From Microcaldota archaeon (GTDB lineage: Archaea; Micrarchaeota; Micrarchaeia; Micrarchaeales; Micrarchaeaceae): a stretch of 52,533 nt of DNA. Where the stretch lies: positions 1 through 52,533 of the forward strand of contig JACWAL010000032.1 of NCBI GenBank assembly GCA_014874295.1. Direction: 5' to 3'. The position numbers were made by a program, and so were the translations under genes. Numbering within the stretch: position 1 is the first letter of the stretch; each line of letters begins with the position of its first letter. The notes below the pieces were generated by a model that was not told the origin of the DNA, ran no database searches, and saw only the letters and a program-made list of their open reading frames with translations. Shown in pieces: positions 1-52,533 of the stretch.

Positions 1-2
1 AG

Positions 3-114
3 ATTCTCACGGGATTTTGTCGACGGAAAATATGGCTTGTCATCGGAAGCACATGATTACGCCGTTCGACGACAGGTTTTTGCACTAAGGCAGTGTGAGA
101 ATTTTCCTGTCGTC
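3..114. repeat. Nested inverted repeats left of the mobile element
   Basis: Two inverted repeats are visible. ATTCTCAC (3-10) is matched by GTGAGAAT (95-102), and GACGACAGG (68-76) by CCTGTCGTC (106-114). The second forms a 9-bp stem around a 29-nt loop that itself holds CACT/AGTG (83-86/92-95). The two pairings are mutually compatible only in part. No coding frame is evident. It could be the terminator or RNA of a gene outside the window, or the remains of another element end. What it does is unknown. Confidence 0.4.
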
Positions 115-139
115 TAGGCGTGAAAATATTAAACTGTTA

Positions 140-150
140 CAGCATTGCAG
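140..150 (+). repeat. Left direct repeat (target-site duplication)
   Basis: The 11-mer CAGCATTGCAG occurs here and again at 5322-5332, abutting on each side the inverted ends of the 151-5321 element. A perfect direct repeat exactly at both ends is the mark of transposition. An 11-bp duplication fits the length range known for IS4-family elements. Confidence 0.8.
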
Positions 151-213
151 GCTTTGCATTTTTAAGCCATAAATATGAATGTTAAAAATGCATGATTGCT
201 ATTAAAAATGCAA
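151..213. repeat. Left terminal inverted repeat plus two subterminal repeats
   Basis: The outer copy at 151-167 (GCTTTGCATTTTTAAGC) is the inverse of the right-end copies. Two inner copies in the opposite orientation, TTAAAAATGCA at 182-192 and TTAAAAATGCAA at 202-213, share the core TTAAAARTGCA with the right end. They are likely binding sites for the transposase or another element protein. Confidence 0.7.
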
Positions 214-248
214 GAAGGTCTTAATAGCTTATTTATCTATCTTAATCT

Positions 249-941
249 ATGCCAAATTTAGAGAGCTTAACGAAATCTCAAAGAAAGCCGTTAATTGCAT
301 CATTTCTTAAAGAGATGTATTTTGACAGAAGAAGCACCATTTTTAAATGGGCGAGGCTCACAAAACAGACACCACTAATAGAAACAAAATTCTTAGGACA
401 AAACCTCATATCTTTGATAACAGGCATAAGTGGGCGTGGCTCGGCTGCAAGAGGAGATGACCTCAGAGACGGTTCTGAAGTTAAAACCTGTAGTAGATTA
501 GACCAATTGAGCAAATGTAATGAATGCGGAGCGCATGTTACAGCAATAGAAGATAGATGTCCAAATTGTGGCAGTCAGAATATCATGCGAATGACCGATT
601 CGCATTGGATTTTTACTATAAATACTCAAGCCAAAAGAAACAAGATACTTAATGCCACTCCAATGATTTATCTTCTTTTGATAGATGGATACAGACTAAA
701 AAAGAAGGATTTAGCAAAGTTTAGTGTATGGGTCATTAATCCCAAAACGGATACTTTCTTCAGAAATGGATATATTAATGATTATTATCGTAATAATTTT
801 ATAAGAAGAAGAAACGCCAGAGAAAATCCTGCACCCATGAATGTTCACCCACGAAGTCCAAAATTTGGCAGAACAGCAGCACGATTAATCTTTGAGGCAA
901 CTATGACGGATAAAGGAAAGGTAGTAATCTCAAGATTTTAG
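249..941 (+). CDS. Type II restriction endonuclease, PD-(D/E)XK fold with zinc ribbon, MamI-like
   Basis: This 230-aa protein has the catalytic signature D74-G-S-E77-V-K79, preceded by a Gly/Arg-rich stretch (GRGSAARGDDL, 62-72) and followed by a four-Cys zinc ribbon (C90, C93, C104, C107). That arrangement matches what I recall of the MamI restriction endonuclease family, whose prototype recognises GATNNNNATC; the family call is from memory, not from a search. It is expected to cut unmodified DNA. The gene is convergent with the methyltransferase and their stop codons overlap by 4 nt, the usual pairing of a restriction-modification system. The subterminal repeats lie directly upstream, so the element end probably supplies its promoter. 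The actual recognition site is not predictable here. Confidence 0.7.
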   Translation: MPNLESLTKSQRKPLIASFLKEMYFDRRSTIFKWARLTKQTPLIETKFLGQNLISLITGISGRGSAARGDDLRDGSEVKTCSRLDQLSKCNECGAHVTAIEDRCPNCGSQNIMRMTDSHWIFTINTQAKRNKILNATPMIYLLLIDGYRLKKKDLAKFSVWVINPKTDTFFRNGYINDYYRNNFIRRRNARENPAPMNVHPRSPKFGRTAARLIFEATMTDKGKVVISRF

Positions 942-1837
942 ATTTCTATAATCGCCTGCTTAAGCCTTTTTACAGCTTCGTCATAATATTTTTTGTCTAT
1001 TTCAAATCCTATGAAATCCCTTTTAAGTTTTTTGGAAACTACCGCAGTAGTGCCAGAACCCATGAAAGGGTCTAAAACCAACATGCCTTCGTTACTACTT
1101 GCCTTTATTAGTCTCTCTATCAGTTTTGCTGGTTTTTGGGTTGGATGTGCACGCTCCTCTTCATAGAAATCTATATCAGTCCAAATGTCAGTATATCCCA
1201 TTTGCGGATTATATACATACGCAACTTCAGAATAATCTTTCTTGAAATCAAGAACTTTTTCTAACCTTTCCCACATCTCTTTAGTTGGGACTTGCGCAAG
1301 TATATTTTCTCCAGTATATAACGACCAGACGCCACCACCATTAGATTTTACTTTTAGCTTTTCATTTATCTCCTTTGCAGTAAGGCCTAAAGCCTCTTGG
1401 CGTTCTTTAAGGAATTTCTTAATATTGGGTTTATTATTATAGTTAAAGAATAATATGCTCTCTGTGGTGGTTGGGAACATCTTGTAAGTGCTTGTCTTTC
1501 TACCGCTTATGCTTCTTAACCCTTTATCTATGATTATCTGTTGTCTTAGCTCAAAGTTGTGTTTGGTAATTAAGTCCATCATGCCACAGAGCGTCCTGAA
1601 GTAACCAAATAAATAAAAACATGCTGTTGGTTTTGCCACTCTTGAAGCCTGCTCTATCCATTTTTCAGACCACGCATAATAATCAGATTCTAATCTCCAT
1701 TTGAAATCCCACTCTTCATTAATTGCTTTAAAGTATGGAGGGTCGGCAATTATAAGGTCAACTGACCTATCGGGCATCTTTTTCATACCCTCTATGGAAT
1801 CTTGATTGTAGATTTTATTAGTCATCATAATAATCAC
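938..1837 (-). CDS. DNA methyltransferase, beta class (N6-adenine or N4-cytosine)
   Basis: A 299-aa S-adenosylmethionine-dependent DNA methylase. Catalytic motif IV (D32-P-P-Y35) lies near the N-terminus, and the SAM-binding motif DPFMGSGTT with the following FIGFEID lies near the C-terminus. This IV-before-I order defines the beta class, and DPPY favours N6-adenine. It would protect DNA from the neighbouring endonuclease. The start is GTG at 1837, within the GTGA that also contains the transposase stop, so translation is probably coupled to the transposase. An in-frame ATG pair follows a few codons later and could be used instead. No separate promoter is visible. Confidence 0.85.
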   Translation of the reverse strand: MIIMMTNKIYNQDSIEGMKKMPDRSVDLIIADPPYFKAINEEWDFKWRLESDYYAWSEKWIEQASRVAKPTACFYLFGYFRTLCGMMDLITKHNFELRQQIIIDKGLRSISGRKTSTYKMFPTTTESILFFNYNNKPNIKKFLKERQEALGLTAKEINEKLKVKSNGGGVWSLYTGENILAQVPTKEMWERLEKVLDFKKDYSEVAYVYNPQMGYTDIWTDIDFYEEERAHPTQKPAKLIERLIKASSNEGMLVLDPFMGSGTTAVVSKKLKRDFIGFEIDKKYYDEAVKRLKQAIIEI

Positions 1838-3039
1838 GCAACGAAAGGTTTTATACCTAACTCATGCATCTCCTCTATCAAGACCAAGATGTTATATGCT
1901 ATGAACTTGCACAATAGCTCATTAACTTGTGCAGTGTGGTTCTTTGATTTGAGGGTTTCTCCAAGCTTCTTTTTTATCGCAGAGAAGGTAGTTTCTACAT
2001 TGCTTCGTTTGTGGTAGTGTTGCAGAAAGTCCTCTTGGTTGTATTGAAAATAATGGAACATTTTGCGCCAGATGTGGCTATTGCCTTGCGGTTTGCTTAT
2101 AGAGTTCTCTTTGAATGGTATGTAAGGCACGCCGCCAGAGTTATCAATGAAGGCAAGGTTATCTCTGCTCAAATACGCTTTGTCTCCATAGGCTTCTTTT
2201 ACGTTAAAACCATTCTCTTTTGTTTGTTGCATCAATGGTATGAATTGCGGACAATCGGCACCACTTTCATCTGTTATCTCTATCGCAGTCACTATGTTTG
2301 TTTTAACGCCAACGCTGATGTGAGCCTTTAGCCACCTGCGAGACTTCTTTGTTCCATATTTGCCTTCTGCATACGCACCGAAGGAGCGTGTTGCGAAACC
2401 GCTACTATCAACTGCAAAACCACTCTCTACTGCCCTAAGCGGTGCTGATGTTATTGCTATGAGATTATGCAGTATCGGTGTGATATCCTCTCTATTGAGA
2501 AGCACGGACATCGTATTGAAGTGTGGCACGTCTTCTAAGTATCCCTTATCTTTTGCCGCACCGAATAGCGACATAGACCTTCTGCTTGACATCTGCGAAT
2601 AGACCTTCTTTATGGATACATACAACGCTGTGTTAAAGCTAAGGTTAGGTCTTCCATGTGTTTGTATTGGTTTTGGGTCGCTAACCTCTCTGACTAACTC
2701 TGCAAGTAGCTCGTCAAATAGCCTACCCTCTGATGTTTGAGCCTTGTTGTAGATGCTCCAAGCTTGTTGATAAGTGAGTCGTATTCTGTCGTTCTTAATG
2801 CCCTCTTGCGTATGTTGTTCGATATCTAAGAAATAGCGAACTGCATATGCATGTTTGCATGTTGTTTTGTGTAGCTCTGAATCAGGACAGTCGCAAATAA
2901 ATGTGTCGCTAACCTTATAAAAGCCTTGGCCACTCTGTGACTTGACGAGCCACCCTCTCTCAATGGCAGTTATCTGCTTTTTCTGGGCTATTTCATAACC
3001 ACGTTCCTGTCTTTTTTCTAAGACCTGTTTTGTTTCCAT
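1834..3039 (-). CDS. DDE transposase with N-terminal SWIM zinc finger, IS4 type
   Basis: A 401-aa transposase. The N-terminal SWIM finger reads C49-x-C51 then C61-x-H63 and probably binds DNA. The catalytic triad is D211 (AVDSSGF), D286 (YGDKAY) and E349. E349 lies in the exact Y-(2)-R-(3)-E-(6)-K arrangement (Y342, R345, E349, K356) that characterises IS4-family transposases. It should act on the inverted ends at 151 and 5321. It is transcribed leftward from the divergent region 3040-3133, and its stop overlaps the methyltransferase start by 4 nt. The ORF is full length, with no frameshift. A SWIM finger joined to an IS4-like core is less usual. Assignment to another DDE family such as IS5 is possible. 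Confidence 0.85.
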   Translation of the reverse strand: METKQVLEKRQERGYEIAQKKQITAIERGWLVKSQSGQGFYKVSDTFICDCPDSELHKTTCKHAYAVRYFLDIEQHTQEGIKNDRIRLTYQQAWSIYNKAQTSEGRLFDELLAELVREVSDPKPIQTHGRPNLSFNTALYVSIKKVYSQMSSRRSMSLFGAAKDKGYLEDVPHFNTMSVLLNREDITPILHNLIAITSAPLRAVESGFAVDSSGFATRSFGAYAEGKYGTKKSRRWLKAHISVGVKTNIVTAIEITDESGADCPQFIPLMQQTKENGFNVKEAYGDKAYLSRDNLAFIDNSGGVPYIPFKENSISKPQGNSHIWRKMFHYFQYNQEDFLQHYHKRSNVETTFSAIKKKLGETLKSKNHTAQVNELLCKFIAYNILVLIEEMHELGIKPFVA

Positions 3040-3133
3040 ATCCTTACACCGCTAATACTTGTTAATAACTATTAGTGCAGATAGATATATATACCTTTCT
3101 ATTAATAATTATTAATGAAGGTTAAGGGATATT
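3040..3133. promoter_or_regulatory. Divergent promoter with palindromic operators
   Basis: The region lies between the leftward transposase operon and the rightward RHH gene. It contains an A/T tract (GATAGATATATATACC, about 3080-3094) able to serve as TATA box in both directions. A perfect 16-bp palindrome ATTAATAATTATTAAT (3101-3116) and the inverted repeat CTAATA (3052-3057)/TATTAG (3070-3075) flank it. RHH proteins typically bind such sites to repress their own and adjacent promoters, so the 46-aa RHH product is the likely ligand (inference). Confidence 0.55.
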
Positions 3134-3274
3134 ATGCCTAAGAAACTAATCTTGAATGTCGACGAAGAAACATGGAAGGAGGTCTTAAAATACAAAATAG
3201 ACAACGACCTCGATAACAACAACGAAGCAGTCATAAAACTTATAAAATTGGGATTGAAGCGTAAGATAAAGTGA
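3134..3274 (+). CDS. Small ribbon-helix-helix (CopG/Arc-like) regulator
   Basis: A 46-aa basic protein. A short beta strand (KKLILNVDEE) is followed by two helices, the pattern of MetJ/Arc/CopG regulators. An earlier ATG at 3114 runs into a stop after eight codons, so the ATG at 3134 is the usable start. It lies between two palindromes (3101-3116 and 3323-3336), each next to a promoter. This suggests it controls the transposase-methyltransferase operon, itself and the downstream gene pair. No partner toxin is adjacent in the usual overlapping arrangement. Fold assignment is by pattern only. Confidence 0.6.
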   Translation: MPKKLILNVDEETWKEVLKYKIDNDLDNNNEAVIKLIKLGLKRKIK

Positions 3275-3322
3275 GCAGATGCAATCTGGTTCCTAAACGG
3301 AAGATATATATAATCATACGCC

Positions 3323-3347
3323 CCTGTATATACAGGTGGGTATAAAA
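3323..3347 (+). promoter_or_regulatory. Palindromic operator next to a TATA box
   Basis: The perfect 14-bp palindrome CCTGTATATACAGG (3323-3336) is followed within five bases by TATAAAA (3341-3347). Transcription would start near 3368-3372, about 15-20 nt before the start codon of the next gene. The operator overlaps the BRE position, so a bound repressor would block TFB/TBP. Confidence 0.6.
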
Positions 3348-3385
3348 CCGTTATCAACTTGTAGTCTTATGCCCCCCCGTATGGT

Positions 3386-3910
3386 GTGAAAATGATTTTG
3401 GTATCGGATATAGACCTAAAGTCTCCAAAGGAGATAAACGCTTCGAGCAGAGATAGTAAAAAGCAATACTATCTCGAACTACTAAGAAAACTCTTAAAGG
3501 AAAACCCAGACGGATTGACTGCAACTACCATCAGCATAGAATTAAACAAGATAAGTAAGAGGTATAGGTATAACCCCGAAACCATAATGACCTATCTAAA
3601 CCAGCTGGTGGCTATGCGTGAAGCTTATACTGTGCCTTTCGGTAATTCTATGGTCTACAAATATAATGGTAGGCTATTCCACACGGCCAAAGACCGCTTT
3701 TTTGAACTTGAGAACCGCTTTTATTATCTTTATGAAGTTGATAACCCGAATCTGAAAGAGCGGTTTCTGCTAATACAGGAGAGAGAGAAAAATGCTTATG
3801 GGATAGAGAAGGCAATAGGTGGCATAATGATACCAAAAAATAGATTAGAGGATTTCTTGGGTGCTATACGCTTAAGTTTGACGACAGGTGAACATGATGG
3901 AAGTAAGTAA
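3386..3910 (+). CDS. Hypothetical protein with probable winged-helix N-terminal half
   Basis: A 174-aa protein. Residues about 25-100 look like a winged helix-turn-helix: a helix YLELLRKLLKE, then a second helix region TATTISIELNKIS, then a recognition helix NPETIMTYLNQLVAMREAY and a beta wing ending VYKYNGR. The C-terminal part is charged and mostly helical. The start may be GTG 3386 or ATG 3392. It is the first gene of a two-gene operon: the next ORF begins inside its last codons. It is controlled by the operator/TATA at 3323-3347. Not recognised beyond this; it may regulate, or bind DNA with, the downstream protein. Confidence 0.7.
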   Translation: MKMILVSDIDLKSPKEINASSRDSKKQYYLELLRKLLKENPDGLTATTISIELNKISKRYRYNPETIMTYLNQLVAMREAYTVPFGNSMVYKYNGRLFHTAKDRFFELENRFYYLYEVDNPNLKERFLLIQEREKNAYGIEKAIGGIMIPKNRLEDFLGAIRLSLTTGEHDGSK

Positions 3911-5246
3911 AACAATAGTTCGACAAATCTTTGCAGAGGACAGACTGTATAAGAGGGAAGTAATACACCTACAAGAAGCGCAGACTACTTTCAAACTTGG
4001 TAGCATATTCAATAAGATAAAGACAAAGAGAGAGTTAGAAATAGCCCTGAATGCGACTCAACTGGGCACAAACACGGACGGAATTTCGATTCCCATACAT
4101 GTTGCAAGGGAAATGCTTGGAGAGAGGCTGGTAACACGCAATCAACGCAACTTGAGCGGGGGCGTTATGGATTCGGTTTTTGCGAACTTATTAGAGAATA
4201 CACTGATGATAGACCCTGCCATGGATATGTTGGCGGCGTCAAACAGTGTGGAAGCATATACTGATTTCATAAAAGCACTGGAACCGAGGATATCTTTTCC
4301 GAAAAGAATACTCTCATCTTTTGACAAGGACGAAAAAGGCAAGCTTCAGAAGAATAAAGACGCATATAATCTTGCATGGGAAGGATGTATAGAAGACCCA
4401 AAAGAGTATATCAGGCTATGCGAAGCTTATCTTTTCTATCCCTTCAGTTTGGGAAGCCGTATGCCGTCCTTTTTCACAAGAATGATAGAAAGTAAGGTTC
4501 CTGAGTCATTGATTCATGCTGCATTGTTAAGCAAAACTTGCAATTCAATCTGCAAAAGCAACAAGTTACCAAAGATACTCTCACTATCCATCGGTGCGAC
4601 TGCCTTATCCAGCAGGTCTCTTATAAGTGAGTTGATATCTGAAATTATGGATAAAAACGCATTCGGCAACAAGTTTGATTTTGTATCGTTATCAATGCCA
4701 AACAATGACATACACAATAGCTCTGGACAGAGGAGAAATTTCATGCTACTCTATGACATGATAATCAGGCTAAAATTCGAGTATGGCGTAAAAGCCATAA
4801 TCAACGATGTTGATGTAGCATTAGCAGAAACCTGCATGGGTATGGGCTTTAGCTATGCTACGACGCCCTTGGATGGAAATACCAGTATGACTCACTTCCG
4901 AAAATATGATACAATAAACAGCAAATACGGGAAAGCACCAATACCTATCGAATTGGACTGGTTGCCATTCGATATATTTCTTGAGGAATACAACGCCAAT
5001 GGACATCAGTATCCATTTTACTCGGCCACTGCACAATCGCTGAACGGTCACGAAGACCTAAGAGCGGAACTTACCCCAGAAGAATGGACTCGTGCCCGCA
5101 AGACAATCTTCGCAGAAGCAACAGAAGAGCTGAACTCACTGAATAGCAAGGCAGCGATAAACAAGGAGTTCGTAGAGGGGCTGAAAAAGAGGATATGGGA
5201 TTCCAATAAGACCAATTACACAAAACTTCTTACCAAAATAAATTAA
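3894..5246 (+). CDS. Unknown 450-aa cargo protein of the transposon, possible alpha/beta barrel
   Basis: No family recognised. The likely start is ATG 3894, five bases after an AGGTGA ribosome site, which places its 5' end inside the preceding gene and implies coupling. The N-terminal 150 residues are helical. From about residue 220 there is a repeated strand-helix pattern (KILSLSIGA, FDFVSLSMPNND, VKAIINDVD, GFSYATTPLDG), as in a TIM-barrel enzyme, with Asp/Asn residues at strand ends that could bind metal or substrate. There are no membrane segments and no nuclease or helicase motif. As the largest cargo gene of an R-M transposon it may be a further defence or DNA-modification function, but that is inference only. 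Confidence 0.75.
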   Translation: MMEVSKTIVRQIFAEDRLYKREVIHLQEAQTTFKLGSIFNKIKTKRELEIALNATQLGTNTDGISIPIHVAREMLGERLVTRNQRNLSGGVMDSVFANLLENTLMIDPAMDMLAASNSVEAYTDFIKALEPRISFPKRILSSFDKDEKGKLQKNKDAYNLAWEGCIEDPKEYIRLCEAYLFYPFSLGSRMPSFFTRMIESKVPESLIHAALLSKTCNSICKSNKLPKILSLSIGATALSSRSLISELISEIMDKNAFGNKFDFVSLSMPNNDIHNSSGQRRNFMLLYDMIIRLKFEYGVKAIINDVDVALAETCMGMGFSYATTPLDGNTSMTHFRKYDTINSKYGKAPIPIELDWLPFDIFLEEYNANGHQYPFYSATAQSLNGHEDLRAELTPEEWTRARKTIFAEATEELNSLNSKAAINKEFVEGLKKRIWDSNKTNYTKLLTKIN

Positions 5247-5267
5247 TCTCTAACTAAAACCTTCAAC

Positions 5268-5321
5268 ATTAAAAGTGCAAAGCCCTGATTAAAAGTGCAA
5301 ATCATACTTTAAGTGCAAAGC
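5268..5321. repeat. Three tandemly oriented subterminal repeats at the right end
   Basis: ATTAAAAGTGCAAAGC (5268-5283), ATTAAAAGTGCAAAT (5288-5302) and CTTTAAGTGCAAAGC (5307-5321) share TTAARTGCAAA and point toward the right end, spaced by about 20 bp. This is two turns of helix, so proteins bound to them would lie on one DNA face. The outermost copy is the right terminal inverted repeat. Confidence 0.75.
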
Positions 5322-5332
5322 CAGCATTGCAG
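5322..5332 (+). repeat. Right direct repeat (target-site duplication)
   Basis: A second perfect copy of CAGCATTGCAG, immediately outside the right inverted end of the transposon. See the left copy at 140-150. Confidence 0.8.
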
Positions 5333-5375
5333 TAATCATTATATATCTGGAAAGAGACAATCTCGCAGTGATAGC

Positions 5376-5942
5376 ATGGCGATAAAGACGGCTTCTCACA
5401 ATGCGAACACGCGCATAGTCATGGCGGAGAACAGCGTGTCTGGTCTTAAGGGCAAGGAGAGGGCGAACGTCATCGAATCGGTTACGGACCGGCAGTTCGT
5501 GGAAAATGTGTGGCAATCCCACAAGTTCGTTGATGTCCTGCCAGAGGGCATGCCGAAGCAGGCCGGACTATATGAAGTCAATCTTGATCCAGATTCCATA
5601 ACTGCGGTGGACCAGGACGCATTCAACGCGCTCTTCTTCATGAGCAGGATGATTGTCACCGAATCTGCGGTGCGGTTAGCAGCCAATAGCATGCCCGTGA
5701 CCTTCAAGGTCGGATCGCTTGGCGGCACCTCAATCAATGGCAACCTCTTCGCCCTGATACTGTCTGCTGGAGGAATCCCGAACTACGCGGCGGTGCGCAA
5801 GCCGTATGAGCGCGCAGACATACCTCCGATAACGAAGGGTGAGTACATAGTCCTTACCTCCCCCACGGGCGAGGAGACGATAATAAAGCCGTCAAGGGGC
5901 ACTTCTGTGAGAATCCTCACGGAGAGCAAGCTCAGGCGCTGA
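5376..5942 (+). CDS. Hypothetical protein
   Basis: A 188-aa soluble protein with host-like GC-rich codons, unlike the transposon next to it. The start ATG 5376 is chosen because a TATA box (ATTATATAT, about 5339-5347) lies about 30 nt upstream and GTGAT precedes it; longer frames would start inside the transposon repeats. It has a Gly-rich central stretch (KVGSLGGTSINGN) and a beta-rich C-terminus. I do not recognise a family. It is followed after 9 nt by another hypothetical gene, probably in one operon. The transposon insertion lies just upstream of its promoter and may have replaced upstream control sequence. Confidence 0.75.
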   Translation: MAIKTASHNANTRIVMAENSVSGLKGKERANVIESVTDRQFVENVWQSHKFVDVLPEGMPKQAGLYEVNLDPDSITAVDQDAFNALFFMSRMIVTESAVRLAANSMPVTFKVGSLGGTSINGNLFALILSAGGIPNYAAVRKPYERADIPPITKGEYIVLTSPTGEETIIKPSRGTSVRILTESKLRR

Positions 5943-5951
5943 GGTGATGGC

Positions 5952-6419
5952 GTGCATGCCAATAGAGACCAGCATGCAAAACATTGCGTTTTTCTTAGCG
6001 ATACAAGGCTTACCATAGACGATGCAGACAAAGAGCCGTTTGGGCCTGGTAAAAGACTCGCTACGCTGCTGGACGTGATAATGGATAGGGGGTTTATCGA
6101 GACCAACAAGGGCACGGAGTTTCTCGTCCGATGGTTAAATTCACCTGCCCAGAAGGACAGCGATTGGTACTACGTAGATAGGGTAACCGGGTCCATCATC
6201 GCGGTTGGCAGAGACCGCATCGACGCCCTCGAATGGCACGAAAAGATAGCCGTACACCATACAGCTTACGACGCAGCAGCCAAGGGGAAACCGGTGATAC
6301 TCGGCATACAGGCCTATACGACTGATGATGACATATTTGGGCAACTGTTCCTGTTTGGAGAAGAGATAGGCGACGATTTCTTCAATGGGAAGGCAAAGGC
6401 TGCAATACGCGACGGGTAG
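5952..6419 (+). CDS. Hypothetical protein
   Basis: A 155-aa protein beginning with GTG 5952, just after the ribosome site GAGGTGATGG (5941-5950). The ATG inside that site opens a frame that stops after about 18 codons. The sequence is acidic, with a DWYYVDRVTGSIIAVGRDR central region that could form a small beta barrel. No motif identifies a function. It is probably cotranscribed with the 5376 gene and followed directly by an IS110 remnant, which may have cut off further operon members. Confidence 0.6.
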   Translation: MHANRDQHAKHCVFLSDTRLTIDDADKEPFGPGKRLATLLDVIMDRGFIETNKGTEFLVRWLNSPAQKDSDWYYVDRVTGSIIAVGRDRIDALEWHEKIAVHHTAYDAAAKGKPVILGIQAYTTDDDIFGQLFLFGEEIGDDFFNGKAKAAIRDG

Positions 6420-6430
6420 CGCACACGGTA

Positions 6431-6988
6431 ATGGACCTCTACAAGAAGGACTACCTCCCAAAGTCCTATCTGCCTCCGAAGGAGATAAGGGATTGTAGGG
6501 ACCTTTGCAGAGAAAGGTCATTTCTCGTAGGGCAAAGGACAGCTGTGAAGAACGGGATACGTTACCAGGCATACTGTCTCGGGATAGACTTCAAGAACTT
6601 CAAGAAAAAGAGCATCAAGATGCTGAAGGAAAATGCAAAGATGAGGCTGCTGGTGGAGCAACTTGAATCTACAACAAGGACAATAAAAGAGTATGAATCA
6701 ATGATAAGCGACTCCCGAAAACAAACCCGAATGCAGTACTCATAGGCACAATCAAGGGAATAGGAAGTGTCAGCGCACTTACCATCGTATCGGAAATTGG
6801 AGACATAAACCGTTTCCAATCGGAGGGCAATCTTTTCGCATACGCTGGCATGGTCCCAAGAATATACCAGTCGGGAGATAAGGAGTGGAAAGGGCACATA
6901 ACAAAAGGGAATGTCCTGCCCTAATGGAAGTCAGTATATCGCACTGCGATGGATAGTAGAGCATTATGAAATTGGTGTAAATGTTTAA
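6431..6988 (+). pseudogene. Decayed IS110-family transposase remnant
   Basis: The frame from 6431 encodes YLPPKEIRDCRDLCRERSFL and onward, the middle part of IS110 transposases. After about 6725 the matching reading shifts frame and continues IKGIGSVSALTIVSEIGDIN, then FAYAGMVPRIYQSGDK, up to a stop near 6923. A third frame (6926-6988) encodes GSQYIALRWIVEHY, the C-terminal family segment. The N-terminal DEDD catalytic domain is missing. At least two frameshifts and a truncation make it non-functional. It shows older insertion activity near the present transposon. Confidence 0.8.
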
Positions 6989-7134
6989 AAAGGCAAATGG
7001 TGATACGTGATTACAAACACCCAATAACTCTGGCCTGTGGGTTCGGGTTGGAGAAATCAACATAGTAGTAGGTAGGAGTTTTAAGCCCGCTCTTTATATA
7101 AACCTTTTTCGCGCAAGTTCTAACGGCGATACAG

Positions 7135-7794
7135 TTGAGGAACGAAAGACCAAACCCCGTAGTGGACGCTTGTCTGAAGATGAGCTACGACCAGCCGGAA
7201 GGATGCCTGTTTGTGGTGGAACTTGACAACGTGCGCGGCTACTACAAGCCGTCGAACATGCAGATATTCAGGAAGGGAAACAAGCGTCTTTCTGTGCTGA
7301 ACGAGGCCGACAGCGTAATGATAAAAAAGCTCGCGAGCCTCGACGGCGCCATGATAATAAACAACAAGGGCCAGCTGGTGCAGGTCGGTGCGACGCTCAC
7401 GCATGCGAAGAACTTCCTGAGCCACGGCAAGCGCCATGCATTCGCGCTGGGGACGAGCGCGTACTCCCCAAAGCTTGTCTGCATGCTCGCGAGCGAGGAG
7501 GACAAGCACATACGCACATTCCGCGAGGGCTACCTGATAGCCAGCATAGACGCTGAAACGCACATGCCAGTGGACACGAGAAACAGGGTCGTGGAGCTGC
7601 TCACCTCCAGGGTAACCAGCCTGGTTGTCGCGAGCGGGATAGCGGCCAGCCTGCTGACAGTCAACCCGATACCTGCGATAGTCACGATAAGTGGCACGCA
7701 GGTAATAACATTCGAGGGCTTCGAACGCGTTCGCGAGTTCTTTGCGGGCCGCAGCAGGCGCCAGCAACCCATGAGCGGGAGCCATGCCAGATAA
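7135..7794 (+). CDS. DisA_N-domain protein, probable diadenylate cyclase (DacZ-like)
   Basis: A 219-aa protein whose central part matches the DisA_N (DAC) domain that makes cyclic di-AMP from two ATP. It shows D70-G-A72 in LDGAMIINNKGQLVQVGATL, then GKRHAFALGTSA and a strand CMLASEED, in the right order and spacing. The conserved RHR motif reads R100-H-A102, so one ATP-contacting Arg is lost; activity may be changed. Cyclic di-AMP governs osmolyte and potassium transport in other archaea. The start is TTG 7135, close behind a TATA box (CTTTATATAAACC, about 7091-7103); ATG 7180 is an alternative. It is a single gene, convergent with glutamate dehydrogenase. Confidence 0.75.
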   Translation: MRNERPNPVVDACLKMSYDQPEGCLFVVELDNVRGYYKPSNMQIFRKGNKRLSVLNEADSVMIKKLASLDGAMIINNKGQLVQVGATLTHAKNFLSHGKRHAFALGTSAYSPKLVCMLASEEDKHIRTFREGYLIASIDAETHMPVDTRNRVVELLTSRVTSLVVASGIAASLLTVNPIPAIVTISGTQVITFEGFERVREFFAGRSRRQQPMSGSHAR

Positions 7795-7819
7795 CAAGGA
7801 ATAAATGCACAGCATCTGA

Positions 7820-7847
7820 CTGGAAGGAATCAGAGGAAATCTTCCAG
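7820..7847 (+). terminator. Possible hairpin between convergent genes
   Basis: CTGGAAG (7820-7826) and CTTCCAG (7841-7847) form a 7-bp stem with a 14-nt loop in the space between the dacZ-like and gdhA 3' ends. No T-tract follows. It might aid 3' end formation of either transcript. Confidence 0.3.
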
Positions 7848-7945
7848 CGATGTGAGTTGGCGCATAAGGGGAAAAACGGCAGTTGCACAACCAGGCTCTG
7901 TTCAATGGCCTCCAAACTACTGAACGTTCACCGTGTTCAGGTACA

Positions 7946-9205
7946 TCAGTACCAGCCACGGGCCTTCATAGCGGCTGCAACCCTGCCCACCGCGATTGTA
8001 TATGCGGCCATGCGGTAGTTAATCTTCCTGCCTTTGTATTCCTTCTGTGCGTTGATGACATCCCTGAATGACTTCGTTATTATCGTGTCAAGCCTGCTGT
8101 ATACCTCGTCCCTGGTCCAGTAATACCCAGATATGTTCTGTGCCCACTCGAAGTACGAGACTATCACACCTCCCGAATTGACGAGGAAGTCCGGCATGCT
8201 CGGTATCCCGCGCTCGAATAGTATCTTATCCGCTTCAGGCGTGACTGGGCCATTCGCGAGCTCGAGCACCATCTTCGCCCTGACCTTGTCCGCGTTCGCC
8301 TTCGTTATCTGGTTCTCTATGGCCGCTGGTATGAGCACGTCCACGTCCATGTCGAGCAGCTCCTCGTTTGTTATCCTCTGCCCTCCCTTATAATCGTCCA
8401 CGGAACCGCGTTCTTTCGCCTCCTTCAGCTTCTTGTAATCAAGGCCGTTCGCGCTGTACACCCCTCCCTTCGAGTCGCTTATCGCGACCACCTTCGACCC
8501 AAACATCTTAGTCACCAGGTCGAGCGCGAAGTTGCCCGCGTTGCCGAACCCCTGTATTGCAATCTTCGCCTTCCTCAGGTTCATCTTCCTGAGCTTCGCG
8601 ACCTCGCGCAAAACGTACATGCCCCCCACTGCGGTTGAGTCGAACCTTCCCTGAGATCCCCACAACTCGAGCGGCTTGCCTGTTATCATGCCGAACTCAT
8701 CGCGCCCGTGCATCTTGCTGTACTCGTCGGCCATCCACGCCATTATCTGTGGGTTTGTGTAGACGTCAGGCGCGGGCACATCAGTGAACGGGCCGACGAA
8801 CTTGCCTATCGCCCTTATATACTGCCTTGACAGCACCTCCAGGTCCGTTTCTGACATCTTCTTCGTGTCGACTATAACGCCCCCCTTTGCCCCTCCAAAG
8901 GGTATGTCCGCGAGGGCGCATTTCCACGTCATCCATGCCGCGAGCGCCTTGACCGTATCGATGCTCTCCTGCGGATGGAACCTTATGCCCCCCTTTCCAG
9001 GGCCCCTTGCGTTGTTGTACAGCACTCTGAATCCCGTGAACGTCTTCGTGGTTCCGTTGTGCATCGTCACCGGAAAGTTGACTGTCACGCTCTGCATCGG
9101 TTCGCGGAGTATCGCGTGCACCTGCTTGTCCAGCTTCATTATCTCGGCAGCGTCGTCGAGCTGCTCCTGTGCTATCTTGAAAGGGTCAAGTTCTTCCGCC
9201 ATCAT
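7946..9205 (-). CDS. gdhA: Glutamate dehydrogenase
   Basis: A 419-aa enzyme of the Glu/Leu/Phe/Val dehydrogenase family, full length. It interconverts glutamate with 2-oxoglutarate plus ammonia using NAD(P)H in the cytoplasm, usually as a hexamer. The N-terminal domain shows GPGKGGIRFHP and PFGGAKGGV, holding the substrate-binding and catalytic lysines, and the Rossmann domain shows IAIQGFGNAG. The C-terminal SGGVIVSYFEWAQN is typical. A GTG at 9223 would add six residues, but ATG 9205 (or the adjacent ATG 9202) is preferred because it lies about 30 nt from the TATA box near 9240 and follows TGTGAT. The gene links nitrogen assimilation to the arginine-related genes further on only loosely. 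Confidence 0.95.
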   Translation of the reverse strand: MMAEELDPFKIAQEQLDDAAEIMKLDKQVHAILREPMQSVTVNFPVTMHNGTTKTFTGFRVLYNNARGPGKGGIRFHPQESIDTVKALAAWMTWKCALADIPFGGAKGGVIVDTKKMSETDLEVLSRQYIRAIGKFVGPFTDVPAPDVYTNPQIMAWMADEYSKMHGRDEFGMITGKPLELWGSQGRFDSTAVGGMYVLREVAKLRKMNLRKAKIAIQGFGNAGNFALDLVTKMFGSKVVAISDSKGGVYSANGLDYKKLKEAKERGSVDDYKGGQRITNEELLDMDVDVLIPAAIENQITKANADKVRAKMVLELANGPVTPEADKILFERGIPSMPDFLVNSGGVIVSYFEWAQNISGYYWTRDEVYSRLDTIITKSFRDVINAQKEYKGRKINYRMAAYTIAVGRVAAAMKARGWY

Positions 9206-9229
9206 ATCACAGTACTTACCCACCGCTGC

Positions 9230-9246
9230 TCAATTATTTATACTTG
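9230..9246. promoter_or_regulatory. Shared divergent TATA element, gdhA / DUF192 gene
   Basis: The string CAATTATTTATACTTG (9230-9245) reads as a TATA box on both strands. The two start codons (9205 on minus, 9267 on plus) both lie about 25-32 nt away, the normal archaeal TATA-to-start-site distance. Both mRNAs would therefore be leaderless or nearly so. No other A/T-rich box exists in the 61-nt gap. Confidence 0.55.
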
Positions 9247-9266
9247 CACAACAGTTATCGGTATCG

Positions 9267-9761
9267 ATGTCCGGAAAAGCGCGCGTGGTGCTGCTGGCCG
9301 CGGCGGCGATAACGTTGGCCGCTGCGATAGCCGCATACTCGCTGTTGTCATACAAGACAAGCGCACAGGCGCTGCCGAAGTCATTCACGGTTTCTGGGCA
9401 CACGTTCGAGTTCAGCACCTATGCTGTGACGGTTCAGCAGCAGGAACAAGGTCTCATGAACCAGACGATAACGAACGGCACATTCATGCTTTTCGTGTTT
9501 CCGTTATCATCGATATACCCGTTCTGGATGTACAACACGTACAACGCGCTTGACATAATGTGGCTGAACGGCACCAAAGATAATGCTATGGTGGTCTATG
9601 TCGCGGCCAATGCGCCTTCGTGCCTTTCCACAGCTGCATACTGCGAGAACCACATTTACACGCCGAATGCGGTTGCAAACTACGTGATAGAGACGAAGGC
9701 TGGGTTCGTCCAGGAATATGCCGTCGTCATAGGCACCCATATAAGATTCAACAGGCAGTAG
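9267..9761 (+). CDS. Membrane-anchored DUF192 family protein
   Basis: A 164-aa protein. Residues about 6-30 form one hydrophobic anchor (VVLLAAAAITLAAAIAAYSL), so the rest faces outward. Residues 40-164 match DUF192: QEQGLMNQTITNGTFMLFVF, then FWMYNTYNALDIMWL, then a C-terminal strand. The biochemical role of DUF192 is unsettled. The start ATG 9267 is about 27 nt from the TATA element shared with gdhA, so the message is probably leaderless. A longer open frame through gdhA on this strand is only antisense sequence. A T-run at 9782-9790 follows the gene. Confidence 0.85.
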   Translation: MSGKARVVLLAAAAITLAAAIAAYSLLSYKTSAQALPKSFTVSGHTFEFSTYAVTVQQQEQGLMNQTITNGTFMLFVFPLSSIYPFWMYNTYNALDIMWLNGTKDNAMVVYVAANAPSCLSTAAYCENHIYTPNAVANYVIETKAGFVQEYAVVIGTHIRFNRQ

Positions 9762-9781
9762 GGCGCTCCTTGCGGTTCACG

Positions 9782-9790
9782 TTTTTTTTT
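9782..9790 (+). terminator. T-tract terminator
   Basis: Nine consecutive T residues lie about 20 nt after the DUF192 stop. Oligo-T tracts are sufficient for intrinsic termination by archaeal RNA polymerase. Confidence 0.6.
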
Positions 9791-9876
9791 ACCGTTATAA
9801 CTTCAAGGCTGGCCTCTCCCCGGCGTGCGGCATACAGATAGAAGTGTCGTGGCGTTCAAACGTGACGCACCTGGTA

Positions 9877-10656
9877 TCAGCCAGTGCCCCCCCTTCCCAA
9901 GCTTTCCCTGTAAAATCTCATTATGCTCTTGTTGCCCGACCTGAGATATATCTCCCACTTGGGCAGTAGTTCCTGCTTTATCTCTGCCAGGCGCCCCCAT
10001 CCCCTGAACGGGGGGTAGGTAAAGGTCTGGTGCTTGTTCATGCGTTTGGCTAACTCGTTGTCTGTTACCAGCTCTATCACGGCATGCCCTATGTTCAGCG
10101 CATCCGCTGGCACGACTGAGTGCATGATCTCGTGCCAAAGTCCGGTAGAGATGCCGATGTCACACGCTATCCCGTTGCCCCACAGAATCGCATTACTGCC
10201 CATATACTTTCCAACCTCAGCATCTGGGTGTGTGATATATACCCTGAACATGCTCTTGCCGAAGTCGATGCCCGTAATCTCGCTCATTGTGGCAGTCGTA
10301 CCTACCAAATTTGTCTCCCACGCGCGCTTGCACCCTTCCATGAAGCGTCGCGTCTGGGAAAGCAACACACCATATTCTCTGCTGCGCTGTAGCGTGTTCA
10401 GGAATTCAGGCAGACCTTCGAATATGCCTTCCCCTCCCATGCGGCAGTCCATGGCATCGTCAGCTGCGCGGTCGAGCAGCCATGATCCAAACTGCCCCAT
10501 GTTCTCATCGAGCTTCGATGCGCGGTCTAAAATGGCCGCTACTGCGCTGGAGTTCGCGCGTATGTCCCGTCGCATCAGACTGAGTACAAGCACGTCTGGG
10601 TTCAGTATGAAGTTGAGCATGGACGTATTCGCCATGTTGTTGCGTAGCGATTCCAT
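9877..10656 (-). CDS. Putative zinc metalloprotease-like protein of unknown family
   Basis: A 259-aa soluble protein with a clear HExxH site, H175-E176-I-M-H179, preceded by GLW. It is followed by candidates for a third ligand in IELVTDNELAKR (E195, N200-E201), as in gluzincin-type peptidases. The N-terminal half is helical and charged and has no signal peptide. A TATA-like TTAAGTATT lies about 30 nt upstream of the ATG. No family name is recognised and the substrate is unknown. It is divergent from nothing obvious and shares orientation with the next gene (10709-11074). Confidence 0.7.
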   Translation of the reverse strand: MESLRNNMANTSMLNFILNPDVLVLSLMRRDIRANSSAVAAILDRASKLDENMGQFGSWLLDRAADDAMDCRMGGEGIFEGLPEFLNTLQRSREYGVLLSQTRRFMEGCKRAWETNLVGTTATMSEITGIDFGKSMFRVYITHPDAEVGKYMGSNAILWGNGIACDIGISTGLWHEIMHSVVPADALNIGHAVIELVTDNELAKRMNKHQTFTYPPFRGWGRLAEIKQELLPKWEIYLRSGNKSIMRFYRESLGRGGTG

Positions 10657-10708
10657 AATCAGCTTGCATCCGCGGGAATACTTAACGGTTTCGGCATGCC
10701 CGTGTCCC

Positions 10709-11074
10709 TCATCTTAGGCTGACGGGCTCCGCCTTTGTCGACTCCCTCTCTACAACAACGGCTGTGCCGTACGCCACGACCTCCGTCATGCTCTGCCCAA
10801 GGTCTGAGGAGTCGAAGTTCATCGCGACCACGGCGTTCGCGCCCATCGACTTCGCGTTCTCCTCGAGCCTCTGTATCGCGTGCTCCCTCGCGTCGGCCAG
10901 CATCTTCGTGTACTCCTTTATCTCTCCTCCTACTATTGTCCTTAACCCGGCGACGAAGTTGCCCCCTATGCCCCTGCTCCTCACGACAAGGCCGAAGCAG
11001 GGTCCTATCACGTTCGTTATCTTCATTCCAGGCACGTAGTTTGTGGTCACTACGGTCAATCCTTCGTTCGGCAT
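10709..11074 (-). CDS. YbjQ / UPF0145 family protein
   Basis: A 121-aa protein close to the family's usual length of about 105-120. It shows the family marks VTTNYVPG near the N-terminus, GGEIKEYTKMLADAREHAI in the middle, and the GANAVVAMNFDSS segment followed by AYGTAVVVE. Family structures form pentamers, and a heavy-metal-binding role has been proposed but not proven. A TATA box (CTTAAATAT, about 11107-11115) sits about 35 nt upstream. The C-terminal 12 residues look disordered. Confidence 0.85.
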   Translation of the reverse strand: MPNEGLTVVTTNYVPGMKITNVIGPCFGLVVRSRGIGGNFVAGLRTIVGGEIKEYTKMLADAREHAIQRLEENAKSMGANAVVAMNFDSSDLGQSMTEVVAYGTAVVVERESTKAEPVSLR

Positions 11075-11192
11075 GGAATCATCCTATAACAGTGCGCATC
11101 TGGCATATTTAAGAAGGTGTGCGCGGCCAGGAAGCCCTTAGTAACCAATAAATATATGGCGAGCAGTGTAAATAGTGGAGGATGGTGGCTTT

Positions 11193-13340
11193 ATGGCGTC
11201 GAAATCGGTCGAGTATGAGTACAATAAGCACAGATTCATAACCTCGAAGGCAGGGAAGGACCAGCAGAAGGAGGCCGAGAGGATAAGCACGAAGGCGCAG
11301 GACAAGCTCCAGAATCTGTTCGACGCTCTCGGTGAGGTCAAGGACGGGTTTGGGAGGCACATCGAGGACTACAAGGACACGATAAATGAGATGGAAGAGA
11401 GCCTGAAGCCGAAGCGTGAAGAGAAGGCCGCGGTCGAAGCCAAGGAAGAAAAGGTTGCGAAGTCACTACACCAACAGGACGCGCACGTGAATGATGCCGT
11501 GCTCGGAGCTGCTCTTCTCCAGGAACAGATGGACAGGCAAAGGGAGAAGGCACTGAGGCTTCTCACAGACCTGAGAAACGAGCAGGACACGCTGCATGAA
11601 AGGGAAAAGGAGGCAGACCTTGCCTGGAATAAGGAAAGAGCGGAGTTGCAAAAGGAACGAGAAGTGCTAGATAGAAAGGAGGCAGACCTGGAAAAGTTCC
11701 TGCAGTTGACTAAGCCAAAAGAAGGAGTACAGAAGCTTGGCGATACCGCCTTCGAAGCGGAGTTGCTGCGCGACAAAAAGAAGCTGCAAAAGGAGCAGGA
11801 AGAGCTTGATAGGAAAGAGAACGAGATGGTCGCTGCAGCGCAGAAGACGGTTGAAGCGCTTAAAAAGGAGAGCGAGAGGGTGCAGAAGACCATAGTGGAG
11901 AAAAGCCGGGCTGAGGTCGCAGCCCACGAAGAGCTCATAAGCAGATTCGAGGACGCGCAGAAGCGGCTCAGGCAGGAAGAGGAAGCAAGGGACACGATAC
12001 AGGAAGAGCTGATGGGGCTGAAGCTGAAAGAGAAGGCGATAAGCGACGAACTCGATGGGCCCGAGGGGAGGCTCGATGGGTACGAGAAGAGGCTGGCACT
12101 GATGGAAATGATCACGAAGATGTTCGGCAACATGCACGAATTGATAGACCACGGATCAATGAACGAGGCCATAGATATGACCGCAAGATTCGGCAGCCAC
12201 GTAATGGCGGCCGACCATCCCGATGAGATGAAGGACAACCTCTACCGCGAGGCCAAGGCTGTGCTCCGGCAGGCGAAGGAGAAGGTCGACAGCGACGACA
12301 TGGAAGACGCGTTAAAGACTTCAGTGAAGGCGGAGAGAAAGGCGCGTAGGTCGACTGATGCCAGTTACACGTGGGGTGTGCTGTACAAGCTGGGCCAATT
12401 GGCAAGCACGAAGTCGCACGGCATAAAGTCGTACGGGCAGGTCATCGACGAGATGTTCAACCAGCTAGAGGATGCTGCAAAGAACGAAGGCAGGATAAAG
12501 AACTACATAGAAAATATGGCAGCGGCCTACACGGGTGCCAAGATGATAGGCGAGGCGCTCAACTCCGTGAACGAGAAGGGCGACATCCACGAGATACCGA
12601 GGTTCTTCAAGAAGGCGAACGTCGCGGACTATGTCCCGCGAGTTTCATATAACCTGAAGAAGCCGACCAAGACCGCTCCAGATGCCGCGGAGACGGCCAA
12701 GCCCTCACGCAAGGAGAGCGAGGCTGTCAAGGTAAAGAGGGGCGATTTCGCCGACAGGGCGGCGGCCCTCAGCAGCTACTACATTGACCTCCAGAGCAGG
12801 GTGCAATCTGGGGACAAAAAGCTGGACAGGAAGATAACCGACGCGATAGCTGCAGCACACAAGGCAGAGGCCGCAGAGGCAGAGTTCGTCGAGGCGAGGG
12901 CCCTCGCCAACGAAGGGTGGATAAGGTTCTCAGGCAACCTCACGCCTGAGATGCAGAACAGGCTCAGGGTCCTCAACTCCAAAGCCATGACAATCCAGGA
13001 GCAGGACTCGCTCCTCAATATGGAGCTGATTCTCTTCCTTGGGAGGAATAGGGGCACATACTATTCCGACGACGGATTGTCGAAGGAGAACGCCATGTTC
13101 GTGAAATCGATAGCGAACATGAAGTTCGATGTCGAGCAGCACACGAACCCGGAGTTCCAAAGCAGTCCGCAGTGGGGGGCGCTTTGGGATGATGTATGGA
13201 ACATGTACCGCAGGCTCAAGAGGGGCAGTGCCGCCGAGAACCTCGGCACCCAGGAGGAAGAGGCCATGCAGCCGCCGGACAGCGGCCGGCCAGGGCCGCA
13301 CGGCAACGGCTCCACCCCCCCTCCCGCAGCTCCGATGTGA
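11193..13340 (+). CDS. Large coiled-coil protein of unknown function
   Basis: A 715-aa cytoplasmic protein. Residues about 20-320 are an almost continuous, highly charged coiled coil rich in Glu, Lys and Gln. Residues 330-620 are helical and less repetitive, and the last 35 are rich in Pro and Gly (SGRPGPHGNGSTPPPAAPM). There is no Walker A site, so it is not an SMC or Rad50 ATPase. The start ATG 11193 is used because a TATA box (AAATATATGG, about 11149-11158) puts the transcript start near 11172-11180; a GTG at 11175 lies upstream in frame. It precedes the RNA polymerase operon but has its own promoter. A structural or scaffold role is plausible; no family recognised. Confidence 0.8.
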   Translation: MASKSVEYEYNKHRFITSKAGKDQQKEAERISTKAQDKLQNLFDALGEVKDGFGRHIEDYKDTINEMEESLKPKREEKAAVEAKEEKVAKSLHQQDAHVNDAVLGAALLQEQMDRQREKALRLLTDLRNEQDTLHEREKEADLAWNKERAELQKEREVLDRKEADLEKFLQLTKPKEGVQKLGDTAFEAELLRDKKKLQKEQEELDRKENEMVAAAQKTVEALKKESERVQKTIVEKSRAEVAAHEELISRFEDAQKRLRQEEEARDTIQEELMGLKLKEKAISDELDGPEGRLDGYEKRLALMEMITKMFGNMHELIDHGSMNEAIDMTARFGSHVMAADHPDEMKDNLYREAKAVLRQAKEKVDSDDMEDALKTSVKAERKARRSTDASYTWGVLYKLGQLASTKSHGIKSYGQVIDEMFNQLEDAAKNEGRIKNYIENMAAAYTGAKMIGEALNSVNEKGDIHEIPRFFKKANVADYVPRVSYNLKKPTKTAPDAAETAKPSRKESEAVKVKRGDFADRAAALSSYYIDLQSRVQSGDKKLDRKITDAIAAAHKAEAAEAEFVEARALANEGWIRFSGNLTPEMQNRLRVLNSKAMTIQEQDSLLNMELILFLGRNRGTYYSDDGLSKENAMFVKSIANMKFDVEQHTNPEFQSSPQWGALWDDVWNMYRRLKRGSAAENLGTQEEEAMQPPDSGRPGPHGNGSTPPPAAPM

Positions 13341-13415
13341 TGCGGCTGTCCGCAGCAAACCCTAAGGCAGACTTCCAGTAATACAGCTATATCAGTCGCA
13401 AGCCTTGACTTCCGC

Positions 13416-13421
13416 TTTTTT
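13416..13421 (+). terminator. Short T-tract before the RNA polymerase operon
   Basis: Six T residues (CGCTTTTTTGG) about 75 nt after the coiled-coil gene stop, just ahead of the TATA-like sequence (AAGATATTTATTC, about 13431-13443) that serves rpoH. A plausible separator of the two transcripts. Confidence 0.4.
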
Positions 13422-13494
13422 GGAAAATTCGCAAGATATTTATTCCTTCTCATTCAAATACTAGCTGTGCCGCCCTTTCTCTGCAGGTGAAGCT

Positions 13495-13719
13495 TTGGTA
13501 TCCAGCTACGACCTCGTCCCGAAACATGTTTTGCTTAGCGACAGCGAGGCGAAGAAGGTAGCTAAGAAATTCAACGTTACGCTTGACAGGTTCCCTAAGA
13601 TACTGGAGAGCGACGCGCAGGCCGTCAAGCTCGGCGCGAAGCCAGGCCGGCTGATCGAGGTAACAAGAAACGACGGGAACGGCAACTACCTTTACTACAG
13701 GTACGTCGTAAAGGGCTGA
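13495..13719 (+). CDS. rpoH: DNA-directed RNA polymerase subunit H (Rpo5)
   Basis: A 74-aa subunit, the homologue of the C-terminal domain of eukaryotic Rpb5, which contacts downstream DNA. It shows the family sequence DLVPKH near the N-terminus, FPKILESD in the middle and GAKPGRLIEVTR at the end. The start is TTG 13495, supported by an AGGTGA ribosome site (13485-13490) four bases upstream; no ATG is available. It heads the operon rpoH-rpoB''-rpoB'-rpoA, the standard archaeal order, transcribed from a TATA-like box near 13435. Confidence 0.93.
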   Translation: MVSSYDLVPKHVLLSDSEAKKVAKKFNVTLDRFPKILESDAQAVKLGAKPGRLIEVTRNDGNGNYLYYRYVVKG

Positions 13720-13768
13720 AAGGGGGCGAATTTCCTCGGCGCAATGCCGAGTGGCTTGAGTGGTCCAG

Positions 13769-15262
13769 ATGAAGAAGCACGAAGTATTGGAATCATATCT
13801 CTCGTCGGTATCGATGGTGCAGCAGCAGATAGAGAGCTACAACCGTTTCATACACACGGGCATAAACAGGATAGTGGAGAGCCAGAGCAGGATAGAGCCC
13901 GACGTTTCAGACTTTGCGATAAAGCTCAACAGCATAAGGTTGGAGCAGCCCAAGATAATAGAATCCGACAGTTCCATACGCAGCTTCCTGCCCCATGAGG
14001 CGCTGATGCGCAACCTCACCTACGCGGCGCCGATGTACCTGACGTATACGCCCGTAATAAGTGGGGTCGAGAAGACGATCAACACGGGCGAGGCGTACAT
14101 AGGCGACATGCCAGTGATGGTCAAGAGCGACCTGTGCTACACGAAGAATATGAGCTATGAGCAGCTGCTCAGCGAGGGGGAGGACCCGGACGACCCTGGT
14201 GGTTTTTTCATAATCAAGGGCACGGAGCGCGTGCTTGTCGGCATCGAGGACCTCGCGCCCAACAAGATAATCTGCACCAAGGAGAGCGGCGGCGATGTTA
14301 CGGCCAAGGTCTTCTCCTCGACGCAGCTCAACTTCAGGGGGAGGTGCTCGATATCAAGAGACGAGTACGGCGTTTACACACTCATGTTTCCGACTCTTTC
14401 AAAGAGCCTGGACCTGGTGCTCGTGCTCAGGGCGCTCGGTATGACGCAGAACAGGATGCTTGACGACATCACGGACAAGGACGCCAGGAACGACATGCTG
14501 ATGAACGTAGGCATGAGCAAGGCGAAGGACATGTCCGTGCAGGACGCCGTCGCCGAGCTCGGCAGGATGTCCGCGCCGAACCAGGCGAAGGCATACCAAG
14601 ACAAGAGGGCGGAGTTCCAGCTTGACACCTACATACTCCCACACCTCGGCCTCAAGTCCGAGGCAAGGCTGGAGAAGGCACGCTATCTGATGAGAATGGC
14701 CGAAAGAGCTTCGCTCGTCGCTTACGGTTATATCAGGCCTGACGACAGGGACAACTACGCCAACAAACGTATCAACCTCGCGGGAGACCTCATGGAGGTG
14801 CTGTTCAGCAGCGCGTTCAAGTTCTTCATACGCGATGTCAAGTACCACGTCGAGCGCACGACCGCGAGGGGAAGGAAGCTCACAGTGCGCACCAACATAA
14901 ACCCTGACACGCTAACCGAGAAGATCCTATATTCGATGGGAACCGGATCGTGGCCTGCTGGGCAGACAGGGGTATCTCAGGTGCTCGACCGCGTCAACTT
15001 CTTCAGCTCGCTTTCGCATCTTAGGAGGGTGAAGTCCCCCCTGACCAAGAAGCACTCGCACCTGAGGGCAAGGGACGTCCACGGGACACACATAGGCAAG
15101 ATCTGCCCGTCCGAGACGCCTGAAGGGCCGGAGGTCGGGCTGACGAGGTACCTCGCGCTTATGGCAAAGGTAACTGTAGGGGCTGACGAGGGCATAACGT
15201 CCACCAAGCTGAAGGAGATAATGCACGGCTCTGGAGGCAAGCCGATAAAGGAAGAGGAGTAG
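13769..15262 (+). CDS. rpoB2: DNA-directed RNA polymerase subunit B'' (N-terminal part of Rpo2)
   Basis: A 497-aa protein covering the protrusion, lobe and fork regions of the second-largest subunit. Typical segments are IESYNRFI near the start, FIIKGTERVLVGIEDLAPNK, FRGRCSISRDEYGVY and the C-terminal HGTHIGKICPSETPEGPEVGL. It ends where other split archaeal B subunits end, and rpoB' begins 8 nt later, so this is natural splitting and not a frameshift. ATG 13769 is preferred, with an AGTGG stretch just upstream; GTG 13760 would add three residues. Confidence 0.95.
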   Translation: MKKHEVLESYLSSVSMVQQQIESYNRFIHTGINRIVESQSRIEPDVSDFAIKLNSIRLEQPKIIESDSSIRSFLPHEALMRNLTYAAPMYLTYTPVISGVEKTINTGEAYIGDMPVMVKSDLCYTKNMSYEQLLSEGEDPDDPGGFFIIKGTERVLVGIEDLAPNKIICTKESGGDVTAKVFSSTQLNFRGRCSISRDEYGVYTLMFPTLSKSLDLVLVLRALGMTQNRMLDDITDKDARNDMLMNVGMSKAKDMSVQDAVAELGRMSAPNQAKAYQDKRAEFQLDTYILPHLGLKSEARLEKARYLMRMAERASLVAYGYIRPDDRDNYANKRINLAGDLMEVLFSSAFKFFIRDVKYHVERTTARGRKLTVRTNINPDTLTEKILYSMGTGSWPAGQTGVSQVLDRVNFFSSLSHLRRVKSPLTKKHSHLRARDVHGTHIGKICPSETPEGPEVGLTRYLALMAKVTVGADEGITSTKLKEIMHGSGGKPIKEEE

Positions 15263-15270
15263 GTGTATTC

Positions 15271-17097
15271 ATGGAAGGAAACGAGGTTTGCAACGTTTAC
15301 ATCAACGGGAGGCTGCTAGGCAGCGTAAAGGATGGCAGGGCGTTCGCCCACGAGATAAGGACAAACAGACGCAACGGCATAGTGTCCGGGGAGATTAACG
15401 TCAGCTACTCGAAAAGGCTAAACGAAGTGCACGTGTTCACGGACAGGGGGAGAGTCAGGAAGCCGTACATAATAGTGGAGAACGGCAAGAGCAGGCTCAC
15501 CGAAGAGCTGAAGCAGAAACTCGAAAGCAAGGAGATAGATTTCAACTACCTTGTCAGGAGGGGAATAATCGAGTACCTTGACGCGGAGGAAGAGGAGGAC
15601 ATCCTCGCCGCAGTGGACCAGGATCACATAACGGGCAAGACCACGCACCTCGAGATAGACCCAGCATCGAACCTAAGCCTGATAATCAACTCGAGCGTCT
15701 TCCCCGAGTACAACACAATCGGAAAGCACTCGCTTGTTTCGAACTTCATGAAGCAGGCGCAGGGCCTTTACGCCCTGAACTTCAGGAACAGGTACGACGC
15801 GAGGGCGTTCCTGCTATACTACCCGCAGATGCCCATCGTTACGAGCACCACATACAGGCAGCTCAAGCTTTACAGGCACGCGGTGGGGCAGAACTTCGTG
15901 GTCGCGCTCAGCACGCACTACGGCTACAATATGCAGGACGCGGTTGTGCTCAACAAGTCCGCAATAGACCGCGGTCTCGCCAGGAGCGTCTTCTACCGCT
16001 CCTATTCCGACGAAGAGAGGAGATATCCCGGAGGCCAGCAGGACCGCTTCAAGATACCCCCGCCGACTTCTGATGGATACAAGGGAGAGCACGCCTACGC
16101 GAAGCTCAGCGACGACGGGATAATCGAGCCCGAGACAGACATAGAAGAGGGCAACGTCCTCATAGGCAAGGTCTCGCCCCCGAGGTTCCTCGAAGAGCAG
16201 ACGAGCTTCGGCATAGCCGAGGAGAAAAGCAGGGATAACTCCGTGCTCCTGAGATCCGGAGAGGAAGGTGTGGTGGACAGCGTCGCGATAAGCGAGACCA
16301 CCGGTGCTACTAAGATAGTCAAGGTCAGGGTGCGCAGCGTGAAGGTTCCTGAAAACGGGGACAAGTTCGCGAGCAGGCAGGCGCAGAAGGGAGTTGTCGG
16401 ATTGATACTCAAGCAGGAGAACATGCCATTCACGTCTTCGGGCATAGTGCCCGACCTGCTGCTGAACCCGCACAGCCTTCCGGGAAGGATGACGCTCGGG
16501 CACATGCTGGAGATGATGGTGGGCAAGGCGGCCGCGCTAGAGGCGCAGGGCGCAGATGGGACCCCATTCTCGACGAACGGTACCGAGACTATAGACCACT
16601 ATGGTGCGATACTCGAGAAGAACGGCTTCGACAAGTTCGGGGATGAGTGGCTGTACGACGGGCGCACCGGCAAGCGCTTCGCCGCGAAGGTCTTCACGGG
16701 CGTTGTCTATTACAATAAGCTGCACCAGATGGTCAGCCTTAAACTTCAAGTCAGGGGAAGGGGACCGATGCAGATACTGACGCACCAGCCGACAGAGGGC
16801 AAACCCAGGAAAGGAGGCCTGAGGTTCGGGGAGATGGAACGCGACGCACTGGTTGGCCATGGCGCATCGTTGCTGCTCAAGGAGAGGATGCTCGACCAGA
16901 GCGACAAGACGACCATATGGGCGTGCGCAGACTGCGGCGACATAGGCTACCACGACAACATCAAGAACGTGTCGGTGTGCATGACGTGCGGAGGCAACAA
17001 CCTCAAGGAACTCGAGATAAGCTACGGGTTCAAGGTGCTCCTTGACGAGATAAAGTCGCTGCACATACTGCCCAGGATACGGCTGAAGAGCGAATGA
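15271..17097 (+). CDS. rpoB1: DNA-directed RNA polymerase subunit B' (C-terminal part of Rpo2)
   Basis: A 608-aa protein holding the hybrid-binding, wall and clamp parts of the catalytic B subunit. It shows GYNMQDAVVLNKSAIDRG from about residue 217 and GDKFASRQAQKGVVGLI near 363-379. The latter normally reads ASRHGQKG, so the His-Gly pair is replaced by Gln-Ala here. The C-terminal zinc site has C552, C555, C570 and C573. The ATG at 15271 follows the GAGGAGTAGGTG ribosome site that overlaps the end of rpoB''. It works with B'' and A as the polymerase core. Confidence 0.95.
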   Translation: MEGNEVCNVYINGRLLGSVKDGRAFAHEIRTNRRNGIVSGEINVSYSKRLNEVHVFTDRGRVRKPYIIVENGKSRLTEELKQKLESKEIDFNYLVRRGIIEYLDAEEEEDILAAVDQDHITGKTTHLEIDPASNLSLIINSSVFPEYNTIGKHSLVSNFMKQAQGLYALNFRNRYDARAFLLYYPQMPIVTSTTYRQLKLYRHAVGQNFVVALSTHYGYNMQDAVVLNKSAIDRGLARSVFYRSYSDEERRYPGGQQDRFKIPPPTSDGYKGEHAYAKLSDDGIIEPETDIEEGNVLIGKVSPPRFLEEQTSFGIAEEKSRDNSVLLRSGEEGVVDSVAISETTGATKIVKVRVRSVKVPENGDKFASRQAQKGVVGLILKQENMPFTSSGIVPDLLLNPHSLPGRMTLGHMLEMMVGKAAALEAQGADGTPFSTNGTETIDHYGAILEKNGFDKFGDEWLYDGRTGKRFAAKVFTGVVYYNKLHQMVSLKLQVRGRGPMQILTHQPTEGKPRKGGLRFGEMERDALVGHGASLLLKERMLDQSDKTTIWACADCGDIGYHDNIKNVSVCMTCGGNNLKELEISYGFKVLLDEIKSLHILPRIRLKSE

Positions 17098-17107
17098 GGC
17101 GAATGGA

Positions 17108-20100
17108 ATGCAGGCTGAGATGATCGACCACATAAGGTTCACGGCGATATCGCCCGAGACGATAAAGAAGATGAGCGTCGCAAAGATTGTAGTCGCGGAC
17201 ACGTGCAACGACGACGGCTACCCGATAGACGGCGCGCTGCTCGACCAGCGCATGGGCGTCATCGACCCCGGGCTCAAGTGCAAGACGTGCGGAGGCAGGC
17301 CGAAGACCTGCCCGGGCCACTTCGGCCACATAGAGCTTGTCAGGCCCGCGATACACCCAGAGTTCGCAAAGGGCATATACCTGCTGCTCAGCGCAACGTG
17401 CGAGAGCTGCCACAGGATTCTCCTCAACGAGAAGCAAATAGAGGAACTGAGGCCCGAAATAGAGCGCATAGTATCTGCAGAGGACGAGGGCCCTGAAAAC
17501 ACGACAGAGACACAGGGCAAGAGCCTCAACACGATCAAGAAGCTGAAGACGGTCAAGAAGTGCCCGCACTGCGGGGTGGTACAGCACAAGCTGAAGTTCG
17601 AGCGCCCGACGTTCTTCTACATGGAGGGTAACAAGATGAAGCCGGACGAGATACGCGACTGGCTCAGCAAGATAAGCAACGAGGACCTCTCACTGCTGAG
17701 GATAGATGGTACAGCAACGAGGCCGGAATGGTTCGTCATAACCGCGCTGCTCGTTCCCCCGGTAAACATACGCCCGTCGATAACCCTCGAGTCGGGAGAG
17801 AGGAGCGAGGACGACCTGACACACAAGCTGCTTGATATAATAAGGACGAACCAGCGCCTAGAGCAGGACATAGACGCCGGGGCGCCGCAGATAATCATAG
17901 ACGACCTCTGGGAGCTGCTGCAGTATCAGGTGACCACATACTTCAACAACGAGACTCCTGGAGTGCCGGTCGCGAGGCACAGATCGACGAGGCCCCTCAA
18001 GACGCTAGCGCAGAGGTTGAAGGGCAAGGAGGGGAGGGTGAGATACAACCTCTCAGGAAAGAGGGTCAACTTCTCCGCAAGGACGGTCATAAGTCCCGAC
18101 AATAACCTTGAGCTCGACCAGGTCGGCATACCGCAGAAGATAGCGCAGAATCTCTCTGTACCGCTTTACGTCACGAAGTGGAACTTCGACGTAGCGAAGC
18201 GGTTCCTCTCCAATACCGATTACCCGCTCGTCACGAGCCACATAACGAAGGAGGGCGTCAGGAAAAGAGTGACAGAGACGAACAGGGAGGAGCTGCTCGT
18301 CGTGCTGCAGCCCGGTGACATACTCGAGCGCCAGCTCATTGATGATGACGTGGTGCTCTTCAACAGGCAGCCCACGCTGCACAGGATATCCATGATGGCG
18401 CACCGCGTCAAGGTGCTCCCAGGGAAGACGTTCAGGCTCCACCTGAGCGCGCGCACTCCCTATAACGCGGACTTCGACGGGGACGAGATGAACCTGCACG
18501 TGCCGCAGAGCATAGAGGCTCAGGCAGAGGCTAGGTTCCTCATGCCCGTGGCGCGCATGATACTCTCGGCGAGGGACGGCATGCCGGTCATGGCCCTCGA
18601 GGAAGACATAGTGTCAGGGCTTTATACATTGACCAGGGACGGCGCGATGTTCTCGAAGGACGATGCGATGCGCATGCTCGCGAGCGCCGGGGTATTCGAC
18701 CTGCCGAAGCCCGTGAAGGGCATGTATCCCGGCAAGTCGATATTCTCGATGATACTGCCACGCGACTTCAGCATGGAGGCAACTTCGCGTGGCACAAAGG
18801 TCATGATAAAGAACGGGCAGCTAACGGAGGGCTACATAAACCGCAGCGTAGTCGGAGACCACGGCGTGCTTCTGATAAATCTGTTCAACGAATACGGCCC
18901 GGAGGAGGCGAAGCGCTTCATAGACAACGTGACGAAGCTCGCGGGCATGGCGGTATACACCGCAGGCACCACTATAAGTCTGAGGGACTACTATAACTCA
19001 GAGGAGATGAAGAGGCAGAAGGAGAAGGTCATCGCCGAGGTGCAGCAGAACGTCGAGGCGCTTTACAAGAAGTACAAGGAGAAGGCGATAGATCCGCTGC
19101 CAGGGTACACGCGCAGGCAGACGTACGAGCTTGAGACATTCACCGCGCTTAACGTCGCGAGGGATATGATAGACAAGGCGCTGCGCAGCCACCTGAACAT
19201 CAGTAACAATGCGATGCTCATGGCTACGATAGGGTCAAGAGGATCATCGCTTAACCTCGTGCAGACAAGCATGTTTCTGGGCCAGCAGTCAGTGAGGGGA
19301 GAACGCCCGTCAAGAGGATACCGCAAGAGGGTGCTGCCGTACTTCAGGAGGGGAGACCGCGACCCCTCGACAAGAGGGTTCGTGAAGTCTAACTTCCTGG
19401 ATGGGCTCAGCTTTGTCGATTATTACCTGCACGCGATGGGAGCAAGGGACTCTGCGGTAGGAAAGCCGCTGATGACAGCAGACAGCGGATACCTGCAGAG
19501 GAGGCTGATCAACGCACTGCAGGACTTCTACGTCGAGAAAGACCTTTCCGTGAGGGATGCCAGCGGGTCGGTGATACAGACGATATATGGAGGGGACGGC
19601 GTGGATCCGGTCAAGGAGTCGCTCGCCAAGAACGGTAGCGACAAGGCCGAATGCATGGTAGCTCCAGGAGAGGCCGTCGGGACGGTGGCCGCGCAGTCAC
19701 TCGGAGAGCCGGGAACGCAGATGCTTCTCAGGACCTTCCACCAAGCAGGAGTCATGTCTACGATGACCGTCAAGGGACTGCCGCGCATCAAGGAGCTTGT
19801 CGACGCGAGAAAGTCGCCGAAAACCCCGATGGTAGAGGTGCAACTCGAGAAGGGCGCCGCGAAGGACCTCGAGAAGGCTAATGCGATAAAGAAGAAATTG
19901 GAAGAGGTCAAGGTCAGGAGACTCATATCCTCGTTCGAGGAGGACTTCAAGAGTGAGTCGATGAAACTGACGCTCAGCAAGGAGAGGCTCTCGCAGTACG
20001 AGCTGAGCAGGCACGACGTATTCAACAAGCTCAGCAAGCACGAGGGTGTAAAGGTAAGCCTCAACGATCACGTAATAAAGGTCGAGCTCAAGAAGTTAAA

Positions 20101-20686
20101 GGAGGAGCCGAGGAACATAAAGGACCTCAGGATACGCTTCATACACATACGCAACCTGCCGATAAAAGGCGTAAAGGGCATAAGCAAGGTCAACATCAAC
20201 CAGGCGAAGGACGGCAGCTTCTACCTCATAGCCCTGGGCAGCAACATAGAGGGCGTGATGCAGATAGACGGCGTGGATAAGAACCGCGTCTACAGCAACA
20301 ACCCGTTCGAGGTCGCGCGCGTGCTCGGCATAGAAGCGGCAAGGACCCTGATAATGCATGAGCTTGATAGCACCGTGCAGGAGGCCGACATAACCGTAAG
20401 CATAAGGCACATAGGGCTCATTGCCGACGCAATGACGTTCCAGGGCAACATAAAGAGCGTGGGAAGGCACGGCATAGTCGGCAGCAAGAACTCCGTGTTC
20501 GCGAGGGCCGCATACGAAGAGACAGTCAAGCACTTCACCAACGCGTGCATCTTTGGGGAGCGCGACATGCTTACCGGAGTGGCGGAGAACATACTCATCG
20601 GCAAGCAGGTCAACATAGGTACCGGCACTGTGAAACTCGGAATCAAGAAGGAGAAGCTCGGGATGCTCCAGAGCAAGGAGGAGTGA
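17108..20686 (+). CDS. rpoA: DNA-directed RNA polymerase subunit A, A' and A'' fused in one chain
   Basis: A 1192-aa largest subunit. The N-terminal zinc site is C58, C61, C68, H71; the active-site Mg loop is N453-A-D-F-D-G-D459; the A''-type segment EAVGTVAAQSLGEPGTQ begins at about residue 855 and runs to the end with RTFHQAGV and the jaw/cleft parts. Most euryarchaeal and many DPANN genomes encode A' and A'' separately; here the frame runs through uninterrupted. The joining stretch (DGVDPVKESLAKNGSDKAECM) is short, so the usual extra N-terminus of A'' is reduced. It is the last polymerase gene of the operon, 10 nt after rpoB'. The usual followers (L30e, NusA, S12, S7) are absent. Confidence 0.95.
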   Translation: MQAEMIDHIRFTAISPETIKKMSVAKIVVADTCNDDGYPIDGALLDQRMGVIDPGLKCKTCGGRPKTCPGHFGHIELVRPAIHPEFAKGIYLLLSATCESCHRILLNEKQIEELRPEIERIVSAEDEGPENTTETQGKSLNTIKKLKTVKKCPHCGVVQHKLKFERPTFFYMEGNKMKPDEIRDWLSKISNEDLSLLRIDGTATRPEWFVITALLVPPVNIRPSITLESGERSEDDLTHKLLDIIRTNQRLEQDIDAGAPQIIIDDLWELLQYQVTTYFNNETPGVPVARHRSTRPLKTLAQRLKGKEGRVRYNLSGKRVNFSARTVISPDNNLELDQVGIPQKIAQNLSVPLYVTKWNFDVAKRFLSNTDYPLVTSHITKEGVRKRVTETNREELLVVLQPGDILERQLIDDDVVLFNRQPTLHRISMMAHRVKVLPGKTFRLHLSARTPYNADFDGDEMNLHVPQSIEAQAEARFLMPVARMILSARDGMPVMALEEDIVSGLYTLTRDGAMFSKDDAMRMLASAGVFDLPKPVKGMYPGKSIFSMILPRDFSMEATSRGTKVMIKNGQLTEGYINRSVVGDHGVLLINLFNEYGPEEAKRFIDNVTKLAGMAVYTAGTTISLRDYYNSEEMKRQKEKVIAEVQQNVEALYKKYKEKAIDPLPGYTRRQTYELETFTALNVARDMIDKALRSHLNISNNAMLMATIGSRGSSLNLVQTSMFLGQQSVRGERPSRGYRKRVLPYFRRGDRDPSTRGFVKSNFLDGLSFVDYYLHAMGARDSAVGKPLMTADSGYLQRRLINALQDFYVEKDLSVRDASGSVIQTIYGGDGVDPVKESLAKNGSDKAECMVAPGEAVGTVAAQSLGEPGTQMLLRTFHQAGVMSTMTVKGLPRIKELVDARKSPKTPMVEVQLEKGAAKDLEKANAIKKKLEEVKVRRLISSFEEDFKSESMKLTLSKERLSQYELSRHDVFNKLSKHEGVKVSLNDHVIKVELKKLKEEPRNIKDLRIRFIHIRNLPIKGVKGISKVNINQAKDGSFYLIALGSNIEGVMQIDGVDKNRVYSNNPFEVARVLGIEAARTLIMHELDSTVQEADITVSIRHIGLIADAMTFQGNIKSVGRHGIVGSKNSVFARAAYEETVKHFTNACIFGERDMLTGVAENILIGKQVNIGTGTVKLGIKKEKLGMLQSKEE

Positions 20687-20739
20687 AGGCATATAAACCA
20701 TCGCAGCCAAACATTAATGTTTGAATATTCGGTGTGGAA

Positions 20740-20967
20740 ATGTCAACGAACGAGAGACCCTTCGACCTGCTGAGCAAGTCCATAGGGCAGAAAGTCTTCA
20801 TAAGGCTGAAGAACAACGTCAACATACGCGGAAGGATGGCGTCGTTCGACGCGCACATGAATGTCGTGCTCGAAGAGGCTGAAGAGCTCGACGGCGGCGA
20901 CCTAAAGGCGAAGCTCGGCACGATACTGCTAAGAGGGGGCAACATAATTTTTGTCAGCCCCGCATGA
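20740..20967 (+). CDS. Sm-like (Lsm/SmAP) RNA-binding protein
   Basis: A 75-aa archaeal Sm-like protein expected to form a seven-membered ring that binds U-rich RNA. The Sm1 motif is GRMASFDAHMNVVLEEAEE and the Sm2 motif is LGTILLRGGNIIFVSP, correctly spaced with an acidic linker. ATG 20740 is preferred; a GTG at 20734 could add two residues. A TATA box (CATATAAACC, about 20690-20699) between rpoA and this gene gives it its own promoter. A tRNA-Ala gene follows. Confidence 0.93.
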   Translation: MSTNERPFDLLSKSIGQKVFIRLKNNVNIRGRMASFDAHMNVVLEEAEELDGGDLKAKLGTILLRGGNIIFVSPA

Positions 20968-21022
20968 CATTTTTCCCGCGCCTGCAAGGCATATTAATTC
21001 TCCCTGCAGATTACTCTTTGTT

Positions 21023-21094
21023 GGGCTCTTGGCGCAACGGTAGCGCGCCTGCATGGCATGCAGGAGGTTGCGGGTTCAAATCCCGCAGAGTCCA
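21023..21094 (+). tRNA. tRNA-Ala (GGC anticodon)
   Basis: A complete 72-nt cloverleaf without intron. Acceptor GGGCTCT pairs with AGAGTCC and includes the G3:U70 wobble pair that marks alanine tRNAs. The D stem is GCGC/GCGC, the anticodon stem CCTGC/GCAGG around ATGGCAT (anticodon GGC), and the T arm GCGGG-TTCAAAT-CCCGC. The discriminator is A and CCA is not encoded. TATA-like GCATATTAATT lies about 30 nt upstream. Confidence 0.97.
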
Positions 21095-21105
21095 TACTTG
21101 AAGCT

Positions 21106-21519
21106 TCAGAGTGCGAGTTCCACGAAATCATTTCCAAGGGAATGCATTAGTTTTCTCCATCTTTTCGCATCTGCCTTATCACAGCGCGCCCTGCCGCCAG
21201 CTCTTGAAAGCCGCACGAGGACAAATAGTTCACCCTTTCTGTCCAGAGTCGTGGTGCGGATCGCGATACCAATCTTATTCAGGTAGTTTGCCCTCCACTG
21301 CAGCGTCCTGAAATCCGGGAGCTTTGTAAATCCCCTTTCAGCAAAAAATCTCTCAGTCTCTCTGTATCCTATGCCGCATACTGTCCTTACTCCGAGCATG
21401 GCAAGCACCAAGCACGTCGAATGCAGGATGGGCCTGCCCTGTGTCTTCCCCTTTGTCCCTTCTTCGGCCCTTCTTATTGCGCCACACGACACGAATATGC
21501 GCATTGATTTCGGGAGCAT
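21106..21519 (-). pseudogene. Truncated DDE transposase N-terminal fragment
   Basis: The 137-aa frame contains GRPILHSTCLVLAMLGVR, then GIGYRETERFFAERGFTKLPDFRTLQW, which resembles the DNA-binding N-terminal part of IS4/IS5-like transposases. The catalytic DDE domain is absent: the frame drifts into unrelated sequence and ends 12 nt from the tRNA-Ala 3' end. The fragment was probably cut off by recombination at the tRNA. It is not expected to be active. Family assignment is tentative. Confidence 0.5.
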
Positions 21520-21589
21520 CCTATCGGCCTGTATGGGCTGTAATTATTGGACGGGCTATCTATATATGCCTTCCAAAACACACCCTACA

Positions 21590-21835
21590 ATGGTACCCAT
21601 GAAGGACAAAGACATGTTGCTTGTGGTGCTCATTTCTGCGGTAGTTATGGTATCCTCCATTTCGATTGTGATGTTTGTTGTGTTCGGCATGCATGCACAC
21701 GGCGCTGGATACTATAATGACATGATGCCATGGCCACGGGGCGATGGACATGCCAGCATGATGGGCCAGTTGTATGGTAACACAACCAACTTGACATATG
21801 ACGGTATGCCTGCCTACTGCAACAGGATGATGTAA
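21590..21835 (+). CDS. Small membrane protein with Met/His-rich outer tail
   Basis: An 81-aa protein with one hydrophobic helix (LLVVLISAVVMVSSISIVMFVVF, residues about 9-31). The outward tail is rich in His, Met, Tyr and Gly (MHAHGAGYYNDMM, DGHASMMGQ, CNRMM), which could bind copper or a similar soft metal. The start ATG 21590 lies about 25-30 nt after a TATA box (CTATCTATATATG, 21556-21568), so the mRNA is probably leaderless. It opens the rightward metal-handling run of genes. No family recognised. Confidence 0.65.
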   Translation: MVPMKDKDMLLVVLISAVVMVSSISIVMFVVFGMHAHGAGYYNDMMPWPRGDGHASMMGQLYGNTTNLTYDGMPAYCNRMM

Positions 21836-21912
21836 CGATAGAAGCAGGTATCCAACAGGCGATTCAACATTTCTGCAAAAAATGAAAGGTCAACACAGCG
21901 TGGCGTTATGCA

Positions 21913-22467
21913 ATGATAAAGACTGGTTTTGTGGATAAGCTGCCCTTCATACTCGTATTTGCGATTATTGTGTCATACAGCTTGCCTGCTGCCTCTGCGA
22001 TGTGCCCGCTCTGCACCGCCAGTGCAGCAATCGGCCTTGGCGTTGCGAGGTACTACGGTATTGACGATATAGTGATCGGCATATGGCTCGGGGCATTAGC
22101 GGTGTCAACAGCCTTGTGGGTCAACAATATAGTAAAGAAGAGAGCCGGAGCAAAGTTCAAGGTACTGCCCATCTACGAGGCACTGCTGATTGCGGCCGTC
22201 ATCGCCGCCACAATAGTGCCTTTCTACTTTGCAGGATTCTTCAGCGGCATGCCGGGCATGGTTGACACGATATTCGGTATAAACAGGCTCGTGTTCGGCA
22301 TCATAGTAGGGAGCTTAGTCACGTTCATCGGGGCACCGATGAGCAACATGGTGAAGAGGAAGCGCAATTCCGTGTTTCCGTACCAGACGATAATCATTAC
22401 CTTCCTGATGCTCATAGCCCTTTCAGCACTGTTCTGGTACGTTACAAAATATTATTACGTGATTTGA
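21913..22467 (+). CDS. Multi-pass membrane protein with CPLC motif
   Basis: A 184-aa integral membrane protein. Hydrophobic segments lie at about residues 11-30, 57-75, 91-113, 124-145 and 160-180. Just after the first, AMCPLCTASAAIGLGVARYYG holds a Cys-Pro-Leu-Cys pair at the membrane face, suited to thiol exchange or metal binding. No family recognised with certainty. The stop is one base before the next start, so it forms an operon with 22469-24367. The context suggests redox or metal traffic across the membrane (inference). Confidence 0.75.
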   Translation: MIKTGFVDKLPFILVFAIIVSYSLPAASAMCPLCTASAAIGLGVARYYGIDDIVIGIWLGALAVSTALWVNNIVKKRAGAKFKVLPIYEALLIAAVIAATIVPFYFAGFFSGMPGMVDTIFGINRLVFGIIVGSLVTFIGAPMSNMVKRKRNSVFPYQTIIITFLMLIALSALFWYVTKYYYVI

Positions 22468-22468
22468 C

Positions 22469-22999
22469 ATGGACAATAAAAACACAGCCGGTTGGAAAGT
22501 AACCAATACCGATGAGCTCCTGAAGAAATTGAGCTCATTCTCGATACGCAACATCGACTCCTCTTCGCAAGAGGACCTGAGCATTGCCGTGATGAACCTG
22601 ATCTCGATCGAGGAACACCTTTACTTCACCGCAATGAAAACAAACAATACCGAGTATCTGGGCGCCCTGAAATCCGCAAGAGAGATGCGGATCAAGCTCC
22701 TAAGGGAGCTGATAGGACAGCCAGAAGGCGAGCTGTGGTGCACATCGAAGCACCTGCTTGCGTCATCCATGCGGTTGATGGAAGTCGGTACAAAGTATCT
22801 TGCAGCGGGAAAAAAGAAGGAAGCAGATGAGAAGTTCGTGGATGCATTCGACATCTATTCTGTTTTCTGGGGCCTGAAACTTAATCAAGGCTTAATGTCA
22901 AAACAACATGAAAGGCCGATAGTGCCTAGCAAGGGCCTTGATGCCTTCGGCAGGCTGAGAGAGATTGTCAGCAGAATAATTGACTGCTGCAGGGAATAA
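22469..22999 (+). CDS. Hypothetical helical protein of the metal-linked operon
   Basis: A 176-aa cytoplasmic protein, almost entirely alpha-helical. Segments include ISIEEHLYFTAMKTNN, LKSAREMRIKLLREL and WCTSKHLLASSMRLMEVGTK, and the last residues are IDCCRE. His, Glu and Cys on helices could form a metal site, but no standard motif is present. ATG 22469 lies one base after the upstream membrane protein's stop, so the two are probably co-translated. Function unknown. Confidence 0.7.
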   Translation: MDNKNTAGWKVTNTDELLKKLSSFSIRNIDSSSQEDLSIAVMNLISIEEHLYFTAMKTNNTEYLGALKSAREMRIKLLRELIGQPEGELWCTSKHLLASSMRLMEVGTKYLAAGKKKEADEKFVDAFDIYSVFWGLKLNQGLMSKQHERPIVPSKGLDAFGRLREIVSRIIDCCRE

Positions 23000-23019
23000 G
23001 TCACGATTAGGTGAGATGC

Positions 23020-23406
23020 ATGAAAGGGAAATGGATTTATGGCGCCATTGTTGTTGCAGTTCTTGCAGTAGGTATTGGCGTTTACCTGTACGCGCTTGCC
23101 CCTTCTGGTGTGGCCGGCTCCGGGCAGGACACATTCAGCGGTAGGATAGTCGGAGGTGCACGGCCTGCAGAGACATACACAGATCTCCCAGTGCTGACAG
23201 ACGAAGGCTGCACAACAGATCCAAGGACAGGTCTTGCCAACTGCACGACTAAGCTCCAGACTCCTGATGGAGTCTTGGCTTTCAACTATGAACACGACAT
23301 GATGGATAAGCCTTGCCTGTCAATCGGGGACAAGGCCAACATAGAGGTGCTCAGTAATGGCGATGCGACAGTGACAAGAACATACTGGGCTGGTGGCGGT
23401 GCCTAA
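23020..23406 (+). CDS. Membrane-anchored secreted small protein
   Basis: A 128-aa protein with an N-terminal anchor (WIYGAIVVAVLAVGIGVYLYAL) and an outer domain of about 100 residues holding four Cys (GCTTDPRTGLANCTTK, and C near the end) that may form disulfides or bind metal. ATG 23020 follows the AGGTGAG site; GTG 23011 is an alternative. The last 14 nt overlap the next frame. Same operon as 21913 and 22469. No family recognised. Confidence 0.7.
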   Translation: MKGKWIYGAIVVAVLAVGIGVYLYALAPSGVAGSGQDTFSGRIVGGARPAETYTDLPVLTDEGCTTDPRTGLANCTTKLQTPDGVLAFNYEHDMMDKPCLSIGDKANIEVLSNGDATVTRTYWAGGGA

Positions 23407-24367
23407 AAAAATAAAAAGTAGGAGCGCAAGAGGGCTGTCGTCAAATCGTGCAGCCATAGTAATCGCCACTGCCGTTCCCCTCATCATTGTTATCGCCCTC
23501 TTTGCTGCGTACACCAGCCCAGCAGGTGGTGTGCAGGCAGGCGCCACAGACCACGCGCCTGCCTATAAAAATGCAGACTTCGCCGTCCTTGCAGTGCAGG
23601 TATATCCAACAGGAGGCTTTGTCCTTCCCGCGAGATGGGGTCACGTACCAGCTCTTCTTGCGGCGAGCGGTGCGCTTAACGTTTCGTTCATAGCGGCAGC
23701 ATTCCGCGCCCAAGGGCAACCCCTGACCAGCGGGGAGCTCGCACTCCTGAACGGCAGTGTAGATGGCAACGTGACCCTCAACTCGACCACTGCATACTTC
23801 GCGCTGTATGTGCTGTGGGCTCTCGGCATAAACAATAACAACAGCGCGATCACCGATGGGCCTACGATGGATTATGGCGGCAGCCCGTATGATTTGGCGA
23901 GCACCGGTGGCTACGGTCCGCTCGGCAAACTGTCGCTCGGCGCTCTGCCCATAATACAGCTCAACAGCAGCCAACAGGAGATTGTCGATTACGTTGCGTC
24001 GACTACTTACAGACCATGCTGCGACAATCCAGCGATGTTTCCAGACTGCAACCACGGTGCAGCGCAGCTCGGGCTCATAGAGCTCATGACATCGCAGGGC
24101 AGCAATAGCAGCGAGATATACTCTGCTCTAAAGGACTTTAATTCATTTTACTACCCACAGCAGTATCTAAACATCTCCATACTCTTCAACGTCACACAAG
24201 GTGAAGCGTGGAATGAGGCTCCAGCGCAGGAAGTCGTCGGTTACAATCTCTCGAGCGCTTCGGGCACCTCTACAGTTTCTTTGGCTGTCTCCAAGTATGT
24301 GCAGGCTGCCGGCGCTTCCGCAGTTTCTGCCGGATCCCAAGTAAGCGCGTGCGGTGCAGGTCAATGA
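23393..24367 (+). CDS. Membrane-anchored protein with Cys-Cys/Cys-His cluster
   Basis: A 324-aa protein. A basic N-terminus (PKKIKSRSARG) precedes one membrane helix (residues about 21-40), and the rest is outside the cell, with several Asn-X-Ser/Thr glycosylation sites. Its most striking part is TYRPCCDNPAMFPDCNHGAA (from about residue 203), a compact C-C...C-x-H group likely to hold a metal ion. The start is GTG 23393 or 23399, inside the end of the previous gene, which implies coupling. I do not recognise a named family. It closes the four-gene membrane operon upstream of the TRASH-domain gene. Confidence 0.7.
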   Translation: MAVPKKIKSRSARGLSSNRAAIVIATAVPLIIVIALFAAYTSPAGGVQAGATDHAPAYKNADFAVLAVQVYPTGGFVLPARWGHVPALLAASGALNVSFIAAAFRAQGQPLTSGELALLNGSVDGNVTLNSTTAYFALYVLWALGINNNNSAITDGPTMDYGGSPYDLASTGGYGPLGKLSLGALPIIQLNSSQQEIVDYVASTTYRPCCDNPAMFPDCNHGAAQLGLIELMTSQGSNSSEIYSALKDFNSFYYPQQYLNISILFNVTQGEAWNEAPAQEVVGYNLSSASGTSTVSLAVSKYVQAAGASAVSAGSQVSACGAGQ

Positions 24368-24377
24368 GAAACAAGGA

Positions 24378-24388
24378 AACCTTTATAG
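24378..24388 (+). promoter_or_regulatory. TATA box of the TRASH-domain gene
   Basis: ACCTTTATAGG lies about 28 nt upstream of ATG 24412, so transcription should start at or next to the start codon, giving a leaderless mRNA. This marks a new transcript for the second half of the metal island. Confidence 0.55.
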
Positions 24389-24411
24389 GATTGGATGGCG
24401 CTGGTTCACAC

Positions 24412-24570
24412 ATGAAAGACAAGAAGAGAGCTGTGTGCGTCGTATGCGATATGATTGTGAGCAAAAAGACGCATTTCACAGCAAGATTCAAAGGCAAGAC
24501 CTACTACTTCTGCTGTGACAACTGCAAGTCCTCATTCATTGGCAACCCCAATCGGTACACGCTCGGATGA
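24412..24570 (+). CDS. TRASH/YHS-type small metal-binding protein
   Basis: A 52-aa protein made up of a single TRASH/YHS-like domain: CVVCDM, then KTHFTARFKGKTYYFCC, then DNCKSSF. The four Cys (pairs C-x-x-C and C-x-x-x-C type) form the metal site used by archaeal copper sensors and chaperones. It may pass copper to the P-type ATPase downstream, whose N-terminus carries the same kind of domain. ATG 24412 is set by the TATA box 28 nt before. Upstream in-frame codons would lie before the transcript start. Confidence 0.8.
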   Translation: MKDKKRAVCVVCDMIVSKKTHFTARFKGKTYYFCCDNCKSSFIGNPNRYTLG

Positions 24571-24583
24571 CGCTGGTGAAAAG

Positions 24584-24838
24584 ATGGCAAAGAAAAACTT
24601 TCTGGAAATAAACGTGAAGGCTGCGACGATAACAGGTGCCGTGATCGGCTTCCTGGCATCGCTGTTCGCGGTCGCATGGTACGGCGCTACTGGGGCAGGG
24701 TACGGGATAATGGGTTATATGATGGGCTTTGCACCGTCGTTGTTCATCGCGCCGTTCATCGTGGTAGAAGCTGTGATATGTGGGGCGATAACCGGCGCGC
24801 TTATCGCGGTGCTCTACAACTGGCTCCTGAGGATGTGA
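24584..24838 (+). CDS. Small membrane protein, DUF5676-like
   Basis: An 84-aa protein with two or three membrane helices: ATITGAVIGFLASLFAVAWYG, a Gly/Met-rich central part (GIMGYMMGFAPSLF), and a final VICGAITGALIAVLYNWLL. The final segment resembles the end of DUF5676 membrane proteins, which I associate with metal-resistance loci; that link is from memory. ATG 24584 follows GGTGA with five bases between. It lies 13 nt after the TRASH gene and is probably cotranscribed with it. Confidence 0.65.
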   Translation: MAKKNFLEINVKAATITGAVIGFLASLFAVAWYGATGAGYGIMGYMMGFAPSLFIAPFIVVEAVICGAITGALIAVLYNWLLRM

Positions 24839-24864
24839 CAGTATGACAATGGCGTGGTGATGGT

Positions 24865-25002
24865 GTGAGAGACCCGGTATGCGGAATGGATATAGGGAAG
24901 GACACAAAGTTCAAGGGCAAGTACAAGGGTGTCGAGTATGTATTATGCTCTGCATCATGCAAGCAGAGCTTCGACAAGTCACCCGAGAAGTACGTCAGAT
25001 AA
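24865..25002 (+). CDS. YHS domain protein
   Basis: A 45-aa single-domain protein: RDPVCGMDIGKDTKFKGKYK, then a LCSASCKQSF stretch. This is a typical YHS domain (DPVCGM plus C-x-x-x-C), known from heavy-metal proteins and from P-type ATPase N-termini. GTG 24865 is the start, preceded by GGTGATGG; the nearby ATG runs into an immediate stop. It is the second tiny metal-binding protein of this run and may have arisen from the ATPase domain. Confidence 0.8.
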   Translation: MRDPVCGMDIGKDTKFKGKYKGVEYVLCSASCKQSFDKSPEKYVR

Positions 25003-25014
25003 GAAGGTGCGGAA

Positions 25015-25164
25015 ATGGAATACAGATGCAGGGTGTGCGGCCTGCACTACGCCAGCAAGAAGCTTGCCGAGGAATGCCTTTCATGGTGCTCCTCGCACAG
25101 CAGTTGCAACCTTGCCGTGTCGCGGCAGTCCGTAGAGGCCGTCCGCATGAGGAAGGCGCGATAA
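25015..25164 (+). CDS. Small Cys-rich putative zinc/metal-binding protein
   Basis: A 49-aa protein with CRVCGLHYASKKLAEECLSW, followed by CSSHSSCN. Five to six Cys and three His sit in a compact knuckle followed by a basic tail. The arrangement C-x-x-C...C-x-x-x-C...C suits one or two metal ions. ATG 25015 lies after GGTGCGGAA. It sits 12 nt after the YHS gene. No named family recalled with confidence; context suggests metal sensing or buffering. Confidence 0.65.
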   Translation: MEYRCRVCGLHYASKKLAEECLSWCSSHSSCNLAVSRQSVEAVRMRKAR

Positions 25165-25165
25165 C

Positions 25166-25336
25166 GTGGAACAAGAACATAGGACCGCTCCGGATCGCAC
25201 TGATTGCAGGTGCCATTTCTACAGTCTACACCAAGTGACCCGAGCAGTGCGCAAGGCGCAACAACTACAATTACATCAGGATAAATGTGTTCAAGCGGCT
25301 ATGGTCAAGGTCTTGGATCTAGGCAAAGATAAGTGA
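25166..25336 (+). CDS. Possible 56-aa Cys/His protein
   Basis: A GTG frame starting one base after the preceding stop encodes 56 residues. It includes DCRCHFYSLH, a basic helix RAVRKAQQLQLHQ and KCVQAAMVKVLDL. Cys-x-Cys-His plus a later His and Cys resemble a small metal sensor, but no family matches. The tight spacing on both sides (1 nt upstream, 4 nt to the next start) supports translation. The composition alone does not prove it; the stretch could be non-coding. Confidence 0.35.
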   Translation: MEQEHRTAPDRTDCRCHFYSLHQVTRAVRKAQQLQLHQDKCVQAAMVKVLDLGKDK

Positions 25337-25340
25337 TGCT

Positions 25341-25880
25341 GTGTCGGTAAAAGAAGCCATGCGCGGAAACGGCGGTTGGTTTCTAATGAATGCCTTCCCT
25401 ATTGCAAGGGCGATGGAGGTACTGTTCGGTCTTGTGTGGGCTATAGACGCGGCGCTCAAGTTCCAGGTCTCGTTCGTAAGCCAGTTCTCCAGCCTCATAG
25501 CCGCCAGCGCGGCAGGCCAGCCATCCTGGCTCTCCGGGTGGTTTTCGTTCTGGTCCGCGGTAACGATGGTGCATCCGACGTACTTCGCATACTCGATAGC
25601 GATACTTGAATCCGTGCTCGCCGTCAGCCTGGTTGTTGGTCTCGCCAGGAAGCTGGCGTACGGCGGCGGGTTCGTGTTCGGACTGTTGATATGGGCGATA
25701 CCTGAAGGGTTCGGTGGACCGTACGGGCCCAGTTCTACTGACATAGGCACGGGAATTATCTATGCATTCGTATTCGTCTTCCTGGCCGTGGCTAGCGGCC
25801 TCGGCGGGCCGAACAAGTACACCCTGGATTACCACATAGAGAAGCGATTTGGCTGGTGGAAGAGGATAGCAGAGATATAA
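25341..25880 (+). CDS. DoxX-like integral membrane protein
   Basis: A 179-aa membrane protein with four or five helices: ARAMEVLFGLVWAIDAALKF at the start, a Trp-rich loop (SWLSGWFSFW), YSIAILESVLAVSLVVGLA, GGGFVFGLLIWAI and GTGIIYAFVFVFLAVASGL. The pattern fits the DoxX/DoxD family, which includes quinol-oxidase and thiosulfate:quinone components in acidophilic archaea as well as many uncharacterised proteins. GTG 25341 follows AAGTGATG; ATG 25359 is an alternative. It ends 7 nt before the copper ATPase gene, suggesting one operon. Confidence 0.7.
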   Translation: MSVKEAMRGNGGWFLMNAFPIARAMEVLFGLVWAIDAALKFQVSFVSQFSSLIAASAAGQPSWLSGWFSFWSAVTMVHPTYFAYSIAILESVLAVSLVVGLARKLAYGGGFVFGLLIWAIPEGFGGPYGPSSTDIGTGIIYAFVFVFLAVASGLGGPNKYTLDYHIEKRFGWWKRIAEI

Positions 25881-25887
25881 GGAGCGA

Positions 25888-27957
25888 ATGATCATGGCGA
25901 CAGATCCAGTATGTGGAATGCACGTAGAGGAGAAGACGACCACTCTGACGAGCGAACGCGAGGGCAAGAAGTACTATTTCTGCAGTACGACATGCAGGCT
26001 GCAGTTCGAGAAACCGGAAAGGGAGCTCAGGAACCTGAGAATCTCGCTTGGGGTCTCATGGCCGCTCACCATAGTTGTGGCCGTGCTCACATACGCCCTG
26101 CAAATTCCATACGGGGGCTACGTGATGTTGCTCCTCGCGAGTATTGTACAGTTCTATGCCGGATGGCGCTTCTATGCTGGTATAATCGATGCGGTGAGGA
26201 ACAGATCCAGCAACATGGACACGCTGATAGCGATCGGCACAACCGCGGCCTGGGCGTACAGTGCGGTCGTGGTTATCCTGCCAGGCATCTTCCCGATAAG
26301 TGGAGTATATTTCGATACCTCGACCGTGATAATCTCACTGATACTCACAGGCACGTACATGCAAAGGCTTGCCGAATCGAGGGCGTCGAGCGCAGTGTCT
26401 GCGCTAATCGCGTTGCAGCCGAAGACCGCGCACGTACTAGAAGGAGGTACAGCGGTCGACAAGCCGATAGGGGTGCTCCAGGTCGACGACATCATGCTTG
26501 TCAAGCCCGGAGAGGCGATACCGACTGACTCTATCGTCCTTAATGGGGAGAGCTCTGTTAACGAGTCCATGATAACAGGAGAGAGCATGCCCGTCAGCAA
26601 GAAACAGGGTGATAAGGTCACCGGTGGTACAGTGAACATCAGCGGCTCCCTTACAATCAAGGCCGTCAAGATCGGCGAGGACACGGCCCTCTCGCAGATA
26701 ATAAAGATAGTACGGGACGCGGCATCTAGCAAGGTGCCGATACAGAAGCTGGCGGACCGCATATCATCGTATTTCGTGCCGACTGTGGTATTCGTGGGCG
26801 TAGCCGCAGGGCTGCTCTGGTATTCCTTGGGCGTAGGCCCAAGCATAGCACTCCTGGTGTTCGTGAGCGTACTGATCATTGCATGCCCATGCGCACTCGG
26901 TATTGCAACCCCCGCCGCGCTCCTTGTCTCTTCGGGCATGGCAGCGAAGGCCGGCATACTGGTCAAGAGTGGAGAGGCCCTACAGGCCGCGAGCCGGGTG
27001 AACGCCATAGTGCTCGATAAGACGGGCACCCTGACGAAGGGAAAACCAGAAGTGACGGACGTGATAACGGCACAGCCCTACAAGGCCAACGACGTGCTCA
27101 TCCTGGCCGCCACGGCGGAGATGAACTCCGAGCACGTGCTTGGCAGAGCGGTGGTGGAGAGGGCGCGACAGCTCGGCCTTAAGCCCGCGTTTCCCGACAG
27201 GTTCAGCTACAGGCAGGGAAGCGGCGTCAGTGCCGTCCAAGGCAAGAATACAATATTCATCGGAAACAGGGATATGTTCGATGCGCGCGAGATTGCGCCC
27301 TCGGAAGGGAGGATCGCAGCGCTAGAATCAGAAGGCAAGACCTGCCTTATCGTAGGGCTCAACAGGAAGGTCATCGGGCTGATAGCGGTGTCTGATGTGG
27401 TGAAGGAAGGGAGTGCATCGACCGTGAAGGCGCTGCTCGGCATGGGCATAGAGCCGTGGATGGTCACTGGGGACAACGAGCGCACGGCAAGATACATAGC
27501 AGGCCAGCTTGGCATAGTGAACGTCATCGCTGGAGCGAAGCCGCGGGAAAAGCTCGAGAAGATAGGGGAGCTGCAGAAACAGGGCAAGGTGGTCGCGATG
27601 GTTGGTGATGGAGTAAATGACGCGCCTGCGCTCACGAAGGCAGAGGTGGGCATAGCGATAGGCGCTGGCACCGAAGTCGCGATGCAGGCCGGCGGCATAA
27701 TCCTTGTAAAGAGCGACATGCGCGACGTCGCGACCGCGCTGCGGCTCGGCAGGAGAACGATGGGGAAGATAAAGCAGAACCTTTTCTGGGCCTTCGGCTA
27801 CAACACCATACTCATACCAGTAGCCGCAGGAGGGCTCATACCGTTCTTTGGCGTGAGTGTATACAGTTTCCTTCCCATGCTCGCCGCGTTCGCGATGGCC
27901 ATGAGTTCCGTGACTGTGGTCTCAAACTCGTTGCTCCTCTCGAGATTCAAGGCGTGA
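25888..27957 (+). CDS. copA: Cu+-exporting P1B-type ATPase with N-terminal YHS domain
   Basis: A 689-aa pump that exports Cu+ (possibly Ag+) at the cost of ATP. The N-terminal YHS domain (DPVCGM, C-x-x-x-C; residues 6-45) replaces the usual heavy-metal-associated domain. Eight membrane helices are apparent. TGES lies near 230-233, the metal site C333-P-C335 in helix 6, the phosphorylated D377 in DKTGT, and GDGVNDAPAL near the C-terminus. Late helices carry YN and M-S-S (AMAMSSVTVVSNSL), the Cu+ (P1B-1) signature. The nucleotide-domain His-Pro dipeptide reads SEHVLG, so Pro is Val. AAGGAG precedes ATG 25888. Its small YHS/TRASH neighbours are likely partners. Confidence 0.93.
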   Translation: MIMATDPVCGMHVEEKTTTLTSEREGKKYYFCSTTCRLQFEKPERELRNLRISLGVSWPLTIVVAVLTYALQIPYGGYVMLLLASIVQFYAGWRFYAGIIDAVRNRSSNMDTLIAIGTTAAWAYSAVVVILPGIFPISGVYFDTSTVIISLILTGTYMQRLAESRASSAVSALIALQPKTAHVLEGGTAVDKPIGVLQVDDIMLVKPGEAIPTDSIVLNGESSVNESMITGESMPVSKKQGDKVTGGTVNISGSLTIKAVKIGEDTALSQIIKIVRDAASSKVPIQKLADRISSYFVPTVVFVGVAAGLLWYSLGVGPSIALLVFVSVLIIACPCALGIATPAALLVSSGMAAKAGILVKSGEALQAASRVNAIVLDKTGTLTKGKPEVTDVITAQPYKANDVLILAATAEMNSEHVLGRAVVERARQLGLKPAFPDRFSYRQGSGVSAVQGKNTIFIGNRDMFDAREIAPSEGRIAALESEGKTCLIVGLNRKVIGLIAVSDVVKEGSASTVKALLGMGIEPWMVTGDNERTARYIAGQLGIVNVIAGAKPREKLEKIGELQKQGKVVAMVGDGVNDAPALTKAEVGIAIGAGTEVAMQAGGIILVKSDMRDVATALRLGRRTMGKIKQNLFWAFGYNTILIPVAAGGLIPFFGVSVYSFLPMLAAFAMAMSSVTVVSNSLLLSRFKA

Positions 27958-28009
27958 GGCTGTGCAACAACCGATATAAAGGTGCGCAGAGCATCCTTGA
28001 TGTGATCCC

Positions 28010-28261
28010 GTGCCAAGCTACGAAGACAGGAGGGAATTGAAGGCGGATACGCTCGACCTCGAGAGGGCGCGACAGTCGCTGGTAGAGGAGCTGCAGGCGA
28101 TAGACTGGTACCAGGAGCGCATCGATGCCACAAAAAGTGCCTCACTGAAGAAGGTGCTGTCGCATAACCGCGACGAGGAAAAGGAACATGCCGCAATGCT
28201 GTTCGAATGGATAAAAGCCAACGACCCAGTGCAGGCAAGGAAGTTCATCGAGCACGATTAA
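28010..28261 (+). CDS. Encapsulated-ferritin-like (EncFtn family) iron oxidase
   Basis: An 83-aa two-helix protein. The sequence VEELQAIDWYQERIDA, followed by LSHNRDEEKEHAAMLFEWIK, matches the EncFtn family. The ferroxidase residues fit by spacing: E27, W33, Y34, E57 and H60. In bacteria, members form a ring and oxidise iron inside an encapsulin shell. No encapsulin gene is in the window and the C-terminus (QARKFIEHD) has no typical cargo-loading peptide, so a free-standing form is likely. GTG 28010 follows a TATA box (ACCGATATAAAGG, about 27969-27981). It converges with the arginine decarboxylase with a 4-nt stop overlap. Confidence 0.85.
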   Translation: MPSYEDRRELKADTLDLERARQSLVEELQAIDWYQERIDATKSASLKKVLSHNRDEEKEHAAMLFEWIKANDPVQARKFIEHD

Positions 28262-28827
28262 AGGATGAAGACAGCAGCGCTCACCGCGCATGTCCATAAG
28301 CCGTCCTTGCCAACCACTGCCGACTGCGTTATGTCGCTAGTCTTCACTATCTTGTTGCTCATCTTGAAGACCTGCTCCTTTTCGTCCCAGCCTGAATTCA
28401 CATCGAACTCGATGCCGAGTGTCGATGCGAGCATCGTAGCGGCGAGCTCCTCGGCCTTTTCTCCAGCAGTGGAGTCGCTCTCCCCGAACTCCTCGTATTC
28501 GCTGAGATAGCCATAGTTGCTGGCGTCCTTGGGCAGTGCCACCCCTATGCTGGCGGCCATCAGCCTGTTGGGCTCCTTGGATTCGATCCTGCTGAGCACA
28601 AGGAACGTCACGCCCCCCGGCCTGAGCTCCTGCAGTCCGGCCTCCTTCGCCACCACCGTGACGTTGGGAGGCACGATGCTCGAGACCCTCACGAGATTGA
28701 ACTTCTCTATGCCAGCGCTCCTGAGTGCGGCCTCGAATGCTGCCAGCTTCTCCCTCGCTCTTCCGACTCCCTTCGTGAAGAACATTTTCCTGGGCACAAG
28801 ATTGCCTGCTATTTGGTTGCTTTCCAT
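28258..28827 (-). CDS. pdaD: Pyruvoyl-dependent arginine decarboxylase
   Basis: A 189-aa proenzyme that self-cleaves to alpha and beta chains and converts arginine to agmatine, the first step of archaeal polyamine synthesis. It shows PRKMFFTKGVGRAREKL and IEKFNLVRVSS; cleavage is expected between S49 and S50, turning S50 into the pyruvoyl group. The conserved FLVLSRIESKEPNRL and ASIGVALPKD follow. No agmatine ureohydrolase is nearby, but a carbamoyltransferase and carbamate kinase lie 20 kb on. ATG 28827 is preceded by a GTGAC site. Confidence 0.93.
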   Translation of the reverse strand: MESNQIAGNLVPRKMFFTKGVGRAREKLAAFEAALRSAGIEKFNLVRVSSIVPPNVTVVAKEAGLQELRPGGVTFLVLSRIESKEPNRLMAASIGVALPKDASNYGYLSEYEEFGESDSTAGEKAEELAATMLASTLGIEFDVNSGWDEKEQVFKMSNKIVKTSDITQSAVVGKDGLWTCAVSAAVFIL

Positions 28828-28915
28828 TTCAAGTCACGTCTCTTGGTCACATAATCTTGGTATAACAATTGCGCTAATGCTTAAAAGATAACCGCAAAGT
28901 TTTTCAGTTACCGGT

Positions 28916-29782
28916 TCACCCGCCGTGCACCACGCCTGCAGAAACGTTTTCGGGAGGCGCAGCATTTACGTAGCTCCCACCCGCGTTCCGCGACATCGAA
29001 ACGGCGCCAAGCTTTACAAAGATGCCGATGCTCTCGTTGGCGACGTACGGGACAAGCTCGGCGGTCACATTGAGCGGCGCGTAATACCTGTCAGACAGAC
29101 AAGCCGTGACATTGTAGTCGTAGGATGCCCTCCCTGTGCCGAAGAAGCTGTATACGACCTGCCCGAAGAACGAATTTGCAGTCATGGCAGAGCTGTCCAA
29201 TGTTCCATTCATCGACACGAGCGTGCAGTTCTCCCCATTGTATTCCCTTGTACCTATCACGCTCGCTGTCCCGTTCACTCTTCCCGCAAGATTGGAAACG
29301 AGCCCTCCAAGCCCGACGACTTCTTGGCCTTTATTGATCGATTTCGTGCAGTTGAATGTGCTTGTCTGATTGCCGGACATTACACTATACCTGTTGCATG
29401 AGTAGGAAGTGCCATTGCTCAGGTCCGCTCCCATGAATTCCACGTTTATGCCAGCCTGCGGCACCGCCATGTTGAGGTACATCCTCGAGGAGCCATGGTA
29501 CGAGGCATATCCGGCGCGCACGGGTATGTGCAGCTGCAGAGATCCAAGGGAAATGTCGTAAATCGACACATTCATGAAACCAGAGTAAGTGACATTCAGC
29601 CCATCAACAGAGTGCACGCCAGTTACGTCAGCGGAAAGCATGCCATACGGTGTCCTGTTCGCCTGGTTTGAGAACAGTTCAGCCAAAGGCTTTGCATGGG
29701 TCGTCAGGCCGGGCTGCAACAATCCGTTTGAAAGCGCGAAGTAAGCCGCAACGACTGCTATACACACCGCAGTAGCGACCAA
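28916..29782 (-). CDS. Secreted or membrane-anchored glycoprotein-like protein
   Basis: A 288-aa extracellular protein of mainly beta structure, with more than ten Asn-X-Ser/Thr sites and three or four Cys. The start is uncertain: TTG 29782 gives a hydrophobic N-terminus, but the same frame continues upstream through a basic stretch (DRKRKKGRRVAAIYVI) without ATG or GTG before an in-frame stop. That basic-hydrophobic order is what a signal anchor needs, so a non-canonical start or a sequence error may hide the true beginning. It is leftward and separated by 209 nt from the giant-protein genes. No family recognised. Confidence 0.7.
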   Translation of the reverse strand: MVATAVCIAVVAAYFALSNGLLQPGLTTHAKPLAELFSNQANRTPYGMLSADVTGVHSVDGLNVTYSGFMNVSIYDISLGSLQLHIPVRAGYASYHGSSRMYLNMAVPQAGINVEFMGADLSNGTSYSCNRYSVMSGNQTSTFNCTKSINKGQEVVGLGGLVSNLAGRVNGTASVIGTREYNGENCTLVSMNGTLDSSAMTANSFFGQVVYSFFGTGRASYDYNVTACLSDRYYAPLNVTAELVPYVANESIGIFVKLGAVSMSRNAGGSYVNAAPPENVSAGVVHGG

Positions 29783-29949
29783 AATGACATAAATGGCTGC
29801 GACTCTGCGCCCTTTTTTTCTTTTCCTATCTATGCAAGCACCATGTGGCGTGAGCGACTATGCCGCGCATAGATGCTGTGCATGTTCAATGATTTAAAGG
29901 TTTTGCCGATGGAGGAAGTCTTCCAGGCAGCTTCTCTCCGCATCCGATA

Positions 29950-29963
29950 AATCATTATATAAA
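29950..29963 (+). promoter_or_regulatory. TATA box of the giant-protein cluster
   Basis: AATCATTATATAAA lies about 30-35 nt upstream of ATG 29992, placing the transcript start only a few bases before the gene. It is the only strong A/T box in the 209-nt space after the divergent secreted-protein gene. Confidence 0.6.
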
Positions 29964-29991
29964 GTTTCGTTCCGTTAGTAAAGAGGATGCA

Positions 29992-32900
29992 ATGCTGCAG
30001 CTGAAGACCTTCCTTCTACTGGCTTTGGTCGTATTGCTCTTGACTATGCTGCAGGCTCAGTTCACATCCGCGCAGTCAATACCAAAATGCACACCTGAGC
30101 ACTGTACAATCACGAAGTGTATATCGCTGAGCGATGTCACAGGGTTCCTGCAGAAGCTCCTCGGCTGGTTAACCACCCTTGCCAAAGCGATAAGCAAAGG
30201 ATTCTCTGGTTTGGTCAAGGCCCTGGGCAGTCTTACCGTTAGCGCCCTGATAAATAACGCGCTCAGCTCGCTCAGCAGCTTGTTCAATAACATACTCAAC
30301 CTGTTCGGCCTCGACATTGGCGGGACGGCCAGCAGCATAGGAAACTTCCTCACACAACAGATCCTTGGGGGCATACCGGACCTTCTCTCCACTCTCGTAG
30401 ACAACGTGCTCAGTTCCATAGGGAACATGGGAAGTCTGCTTGGCAACTTCGCCAGCAGCATACTGAGCATGCTCACGAAACTTGTCAGTGACTTCAGCGT
30501 GTTCAACGGCGTGGTGACGCTGCCTGCCAAGCTCCTCTCCGGGATAGGGAACCTACTGAGCGCCATAGGGACGGACCTGTCTAACCTATTCAACGAAATC
30601 ATGACCGGCATCTCTAACATCAGCAAGGCGATAACCAGCGCGCTCGATGACTCCAATTCGATAGTCAGCAACGCCATCGCGATAAAGATAAGCCTTGTGA
30701 ACCTCTGCAGTAGCTCAAAGTCCGTGCTCGTCGCACACACCGACGTGTGCGCCAGGGTTGACAAGCTCTCCGCAGACATAGCGCTGGTCCAGAGCGATAT
30801 CAACGAGATAGCCCCTCTGGCCTCGCAGATAAAGAGTAGCATAACCTCCATACCTTCAAACATACTTAGCTTGCAGAACATCGCACTGCCACAGGTCGTG
30901 CCGAGCCTAAGGGGGCAGATAAATGCGTGTTTGGTGCCGAGTGGGACCCTCGATGCCGGTGTACAGATAAGCGGACTGACCTCGAGCATTGATCTGCTGA
31001 CCAACAACCTCGGCAGAGTGATCAACAAGCTTTCGGGCTACTCATTCTCCAGCAGCTATGCGGGCACGGCCGAGAGCCTGCAGCTGTCCGGCATCGCTGC
31101 CGTGACGACTGCCGACGGCAGCAATTCACTGGTGCCGGTCGCAGGGACAGCACAGCTGCAGTACACGGTCACGTTATCTGGCCCTGTTTCAGTCACTGGG
31201 AGCACATTCTCAGGTCAGATACCAGCGACTATATCCGGCCCGGTTACCGGGACCGTAATCGGCATCATTAATGACAATGGCCAGTCCGAATCGATCACCG
31301 GCACAGTGACGGACAACGTCAACGGGGTCGTCGTGCCAGTGACAGTGTCAGGGACATTCATATCCATTATACCGGCAAGCCTTGTAATTACAGATTCACA
31401 TGGGAACACATTTACTGTCAGTACAGCGACAGGCACGGTTACGGAAACTCCTCCAGGACCACATCCCGTGCCCGTCACGTATGGTGTTGGGGCCGCCCCG
31501 ATGGCAATCACGGAAGACGGAAGTGGTAACCTTTGGGTGGCTGATTCGGGCGACAACGCAGTCACTAAGCTTTCGCCGAGCGGAACCACGTATTCGATAG
31601 CCGGCAAATTCAGTGTAGGCAAAGACCCGTCAGCGATAATGATTGGCTCGGACGGCAACGTCTGGGTCTACAATAGCGGCGACAACACCGTGACCGTGCT
31701 TTCCGAGGCTGGTACTGTCATCGCGACATACCCGTTCACGAACGGTGTACCAACCGTCACGAGCGTGCAGGCGTCATTCCAGAGCTATCCTGTGTTCATA
31801 GCAGGGGCGGACTTCGAAGGCCAGGTCACAAGCGGCCCCAATCAGGGAGAGCTCGTCTATGGCACGCTCTCGGATTACACATCGCTTGTAGGTTCGGCGG
31901 CATTGGCCAACGGCTACATCAACATAGCTGGAGGCACCTCGACAGACACTGCAACGGTCACTCTCTCTGGCAGCGTTCCGATTCAACCGGGCCGGTCTAC
32001 CATATCCGAGGGCCTCATAGTCGCGCTCAACAACCTGCAGGCTGACGTGGAGGATATAATGCTTACGGTAAAAACCGACCAGTGCGCGCCCGGGTATATA
32101 ACTGTCAATGAAGGCACGTTGTGGACCCCAATATACCTGACGAATGGAGGTCAGCCGGCGTGCCCGAACCTCCCCAACGCCGACCAGGCGGTGCTCAGCG
32201 GGATAAGCGCCGTGACCGGGACGATAAACGACCACATCCTCACGCCAGGCGTGTCCGCGATGCAGAAGCTCAGCTTGCTGAGCAACAACATAAACAAGCG
32301 CTTCGGCTTCATAGGAAAGGCAATACATATTAATCCCTCAATTAAACTGCCGGCCAGTGTGAGCGGGCCTATGAGCAGTGACATACTCCAGATGGCCGGC
32401 ACGATAAGCGACTTCGCAAATACGATATCCACTCCTGCGAATGAGCTCACGGCGCTCTCCGATAACATAATACGCTTGGGCAACCCGCTCGATAAGCAGA
32501 GCTATAACATCGGCGTCGCGGCGGGCATAGTCGGCGCTGTGGCCAGCATACCGAGCAGTTACGACGGCTACTACAAGCCACCGTACAACTACCAGCCTGG
32601 GAAGGTGCCGATAAGCTACGACGTGTGGCATGCAATGAAGATAATAGAGGATGCGTGCTCCACAGGCCCAGGCGGTGATTCGTGGTCAGGGCTGATTGAC
32701 CAGGTGTCGGACACCGGCATGGCCGAGACTGTGTGCTACATATACGACGTCTTCCAATACCACGATCAAAACATACAGGATGACCTCCACGCGATCCAGC
32801 TGAACATCAGCGACATCCGTTACTACGACACCATGGCAGGCGTGTATGTATCCAACCTTGCGCACGACCTGCATGCAATACAGCTCAACCTCTCGCGCAT

Positions 32901-34428
32901 GAGCGCAGACTTGGACTCAATAGGCACGATAATCAAGGGCCAGACGATAAATGGCGCGAAGTGCAGCGTGCTCAGCAAGGATATAACCGACATACAGGCA
33001 TCAGCGAACAACCTCAACTACATGGCAACGAGCCCATACGGCATACAGTTCGACATCAACGGCTTTATCAGGAACATAAAAGCCGCCATACAGGTTATAC
33101 CTCGGGATATAAGGAACATAATAGCTGCGCTGGTCGACATAGTGAACCAGATAAAAGACTTTATGCAAACCGCGTCGGAGCTCATATCCAGCGCAACGCA
33201 GAACAACAACCCGATACCGAACCCCGGGATATGTCTGACAGTTTCGTACCTGGTGCAGAACACCGGATTCCCGGGCGCTGGTTATGGTTGCATAGTGAAC
33301 GCGAACAACCTCCTCATACCGATACAGGTGCAGGCGGAGGTCGCCGAGGTGCCAACGCTGACCGCGTCAGTCAAGGCGATGCAGGGCCTGCAGGCACAGC
33401 TTACTGGCACAGGCAGGACCGATTCCGGTTCGACCTTTGCGATTACGGGAACAGTGCCAGTGACCATAAACTCCGGGGCGACGCTGACGCTTACGGGTCC
33501 ACTCACAGCCTATCTTAGCGGGACAGTCTATGTGCCCTACTCGATATATAGCGTCAGCGTAACCGGTACGGTCACCGGTACGCTCACCGGCACGGTCAAG
33601 GCCACAGGTCTCGCCGGCCTGACAGGCTCGATAGGAGTGGGTGCGACTGGCGCAGTCTCCAACGGCTACCCTGGCGCGGGTACTGCGGGCTCCATCACAG
33701 GAGGGTTCTCGCTTAGCGGCTCCTACACAGCGTCCTACACAGTAACAGGCACCGCGACGGCTGCAATAACGTGCACCGCGCCAATAGTCGTGGGTGGCAA
33801 GCTCTCTATAAGCAACTTCGACAAGAGCTCCTGCCGCGTGTCACTAAGACTAGGGGCGGTCAAGCTGGCTGCGGCCTCTGGAGGCATACAGTACAAACTG
33901 CAGGGGCCGCTCATGAACGCGAGGTTCGAGAGCAACGGTGGCAGGGTATATTCCATCACGGGCACGTTGACGACGGTGCTGTCCCCATCGACGCTCAGCC
34001 TCCAGACGAGTCATGCAACGCTCAACATCATCACTCCAGAACTAGAGTACCTTAACGTGAAGCTGGGTCGCTTCAACCCCGTGGACGCGCTGGTGGGCAG
34101 CTGCCTCATAAGCACCGCGCTCAGCGTGTGGCCTTCCTCCACCCCGAACCTCAAGGCAGGGAAGCCCATACCGGCAGATTCCACAGTGTCGATAGGGCAG
34201 TCTGTGGTCTTGACGGCCAACGCGTCCGGAGGATTGCCCCCATACAGCTACCAGTGGTACACCGGCACGTTGCCTGGCGTGTGCAGCACCCCGTTAATCG
34301 GCGCAACGCAGCCGACCTACGCGGCCACTCCCGCAGTCACTTCGTATTACTGCTATGCGCTGGCGGATCAACAGTCCTCGCCTCCGATCCGCTCAACCAT
34401 AGCGAATGTGATAATGAGCTCCACGTGA
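29992..34428 (+). CDS. Giant secreted protein, 1478 aa, with beta-propeller and TG-rich repeats
   Basis: A signal peptide (LLLALVVLLLTMLQAQFTSA) is followed by about 300 residues of amphipathic helices rich in Leu, Ser, Asn and Gly (LSSLFNNILNLFG and similar). Two related beta domains rich in TGTV-type strands lie at nt 31080-31440 and 33340-33790. NHL-like propeller blades (GAAPMAITEDGSGNLWVADS, then DPSAIMIGSDGNVWVYNSGD) lie at nt 31480-31720, and a final Ig/PKD-like domain (LPPYSYQWYTG) ends the chain. There is no membrane anchor. It probably forms part of the cell surface, together with the still larger protein encoded 48-84 nt downstream. The parts suggest adhesion; the function is unknown. 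Confidence 0.85.
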   Translation: MLQLKTFLLLALVVLLLTMLQAQFTSAQSIPKCTPEHCTITKCISLSDVTGFLQKLLGWLTTLAKAISKGFSGLVKALGSLTVSALINNALSSLSSLFNNILNLFGLDIGGTASSIGNFLTQQILGGIPDLLSTLVDNVLSSIGNMGSLLGNFASSILSMLTKLVSDFSVFNGVVTLPAKLLSGIGNLLSAIGTDLSNLFNEIMTGISNISKAITSALDDSNSIVSNAIAIKISLVNLCSSSKSVLVAHTDVCARVDKLSADIALVQSDINEIAPLASQIKSSITSIPSNILSLQNIALPQVVPSLRGQINACLVPSGTLDAGVQISGLTSSIDLLTNNLGRVINKLSGYSFSSSYAGTAESLQLSGIAAVTTADGSNSLVPVAGTAQLQYTVTLSGPVSVTGSTFSGQIPATISGPVTGTVIGIINDNGQSESITGTVTDNVNGVVVPVTVSGTFISIIPASLVITDSHGNTFTVSTATGTVTETPPGPHPVPVTYGVGAAPMAITEDGSGNLWVADSGDNAVTKLSPSGTTYSIAGKFSVGKDPSAIMIGSDGNVWVYNSGDNTVTVLSEAGTVIATYPFTNGVPTVTSVQASFQSYPVFIAGADFEGQVTSGPNQGELVYGTLSDYTSLVGSAALANGYINIAGGTSTDTATVTLSGSVPIQPGRSTISEGLIVALNNLQADVEDIMLTVKTDQCAPGYITVNEGTLWTPIYLTNGGQPACPNLPNADQAVLSGISAVTGTINDHILTPGVSAMQKLSLLSNNINKRFGFIGKAIHINPSIKLPASVSGPMSSDILQMAGTISDFANTISTPANELTALSDNIIRLGNPLDKQSYNIGVAAGIVGAVASIPSSYDGYYKPPYNYQPGKVPISYDVWHAMKIIEDACSTGPGGDSWSGLIDQVSDTGMAETVCYIYDVFQYHDQNIQDDLHAIQLNISDIRYYDTMAGVYVSNLAHDLHAIQLNLSRMSADLDSIGTIIKGQTINGAKCSVLSKDITDIQASANNLNYMATSPYGIQFDINGFIRNIKAAIQVIPRDIRNIIAALVDIVNQIKDFMQTASELISSATQNNNPIPNPGICLTVSYLVQNTGFPGAGYGCIVNANNLLIPIQVQAEVAEVPTLTASVKAMQGLQAQLTGTGRTDSGSTFAITGTVPVTINSGATLTLTGPLTAYLSGTVYVPYSIYSVSVTGTVTGTLTGTVKATGLAGLTGSIGVGATGAVSNGYPGAGTAGSITGGFSLSGSYTASYTVTGTATAAITCTAPIVVGGKLSISNFDKSSCRVSLRLGAVKLAAASGGIQYKLQGPLMNARFESNGGRVYSITGTLTTVLSPSTLSLQTSHATLNIITPELEYLNVKLGRFNPVDALVGSCLISTALSVWPSSTPNLKAGKPIPADSTVSIGQSVVLTANASGGLPPYSYQWYTGTLPGVCSTPLIGATQPTYAATPAVTSYYCYALADQQSSPPIRSTIANVIMSST

Positions 34429-34512
34429 TTGATATGCGCGCAGTACAGAAAGGTTTGATGACGGCGACAAACTGTTATGAATGTTGCAGATAATGCTTTA
34501 CAGGTGCAAGGA

Positions 34513-37500
34513 ATGAAAGGGCTGCATGACAGTGGGCTTGCGTACGCGGCGCTCACCGCGCTTGCATTGGCCACGCTGGTACTCGGCTTCACTTATGCTA
34601 CCGGCAGCGGCCAGGCATTGCCGATGCAGTCCCTGCCAAATATTCCAGGCTTCGACAAGGTAAGCGTCCCACAGGGGATCATAGGGCTCAGTGCCATAGC
34701 GGTGCCGCCTGAATCGGCACTGCAGCAGTATAATGACAAGAACGCAGGCTCGCTCCTCACCTGCCCGAACTCGCCGAACAGCGACATACTGAACTACTTC
34801 ATGTCTGGCGATCACATCGGGGGGGATGCATGCCTCGCAGACCTGCCTGAGCTCTACACGCTGATAAGCGCGAGCGGCCTCGCATCATATGATACGAGCC
34901 TGCGGGGAGGAGGCCAGGAGCACTTCGAGAGCATACTCAAGTCTTTTGCCACATCGATACTGGAAACCGCGGCGAAAGGCAACCCAAGCGCCGTGATTTC
35001 GTTTACCCTCCTCGCAACCAGCCCAGCGAGCGTCAATAAGATAAGCTTCTCTGTTGGCATACAGCCGCAGACCAACGCCAATTTCCTCGGGCAGGTGTAC
35101 AACCTGCTGTCAGAGAGCCAGCTGAAGGTGATTACCAACCCCCTTTACCTTGGGGGCGCAGCTTCTGTGACGCTGCAGAACCTCGGCTATTCCGGGCAGG
35201 TCAGCACGCCATCAGGCAACGTCATATCGAGCGCCTATAACACGAACTCATTCATCTTTCAGAGTCCCCCAGCGTCGTTCCAGAAGGGCTTGTGGTCATG
35301 GACTGCACAATACGTTGACCTGAGCAAAGTGGACGGCAGCTACCTCGATTATTCTTTGAAGCCCCAGAAAACCAACTACGTCGAGCTGAAGATCGGTATC
35401 GACCTGGCCAAGTCTATCGACGTGGTCGCCGGAGGACCTGTCTATACGAGCCTATTCACATGCACCTATCCATACTACTTCAGCTATAATGTGATCAACG
35501 CGAAGATGCAGAACATTGGCATACCCATACCTGCGGGCCTTTACGTGAACGGCAAGCAGGTGACTGACGTTGCAACGCAGTTCAACGATACATTCGCGCT
35601 CCAGTACAATGCACCCACCATAAAAACCTGGGCGGCCGCAAACATACTCCCTGTCTTCTATTACAACATAAGCATGCCAGCCTCGACAAGCAACCTCAAC
35701 AGCCAGATGAGCTATCTCAACCAGTCTTTCATGCTCTACAGCCCGCACAACTTCCTGCAGCCGAATGCCTTCCTAGACCCATACACTGTCGACCTGGGTT
35801 CGGGGCTCCTCTTCGCAGACACGAAGGGCAACCTCGCCGAGCTGCCGTACAATACTGTGGACTTGAATAACCTGGATACAAAGTCAATCGGCAGCATAAG
35901 TCCTATTTCAATGTTCATAGCGTCGATGTTCGGCTACGGTAAATCGGCTCTGACAGCATATGCTCAACAGTTCCTTGGCGGTGATACATCGCACATATCG
36001 CAGCAGAAGCAGCCGTTCGACCCTCTCGACCCCCAGACAATAATCGGGAAGTGTAATTACTATGCGCAACAGCATGAGGGATGTACCCAAGGGCCGGTGC
36101 AGATGGGCAGCCTGATAGGTATGTACATAAAGAACCCGACCTACATATACTCGGCGCCGAACGGCGACATTTATGTCATAAACTACTCTGAGAGCTGTGG
36201 CCTTTTGTGCATCAGCTCAACAGAGTCCGCAAGCCTCTTCGTGATGAGGTTCTACCCGTTCGGGCAGTTCAACCCACCAATGCCGATCCCCACGCCCATT
36301 GGGTCCGGGTTCACTCCGTTAGCGTTTGATAACCCAGCCGTCACCTCAACACCAAGCATAGCGATACCCAGTGGGACGAGCGACCATCCTGCCCTTGGTG
36401 GTACGTGGACAGTGAACCAGAAGTACATAACGGCCATAGATATAGGCCAGAGCATAGCAAGCATGCAGGCTTCGTGGGGCGGCGGAATACCTCCATATAC
36501 TGTGTCATGGACTTACGGAACTGATTCCAAAAACTGCGCTGCGGACACGGCCCTTGTTGAAACAGACAACGCCGGAGGAGCGATAACATCATCGATTCTC
36601 GTACCTCCGGACCCGTCAAACCCCACATACCCCGCAGACACCCCAGGTACCTACTATTATTGTGTCAGTGTATCTGATGCGTTTGGCTCCACGATCGTCA
36701 CGTCCAAGCCTTACGAGCTCCAGGTGAACAGCCCATTCGAACTTACTGGCAGCGGATACTCGCTGTCGCTCTCCCCAACGCCATACAGCGGCCCGTCACT
36801 GAAGCCGCCAGACTCCACAAGAATTCCGCCATTCCTGGGCGGCAACGTGGTGACGTTCGCGCAATCCGGGGCTTCGCAGACCGGCGTGACAGTGGGCTTG
36901 GCGCTTGGCTGGCAGGGTGGAACTCCCCCCTATACAATAACCCTTGAGGCCTCGCCGCCGCAAGGACCACGGAGCGATACCGGTACCTTCACCCCGGCAT
37001 TCGTGTCGTCTGTAGGGTCAGCCCCCTGTGGCAGCGAGATAAACCCTGCAGCCCCACAGACTATAATAAACAAGCTACAGACAATAGGAACAAGCGACCC
37101 CGGCGGGCCCGTCACCACGATGCTAATGACACCACAGCCCGATCCATCTGGAACCGTGACGATTACTACGTGGGTCGCTGGCAGTAGCGGCGCCCCATCA
37201 GCAACCTCCACTAAGACAATCAGCGGCTCGATATACAGTTCAGCGTACATGTGCGCCTACATCTCTGACGCGACCGGCATGACCGTCAACACCATAAACT
37301 ATGCCAATCCCGACTGGCGGACATATTATAAGGTCGAAATACTCTCCGGGGCAAGCACGGGCGGCACTGGTAGTAGGGGGAGGGGGCTTCCGATAAACAT
37401 ACAGAGCACCGCAGTTAATGCGACGCCTGTCGTCCAGGAAGGCCAATCGCAAATTCCCGATGCCGTACAAGGGAGCACGCAGCAATTCGTAACTTCCACA

Positions 37501-40500
37501 ACCATGACGACCGTGTCCGCGCCTAAAATGAACCCCCCGAACCCAGGTCTTCCGACGTGCACGCCAGCGCAGATAAACGCAGGGCTGCAGGGCATAATAT
37601 GCAACGCACCCACTTCCATCAGCACCAGCACGATACAGCAGCAGTTCCTCTCCAACACATCGCCGTGCGAACAGACTGACAGCGTCTGTCAGCAATGGAT
37701 TAACACATGGAAAGGCTACTGGTACAACCTCACAGTCGACCAGTCTGGGCAGCTCTACATAATCGGTGGCATAACGCTATCGCAGAAGCACAGCACCTTC
37801 TTCGGCCTGTTCAGCAGTTTCAACAAGTACAACCCCGGCAGCACGGGCACGACGCAACCCACCCCACAGCAGCCCGCCGCGACCTGTCCAGACCAGAGCT
37901 TCCAGGGTGATACAAGCACTCTGCTGACGCTCGCGCAGCTCGAGGCGTGCGCTTCCAATGCAGGGTTCACCGGTGACCAGCTGACCGCGATAGTCTCGAT
38001 AGCAGCACAGGAGAGCTACGGTGGCATGCCAGGTGCAACGGGTAAGGGAATACAAGCGAACTGTAAGGCTGAGGGCATACTGCAGGAAGGTTCATGTGCC
38101 AAGTCTCCAGGCGAGGCATTCCTATTGCCGAACTACCATCCGAGCACGTGCAGCACCTATAAGGGCAACGGCAAGGGCGATGCCAGCGACGACTGGAGCG
38201 GTATCTATTACAACCCCATGTGCGCCTTCCAATGGGCGTACGCGTACATAAACAGCCCATCTGTGCAGACACTAAGCTGCGCATCGTCAACCAACGGCGG
38301 TCCGTTGAACTGCTTCTGGGGCAGCTACCAGACTGGCGCGTATTGCAAGTATGCTCCCGTGTCATATTCTGGCTATCAGTGCACCCAGGGAGGAGGCCAG
38401 CTGCAGTGGTCTGGCACCAACCAGCAACCAACTCCTAACTTCGGTAACGGCGGCGGTATCTTCGATTTTATACCGAGCTCCGTAGCTGTCGACGATTCGG
38501 GCGACGTCTTCATAGTCGGCTTAGGATTGGACGGCAACACGATGATGGGAATAATGACACCAAACGGAATGGCACAGTCGTGGTCGCTGTCGTTCAGCAA
38601 CCCTTACCTTGACAAGAATTTCAAGCCGTCTACGCTGTTCGCCGTCTCTCCTGGCGGCCAGTTCGCGTATCTCGCCGGCAGGTCGGGTGGCAACGAATAC
38701 AACAACGGCAACATACTCATATTCAACACGCAGACGCACCAGCAGGTGAGCGCAATAGACCTGTCGTACTCATCGAACACCTACAACCTCGACATATCCA
38801 AGTACCTAAAGGACGGCGGGCCGTTCGGCAACCAGGCTCTCTCCAATGCGTATAGCGATTTCCTGCCAAACAACGACATCGATTCCTACCATGTACCGAT
38901 AGCGATGACGGAGTCGCACGGTACCTTGTATATCCTTGACCTGTGGTCGTTCAAATATGCCTCACAGACATACCCGAACGGCTTCCCGTCGAGGATACTG
39001 ATGCTAAGGGCATTCGATCAGAACGGCACGGAGGTGAAGGTGAACCCATCGCTCATCAATGACGTGATACCCACAGGTACAGGGGCACAGGCCGTATACC
39101 AGCCGGGTGCGCCGACGCTCTACCCGCCTTACGGCTGGCCGCTGTCGGTCAACATCTCAGGGGTAAAGGCGGAGAACCCGGACCCGACCGGCATCTATGA
39201 CACGCTGACCTACTGCCTGGCTGGATGCACGAAGATCCTGGTACCACCGACAAACCAGTACGCATACAATAATTATCCGCCGATAGGGCCATGGATCCCC
39301 AACCATGGCGATATAACGCAGTCCATCTCCACGATACTCTCTGGAGGGGATGAGAGCAGCAGCACGGTACTTGGGTTCCAGGCTAACTATGAGAATATCG
39401 GGTACTTGCTGGCGCACGTTACAAGCGATATCAACCCCTATTCCGAGTTGCTCACCATGAAGATAAGCATGAGCAATTACACCAACCCGTCGTTCTTAGC
39501 CGGCACGCCGTTCGCCTGCTACAACACATACGACCCGAAAAAGAAACCAGATGGGTACGTTACCCCCTGCGTTAGCTACTCTTCGGCAACTAAGGCGGGC
39601 GAGATCCTCGACGGCATGCAGCCGCCGCTGCTTGGCGTGCCCGACGCGTTCAAGTACGTGGAGAGCCAGGGGTCGCCCGAGCAGTACGTGACGCTCCCGG
39701 TTGCTGTCGGTGCCGCTTCGGCGATGGTGAACGGTGCGCTTACCAAACAACAGGCACAGCAGACCGCAACGACCGGCTGCACTCCCGGCTCGCCAGGATG
39801 CTCGACCTTCTCAATAAGCAGCATCACATCGAGTACAGGTAGCGCGTCTTCAGGCATAACGTCCGCGCTGGTGCCGGAATACCTGAAGAGCAAGATATCT
39901 GGTTACGTGATGGTGCCTTATATGGTATCATATGACCTGCTCGAGAAGTACTCAAAATCGCCTAAGGGGGAAGGCTGCTATGGCAAATCCACATCGGACT
40001 GTCCAACCGCCAGTCCATTGGAGATAACACTACCGGTGCAGCCGCCATCGACCGCCCCGATTCCAGAAGGAGAGCTCACGGACACCCAGTGCAACTGGGG
40101 TACTGAGGTGGTGCCGAAACTCGCGTGCACAGACCCGAACAGCCCGTGCAAATTCAAGGTTTATGGCTACTCACTATCCAAGCCCGAGCCCGCAGTTGCT
40201 AACGCCGTCATCGAAGGCGGACCGACATACCTTGTATACAACAATACGAACTTCAATGACTTCTACAAGCCAAACATATCCGATGCTGGGGCGATACTAC
40301 CCCCGAACATAGGCTTCAACGTCTATTCCAACAGGCAATTCGGCGAGATATACGTCAACCAGAGCGTCGCCCCGAACCAGGACTACATGGACTACGTAAA
40401 CAACCTGCCGTTCAACCTCCCGGGGATAAGCTCGCTGCTGATCGGAGCGCCGCTGCCCTACTCACCGGGCAAGCTGCTCGACAGCCAGCTCGTCGTCAAC

Positions 40501-42069
40501 CAGTCGCATCTATATGATTACGGCGCGCTATTCTTCTACCACCTGGTTTTCAACCCATTCGGATTTGTCGGCCCGGTTTACGAGCTCGAATCTCAAATAG
40601 TGGACCAGTACACGGGTTTCGCAGACCTGCCAGTGACGAAACCGACGAACCAGCCCCCTGCGGACGTGCTGAATTCGTTCCCTCTATTTTACTTCATGAA
40701 GGACACGGCCTCTCTCGCGATGCTGACAGGCCAACTCCTGCAGTGCTTGGGTAACAACCCGTCGCAATACACAGCGCAGTGCAACGCATATATGTCATTC
40801 TCTGGCGTGCAGCAGAGCAAGCCTGTGCAGCTGCAGCTCTTCGATGAGATAAAGACCATGTACAATCAGTATTCGCTTACGCTCAACTGGTCGAAGAACA
40901 ATAACGTGCTGGGATACAACAGGCTCATATACACGTTCGTGGACAGGTTCAACAACACAATAACCGCGCCGCTCGACGTTGACATCGCGAACGTCACGTC
41001 GATAACTCTCAACGCAACGGCCTCCGTGAGCACGTCCAACCCCAACCAGACGATAGTGACCGTCAACGGCATAGCCGGGTACTATCAAGGCCTGCTAAAC
41101 AACCAGTTCGCCCCGCTGCCCCAAAACTCACCGATATACCTTTACTACGACCAGAACATCAACTACTACAACCCAACGTACTTCACGCCCGGAATATCCG
41201 CGCTCTCATACAGCTACATAAACTATGCACAGCAATGCGCTTTCGGAGGGCAGAATGGCTGCATCCTCGCCAACCCGCTCAACCTGACGCAGGACAAGTC
41301 GTTTATGGGTGTATACACACAGGCGTCTTATCCGACATACAACTCCCCGGTTGCCTGCGCACCACAGGCCAACAGCCTCCTCGACGCGTCCTACCTGAGC
41401 TCGTTGTATGAGTGCAACATATACGGTAATTACAACCTGCCGAAGACATGCGGCGACGTGCAGAGTAGCGTATCTCAGCCCCAGGATTGCGCCGCGCAGG
41501 CCCAGCAACAGTTCGGCCATATGAGCCCGCAGTGCGTCGCGTACAACGACGCCCAGCTCTGCAACAAAGCTAATGCGGGAGGATACTCCCTCTTCTGCGT
41601 GCCGAACTTCGCCAATGGCACCGGGACGCTCACGCCGCAGATAGGGCTGCTTCCCTCCAAGACACACACCATAACGCGGGTGGAGGATTCGGTGATAAAC
41701 GGTGGCACCGTGCAGACCGACAAGAACGGCGAGTTCAGCTACCAGTTCACCGTCTGCGGCACCGGCTCAGGCAGGGTGCTCGCAAACTACTATGGCGCGC
41801 CATTCCCACAACCTGGCAATGTCATACAGCCGCCTCTCACGCTGTCGAACGTGCAGGGCTCGTCGCTGAAGCCGTCGCAGCTCGGCAGCTACGCGGAATA
41901 CTCATACACGTTCGCACCCGCGAGCGCTGCAGGGTCGTTCCTCCTCGGCAGCTACCAGCTCAGCTTCGGCACCCTCGAGGCACCTATTGCCGTCGCAATC
42001 GTGACTGCCACTGCAATCGTCATCTTCCTGCGTGGCAGGAGGAAGGGCGCATCTAGCGGCAAGGCGTGA
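34513..42069 (+). CDS. Giant membrane-anchored surface protein, about 2518 aa, with lysozyme-like domain
   Basis: An N-terminal signal helix (YAALTALALATLVLGFTYA) and a C-terminal anchor (PIAVAIVTATAIVIFLRGRRK) leave about 2450 residues outside the cell. Ig/PKD-like domains occur near nt 36470-36730 and 36890-37300. A lysozyme/transglycosylase-like domain lies at about nt 37914-38350, with the candidate catalytic Glu at 38011 in IAAQESYGG. Propeller-like repeats (SSVAVDDSGDVFIVGLG) follow at 38470-38760. Many Cys pairs suggest disulfides. ATG 34513 follows CAGGTGCAAGGA; an in-frame ATG at 34477 is possible but lacks a ribosome site. Likely a cell-contact protein; similarity to named families is by motif only. 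Confidence 0.8.
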   Translation: MKGLHDSGLAYAALTALALATLVLGFTYATGSGQALPMQSLPNIPGFDKVSVPQGIIGLSAIAVPPESALQQYNDKNAGSLLTCPNSPNSDILNYFMSGDHIGGDACLADLPELYTLISASGLASYDTSLRGGGQEHFESILKSFATSILETAAKGNPSAVISFTLLATSPASVNKISFSVGIQPQTNANFLGQVYNLLSESQLKVITNPLYLGGAASVTLQNLGYSGQVSTPSGNVISSAYNTNSFIFQSPPASFQKGLWSWTAQYVDLSKVDGSYLDYSLKPQKTNYVELKIGIDLAKSIDVVAGGPVYTSLFTCTYPYYFSYNVINAKMQNIGIPIPAGLYVNGKQVTDVATQFNDTFALQYNAPTIKTWAAANILPVFYYNISMPASTSNLNSQMSYLNQSFMLYSPHNFLQPNAFLDPYTVDLGSGLLFADTKGNLAELPYNTVDLNNLDTKSIGSISPISMFIASMFGYGKSALTAYAQQFLGGDTSHISQQKQPFDPLDPQTIIGKCNYYAQQHEGCTQGPVQMGSLIGMYIKNPTYIYSAPNGDIYVINYSESCGLLCISSTESASLFVMRFYPFGQFNPPMPIPTPIGSGFTPLAFDNPAVTSTPSIAIPSGTSDHPALGGTWTVNQKYITAIDIGQSIASMQASWGGGIPPYTVSWTYGTDSKNCAADTALVETDNAGGAITSSILVPPDPSNPTYPADTPGTYYYCVSVSDAFGSTIVTSKPYELQVNSPFELTGSGYSLSLSPTPYSGPSLKPPDSTRIPPFLGGNVVTFAQSGASQTGVTVGLALGWQGGTPPYTITLEASPPQGPRSDTGTFTPAFVSSVGSAPCGSEINPAAPQTIINKLQTIGTSDPGGPVTTMLMTPQPDPSGTVTITTWVAGSSGAPSATSTKTISGSIYSSAYMCAYISDATGMTVNTINYANPDWRTYYKVEILSGASTGGTGSRGRGLPINIQSTAVNATPVVQEGQSQIPDAVQGSTQQFVTSTTMTTVSAPKMNPPNPGLPTCTPAQINAGLQGIICNAPTSISTSTIQQQFLSNTSPCEQTDSVCQQWINTWKGYWYNLTVDQSGQLYIIGGITLSQKHSTFFGLFSSFNKYNPGSTGTTQPTPQQPAATCPDQSFQGDTSTLLTLAQLEACASNAGFTGDQLTAIVSIAAQESYGGMPGATGKGIQANCKAEGILQEGSCAKSPGEAFLLPNYHPSTCSTYKGNGKGDASDDWSGIYYNPMCAFQWAYAYINSPSVQTLSCASSTNGGPLNCFWGSYQTGAYCKYAPVSYSGYQCTQGGGQLQWSGTNQQPTPNFGNGGGIFDFIPSSVAVDDSGDVFIVGLGLDGNTMMGIMTPNGMAQSWSLSFSNPYLDKNFKPSTLFAVSPGGQFAYLAGRSGGNEYNNGNILIFNTQTHQQVSAIDLSYSSNTYNLDISKYLKDGGPFGNQALSNAYSDFLPNNDIDSYHVPIAMTESHGTLYILDLWSFKYASQTYPNGFPSRILMLRAFDQNGTEVKVNPSLINDVIPTGTGAQAVYQPGAPTLYPPYGWPLSVNISGVKAENPDPTGIYDTLTYCLAGCTKILVPPTNQYAYNNYPPIGPWIPNHGDITQSISTILSGGDESSSTVLGFQANYENIGYLLAHVTSDINPYSELLTMKISMSNYTNPSFLAGTPFACYNTYDPKKKPDGYVTPCVSYSSATKAGEILDGMQPPLLGVPDAFKYVESQGSPEQYVTLPVAVGAASAMVNGALTKQQAQQTATTGCTPGSPGCSTFSISSITSSTGSASSGITSALVPEYLKSKISGYVMVPYMVSYDLLEKYSKSPKGEGCYGKSTSDCPTASPLEITLPVQPPSTAPIPEGELTDTQCNWGTEVVPKLACTDPNSPCKFKVYGYSLSKPEPAVANAVIEGGPTYLVYNNTNFNDFYKPNISDAGAILPPNIGFNVYSNRQFGEIYVNQSVAPNQDYMDYVNNLPFNLPGISSLLIGAPLPYSPGKLLDSQLVVNQSHLYDYGALFFYHLVFNPFGFVGPVYELESQIVDQYTGFADLPVTKPTNQPPADVLNSFPLFYFMKDTASLAMLTGQLLQCLGNNPSQYTAQCNAYMSFSGVQQSKPVQLQLFDEIKTMYNQYSLTLNWSKNNNVLGYNRLIYTFVDRFNNTITAPLDVDIANVTSITLNATASVSTSNPNQTIVTVNGIAGYYQGLLNNQFAPLPQNSPIYLYYDQNINYYNPTYFTPGISALSYSYINYAQQCAFGGQNGCILANPLNLTQDKSFMGVYTQASYPTYNSPVACAPQANSLLDASYLSSLYECNIYGNYNLPKTCGDVQSSVSQPQDCAAQAQQQFGHMSPQCVAYNDAQLCNKANAGGYSLFCVPNFANGTGTLTPQIGLLPSKTHTITRVEDSVINGGTVQTDKNGEFSYQFTVCGTGSGRVLANYYGAPFPQPGNVIQPPLTLSNVQGSSLKPSQLGSYAEYSYTFAPASAAGSFLLGSYQLSFGTLEAPIAVAIVTATAIVIFLRGRRKGASSGKA

Positions 42070-42112
42070 GCGTCATTTATTTATAGCTGCAAATCACAGA
42101 TATAATGATGCA

Positions 42113-43621
42113 ATGATTGCGGTTTATGCGCTCGCCGTACTACTGAGCTTCAACGCAATATACGCGCTGATACCGATAATCGTTATCATAATCCTCATAT
42201 CGGCTGCGGCAGGATTGTCGCGCGGCTACGACATATTCAGGATATTCGGCATCGGTTCGCTGCTCGGATTCTCGGTCGGCACCCAACGTGGCCTGAGGGG
42301 CACTGCATACATGGGTAGGGCAGGCCATCAGAGGAGCAAAAAACCATTCGGTGGTTACCACGCGAGAATCCCGAGGGGAACGCTCGCGAAGAGGGTGCCC
42401 GGCAATGTGTTCGGTCCGGGAGGAGATGTCGCGGCGGTTGGAAAGGGTATTCGGAAAGTCTACAATAGGGCTGCGCTGACTCAGAACCGCTTCAACACCA
42501 GGAATAGGGCCGCAGCGGCGATAATGCAGGCAAGGCAAGCCAACGCGACGCAACTCGCAGTTGGAGCAGGCACAGCCGCAACCGCAGTACGCACCGCTAC
42601 TCCTCTTGAATCCAGGCTCCAGTCCAAGATTGGCAAAAAGATTGCGAAGAGCAGACGCATCAACAAAAAGATTGCGAACTTGGAGGAAAAGATGGGTGAC
42701 GAGCGCGAGAGGATACTCTTCGCAAGGGGCTCAATCTACTTGAAAAAGGCCGTATATGACAAGGAAGCGAAGGCCATAAAATATACGTACCAGAAAGCCA
42801 CACTCATGCGCTCGGTGCCCGTTGTAGGTGCCGTGTTATCGATAATAGGGCCGAGCTCGCTCGCAGGCGAGAAAAAACGACTCGAAAACAAGAACGCAAG
42901 GCTTGCGACAAGGATACAGGTGCTCAACCAACGCCGCATAAAGGCCGGCGTAGATAGGGAAGAGTGGGCTGCTGCCATGTCAGCGGCAAAGCTGGCGCTC
43001 ATACCACCTCCTGGGGTAGCTCCTGTGGTGTCGACAGGTCTTGGTCTAAACCGCGCCACGGTGATGAGATTAGGCGGTTACTTGTTCAACGCCATGGAGT
43101 ACGCTACGGACAAGCAGCGGAGGTCGGAGATGCGGCAGGAGGGCAAGTCTGCCCGGCAGAGGGAAGTTGCGTTTGCCGGTTCATTCTTGGAAAAGAAGGA
43201 TGACGAGCTCAAGAGGATGGAAGATGAGCACACCGCTCGGCGGAAGAACATAGAACGGCTGCGGAACGCTGAGAGAACGAAGGAGAACCAGAAGGAGCTA
43301 GACGACGAAATCAAGAAGGACGCAGAGGCGCAGAAGGAATATGAAGCCGCTGCCGCTGCCCACGAGAGGAACATGGGCCACTTCTCGTCGATACAGCGCT
43401 ATTTCGGCAAGCTGGAGGAAACGCATGAGCAGCGCGCAGGGATCAAGCGGGTGACCGGGGCGATCAAGGACTATGCGCAGACAGTGGCATATGTGAACGC
43501 CGTGAACCACTACTATTACTTCCAGAACGAGCACAAGCAACATTTTTACCCCGGGTTCCTGAGGCCCAAACCAATCAAGTACGTGCCGGGGATAAGGTCC
43601 CCGCCCCCTTCTGAGGCATGA
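42113..43621 (+). CDS. Membrane-anchored coiled-coil protein
   Basis: A 502-aa protein. Two closely spaced N-terminal helices (AVYALAVLLSFNAIYAL, then IPIIVIIILISAAAGL) anchor it. The remainder is strongly basic (residues 60-160), with coiled coils at about 180-215 and 325-440 and a Pro-rich end. The long soluble part is probably cytoplasmic because it follows a hairpin anchor and is Lys/Arg-rich. ATG 42113 is chosen because a TATA box (CATTTATTTATAGC, 42073-42086) lies about 30 nt before. It follows the giant gene by 43 nt. It may tie the surface complex to the inside of the cell (inference). Confidence 0.75.
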   Translation: MIAVYALAVLLSFNAIYALIPIIVIIILISAAAGLSRGYDIFRIFGIGSLLGFSVGTQRGLRGTAYMGRAGHQRSKKPFGGYHARIPRGTLAKRVPGNVFGPGGDVAAVGKGIRKVYNRAALTQNRFNTRNRAAAAIMQARQANATQLAVGAGTAATAVRTATPLESRLQSKIGKKIAKSRRINKKIANLEEKMGDERERILFARGSIYLKKAVYDKEAKAIKYTYQKATLMRSVPVVGAVLSIIGPSSLAGEKKRLENKNARLATRIQVLNQRRIKAGVDREEWAAAMSAAKLALIPPPGVAPVVSTGLGLNRATVMRLGGYLFNAMEYATDKQRRSEMRQEGKSARQREVAFAGSFLEKKDDELKRMEDEHTARRKNIERLRNAERTKENQKELDDEIKKDAEAQKEYEAAAAAHERNMGHFSSIQRYFGKLEETHEQRAGIKRVTGAIKDYAQTVAYVNAVNHYYYFQNEHKQHFYPGFLRPKPIKYVPGIRSPPPSEA

Positions 43622-43632
43622 GGTGATGTTCC

Positions 43633-44403
43633 ATGCAACAGCATGGCTATGAGGATGTGATGGACGCTCATTACGGCATGATAAGCACGGAGCAAGCCAT
43701 GGGAATTGCCGCCGCGCATGAAGACGCTGCTGGCAAGGCGCCAGAGGCGAACGACATAACAACGTGCCGTGCGCTGCTCGCCTTCATCGCGACTAACAAG
43801 TCGGCGGGCCAGCAGGCGTACGTGGTTAACGTAAAGGATAGGGTGTACCGCGTCTTCAACGCGACAAAGCGCGACGAGAAATCAGAGAGGTACAGGACGG
43901 TCGTGCTCGGCAGCGAGGGTTATACGATCCCAATACGCGTGTTCGGCACTGCATCCGATCACATCGACGACTCGATGGTGTGCAGGGGAGACATGCTCTT
44001 CGTTAAGGGCGCGGCGCTTGACATAAAATCAGAGTCACTGAAAGCGACAAAAGGCACGGTCATAACAAAGCTGTCCGCTTCAGCCGTAGGGGCTGTATCT
44101 GATTTCTCGTCGCTGGTGGACGGCCAGAAGAGCATCGACGTCAAAGGCATGGTTGTTGAGATGGGGCAGATAAGATACGTGGCAAGGCTTGGCGACTCAG
44201 AGAAGGTGGCGGTGTCGGATTGCGTACTCAGCGACGGCACGAAGACAATGCGCGTGTCGATGTGGGGTTCATCCGCAAACGCGACCCAGTCTGTGAGGAT
44301 AAATGACACAGTAAGGATTGAATTTTGCGGCGTGAGATCACGCAACGGAGAAACGGAGCTGTACGCAAACGACTTGTCAAGGGTGCTCGTGCTGAAGGCT
44401 TAG
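43633..44403 (+). CDS. OB-fold protein resembling RPA-type ssDNA-binding proteins
   Basis: A 256-aa protein with two OB-fold-like halves. The first covers about residues 50-150. The second, about 160-256, reads IDVKGMVVEMGQIRYV, then DCVLSDGTKTMRVSMWG, then NDTVRIEFCGVRSRNGETEL, the strand order of replication protein A domains. No zinc finger is present. Such proteins bind single-stranded DNA in replication and repair. The ATG follows AGGTGATG. It lies 11 nt after the coiled-coil membrane protein gene, an odd operon partner, and converges with the AAA ATPase gene, sharing a 4-nt stop overlap. Confidence 0.8.
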   Translation: MQQHGYEDVMDAHYGMISTEQAMGIAAAHEDAAGKAPEANDITTCRALLAFIATNKSAGQQAYVVNVKDRVYRVFNATKRDEKSERYRTVVLGSEGYTIPIRVFGTASDHIDDSMVCRGDMLFVKGAALDIKSESLKATKGTVITKLSASAVGAVSDFSSLVDGQKSIDVKGMVVEMGQIRYVARLGDSEKVAVSDCVLSDGTKTMRVSMWGSSANATQSVRINDTVRIEFCGVRSRNGETELYANDLSRVLVLKA

Positions 44404-47153
44404 CCACCCCTCCTGGCATACTTAGCTGCGAAGTCTGCGAACCCCTTCATCTCGGATGCAGGGGCGGAAGGCTCCGTGTCCTTCATTATTGACATTATGT
44501 CGTCCGTTGATATGCCCTGCTCAGCGCCGGTCCTGACCGTGCCCTCGAGTGCGGCTGTCTTTGCTTCCCTGCACACGCCAGCTATGTCCGCTCCCGTGTA
44601 GCCGTCGCTCGTCTTCCCGAGCGCATCGAAGTCGATTCCCTTGCTTGGCACCCCAGACAGATACTGCCTGAAGAGTTGTGCCCTCTCCTGCGCGTTCGGC
44701 GGCTTGACGAACACGACCTTGTCGAACCTTCCTGGTCTGAGTATCGCCGTGTCGAGCACCTCCGGCCTGTTCGTTGCGGCCACGACTATTATCCTGTACG
44801 ACTTCTCGAGCCCGTCCATCTGCTTCAGCAGCTCTGTAGTTATCTCAGAACTGATCCACCCGCCCGTGCCCCTCGTCGGAGCGAGCCCGTCTATCTCGTC
44901 TATGAATATCAGTGCGGGCTCATTCTCCCTTGCCAGGTTGAAGATTTCCTTTATGGCAGCGTTCGCCTTCTCAATACCCTCCTCTGCGAGGTTGGAGCCG
45001 TTTATGCCGAGCATCTTGACGCCCCTCATGCTCTCGTCATTCATTGCCGCCTTCATCAGCATCGTCTTTCCGTTGCCCGGCGGACCGAACATCAGTATGC
45101 CCTTTATTGCCTTGATCTTATACCTCTCCACCAGGTCTGGGTGTAGAAGCGGTATCTGTATTGCTTCTATTAGCGCCCTCTTGACGTTATCGAGCCCAAC
45201 GACGCTCGCCAGGACGACCGCTTCTGCCGCACTGTCCGCCGCCTCCGCGTGGACGCTCCTCTCGAACTTGATCCTGAACTTCTCGTAGGTCTCGAGCTGC
45301 GCGAGCGAAGTAGACGGCTTTAGCGACGTTATCGTGTCGAGTATGTTCTTCTGCGTTATCCTGAGTATCTTGTGCTCGTTCGCCGCCTCTTCCGCGACCG
45401 TCTGGGCGGCCGTGTTACATATCATCTTTATATCCGCGCCAGAATACCTCTCGGTCTTCGCGACTATCGCGCCTATGTCTACGTTATCGGCGAGCGGGTA
45501 TTTCTTCAGGTACATCTCGAAGATCACCCTTCTCGCCTTCGCGTCGGGCAGCGGCATATACACTATCTTGTCTACCCTGCCGGCACGTATGAGTGCAGGG
45601 TCGAGCAGGTCTGGCACGTTCGTGGCGCCCACGAATATGACCTTCTCTATCTTCTGAAACCCGTCGAGCTCTATCAGCAGCTGCGAGAGCGCCTTGCTCC
45701 TCTCCTCATCGGCGGACTTCTCCCTGCTCGCCCCTATCGCGTCTATCTCGTCGAAGAACAGCACGCATGGCGTGTGCTTCTTGGCGATGACGAATATCCC
45801 AGAGATCTTGCGCTCTGTCTCGCCCAGGCTTGCGGAGAGCAGATTAGAAGCCTTGACGTAGAAGAACGAGGCGTGTATCTCGTTCGCCAGCGCCCTCATC
45901 ATCATCGTCTTGCCCGTTCCGGGCGGCCCGAAGAATAGCAGGCCCTTGGACGGCGTTATGTTGTACGCCCTAGATATGCTCCTCGCCTCTATCGGGTCGA
46001 GCACGGCGTTCTTCAGCTCCCTCTTGGTGTTCTCGTAGTCGCCTATGTCCTTGAAACGTTCCAGGCTCGTGCCGAACTGCAGGTCCTCGAAGGCCTCACC
46101 GAACTTCATGCGCGTGTCGCTCTTCCTAACGTCAAGAGCCTTGACGATGTCTATGTCGTAGACCTGCAGTGCATAGACGAAGAATGGCCCTATTAGCACG
46201 CTTATCAGCATCATCACGAGCATGCCGAAGTCGATCGTTGCGCCGTACGTGAATGCAAGATAGGAGATGGGGTATATCGCAGCTATGAGGCTCGCCTCGA
46301 CCCCTCTGAATCGCGCCCTACTCTCGACGACGTACTCATCTATCGCGAGCGCAATGCCCAGGAGTATGGCGAGCTGCATAATGTAGATGAATTGGCTGGA
46401 CGTGAACGTCGCTATCGCGTACCCTACAACCCCGACGGAACCAATGAGCACCCCAGAATTAAATATATTATCTGCGACCAGGCTGAGAGTCGCAGGGAAT
46501 TCGTCAATGGAAGGCAGCGGCTTTCCAGGCGTGAGATACTGCGCCAGCTCTATGGAGTTGAGGTTCGTCGCATTGAGTGACGGACTGTAAATCATGTACG
46601 CGGTATTCCGCACGTTTGTCAGCCCGGAAAGGCTGATCACGCCCAGCGTGAACAGCAGAAGCATCACGATCTCTCTTTTCCTTCCGAGTATTAGGCTGGA
46701 GAGGGCTATCATAGGCACTATGAATATGTAGCCGAGCTGCGAGAATGCAAGCGCAACCGCCATTAGCGAGAACACGATGGTCCTGTAATGCATGTATCCG
46801 AATACGAGCGAGAACGTGACGATGAAGAGCGCGAGCAGCGCTATCGCTGGAGCCTGATAGAGCAACGCAGGCATCATCAGCGCAATCATCACTACGAGCC
46901 CGACGAACGGATGGTAAAGCGCAGCTATGAACACTATCGCGATGAATATTGGGGCCAGCAACCACGGGTAGAAGGGCACCGCGAAGAGTATGGCGATGAA
47001 GGCCAGCGTTATTATCACGGTGTCGAAAAAGGTGGGCCTCTGCGCGACCCCTATCGCGATGTCCTTGAGCCTGTAGAATGTGAGTGGGGCTATATACCTC
47101 CTCCTCAAGAACTCCGAGGTTTCTCTTTTGGGGGAGCCGCCTTTGGTTGCCAT
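44400..47153 (-). CDS. Membrane-embedded double-AAA+ ATPase (CDC48-like)
   Basis: A 917-aa protein. The first 310 residues contain eight or nine hydrophobic helices (FFDTVIITLAFIAILFAVPF and further). Then come two AAA+ modules: Walker A GPPGTGKT near residue 408 with Walker B LFFDEID near 463, and Walker A GPPGNGKT near 688 with Walker B FIDEIDG near 748. Both second-region homology arginines (RAGRVDK, RPGRFDK) are present. CDC48/VAT proteins have two AAA rings but a soluble N domain; here it is replaced by a membrane domain. No protease motif (no HExxH, no Ser-Lys dyad) is seen. It may extract membrane proteins. A TATA box (TTTATAAG, 47168-47176) gives a leaderless message. Confidence 0.9.
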   Translation of the reverse strand: MATKGGSPKRETSEFLRRRYIAPLTFYRLKDIAIGVAQRPTFFDTVIITLAFIAILFAVPFYPWLLAPIFIAIVFIAALYHPFVGLVVMIALMMPALLYQAPAIALLALFIVTFSLVFGYMHYRTIVFSLMAVALAFSQLGYIFIVPMIALSSLILGRKREIVMLLLFTLGVISLSGLTNVRNTAYMIYSPSLNATNLNSIELAQYLTPGKPLPSIDEFPATLSLVADNIFNSGVLIGSVGVVGYAIATFTSSQFIYIMQLAILLGIALAIDEYVVESRARFRGVEASLIAAIYPISYLAFTYGATIDFGMLVMMLISVLIGPFFVYALQVYDIDIVKALDVRKSDTRMKFGEAFEDLQFGTSLERFKDIGDYENTKRELKNAVLDPIEARSISRAYNITPSKGLLFFGPPGTGKTMMMRALANEIHASFFYVKASNLLSASLGETERKISGIFVIAKKHTPCVLFFDEIDAIGASREKSADEERSKALSQLLIELDGFQKIEKVIFVGATNVPDLLDPALIRAGRVDKIVYMPLPDAKARRVIFEMYLKKYPLADNVDIGAIVAKTERYSGADIKMICNTAAQTVAEEAANEHKILRITQKNILDTITSLKPSTSLAQLETYEKFRIKFERSVHAEAADSAAEAVVLASVVGLDNVKRALIEAIQIPLLHPDLVERYKIKAIKGILMFGPPGNGKTMLMKAAMNDESMRGVKMLGINGSNLAEEGIEKANAAIKEIFNLARENEPALIFIDEIDGLAPTRGTGGWISSEITTELLKQMDGLEKSYRIIVVAATNRPEVLDTAILRPGRFDKVVFVKPPNAQERAQLFRQYLSGVPSKGIDFDALGKTSDGYTGADIAGVCREAKTAALEGTVRTGAEQGISTDDIMSIMKDTEPSAPASEMKGFADFAAKYARRGG

Positions 47154-47257
47154 GCTATCAGTCTGCCCTTATAAACCTTGTAACCCAGTATTTATATATG
47201 TCTCCGCACAATAAGCTTCTATACCTTGACGTGACAGCAGGTAATCCTGGAAATCGA

Positions 47258-47353
47258 CCCGTCGTAGCTCAATGGTAGAGCGGCCGGCTGTAGTTCAGTG
47301 CTGCAAACGCGGCAGATACCGGCAGGTTGGGTGTTCAACTCACCCCGACGGGA
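47258..47353 (+). tRNA. tRNA-Tyr (GTA anticodon) with intron
   Basis: A complete tRNA: acceptor CCCGTCG/CGACGGG with the C1:G72 pair typical of archaeal tyrosine tRNAs, D stem GCTC/GAGC, anticodon stem GCCGG/CCGGC, and T arm GGGTG-TTCAACT-CACCC. The anticodon is GTA at 47290-47292. A 24-nt intron (47294-47317) sits after position 37, the canonical site; it contains a 6-bp hairpin (TGCTGC/GCGGCA) suited to the splicing endonuclease. CCA is not encoded. Confidence 0.96.
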
Positions 47354-47403
47354 TTTTCCCCATGAACAAGGAATATAAAGCTGAACATAGAATCATAATC
47401 CGT

Positions 47404-47499
47404 GCCTCGATGGTGTAGTGGTTAGCATACGGCCCTGTCAAGCCAATCATTGATTGGCGCAGCGCGGCCGAAACTCGGGTCCGAATCCCGATCGAGGCG
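47404..47499 (+). tRNA. tRNA-Asp (GTC anticodon) with intron
   Basis: Acceptor GCCTCGA/TCGAGGC, discriminator G as expected for aspartate, anticodon stem CGGCC/GGCCG, T arm TCGGG-TCCGAAT-CCCGA. The anticodon is GTC at 47437-47439. A 24-nt intron (47441-47464) at position 37/38 contains the 7-bp hairpin GCCAATC-ATT-GATTGGC. TATA-like GAATATAAAG lies about 30 nt upstream and a T-tract (TTTTTT at about 47505) follows. CCA is not encoded. Confidence 0.96.
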
Positions 47500-47644
47500 T
47501 TCATTTTTTCCTTCCATATATCGGCCGGCGGCGTGGCCAATGCCTTCTCCTGCTCGATGCCCGCAGGTTCCTGTTCGCAGTGATGTTATTGGGTTCGCCA
47601 CTGAAGCAACCGCATTCCAGATAGTGAGAACATGGCGACACATC

Positions 47645-48613
47645 ATGTTTAGATACCTTGCTGCATATTATCAGCAGCGAAGAGGTGGTGCTACGAAGCA
47701 TATAGTCATAGCTGTGGGGGGCAACGCCCTGCTCAATCCTTCCGGCGGTCAGTCCCTATCAAGGGAGAACAAGAACATGCAAAGAGTATCGGGTAGTATA
47801 GCCTCACTCTACAAGACCGGGCGCTACAGTATCGCGATAACCCACGGTAACGGGTCGCAGGTCGGAGACGAGATAGAGAGGAACGAGCATGCCAAGGCGC
47901 ACGTGCCAAAGCTTCCATTGTACGAACTCAACGCCGAGACGCAGGCGACGATAGGGACCGTGATTGCGACGTCGCTGCGCAACAGCCTCTCTAAGACAAA
48001 AGTAAAGTGCGACGTATGCGTCATACTCGCGCACGTCATCGTGGATACGCGCGACCGCGCATTCAGGCGCCCGACGAAGCAGGTCGGGCCATTCTGCACA
48101 AGGGAGGAGCTGAGAAGGGAGCTCAGGCTCGACAGGTTCAGCTACATCGCACGCGGCGACAAATACAGGATGGTGGTGCCTTCGCCGGAGCCCCTTCGCA
48201 TACTTGAGATTAAACAGATAACATCCGCCGCGAAGAACGGGATTGTCGTCACGTGTGGAGGTGGTGGGATACCTTCCGCTGTCAGCGGCGGCATGATAAG
48301 GGGCATCAACGCCGTGATTGACAAGGATTTGACGAGCCAGCTACTTGCCACGTCGATGGGTGCCGACACCCTCGTCATACTCACCAACGCCGAGTGCGTC
48401 TATAGGGACTTCGGTGACATGGGCAGCAGGATAGCTAAGATGGCCGCAAAGGAAGCCAAGAAGCTGCTGCCGAAACTGGAGGAAGGGACAATGCGCCCGA
48501 AAGTGGAAGCGTGCATAAGGTTTATCGAGAGCGGAGGGAAGGAAGCCTACATCGGCAACATCTTCATGCTTGACGACATCCTTCGCCGCAAGTCCGGCAC
48601 GATGATCTGCTAG
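47645..48613 (+). CDS. arcC: Carbamate kinase
   Basis: A 322-aa enzyme, the normal length, interconverting carbamoyl phosphate plus ADP with carbamate plus ATP. Motifs seen are HIVIAVGGNALLNP near the start, AITHGNGSQVG, VVPSPEPLRI and VVTCGGGGIPS. ATG 47645 is used; longer frames would run back into the tRNA-Asp gene. A run of about 18 residues precedes the conserved KHIVIAVGG, a little longer than usual. It converges with the carbamoyltransferase gene, sharing CTAG as both stop codons. Together they could make ATP from citrulline or carbamoyl-putrescine, or supply carbamoyl phosphate. Confidence 0.93.
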   Translation: MFRYLAAYYQQRRGGATKHIVIAVGGNALLNPSGGQSLSRENKNMQRVSGSIASLYKTGRYSIAITHGNGSQVGDEIERNEHAKAHVPKLPLYELNAETQATIGTVIATSLRNSLSKTKVKCDVCVILAHVIVDTRDRAFRRPTKQVGPFCTREELRRELRLDRFSYIARGDKYRMVVPSPEPLRILEIKQITSAAKNGIVVTCGGGGIPSAVSGGMIRGINAVIDKDLTSQLLATSMGADTLVILTNAECVYRDFGDMGSRIAKMAAKEAKKLLPKLEEGTMRPKVEACIRFIESGGKEAYIGNIFMLDDILRRKSGTMIC

Positions 48614-49500
48614 CGCGAGAGGTACCTGAGAAGCGCCTCCGCAATCGCCAGCTTGTTCCTGGCCTGCTCCCACACTATGCTCCTCTTCCCGTCTATCACG
48701 TCCGCTGTTATCTCCGCTCCGCGATGCGCAGGAAGAGGGTGCATGACCAAAGCATCATTCTTTGCGTACGAGAGCGCCTTCCTGTCGAGCCTGTACGGGG
48801 AATAAAGCCTCATCCTCCTCTTAGCCTCGGCCTCGTCGCCCATGCTTACGAACGTGTCCGTGTAGACTATGTCAGCGCCGGCAAGCCCGTCGCCCACGGA
48901 ATCGGTTATGCGCACGCTGCCGCTTTTCCTCGCTGCAGCGACATAAATCGGGTTCGCTCTGCACGCCTTCGGCCCCACGAGTGATATTTCGGCGCCGAGC
49001 TTGGCCGCGGTGACCATCAGCGAGTTTGCGGTGTTCTGCGCTATGTCCCCGATGAACGCCACCTTGAGGTCCTTCATGTTCCCCTTTTTCTCGATCATCG
49101 TATAGCAATCGGCGAGTGCCTGGGTCGGGTGCTCCAAGTGCGTAAGCGCGTTTATAACTGGAACGGACGAGCTCTTTGCCATCGTGGTAAGTTGCTTATG
49201 GTCGTTCACCCTCGCAACTATGAAGTCGCAGTACGAGCTTAACACCTTCGCCGTGTCGGATATCTCCTCGCCGCGCGAGAACTGTGCCGTTCGCGCGTCT
49301 ATGTACACCGCATGCCCTCCGAGCTTTGATGCCGCGACCTCGAACGACGTCCTGGTGCGCGTGGAAGGCTCCTCGAAGAACAGCGCCACACTCTTTCCGG
49401 AAAGCGCCTTCGCGACTCCAATTTCGCCCGCCCTTCCCGCAAGTGAGAAGATTCTGTCTATCTCGCGCCTTGTTATGTCGAGCGAACTCAGGAGGTTCAT
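48610..49500 (-). CDS. Ornithine-carbamoyltransferase-like enzyme with altered motifs
   Basis: A 296-aa transcarbamylase. The carbamoyl-phosphate site S46-T-R-T-R50 and H124-P-T-Q127 are present. The ornithine-type loop is V-S219-M-G221 and the C-terminal segment is H254-P-L-P257-AHRGAEI. Classical ornithine enzymes read HPCQ and HCLP; here both Cys are replaced (HPTQ, HPLP), and HPLP is the aspartate-enzyme form. The overall sequence, including ALTHLEHPTQALADCYTMIEKKG, still sides with the ornithine group. The substrate may be ornithine, putrescine or another amine. It lies beside carbamate kinase. ATG 49500 is about 40 nt from a TATA box shared with the divergent gene. Confidence 0.8.
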   Translation of the reverse strand: MNLLSSLDITRREIDRIFSLAGRAGEIGVAKALSGKSVALFFEEPSTRTRTSFEVAASKLGGHAVYIDARTAQFSRGEEISDTAKVLSSYCDFIVARVNDHKQLTTMAKSSSVPVINALTHLEHPTQALADCYTMIEKKGNMKDLKVAFIGDIAQNTANSLMVTAAKLGAEISLVGPKACRANPIYVAAARKSGSVRITDSVGDGLAGADIVYTDTFVSMGDEAEAKRRMRLYSPYRLDRKALSYAKNDALVMHPLPAHRGAEITADVIDGKRSIVWEQARNKLAIAEALLRYLSR

Positions 49501-49537
49501 GTAACGTAACCCATTGCCCTTGACCTATCCGTGGCAA

Positions 49538-49549
49538 GCTATTTATATT
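49538..49549. promoter_or_regulatory. Shared divergent TATA element
   Basis: AGCTATTTATATTG reads as a TATA box on both strands and is the only A/T-rich box between the start codons at 49500 (minus) and 49589 (plus). It is the second such shared element in the window, after the one at 9230-9246. Confidence 0.5.
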
Positions 49550-49588
49550 GTGCACGAAAAACACAATTATCTCCCGTGGGGTGTGCGC

Positions 49589-50260
49589 ATGGTCGGTGTC
49601 GCTACGATGTTCGCTGTGCGGGATGCAGGCACCAAAAACGCCGCAGTCCTGCGCCGCGACCAATCAGAGGGCAGTTCCTTGAGGGGTCTCGTCGCCCTGG
49701 GTGCTTCGGTGAAGAGCGTGAAGTTCCAGGGCGAGGAATACGTGCGGCGCGCCAATCCTGACGGCAGCCTCGGCGGACTGGTCGGACAGGGTGCGTCCGT
49801 GGCCGAAAGCGCATTCGTGGCGGTTGACTCTGTCATAGGCTGCAATGCGCAAATCGGCGAAGGCGTGGTGATAGGGCCGCGCAACGTTATAGAATTCGGC
49901 GCAAAGGTTTACTCCTCGACTGGCCACTACGTGAACATAGGTAAGAACGCCATCGTCAAGGCGAAGAGCATAGGATATTTCGTGGACATAGGCGAATGGG
50001 CCAAAATAGAGGAGGGCGCGGAGATCGGCAACTACTCCAGCATAGGGCACCATACGCGGATAGGCTGCGGTACCAGCGTCATGGGCAATCTAACCATAGG
50101 CTGCAACACGGAGATATGTGCCAGGGCCAGAATATGGAAGGGAACGTACATAGGCAGCCACGCGGAGGTCGGCATCGGCGTCAGCATCTATCCCAGCGTA
50201 ACCGTCCCGGACTACGGGCGGGTCTACTCGGACAAGGTCAGTTCCGATGGGCCAGGATAG
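49589..50260 (+). CDS. Left-handed beta-helix (hexapeptide-repeat) protein, possible acyltransferase
   Basis: A 223-aa protein. From about residue 75 to 210 it is a run of hexapeptide repeats of the [LIV]-G-x-x form (NAQIGEGVVIGPRNVIEFGA, then VNIGKNAIVK, DIGEWAKIEEGAEIGNYSSI and so on), forming a triangular beta helix as in GlmU, DapD and LpxA acyltransferases or carbonic anhydrases. No substrate-specific residues are recognised. The start is ATG 49589 (or GTG 49583): the TATA box at 49540 places the transcript start near 49567, after the upstream TTG. Its end overlaps the pyrD start by 14 nt. Confidence 0.75.
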   Translation: MVGVATMFAVRDAGTKNAAVLRRDQSEGSSLRGLVALGASVKSVKFQGEEYVRRANPDGSLGGLVGQGASVAESAFVAVDSVIGCNAQIGEGVVIGPRNVIEFGAKVYSSTGHYVNIGKNAIVKAKSIGYFVDIGEWAKIEEGAEIGNYSSIGHHTRIGCGTSVMGNLTIGCNTEICARARIWKGTYIGSHAEVGIGVSIYPSVTVPDYGRVYSDKVSSDGPG

Positions 50261-51353
50261 CCTTGTGGTCGCGCGCGCCAGGGCGACGAGATTTGCATAT
50301 TCGCACGTGGCAAAGCCGATATACTTCAGGCGCGATCCAGAACGCGTCCACAACAGCTTATTGGCGACCGGCGCCGCGCTCGGCTCCAGCAGGGTAATGA
50401 AGGCGTTGACATCTCTAGCGTTTAACTACCAGGATGAGAGGCTGGCCCAATGGGTTCTCGGCATGCGCTTCAGGAACCCCGTTGGCCTCTCGGCAGGCTT
50501 CGACAAGAACGGGACGATAACGTCCATAGTCAAGGATGTGGGGTTCGGTTTCACAGAAGTTGGTAGCGTGACCGCGCAGCCGTGCCCTGGCAACTCCGGC
50601 GTCAGGCTGAGGCGCCTCCCAGAGCGCAGGGGACTGTGGGTGCATCTCGGCCTCAACAACGACGGCGCAGACGCGATCTATGAGAGGCTTTCCGGAAAAG
50701 AACACCAAATACCAATAGGGATAAGCGTGGCGAAGACAAACTGCCCCGCGACTAAGGATCCTGAAATCGGCCTTCGGGACTACCTTTACACGATCGAGAA
50801 ATTCAGGGAGGTCGCGGACTATTTCGACATCAACATAAGCTGCCCGAATGCCTACGGCGCAAAGGACTTCGCGGATCCTGACCTCTTCGAGAGACTTGCC
50901 TCATCAGTAGCGAGGTTGGGGATTAAACAGCCCATATTCGTCAAGCTGTCACCAGATTTGGACAGGGGCGACATCGACGAGATAATGGACATATCATCGA
51001 GGTATGGGATATCGGGGCTCATCTGCACAAACCTGACTGAGAGGCACGACGAAGGCGAGGGAGGCCTATCAGGTAAGTGCGTCGAGACCTCGGCGAACGC
51101 TATTCTTTCGTACGTCCGCAAGAGGTCGGTGGAGATGGGTCTGGGCTTTACGCTGATAGGTGTCGGTGGTGTGTTCTCTGCGGGCGACGCCTACAAGAAA
51201 ATAAAGGCGGGCGCCAGCCTCGTACAACTCATAACGGGCATGATCTACGAGGGGCCTGGTCTGATAGGCGAGATCAACTACGGCCTCACGAGGCTCCTCG
51301 AGAGGGACGGATTTTCAAGCGTGTACGAGGCCGTCGGAGCGGACGCCAAGTAG
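50247..51353 (+). CDS. pyrD: Dihydroorotate dehydrogenase, class 2-like
   Basis: A 368-aa flavoenzyme of pyrimidine synthesis, oxidising dihydroorotate to orotate. The N-terminal extension (KPIYFRRDPERVHN) and the segments GSVTAQPCPGN and HLGLNNDGAD are those of class 2, membrane-associated, quinone-using enzymes. The TIM barrel shows LSAGFDKNG, CTNLTERHDEGEGGLSGK, IGVGGV and AGASLVQL. The catalytic-loop sequence reads NISCPNAYG, with Cys as in class 1, where class 2 normally has Ser. So it is a mixed type. ATG 50247 lies inside the preceding gene. Substrate assignment is sure; the electron acceptor is inferred. Confidence 0.92.
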   Translation: MGQDSLVVARARATRFAYSHVAKPIYFRRDPERVHNSLLATGAALGSSRVMKALTSLAFNYQDERLAQWVLGMRFRNPVGLSAGFDKNGTITSIVKDVGFGFTEVGSVTAQPCPGNSGVRLRRLPERRGLWVHLGLNNDGADAIYERLSGKEHQIPIGISVAKTNCPATKDPEIGLRDYLYTIEKFREVADYFDINISCPNAYGAKDFADPDLFERLASSVARLGIKQPIFVKLSPDLDRGDIDEIMDISSRYGISGLICTNLTERHDEGEGGLSGKCVETSANAILSYVRKRSVEMGLGFTLIGVGGVFSAGDAYKKIKAGASLVQLITGMIYEGPGLIGEINYGLTRLLERDGFSSVYEAVGADAK

Positions 51354-51406
51354 CGTTGCGTCAGACTTAATACGGTTTGTTTCTCTATGTAACGTGCGTG
51401 TGGACA

Positions 51407-52333
51407 ATGGAACGCAAGTGGTATTTCGAGGCGCTGTACAGGAAGGAGCTCCTCCACATGGGGGTGTACGGCAGGCTGATGGAACACGAAGGCAACCCAA
51501 CACTAAAGGGCATACTGGGCAGGCTGTCTAGGCTGGAGAGCAGGCATGCCTCGCTATGGCACAGCTTGGTGGGTCGGACGGCAGTTGAGCCGCGCTCGAT
51601 CGCAGAGGTTGCAAGGGTGGCGCTATACAGGGCGTTCAGGCTCGTGTTCGGACTGTCGATGACGATAAAGCTCATAGAGTACAAGGAAGCCCAGTTGTAC
51701 AGGAAGCTTGACGCGGCGATCGTGAGATCAGGATGTACGCCACGCGAAAGGAGGATAATCAGCAGGATACGCAAGAGCGAGGAGAGGAGGGAGGATCCGC
51801 TCGTCAACAGGATAGCGGAGTACAGTCCGATACTCAACAACATACGCGACGTCATATTCGGGATGAACGACGGCCTCGTCGAGATTCTCGCGGCGACCGT
51901 GGGCATAAGCGCCGCGCTCCAGAGTCCGCTGCTCGTCTTGGCCGCGGGGTTGATAGTGGCGATTTCTGGCACCCTATCGATGGCAGGGGGCGCGTACCTC
52001 TCCACCGCCTATGAGAAACAGCTGAGAGCGATGGAGGGCAAGTCCTTCAAGACCCCGACAAAGTCTGCGCTATACGTGGGCGTGTCGTATATAATCGGTG
52101 CCATATTCCCTCTCCTGCCGTTCATGGTGGGATACGGAGGTGTGCTGGGCATAGCGCTTTCGCTCGCCATTACCGCCGCGGTGCTCACGATAGTCGCCTC
52201 AACGATAGCTGTCATAACAGACGTGAGCATAAAGCGCAGGGTCGCCTCCACACTGCTCATAACCTTTGGGATCGCGGCTCTCACGATATTAATCGGTTAC
52301 TTTGCGAGGGTGCAGTTCGGCATAAGCATCTGA
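51407..52333 (+). CDS. Ferritin-like domain fused to a VIT1/CCC1 metal transporter
   Basis: A 308-aa protein. Residues about 1-100 are a ferritin/rubrerythrin-like helical domain (EALYRKELLHMGVYGRLMEH, then LESRHASLWHSL) whose Glu/His residues may bind iron. Residues about 140-308 are the VIT1 domain: NNIRDVIFGMNDGLVEILAA starts it, and four to five membrane helices follow. VIT1/CCC1 proteins move Fe2+ or Mn2+ across membranes, and fused forms are known in prokaryotes. ATG 51407 is chosen over an upstream TTG because ferritin homology starts there. With the EncFtn-like protein it suggests active iron control. Confidence 0.88.
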   Translation: MERKWYFEALYRKELLHMGVYGRLMEHEGNPTLKGILGRLSRLESRHASLWHSLVGRTAVEPRSIAEVARVALYRAFRLVFGLSMTIKLIEYKEAQLYRKLDAAIVRSGCTPRERRIISRIRKSEERREDPLVNRIAEYSPILNNIRDVIFGMNDGLVEILAATVGISAALQSPLLVLAAGLIVAISGTLSMAGGAYLSTAYEKQLRAMEGKSFKTPTKSALYVGVSYIIGAIFPLLPFMVGYGGVLGIALSLAITAAVLTIVASTIAVITDVSIKRRVASTLLITFGIAALTILIGYFARVQFGISI

Positions 52334-52373
52334 AGGCCACGCCACAAGTTGCTGTGGGCTTCCGCAACCGTGA

Positions 52374-52386
52374 CCTTTTTATCTTT
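52374..52386 (+). promoter_or_regulatory. TATA-like / T-rich element before the pilin gene
   Basis: CCTTTTTATCTTTTCC combines a T-run able to end the VIT1 transcript with a TTTTTATC box about 35-40 nt ahead of GTG 52416. It could serve as terminator, promoter or both. Confidence 0.4.
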
Positions 52387-52415
52387 TCCTTTTGATATCC
52401 TATGGCAGAGTCACA

Positions 52416-52533
52416 GTGAGTCGCTTGCCACGAAAACGCAGTGCAGCGTCGCAGTCCGCCATGGAGTACCTGATGACCTATGGTTGGGCAATCCTTATCA
52501 TAGCAGTCGTGCTGGGCGCCCTCTATTCTCTCG
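52416..52533 (+). CDS. Type IV pilin-like protein, 5' part only
   Basis: Thirty-nine codons are visible before the window ends. After a basic leader (SRLPRKRSAAS) comes Q-S-A-M-E-Y followed by LMTYGWAILIIAVVLGALYS. This is the archaeal class III signal: a prepilin peptidase (PibD/FlaK type) cuts just before the Gln, and the hydrophobic helix then forms the pilus core. The Glu at +5 is retained. GTG 52416 is the start because the upstream ATG 52402 meets a stop after five codons. Confidence 0.8.
   Translation, partial: MSRLPRKRSAASQSAMEYLMTYGWAILIIAVVLGALYSL

Follow-up and report, generated by a model that had tools for sequence, protein, structure and literature searches.

Organization of the element

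The window analysed here, a stretch of 52,533 nucleotides on a Ca. Micrarchaeota contig, contains a 5,173-bp unit transposon at positions 150-5322. The element holds five genes besides its transposase within a total of 5.2 kb, and all results described below were computed from metagenome assemblies. The features of the element, its target site and the adjacent host gene are as follows.

141-149, no strand: left target-site duplication AGCATTGCA, matching 5323-5331; 9 bp long in 46/46 delimited relatives
150-165, plus strand: left terminal inverted repeat GGCTTTGCATTTTTAA
180-214, no strand: two subterminal inverted copies of the repeat core (TTAAAAATGCA)
249-941, plus strand: MamI-type type II restriction endonuclease (REase), 230 aa (PF09567, 124.3 bits, cut-off 25)
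938-1837, minus strand: N6/N4 DNA methyltransferase (MTase), 299 aa (PF01555, E 1.2e-44, 153 bits)
1834-3039, minus strand: DDE transposase, 401 aa, SWIM-like zinc finger and DDE_Tnp_1 (5e-24)
3134-3274, plus strand: putative ribbon-helix-helix-like protein, 46 aa, divergent from the transposase
3386-3910, plus strand: cargo protein, 174 aa, probably a winged helix
3888-5246, plus strand: cargo protein, 452 aa, whose start overlaps the 174-aa gene
5268-5301, no strand: two direct subterminal repeat copies (TTAAAAGTGCAAA), 20 bp apart
5307-5322, minus strand: right terminal inverted repeat, reading inward GGCTTTGCACTTAAAG
5323-5331, no strand: right target-site duplication AGCATTGCA
5332-5345, plus strand: predicted target promoter, a 6-bp BRE position (gtaatc) followed by the TATA box ATTATATA at 5338-5345
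5376-5942, plus strand: host gene past the target promoter, 188 aa

Both ends of the element read GGCTTTGCA and are bordered by identical copies of the target duplication. The first-pass annotation had described a complete transposon with inverted ends, a duplication, a transposase and a convergent restriction-modification (R-M) pair, and all of these were found. It had recognized the inverted ends correctly but set them at 151 and 5321, and its 11-bp direct repeat gives way to a duplication of 9 bp, the length seen in all 46 independently delimited relatives. In the 11-mer these 9 bp are joined by one base from each end of the element, its first G and its last C, which happen to coincide with the flanking bases; the duplication being 9 bp and not 11, the element therefore spans 150-5322. 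The AT-rich block noted at the same time is also evident, with a GC content of 39% in the element and 54% for the locus. A composite transposon was rejected as a candidate: there is one internal transposase gene, and long flanking repeats are absent.

The element is a single copy in its genome, and its own end sequence has no further copy elsewhere in the source genome. Only 149 bp of contig precede the element, which places its left neighbour gene out of view. On the right, the 188-aa host gene has an orthologue in a congener that lacks the transposon. The right flank gene is syntenic in congener G001 and the left flank is not, nothing was found near the insertion site in congener G002, and neither of the two yielded an exact empty site.

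The transposase resembles those of the IS5/IS903 type and has a SWIM zinc finger at its N-terminus. Residues D211, D286 and E349 and the Y-R-E-K signature are intact, the SWIM-like Cys/His motif occupies residues 49-63, and the DDE core (residues 94-388) is 27% identical to IS5-family transposases. Its closest NCBIfam model is IS5_2 (NF033579), which matches residues 139-385 with 135.1 bits (cut-off 140); the IS4 label originally given to it is not upheld, with 37.4 bits against a cut-off of 115 for NF033592. Among PLSDB plasmids the transposase finds only distant (~27%) IS5 relatives, and viral contigs contain no close relatives of it or of the 452-aa protein. The 46-aa protein has no significant match in a Pfam scan and is kept beside the transposase in relatives, at 52-85% identity.

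The two remaining cargo genes form a pair. The 174-aa protein has one, at 33% identity, in a Pacearchaeota element (L136). The nearest relative of the 452-aa protein (75% identity) is encoded by a different Micrarchaeota genome, at the edge of a contig; PLSDB plasmids hold no match to this protein, and its fold prediction is uninformative (pLDDT 36).

Insertion beside archaeal promoters

A survey of related transposons kept 80 of the 288 relatives counted by scan and delimited 46 distinct elements, 34 in archaea and 12 in bacteria. All 46 have perfect 9-bp duplications and RGCYTTG-type ends, and subterminal repeat cores are ~31-fold enriched near the ends across the whole family. The end-finder returned 0/230 pairs on shuffled control loci; the ends and duplication thus exceed chance.

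With promoters called by sequence, the insertion site is shown to be a predicted promoter at a fixed spacing, exact to the base in archaea. From the edge of the duplication the general order is 6 bp (BRE-like gAAAnn) and then the TATA box. In the window the TATA box begins exactly 6 bp past the duplication; its score is 7/8 and the BRE (gtaatc) is weak. Of the 34 archaeal elements, 27 have a TATA box of at least 6/8 precisely at offset 6, compared with a mean of ~0.9 at other offsets (binomial P ~6e-38), and flanks scoring at least 7/8 number 20 at offset 6 and 0 at offset 5 or 7. In the flank matrix, positions +2 to +4 are A and positions +7 to +14 read TTTAWATA; the far side of the insertion has no motif. 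Orientation relative to the promoter is unbiased (15/12). Unresolved elements display the same TATA peak, 15 bp from the repeat end. Seven of the 34 archaeal elements score below 6/8, and two of these (L041 and L047) have nothing TATA-like at the expected place.

Examined insertions leave BRE and TATA intact. The empty site of one R-M element (L049) is seen in a congener (G096), upstream of a TFB gene. The same search found no useful congener match for L046 and the left flank only for L044. The promoter-locked insertion site had not featured in the first-pass annotation.

Two kinds of guidance could produce this pattern: integration may be directed by TBP/TFB, or by the BRE/TATA sequence. In the latter case the transposase would prefer a bendable AT-rich 8-mer ~7-14 bp from the cut, or would read BRE/TATA directly, TATA being the commonest such sequence, with no part for TBP/TFB. 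AT preference does peak at the same offset, and the BRE/TATA sequence itself could be the recognized motif; however, the matrix contains the BRE A-tract besides TATA and is strictly one-sided. None of the 12 bacterial elements has a TATA box at offset 6, and no bacterial host reaches 6/8. It also counts against this explanation that no offset stands out in bacterial hosts, offset 6 ranking 11th of 200 for AT content among the 11 elements that could be tested. Direct reading is a tentative though serious possibility, and guidance of the transposase by promoter-bound TBP/TFB is what we infer instead.

The restriction-modification pair

The PF09567 and PF01555 matches bear out the earlier description of a convergent endonuclease/methyltransferase pair inside a DDE transposon of an archaeon. 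The two genes overlap, and two related elements (L046 and L049) have the same pairing. The MTase carries DPPY followed by VLDPFMGSG in the alignment. In the REase, alignment shows a conserved GDDLxDxSExK core and zinc ribbon, the PF09567 match reaches profile position 147 of 183, and the C-terminus is ~75 aa shorter than in both relatives; with these residues absent, the enzyme may be inactive. The MamI site for cleavage and methylation is GATNNNNATC, and sequence specificity is not transferable to this REase at 40% identity. No match to the REase was found among PLSDB plasmids, and PDB searches with it and the 452-aa protein gave nothing useful.

As the first-pass annotation proposed, the pair might also serve as an addiction module. 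The shortened REase, together with the single copy in this genome, could indicate that the window element is a decayed remnant with a dead R-M pair. This is unlikely, as the transposase, MTase and REase frames are open, the catalytic motifs are intact and the duplication is perfect.

Cargo of the family and its exchange

The cargo of the family is strongly biased to DNA modification. Of 98 cargo ORFs, 18 have an MTase motif, and none of the 359 ORFs next to the elements does (Fisher 2.4e-13); 19/34 delimited archaeal elements carry an MTase. The packaging of R-M genes in one DDE transposon, initially thought unusual, is real and, within this family, not unusual. Other defence cargo occurs independently and includes type I, II and IIG-like modules, DruA with HerA/NurA-like genes, and AIPR. 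Cargo without a recognized defence gene is present in roughly half of the elements, and PADLOC named one of ten unknown cargo proteins (an HD/dGTPase-like match). In seven elements a second repeat end abuts the duplication, that is, insertions are stacked.

Among 301 Micrarchaeota genomes there are four MamI REases, each of them inside a transposon of this family, so the same gene set was not seen without the terminal repeats. Their carriers belong to three unrelated transposase lineages, for which common ancestry is rejected (AU p=1e-9). L046 and L049 share 81% identity in the MTase and 72% in the REase and only 47% in the transposase. The reverse is found in L042, L044 and L081, which have near-identical transposases and different cargo. 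Two families have genomes that share an identical R-M element of 4,975 bp, with differing duplications; misbinning could be a source of some apparent cross-family identity.

The elements without a recognized defence gene would be expected if R-M genes were passengers caught once by a family with no special tie to defence. Such an origin is highly improbable given the MTase enrichment, the independent occurrence of several types of defence module and the three transposase lineages that carry MamI.

Proposed mechanism and significance

Taken as a whole, the locus is very probably best explained as an IS903-like DDE transposon with an exchangeable defence cassette and promoter-side insertion. Here an IS903-like DDE family has gained a SWIM zinc finger and arrays of subterminal repeats, and this member carries a MamI-type R-M pair. 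The transposase would bind the repeated ends and join them, with a 9-bp stagger, at a set position beside a promoter of the archaeal host, so that BRE and TATA stay whole on one side of the insertion. With the promoter still present, the host gene would remain usable and the site open to new insertion. Cargo cassettes pass between transposon backbones, and the family therefore works as a shuttle for defence genes. There is about an even chance that docking of the SWIM-IS903-like transposase on the TBP-TFB-promoter complex turns archaeal core promoters into self-renewing landing pads, where repeat insertions pile cassettes up into defence islands; this would be the archaeal equivalent of Ty3 targeting. 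Random insertion, with selection in a compact genome sparing only short gaps upstream of genes, would suit the small Micrarchaeota genomes and the intact BRE and TATA of examined insertions, but it is rejected on the single-base spacing, which intergenic selection cannot set (offset 6 in 20 flanks, offsets 5 and 7 in none); its likelihood is negligible.

Landing just upstream of promoters at one exact position means that immunity can spread with little damage to host genes. This widespread family is a concrete vehicle for the spread of R-M and other defence genes among small-genomed archaea, and its uncharacterized cargo genes may include new defence systems. Its base-exact placement at promoters suggests that the archaeal basal transcription machinery, or the DNA signature of that machinery, is able to steer a simple DDE transposase, and may offer a natural safe-site integration tool for archaea.

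Comparison with known systems

IS903 ends begin GGCTTTG (IS903B: GGCTTTGTTGAATAAATC) and the element makes a 9-bp duplication (PMC10569121). The window element shares this start on both sides, in line with the RGCYTTG-type ends of the family, and the 9-bp duplication is common to all 46 distinct elements. IS903, however, is a simple IS, whereas the elements described here carry kilobases of defence cargo, possess subterminal repeats and an additional SWIM-like region at the transposase N-terminus, and insert in a promoter-locked manner. Because it bears cargo and is not a simple IS, the window element is classed as IS903-like and not as IS903.

Defence cargo is known from other mobile DNA. Tn7-like transposons have swappable defence cargo, most commonly R-M, and arrays of transposase sites at their ends; Tn7-like defence carriers were not found in archaea in that study (PMC8649781). 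They rely on multi-protein TnsB/C machinery, while a single DDE transposase is present here and profile searches detected no TnsB or TnsC domains in the window element. R-M systems are also moved by insertion sequences and can be flanked by or linked to IS copies (PMC3031569). In such IS-linked or composite arrangements the IS copies lie alongside, whereas here the R-M pair sits inside a single unit transposon.

Promoter targeting has its own precedents. TnGBS, ISLre2 and ISKra4 are DDE elements whose insertions lie upstream of sigma-A promoters, 15-17 bp away from the -35 box (PMC3942029). Like the present family they keep a constant spacing to the promoter downstream of the insertion, a similarity of working and not of membership: their transposase belongs to an unrelated superfamily, the Mutator type, for which the Pfam scan gave no match here, and they use bacterial sigma-A promoters with mostly oriented insertion instead of BRE/TATA. 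Another example is Ty3 of yeast, cited as an analogue for TnGBS, whose integration is set by basal transcription factors (PMC3942029); Ty3 is a eukaryotic retroelement with an integrase and Pol III promoters, in contrast to the DDE transposon described here. Set beside TnGBS and Ty3, this archaeal variant of promoter-targeted transposition is, we propose, new.

The window transposon

The window, an entire contig of 52,533 bp from a 0.82-Mb genome, contains a transposon with a restriction-modification (R-M) pair, and its description as such in the first-pass annotation is borne out. The AT-rich character described there also holds (39% GC in the element against 54%). The 11-bp direct repeat claimed around it is really a 9-mer plus one terminal element base per side, which matches the flank by chance. 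The element ends in GGCTTTGCATTTTTAA and GGCTTTGCACTTAAAG.

Features of the window transposon and its target site
150-5322: transposon, 5,173 bp, AT-rich
141-149 and 5323-5331: target duplication AGCATTGCA, 9-bp copies flanking the element
180-214 and 5268-5301: copies of the end core inside the element
5331, 5338, 5376: target site (duplication end, start of the predicted TATA box, gene start)

A MamI-type restriction endonuclease (REase) gene (PF09567, 124 bits) is convergent with the gene for an N6/N4-type methyltransferase (MTase) with a DPPY motif (PF01555). Beyond the MTase lie a DDE transposase with a SWIM-like finger and a 46-aa ribbon-helix-helix-like gene; domain searches gave no assignable family match for an overlapping pair of 174-aa and 452-aa genes. 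In a 16-sequence alignment that includes the window, the transposase shows no variation at its catalytic residues D211, D286 and E349 or in its Y-R-E-K signature. In alignment, the REase retains its GDDLxDxSExK core and four zinc-ribbon cysteines and is a predicted enzyme, its activity uncertain given a C-terminus ~75 residues short of its two relatives. The 452-aa protein (3888-5246) is almost without relatives; a 75% identical fragment lies at a contig edge in genome G009 (contig C20), with no transposon right end beside it.

Two observations concern the surrounding contig. One of the genes beyond the right end of the element (7135-7794) is duplicated, with an 81% identical copy elsewhere in the same genome (window 7096-7766 against G000:C38:1517-2186). 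A tRNA-like gene at 47258-47353 received an odd 4-base anticodon call (ttca); ARAGORN may have misread a tRNA that contains an intron.

A family with defined ends

The biology is broader than first annotated: the element belongs to a promoter-targeting, defence-carrying transposon family. Transposase relatives at 45-69% are numerous within the host's order. Further relatives bring the phylum-wide tally to 52 of 301 genomes, and others occur in Diapherotrites, Thermoplasmata, methanogens, Nano-, Pace- and Woesearchaeota, Acidobacteria and Chloroflexi; all sequences are metagenome assemblies. A clade of the window transposase with those of loci L046 and L049 was rejected (AU p=1e-9).

An end search delimited 46 distinct elements of 2.4-10 kb (34 in archaeal and 12 in bacterial hosts), every one with a perfect 9-bp duplication even though the search tolerated an 8/9 match; the identical search resolved 0 of 230 shuffled loci. 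Ends are RGCYTTG-type, apart from a few one-base variants, and copies of the end core are ~31-fold enriched within 106 bp inside them. IS903 is alike in ends (GGCTTTGTTGAATAAATC) and in its 9-bp duplication (PMC10569121).

Insertion at predicted promoters

Flanks were scored for matches to TTTAWATA, read outward from the element. Among the 34 archaeal insertions, 20 flanks have a match of at least 7/8 at a distance of exactly 6 bp beyond the duplication; offsets 5 and 7 have no such match, and the background rate is 0.0014 per position. At a threshold of at least 6/8, offset 6 is occupied in 27 of 34 elements, whereas the other offsets average 0.9 (binomial P ~6e-38, a descriptive value because the pattern was first noticed in a flank listing and afterwards tested on the same elements). 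The counts of 8 at offset 4 and 13 at offset 8 probably arise as register shadows of TATATA repeats. As an independent check, elements without a located second end show their TATA peak 15 bp (9+6) outside the repeat end.

Aligned archaeal sites read [9-bp duplication] gAAAnn TTTAWATA, a predicted promoter in which a BRE precedes a TATA box. ORFs often begin 20-60 bp further downstream, as archaeal promoters would predict; judged by their N-termini, their products include TFB (L049), phosphoglycerate mutase (L136), a TFS-like factor (L108) and a proteasome subunit (L124). No motif was found on the far side of archaeal insertions, and element orientation shows no preference (15 vs 12). Sequence comparison establishes the ends, the 9-bp stagger and an insertion place that is constant with respect to BRE/TATA.

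All 12 insertions in bacterial hosts score below 6/8 for TATA, and offset 6 does not stand out in AT content among them. Two acidobacterial insertions (L112 and L133) share ATAATNTNTATTATC at equal offset in the flank beyond the duplication, hinting at a separate bacterial target rule.

The empty site of the L049 element is uninterrupted in congener G096, running from the left gene through a single target copy, gaaaga and TTTAAATA to the TFB gene. As for the window element, the orthologue of its right-hand gene stands in congener G001 with the promoter but no transposon. Synteny does not extend to the left flank in G001, which leaves the precise junction unproved. Another family end abuts the duplication in 7 of 46 elements (~0.04 expected), and in the 4 archaeal cases it is always promoter-distal. 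Such abutting ends fit repeated use of a regenerated site. At L115:4205-14551 (Blastocatellia), two adjacent family elements differ in ends and cargo, and nothing but a 9-bp duplication common to both, GAACCATAG, and a handful of bases separates them.

Defence cargo and its exchange

Of the 98 cargo ORFs that are 180 aa or longer, 18 contain an MTase motif, vs 0 of 359 element-flanking ORFs (Fisher 2.4e-13); with Pfam and similarity hits included, 19 of 34 archaeal and 2 of 12 bacterial elements carry an MTase. By Pfam, cargo includes type I HsdM/HsdS modules (L042, L053, L063, L066, L115, L136), several without a visible R subunit (no HsdR was seen inside the transposon in L042, L053 or L063), and Eco57I and IIG-like enzymes (L047, L090, L108). 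Other loci carry NgoPII with a C5 MTase (L056), an EcoRI-type MTase with GmrSD/HNH (L072), a Dam-type MTase (L081), AIPR and a SocA-like antitoxin domain next to an MTase (L044), DruA with HerA- and NurA-like genes (L051), or a BrxC/D-like ATPase (L080). An unassigned two-gene cargo (~97-173 aa and 362-384 aa) is common to L041:8549-9993, L055:1791-3208 and L181:11057-12725, whose transposases differ; it is a candidate new defence or toxin-antitoxin pair.

Of the 301 Micrarchaeota genomes, 4 contain PF09567, each time inside a family transposon. Between L046 and L049, the MTase is 81% and the REase 72% identical, the transposase only 47%; conversely, near-identical transposases and ends accompany different cargo in L042, L044 and L081. 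As read from these sequences, the family shows both cargo bias and cargo exchange.

The L049 element is present in genome G093. An identical copy that a later insertion has interrupted lies in G018, a genome of another taxonomic family; their duplications differ (AGTTTTACC and GTACAGAGT). It also recurs end to end (4,975 bp) as a contig of archaeon UBA446 (L092:1-4975), probably a collapsed repeat or circular form. Unless binning misled, these copies reflect recent horizontal movement.

Mechanism and parallels

The transposase would bind the repeated end cores. There is an even chance that target choice runs through TBP/TFB contact; direct reading of BRE/TATA is a somewhat less likely alternative. 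Leaving the promoter intact would lower host cost and permit stacking, and the R-M pair may protect or addict the host.

Searches of the open-access literature turned up no archaeal element with such an insertion rule. In mechanism, the nearest parallels are TnGBS, ISLre2 and ISKra4: their insertions lie 15-17 bp upstream of sigma-A -35 boxes, and contact with RNA polymerase has been proposed for them by analogy with Ty3 (PMC3942029). Because their transposases are Mutator-like, they represent a parallel and not membership.

Follow-up and report, generated by a model that had tools for sequence, protein, structure and literature searches.

Introduction

The tRNA-guanine transglycosylase (TGT) fold has been put to use in conflict with mobile DNA in several described systems. 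DpdA/DpdA2 is a divergent TGT homologue tied to restriction or anti-restriction, and DpdA exchanges guanine for 7-deazaguanine in DNA in phages and bacteria (PMC6884629). In type IV CBASS the TGT-family protein Cap10 has been remodelled from tRNA base exchange to antiviral defence; it binds a deazaguanylated CD-NTase and needs the QueC-like protein Cap9 (PMC11996544). QueC has likewise been repurposed (PMC13329287). BREX-related capture (BRC) systems, archaea included, hold a TGT homologue in a defence context together with PglZ, HerA, DUF6079 and others (PMC12839542).

Here we describe a gene pair found in a stretch of 52,533 nucleotides from a Micrarchaeota archaeon, hereafter the window, which is contig C29 of an 824 kb genome (G000, 94.5% complete). 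Gene 1 is the winged-helix gene and gene 2 the putative TGT-fold gene; other G and L numbers refer to other genomes and loci. Like DpdA, the gene 2 protein appears to be a divergent TGT homologue linked to restriction. Unlike in BRC, none of PglZ, HerA and DUF6079 was recognised beside the pairs. Compared with type IV CBASS, the window element has no CD-NTase or QueC-like Cap9, G000 has no QueC match, and no CD-NTase was recognised among the pair neighbours scanned. The locus resembles the R-M cargo of insertion-sequence elements in being a transposon with restriction-modification (R-M) passenger genes, but it adds a two-gene module that recurs without the transposon.

Results

Structure of the inserted element

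The gene pair lies in an element of about 5.4 kb that also carries a MamI-type R-M system, a SWIM/DDE transposase and a ribbon-helix-helix (RHH) gene. Its left inverted terminal repeat, ATATTAAACTGTTACAGCATTGCAGGCTTTGCATTTTTAA (126-165), was found by repeat search and local alignment with the right end, and is followed by left subterminal iterons of the motif TTAAAARTGCA (TTAAAAATGCA, 155-212, with copies at 155 on the minus strand and at 182 and 202 on the plus strand). The MamI-type restriction endonuclease gene (249-941, plus strand; PF09567 RE_MamI, E 5.8e-36) is followed by a DNA methyltransferase gene (N6_N4_Mtase, 938-1837, minus strand; PF01555, E 1.2e-44), which overlaps by 4 nt with both the endonuclease gene and the transposase gene. 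The transposase (1834-3039, minus strand) is a DDE_Tnp_1 protein (PF01609, E 5.3e-24) with a weakly matched SWIM zinc finger. A small RHH-like repressor gene (3134-3274, plus strand; phrog_4738 transcriptional repressor, E 4.6e-08) is divergent from the transposase and probably belongs to the insertion-sequence unit; G188 has a small divergent gene at the same position beside its transposase. Beyond the gene pair are the right subterminal iterons (TTAAAAGTGCA, 5269-5299, plus-strand copies of the same motif at 5269 and 5289) and the right inverted terminal repeat (about 5311-5346, by repeat search), within which homology to the host returns at about 5339. The two terminal repeats aligned with a local score of 41, compared to a null mean of 18.4 (sd 3.4, maximum 40, about 2950 random pairs). 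Exact copies of TTAAAARTGCA occurred in the 52.5 kb only as the three left-end and two right-end iterons, and with 1 mismatch 8 copies were found compared to 1.1 expected, a count that no shuffle reached.

Two congeneric genomes, G188 and G189, have no insertion at this site. In both, a conserved gene, LVLAVDIDNDLY..., which we take to be DUF373-like, and a gene homologous to the one at window 5379 are divergent neighbours, and in G188 about 66 bp separate the homology blocks as compared to about 5.4 kb in G000. In G000 the LVLAVDIDNDLY gene is at the end of contig C39, the final 128 bp of which are identical to positions 1-128 of the window. On the other side homology to G188 returns at 5339, where a stretch of 19 bp shared with the intergenic region of G188 begins. 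As the flanking genes adjoin in G188 and G189, and the C39 end and position 5339 mark the boundaries in G000, about 5.4 kb was inserted. The gene pair is therefore cargo of a DNA transposon, with terminal inverted repeats and a site that is empty in relatives, as the sequence-only reading had proposed. No terminal repeats like those of the window were found around the other related transposons examined, so this copy of the element may be alone in having them.

Two further observations were made at the edges of the element. Just beyond the left end (window 1-125 and the end of G000:C39) part of the terminal repeat is present a second time, in inverted orientation. The stretch of about 150 bp enclosed by this outer copy contains more inverted motifs and resembles a hairpin remnant or a small MITE. 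On the right, the gene at 5379-5942 is of unknown family, and a search of 60 relatives found it in the window's genus alone.

The gene pair and its promoter region

Gene 1 (3386-3910, plus strand) encodes a 174 aa protein from a GTG start, with an in-frame alternative ATG at 3392. Gene 2 (3888-5246, plus strand) encodes 452 aa from a GTG start, or 450 or 449 aa from an ATG at 3894 or 3897, and has AGGTGA at 3886-3891 in its start region. Depending on the start, the two genes overlap by 14-23 nt, which bears out the translational overlap that had been proposed. Neither protein had a match above the curated Pfam cut-off, a PADLOC or NCBIfam match or a significant PHROG match, in keeping with the earlier description of a winged-helix gene with a partner of about 450 aa and unknown family. 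A match of gene 1 to RE_TdeIII (E 0.005, below cut-off) was judged to be chance.

Upstream of gene 1 is a 28-bp palindrome at 3316-3343, ATACGCCCCTGTAT followed by ATACAGGTGGGTAT, and none of 60 shuffles produced one as good. This candidate operator, already picked out in the sequence-only reading, overlaps at its 3' end with a TATA-box-like TATAAAA (3341-3347, plus strand), a putative promoter element. A scan for sigma-70 promoters and terminators gave nothing above chance. Promoter palindromes comparable to that of the window were present at L031, L032 and L033, with a weaker one at L115, and this suggests that the gene 1 protein represses its own promoter through the palindrome; clear palindromes were seen in only about 5 of 14 upstream regions of pair loci.

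Comparison of gene 2 of the window with the fragment in G196 gave a pS of 0.84 and a pN of 0.155. Between L033 and L034 dN/dS was 0.07 for gene 1 and 0.08 for gene 2, and between two copies in G303 it was 0.18 and 0.17. Homologous copies of both genes are under strong purifying selection, and these values indicate that both genes are real. In L034, from Woesearchaeota, gene 2 (6470-7750) is interrupted by an in-frame stop, and the part downstream of it is strongly purifying-selected relative to L033.

The gene 1 protein appears to combine a winged helix with a C-terminal PUR/PC4-like domain. A profile of 8 gene 1 sequences (A6) matched Pur-alpha with an E of 3.6e-4 over positions 101-157, the C-terminal part, and its N-terminal part gave weak matches to winged-helix (wHTH) proteins. 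The signature Y-[YF]-P-N-G-[KR] is aligned across the gene 1 proteins of 8 loci. Many winged-helix matches (for example L054-L103, some with PAS domains) had no partner gene and were set aside as members of a broader family. Viral contigs scanned at the family level with gene 1 alignments yielded no relative.

Distribution and neighbourhood of the pair

Searches for the pair, seeded mostly on gene 1, recovered 16 loci in four archaeal groups, one of them with a gene 2 fragment only. Every full-length gene 2 that was found lies directly behind a winged-helix gene. The gene 2 relatives reached through gene 1 are those of G147, G125 and G181, of seven GTDB loci (three of which are the same Micrarchaeota) and of the Thermoplasmatota and Nanoarchaeota genomes. 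Among 301 genomes of the phylum to which the window belongs, gene 2 as query hit 3, and one of these hits was weak and not related to the family; with gene 1 as query a few further pairs came to light. One Thermoplasmatota genome, G303, has the pair three times, on contigs C24, C56 and C91 (L035, L115 and L114). The closest gene 2 relative, L030/L002 (G196:C20:1-1022), is 75% identical to the window gene and cut by the contig end, and is directly followed by a DUF4145-like gene. A tblastn match in G007 (L003) was antisense to CTP synthase and was discarded.

Genes of R-M systems are frequent neighbours. Using ten DNA methyltransferase queries, with each locus's own left out, a DNA methyltransferase was detected near 7 of 16 pair loci compared to 3 of 40 control windows (Fisher p = 0.0035), a comparison in which three loci come from one genome and are not fully independent, some pair loci are shorter than 13 kb, which biases against the pair, and the queries derive partly from pair loci, so that the control is possibly biased to those types despite the leave-one-out. 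The control windows were taken from seven pair-carrying genomes and the window itself, and L148, one of the hits among these controls, turned out to be a transposase/type IIG element in its own right. About half of the pair loci had no nearby methyltransferase in this test. Other neighbours of the pair include a type III R-M ResIII protein and PD-(D/E)XK, HNH, TIR and NYN proteins. At L112 a TIR-domain protein (7735-8304; PF13676, weak ThsB_TIR) adjoins and is divergent from the pair, and a type IIG enzyme is downstream; this region is possibly a defence island.

Transposases of the same family adjoin the pair in 5 of the 16 loci: the window, L036, L111, L114 and L139. Outside the window the pair thus has this transposase family as a neighbour at four loci, which speaks against its absence from all other mobile elements. 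In G307:C22, G306:C3 and G188:C6 the transposase family has R-M genes next to it but no pair. In the first of these (L140:4692-8204) the transposase is accompanied by a MamI-type endonuclease and a methyltransferase 66% identical to that of the window, an arrangement of modular cargo.

Fold assignment of the gene 2 protein

Single-sequence searches with gene 2 found no relative in Pfam, PHROGs, PADLOC, NCBIfam, PDB, plasmids, phages or viral contigs, and the sequences in the gene 2 alignment diverged too far for the viral contigs to be scanned at the family level. The 452-aa protein of the window had no PDB sequence match. The TGT profile PF01702 matched 0 of 14 gene 2 members, and this housekeeping-enzyme family thus does not recognise the protein. 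A short match of L035 to PDC-M27C (E 0.0015) was judged to be chance.

Family-level comparisons were more informative. A gene 2 profile built without the window protein found it with an E of 9.8e-22, and leave-one-out profiles recovered 15 of 15 members with an E of 2.2e-9 or better. In 14 of the 15 leave-one-out searches an archaeosine TGT was the best match outside the family (E 0.0015-0.33), a count in which the 'background' ORF 1594 is the same archaeosine TGT. One Micrarchaeota member matched the archaeosine TGT 1iq8 with an E of 4.7e-6, a 14-sequence profile matched it with an E of 4e-6 in the zinc region only, and hhalign of the gene 2 family with two archaeal TGTs gave a probability of 88.7 and an E of 2.6e-6.

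Structures were predicted for the window protein (model AF2) and for L035 using different lead sequences of one 8-sequence set, and both models were of low confidence (mean pLDDT 48.6 and 52.2; pTM 0.51 and 0.56). Plain Foldseek searches with both returned generic TIM barrels only, none with an E of 0.001 or less. In a second look with VIA-align the top 50 re-aligned PDB matches were all TGTs for both low-confidence models, with Z of 11.6-12.9. The best match was 4q8t for the window model (Z 12.3, 243 residues, 4.8 A) and 1p0d for the L035 model (Z 12.9, 298 residues, 4.7 A). The structure prediction and structural search, together with the sequence evidence, give good support for predicting that the gene 2 protein is a divergent (beta/alpha)8 barrel of the TGT superfamily. 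At L139 (2317-4014) the TGT-like member is longer, at 565 aa, and is flanked by its winged-helix gene on one side and a transposase of the same family on the other.

Active site and host chemistry

Active-site columns were read from a MAFFT alignment of these very divergent sequences with two archaeal TGTs. As in archaeosine TGT (PF01702, TIGR00432; PDB 1iq8, 1p0d, 4q8t), the general-base Asp of the TDSG motif is kept, in 12 of 14 members (D109 in IDPAMD in the window), the predicted barrel is the same, and the C-terminal region aligns with 1iq8. The zinc site CxCxxC...H is complete in L032, L033, L034 and L035 and partial in L031, L047 and L079; its ligands are absent from the window copy and from L036, L037, L049, L104, L105 and L139. 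In contrast to archaeosine TGT, the nucleophile Asp of the FD motif is found in none of 15 members, with S, T, V, I or C in its place (T in the window), and neither the guanine-site Gln nor the paired Gly (GG) is present in any of the 15.

With the nucleophile and the residues for guanine/preQ0 recognition gone, the classical exchange of preQ0 for guanine appears unlikely for the gene 2 protein. As one catalytic Asp is kept and the nucleophile and guanine-site residues are missing, the protein may either catalyse a changed reaction or serve in binding or as a scaffold. The earlier suggestion that the larger protein is an enzyme may hold: the predicted fold is that of an enzyme superfamily and one catalytic Asp is present, but the nucleophile and guanine-site residues are lost.

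The hosts were searched for TGT (PF01702), and none was found in the 7 DPANN hosts tested (G000, G196, G301, G302, G305, G306 and G307); it is present in G303 and G304. QueC (PF06508) had no match in G000 or G302, weak or partial matches in the other DPANN hosts and strong matches in Thermoplasmatota. A preQ0-inserting enzyme in G000 would therefore need to import its substrate. With TGT missing from these archaea, and preQ0 synthesis too as far as the searches went, the gene 2 protein is probably engaged in something different from the classical TGT reaction.

Discussion

We regard the pair as a probable defence or addiction module of a kind not described before, because it recurs in four archaeal groups, often near R-M genes, and a defence role is suggested by this association. 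The earlier proposal of an undescribed system is a fair reading of these 16 loci. We favour a mobile, autorepressed two-gene defence or addiction module in which gene 2 encodes a TGT-fold effector with a remodelled site, and we give this full description an even chance of being right. The pair would be carried together with R-M genes as an autoregulated cargo module. The gene 1 protein would bind the palindrome at its own promoter, would probably bind nucleic acid more generally, and would act as a regulator or targeting partner of the gene 2 protein. The gene 2 protein, most likely the effector, would recognise a base or a nucleic-acid end through its remodelled TGT pocket, and together the two proteins would act against foreign DNA or RNA, or as an addiction function. 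Such a TGT-fold effector with a remodelled site, the most likely role, would be analogous to DpdA and Cap10. The gene 2 protein may instead be a non-catalytic binding subunit, as it has no conserved catalytic set beyond one Asp, and this counts against its being the effector.

A more specific proposal, which we put forward tentatively, is that the pair forms a new system of antiviral defence or addiction in archaea: a nucleophile-less TGT fold and its winged-helix/PUR partner would carry out a new base-directed chemistry, such as base excision or the sensing of modified bases or nucleic-acid ends. A toxin-antitoxin system is possible though doubtful. Here the winged-helix protein would be both antitoxin and autorepressor, and the TGT-fold toxin would attack tRNA or DNA bases and so stabilise the transposon or R-M element. 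The bicistronic, overlapping arrangement with a small DNA-binding gene first and an operator palindrome in the promoter is what such a system would look like, as are its place on a mobile element and the three copies in one genome, but no known toxin-antitoxin family was matched and a PUR-like domain is unusual for an antitoxin.

DNA modification of the Dpd kind is unlikely. It would have the winged-helix/PUR protein deliver the TGT-like enzyme to DNA, where guanine would be replaced by 7-deazaguanine, marking self or evading restriction. The superfamily, the DNA-binding partner and the R-M neighbourhood agree with this, and DpdA sets a precedent in phages and bacteria (PMC6884629). However, the nucleophile Asp and the guanine-site residues are missing from 15 of 15 members, the DPANN hosts tested have no TGT and G000 no QueC, the partner is a winged-helix/PUR protein, and no dpdB- or dpdC-type gene was recognised in the subset of neighbours scanned.

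We also consider it improbable that the two proteins are accessory transposition factors of the SWIM/DDE transposon, serving target choice or control and not defence. The transposase adjoins the pair in 5 of 16 loci, and 5 of the roughly 9 transposase loci in pair-carrying genomes adjoin a pair, but at 11 loci the pair has no neighbour of this family, the transposase is altogether absent from several genomes that carry the pair, and the copies in G188, G306, G307:C22 and G494:C27 are without a pair. A divergent TGT paralogue with a tRNA-related housekeeping or regulatory function, hitch-hiking on mobile DNA, would fit the fold and the zinc site kept by several relatives but is very improbable given the patchy distribution (3 of 301 genomes of the phylum by gene 2 search, one an unrelated weak match), the mobile context and the absence of canonical TGT from the DPANN hosts tested.

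If the favoured reading of a TGT-fold effector module is true, DpdA, BRC and Cap10 would be joined by one more case in which the TGT fold was independently drawn into conflict with mobile DNA. DPANN archaea, in which defence has received little study, would gain a module of two genes that is compact and open to testing, and the transposase family beside it would be a repeated carrier of both R-M genes and the pair.

Follow-up and report, generated by a model that had tools for sequence, protein, structure and literature searches.

Two adjacent genes of a Micrarchaeales archaeon, P1 and P2, and the membrane protein gene P3 that follows them are best read as a Micrarchaeales-specific, envelope-spanning surface or adhesion module, which has a genetic link to an operon of type IV pilus-like kind and probably serves host contact. 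We put the probability of this reading at roughly 0.6.

Gene content of the cluster

The window, i.e. the whole stretch of DNA analysed (52,533 nucleotides), is contig C29 of genome G000, a 94.5% complete assembly of 823,640 bases in 42 contigs from the order Micrarchaeales (phylum Micrarchaeota). About 100 related genomes were compared overall, 99 of them in the searches for relatives of P2 and P3. The features on which the analysis rests are the following:

29992..34428, +: P1, N-terminal half of the giant; 1478 aa, signal peptide, secreted
34477..42069, +: P2, main part of the giant; 2530 aa, or 2518 aa if translation starts at the second ATG
34672..35961, +: conserved N-terminal domain of P2 (residues 66-495)
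37804..38451, +: probable lysozyme-like (SLT/GH23-like) insert in P2 (residues 1110-1325)
38443..40386, +: conserved central region of P2 (residues 1323-1970), found order-wide
40831..42024, +: two membrane-proximal domains of P2 (residues 2119-2516) with invariant Cys/Gly and a terminal LSFGxI-TM
42113..43621, +: P3; 502 aa from the ATG at 42113, within an ORF spanning 42032-43621
43633..44403, +: P4, RPA-like OB-fold ssDNA-binding protein, 256 aa; a neighbour outside the module
44400..47153, -: membrane protein carrying two AAA domains; its gene is the constant convergent neighbour of the P4 gene and likewise lies outside the module

The ATG at 42113 is most likely the true start of P3. All four ORFs, P1 to P4, lie on the forward strand with intergenic gaps of 48, 43 and 11 bp in turn, as the original prediction of four closely packed genes had it, and because homologues of each were found across tens of related genomes, they are not chance ORFs. 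The same prediction saw in the cluster a very large investment for a small genome. P1, P2 and P3 together occupy 13.5 kb of the 824 kb assembly. This share of 1.6% is ordinary within the group, since four Mia14 surface proteins account for almost 2.5% of that genome (PMC5498576) and an ORF of 5127 aa is present in Ca. M. harzensis.

Elsewhere in the window, the gene at 28916-29782 (minus strand), divergent from P1, encodes a protein of 288 aa that is secreted or anchored in the membrane and matches no Pfam family. The gene for RNA polymerase subunit B at 13760-17097 is broken into two ORFs of 500 and 608 aa, and at 938-3039 (minus strand), close to the contig end, a DNA methylase gene (N6_N4_Mtase) lies beside a DDE-transposase gene.

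A giant surface protein encoded by two genes

Because the region corresponding to P1 and P2 is a single ORF of 3942-4050 aa in both congeners (G001 and G002), P1 and P2 are taken to be one giant surface protein split in two. Residues 956-1173 of P1 align with residues 793-1001 of the G001 protein and residues 1-236 with residues 1-253 of the G002 protein, both within the N-terminal portion of the unsplit ORF, and P2 matches the remainder from its residue 46 onward. Otherwise P1 matches relatives solely in widespread Ig-like and propeller stretches; it contains a partial beta-propeller related to Vgb lyases (residues ~464-580) and a C-terminal Ig-like domain (residues ~1390-1465). Hydropathy indicates for P2 a signal anchor near residue 29, an ectodomain of ~2450 aa and a C-terminal TM near residue 2509, followed by a short basic tail, RGRRKG. 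The cluster had been described as encoding two secreted proteins of 1478 and about 2518 aa: both ORFs are real, but they are parts of one giant, and P2 is predicted to be membrane-anchored, not freely secreted.

A frameshift artefact is an unlikely origin of the split, as the Ig-like domain at the end of P1 looks complete, P2 has a signal anchor of its own, and the giant ORF of G001 contains no internal TM at the point where P2 starts. The arrangement looks like a genuine change of gene structure.

P2 orthologues were found in 73 of the 99 relatives. A profile of the giant C-terminal domain (A1), run against 295 genomes of the phylum, matched 105 of them, as a rule with a single copy each; 99 of these belong to Micrarchaeales, where they fall into two families, and 6 weak hits come from a further family of the class. 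Named database loci with this domain number 47, every one of them in a MAG labelled Micrarchaeota or, in a few cases, Marsarchaeota. Among the fetched examples, members of the wider family measure about 1600-4050 aa (median about 2040), and the conserved N-terminal domain gave HMM hits in nearly all. Neither the giant nor P3 matched any Pfam, NCBIfam or PHROGs family above cut-off, and a PDB fold search with the moderately confident AlphaFold model of the membrane-proximal part of P2 (pLDDT 76, pTM 0.73) gave no match. The giant is dispensable, because it was undetectable in the sampled genomes of genus g4, one of which (G005) still has P3 and the pilus operon.

P3, a membrane protein paired with the giant

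P3 has one N-terminal-proximal TM segment of the LSFxAIxxLIP.. type, followed by a basic, helix-rich tail of ~450 aa. The membrane segment is conserved in 77 of the 99 relatives, and 67 of the 99 have both giant and P3 (Fisher p=2e-8 and, for genomes at least 90% complete, p=0.002, both uncorrected for phylogeny). In 41 of these 67 genomes P3 lies 0.4-3.3 kb downstream of the giant C-terminal domain on the same strand, which amounts to 41 of the 48 genomes that carry both on one contig. The two are further apart on one contig in 7 genomes, and in 19 they sit on separate contigs, which say nothing about linkage; in Mia14 they are ~15 kb apart. The gene order proposed as a check of the original prediction is thus kept in relatives as far as giant and P3 are concerned.

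In genome G008 (locus L065, contig C7, 7012-17097, minus strand) giant and P3 are fused in frame into one ORF of 3361 aa, in which the final strand of the giant continues directly into the membrane helix and basic tail of P3. Because of this fusion, the giant is likely to lie outside and the P3 tail inside the cell. The cytoplasmic tail of the fusion protein also has a weak DnaJ-like match. An LSFGxI motif right before the helix is common to the C-terminus of the giant and the N-terminus of P3 (hhalign probability 77% over 22 columns, membrane helix included), a likeness that is only suggestive of a meaningful relation. P3 tails carry a net charge of +0.081 per residue, compared with 0.003 +/- 0.027 for conserved neighbour proteins.

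These features fit a cytoplasmic anchor within a real multi-gene envelope module, as had been proposed for the membrane protein. In the mechanism that we envisage, the giant would be held in the membrane by its C-terminal helix and would most likely expose adhesive domains on the cell surface, with which the cell would attach to a host or to biofilm. P3, with its single membrane helix, LSFGxI juxtamembrane motif and basic helix-rich tail inside the cell, would act as the cytoplasmic anchor of the giant and might pass force or position to the cytoplasm or the pilus base.

Linkage to a pilus-type motor operon

Many relatives share a typical gene order: a class III-signal protein, a KsgA-like protein (a label read off the sequence, without a profile), a metallo-beta-lactamase, the giant and P3, then three TrkA_N genes on the opposite strand, an M50 protease, a coiled-coil protein, a T2SSE ATPase, a small protein and two T2SSF platform proteins. 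The run of three TrkA_N-type genes, of which two have membrane segments, separates P3 from the pilus operon in a large part of the family (for example at L067, 11619-13544, and L088, 6422-8367). At the latter locus, in G005, the P3, pilus operon, KsgA-like and metallo-beta-lactamase genes are in their usual order with the giant missing between them.

The distance between P3 and the T2SSE ATPase gene was 2.4-6.4 kb in 12 fetched neighbourhoods, 4 of which (Mia14, G034, G003 and G005) have no adjacent giant. The search for linked ATPases suggested along with the original prediction was therefore positive. The ATPase of G000 is FlaI/TadA-like and the platform proteins of the operon are of the TadC type. 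In G000 itself the ATPase operon is intact on contig C37, with the giant on C29, and because of this separation the link between module and pilus in this genome is drawn from relatives. The module would accordingly be coupled genetically to an operon of a FlaI/TadA-type ATPase, two TadC-type platform proteins and a coiled-coil protein. When inspected by eye for a class III prepilin signal, the N-termini of giant and P3 appeared as ordinary signal or TM starts; the class III-type protein (cluster C4) is a neighbouring gene in relatives.

Relation to the S-layer

Could the giant instead be a structural component of the envelope, a second S-layer or sheath protein for which P3 is the membrane-cytoskeleton anchor, and no dedicated adhesin for host contact? 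Its single-copy, order-wide occurrence and C-terminal membrane anchor would suit such a role, as would its very low charge, its high Ser/Thr content and its Ig-like and propeller-type domains. On the other hand, no match to S_layer_C (PF05124) was obtained with P1, P2 or the M. harzensis giant, whereas a separate 992-aa protein of M. harzensis matches this family with E=7e-16 and is conserved in 52 of 60 relatives, G000 included (C36:24411-27305). Lattice proteins do not usually vary in length as the giant does (about 1600-4050 aa) or carry inserts that can be swapped, and the giant is absent from genus g4. We therefore consider a purely structural role possible, if on the unlikely side. An identification of the giant as the S-layer protein is rejected: because the separate S_layer_C protein is conserved, the giant appears to be an additional surface component, and in this respect the original contrast with a simple S-layer holds. 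In M. harzensis (G032, locus L169), the 5127-aa ORF (256225-271608) immediately precedes the S_layer_C gene (271,940-274,918), and the giant is encoded at about 400.57-406.61 kb.

A probable lysozyme-like insert in P2

The insert in P2 has a Glu in ...SIAAQES..., then GILQ and ...NP.C...A...Y. Its relatives, at roughly 32-50% identity, are found inside giants of the other family. In an alignment of 13 sequences (A3), E49, G70 and Q73 are invariant and make up a catalytic-type Glu and a G(I/L)xQ motif. Hits of Pfam SLT_3 to the insert family stayed below cut-off (best E=8e-5), and in P2 the cut-off was not reached. The best PDB profile hit was lysozyme C (E=0.009), and Foldseek returned a non-significant best hit (E=0.74) with a top list enriched in lysozyme-type enzymes. 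A tblastn search against phages for an origin of the insert gave no match. Taken together, a lysozyme-like fold is probable, as predicted from sequence.

These motifs and profile hits, and the large murein transglycosylase proteins of Woesearchaeota/Pacearchaeota, for which such a role has been proposed (PMC8204110), are the grounds on which the giant could be viewed as a surface enzyme cutting cell-wall glycans of bacteria or neighbours. We regard this as improbable: the domain is present in only 22 of 164 genomes of the order and is missing from most members of the giant family, both congeners and all other genomes of family f1, of which G000 is the sole carrier, and the known hosts of relatives, Thermoplasmatales such as Cuniculiplasma, have no cell walls (PMC5498576). 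Because it is optional, the insert is a decoration, possibly moved between giants, and not central to any apparatus. Of the lytic-type domain counted earlier among the components, the probable fold thus stands, below curated cut-offs, and the central role does not.

The OB-fold and AAA neighbours

P4 is closest to archaeal replication factor A. Its gene and that of the membrane AAA protein stand next to each other in convergent orientation in about 30 genomes, far from the giant: the pair lies at 182.7-186.2 kb in M. harzensis, with the giant at about 405 kb, and at 168-171.6 kb in G010, with the giant at 407 kb. Only in the genus of G000 does the pair adjoin the giant (G000, G001 and, judged from contig ends, G002), and a rearrangement in this genus probably placed the RPA-like and AAA genes alongside it. 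Presence of the OB-fold gene showed no co-occurrence with presence of the giant (Fisher p=0.82). The two proteins were rejected as partners of the giant on the grounds of synteny in relatives and this lack of association; from the genomes compared, their genes appear to be chance neighbours, not components. The constant neighbour of the OB-fold gene, which the original prediction had counted as a partner of the giant, is the convergent AAA gene. Independent occurrence in relatives, the outcome given beforehand as refuting the original prediction, was found for the OB-fold gene and refutes that part of it; the part concerning giant and P3, which share their occurrence, is not refuted.

The proposal that the four genes make up a contact-dependent DNA-transfer apparatus, with the OB-fold protein handling transferred ssDNA, had in its favour the tight same-strand packing with 11 bp between P3 and P4, a real RPA-like OB domain, the basic P3 tails and a gene order kept in G001 and compatible with the contig ends of G002, but it is largely refuted by the gene-order data and highly improbable, as a TraG/TraD-type coupling protein (PF12696) was also not detected in the 94.5% complete G000 assembly and no ssDNA-binding protein is linked to the surface genes in relatives. 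HerA-type DUF87 proteins are encoded elsewhere in G000, likewise in 14 of 14 control genomes. Apart from the proximity of the genes, DNA transfer by the cluster is unsupported.

Comparison with known systems

Giant surface proteins of DPANN archaea are known as such. The large surface proteins of Mia14 (Ca. Mancarchaeum; PMC5498576), e.g. MIA14_0152, share propeller and Ig/PKD-type domains with the proteins described here, and an orthologous 2805-aa giant is present in the Mia14 contig G011; from its gene position, this giant is presumably MIA14_0152 itself. The Mia14 paper, which also reports two type IV pilus systems, calls the surface proteins strain-specific, and the order-wide family, the P3 anchor, the linkage and the fusion are absent from it (PMC5498576).

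The SPEARE proteins of Nanohaloarchaeota, which are DPANN ectosymbionts, are likewise giant, mostly extracytoplasmic and adhesin-like with a C-terminal membrane anchor (PMC6642349), an architecture that P2 shares by hydropathy (TM near residue 2509). No LamG, serine protease or type III restriction-enzyme domain, which are SPEARE traits, was found in P1, P2 or P3, and the long cytoplasmic part is here usually a separate gene, P3. Very large extracellular proteins with a lytic-transglycosylase-like domain are also represented by fam00969 of Woesearchaeota/Pacearchaeota (PMC8204110), set beside the giant here by description; in our case, the domain is an occasional insert in a Micrarchaeota-specific scaffold.

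Archaeal type IV pilus loci resemble the neighbourhoods in relatives in their FlaI/TadA-type ATPase and TadC-type platform genes, and S-layer-like and coiled-coil accessory genes have been reported in them (PMC4858521). The present case differs in that giant and P3 match none of the searched families above cut-off and, in G000, are unlinked to the operon. The literature found, which covers the subject in part, describes neither the giant family across the order nor a cytoplasmic anchor paired with it, their fusion or a linked pilus operon.

Implications for host contact

Both Mia14 and Ca. M. harzensis have the giant and P3, and both associate with Thermoplasmatales hosts (PMC5498576, PMC8975820). 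The organism of G000, tiny and acid-loving, probably also lives on other archaea. At the contact sites of Ca. M. harzensis, cryo-ET has revealed filaments and surface remodelling (PMC8975820). These observations bear on how DPANN archaea attach to their hosts, and the literature found names no protein for the filaments or the remodelling.

With the RPA-like gene removed from the account of the cluster, giant and P3 are left as a pair of specific candidates that occurs throughout the order, has a motor operon linked to it and is found in both of the cultivated Micrarchaeota compared. A bolder reading, which we consider unlikely, is that they represent a new class of DPANN contact machine, in which an adhesive ectodomain of up to 4000 residues would be coupled mechanically via P3 to a pilus motor or, through the unusually basic tail, to the nucleoid; if so, host contact would be sensed or anchored across the envelope. 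Because the pair is present in M. harzensis and Mia14, its role can be tested by localisation in existing co-cultures.
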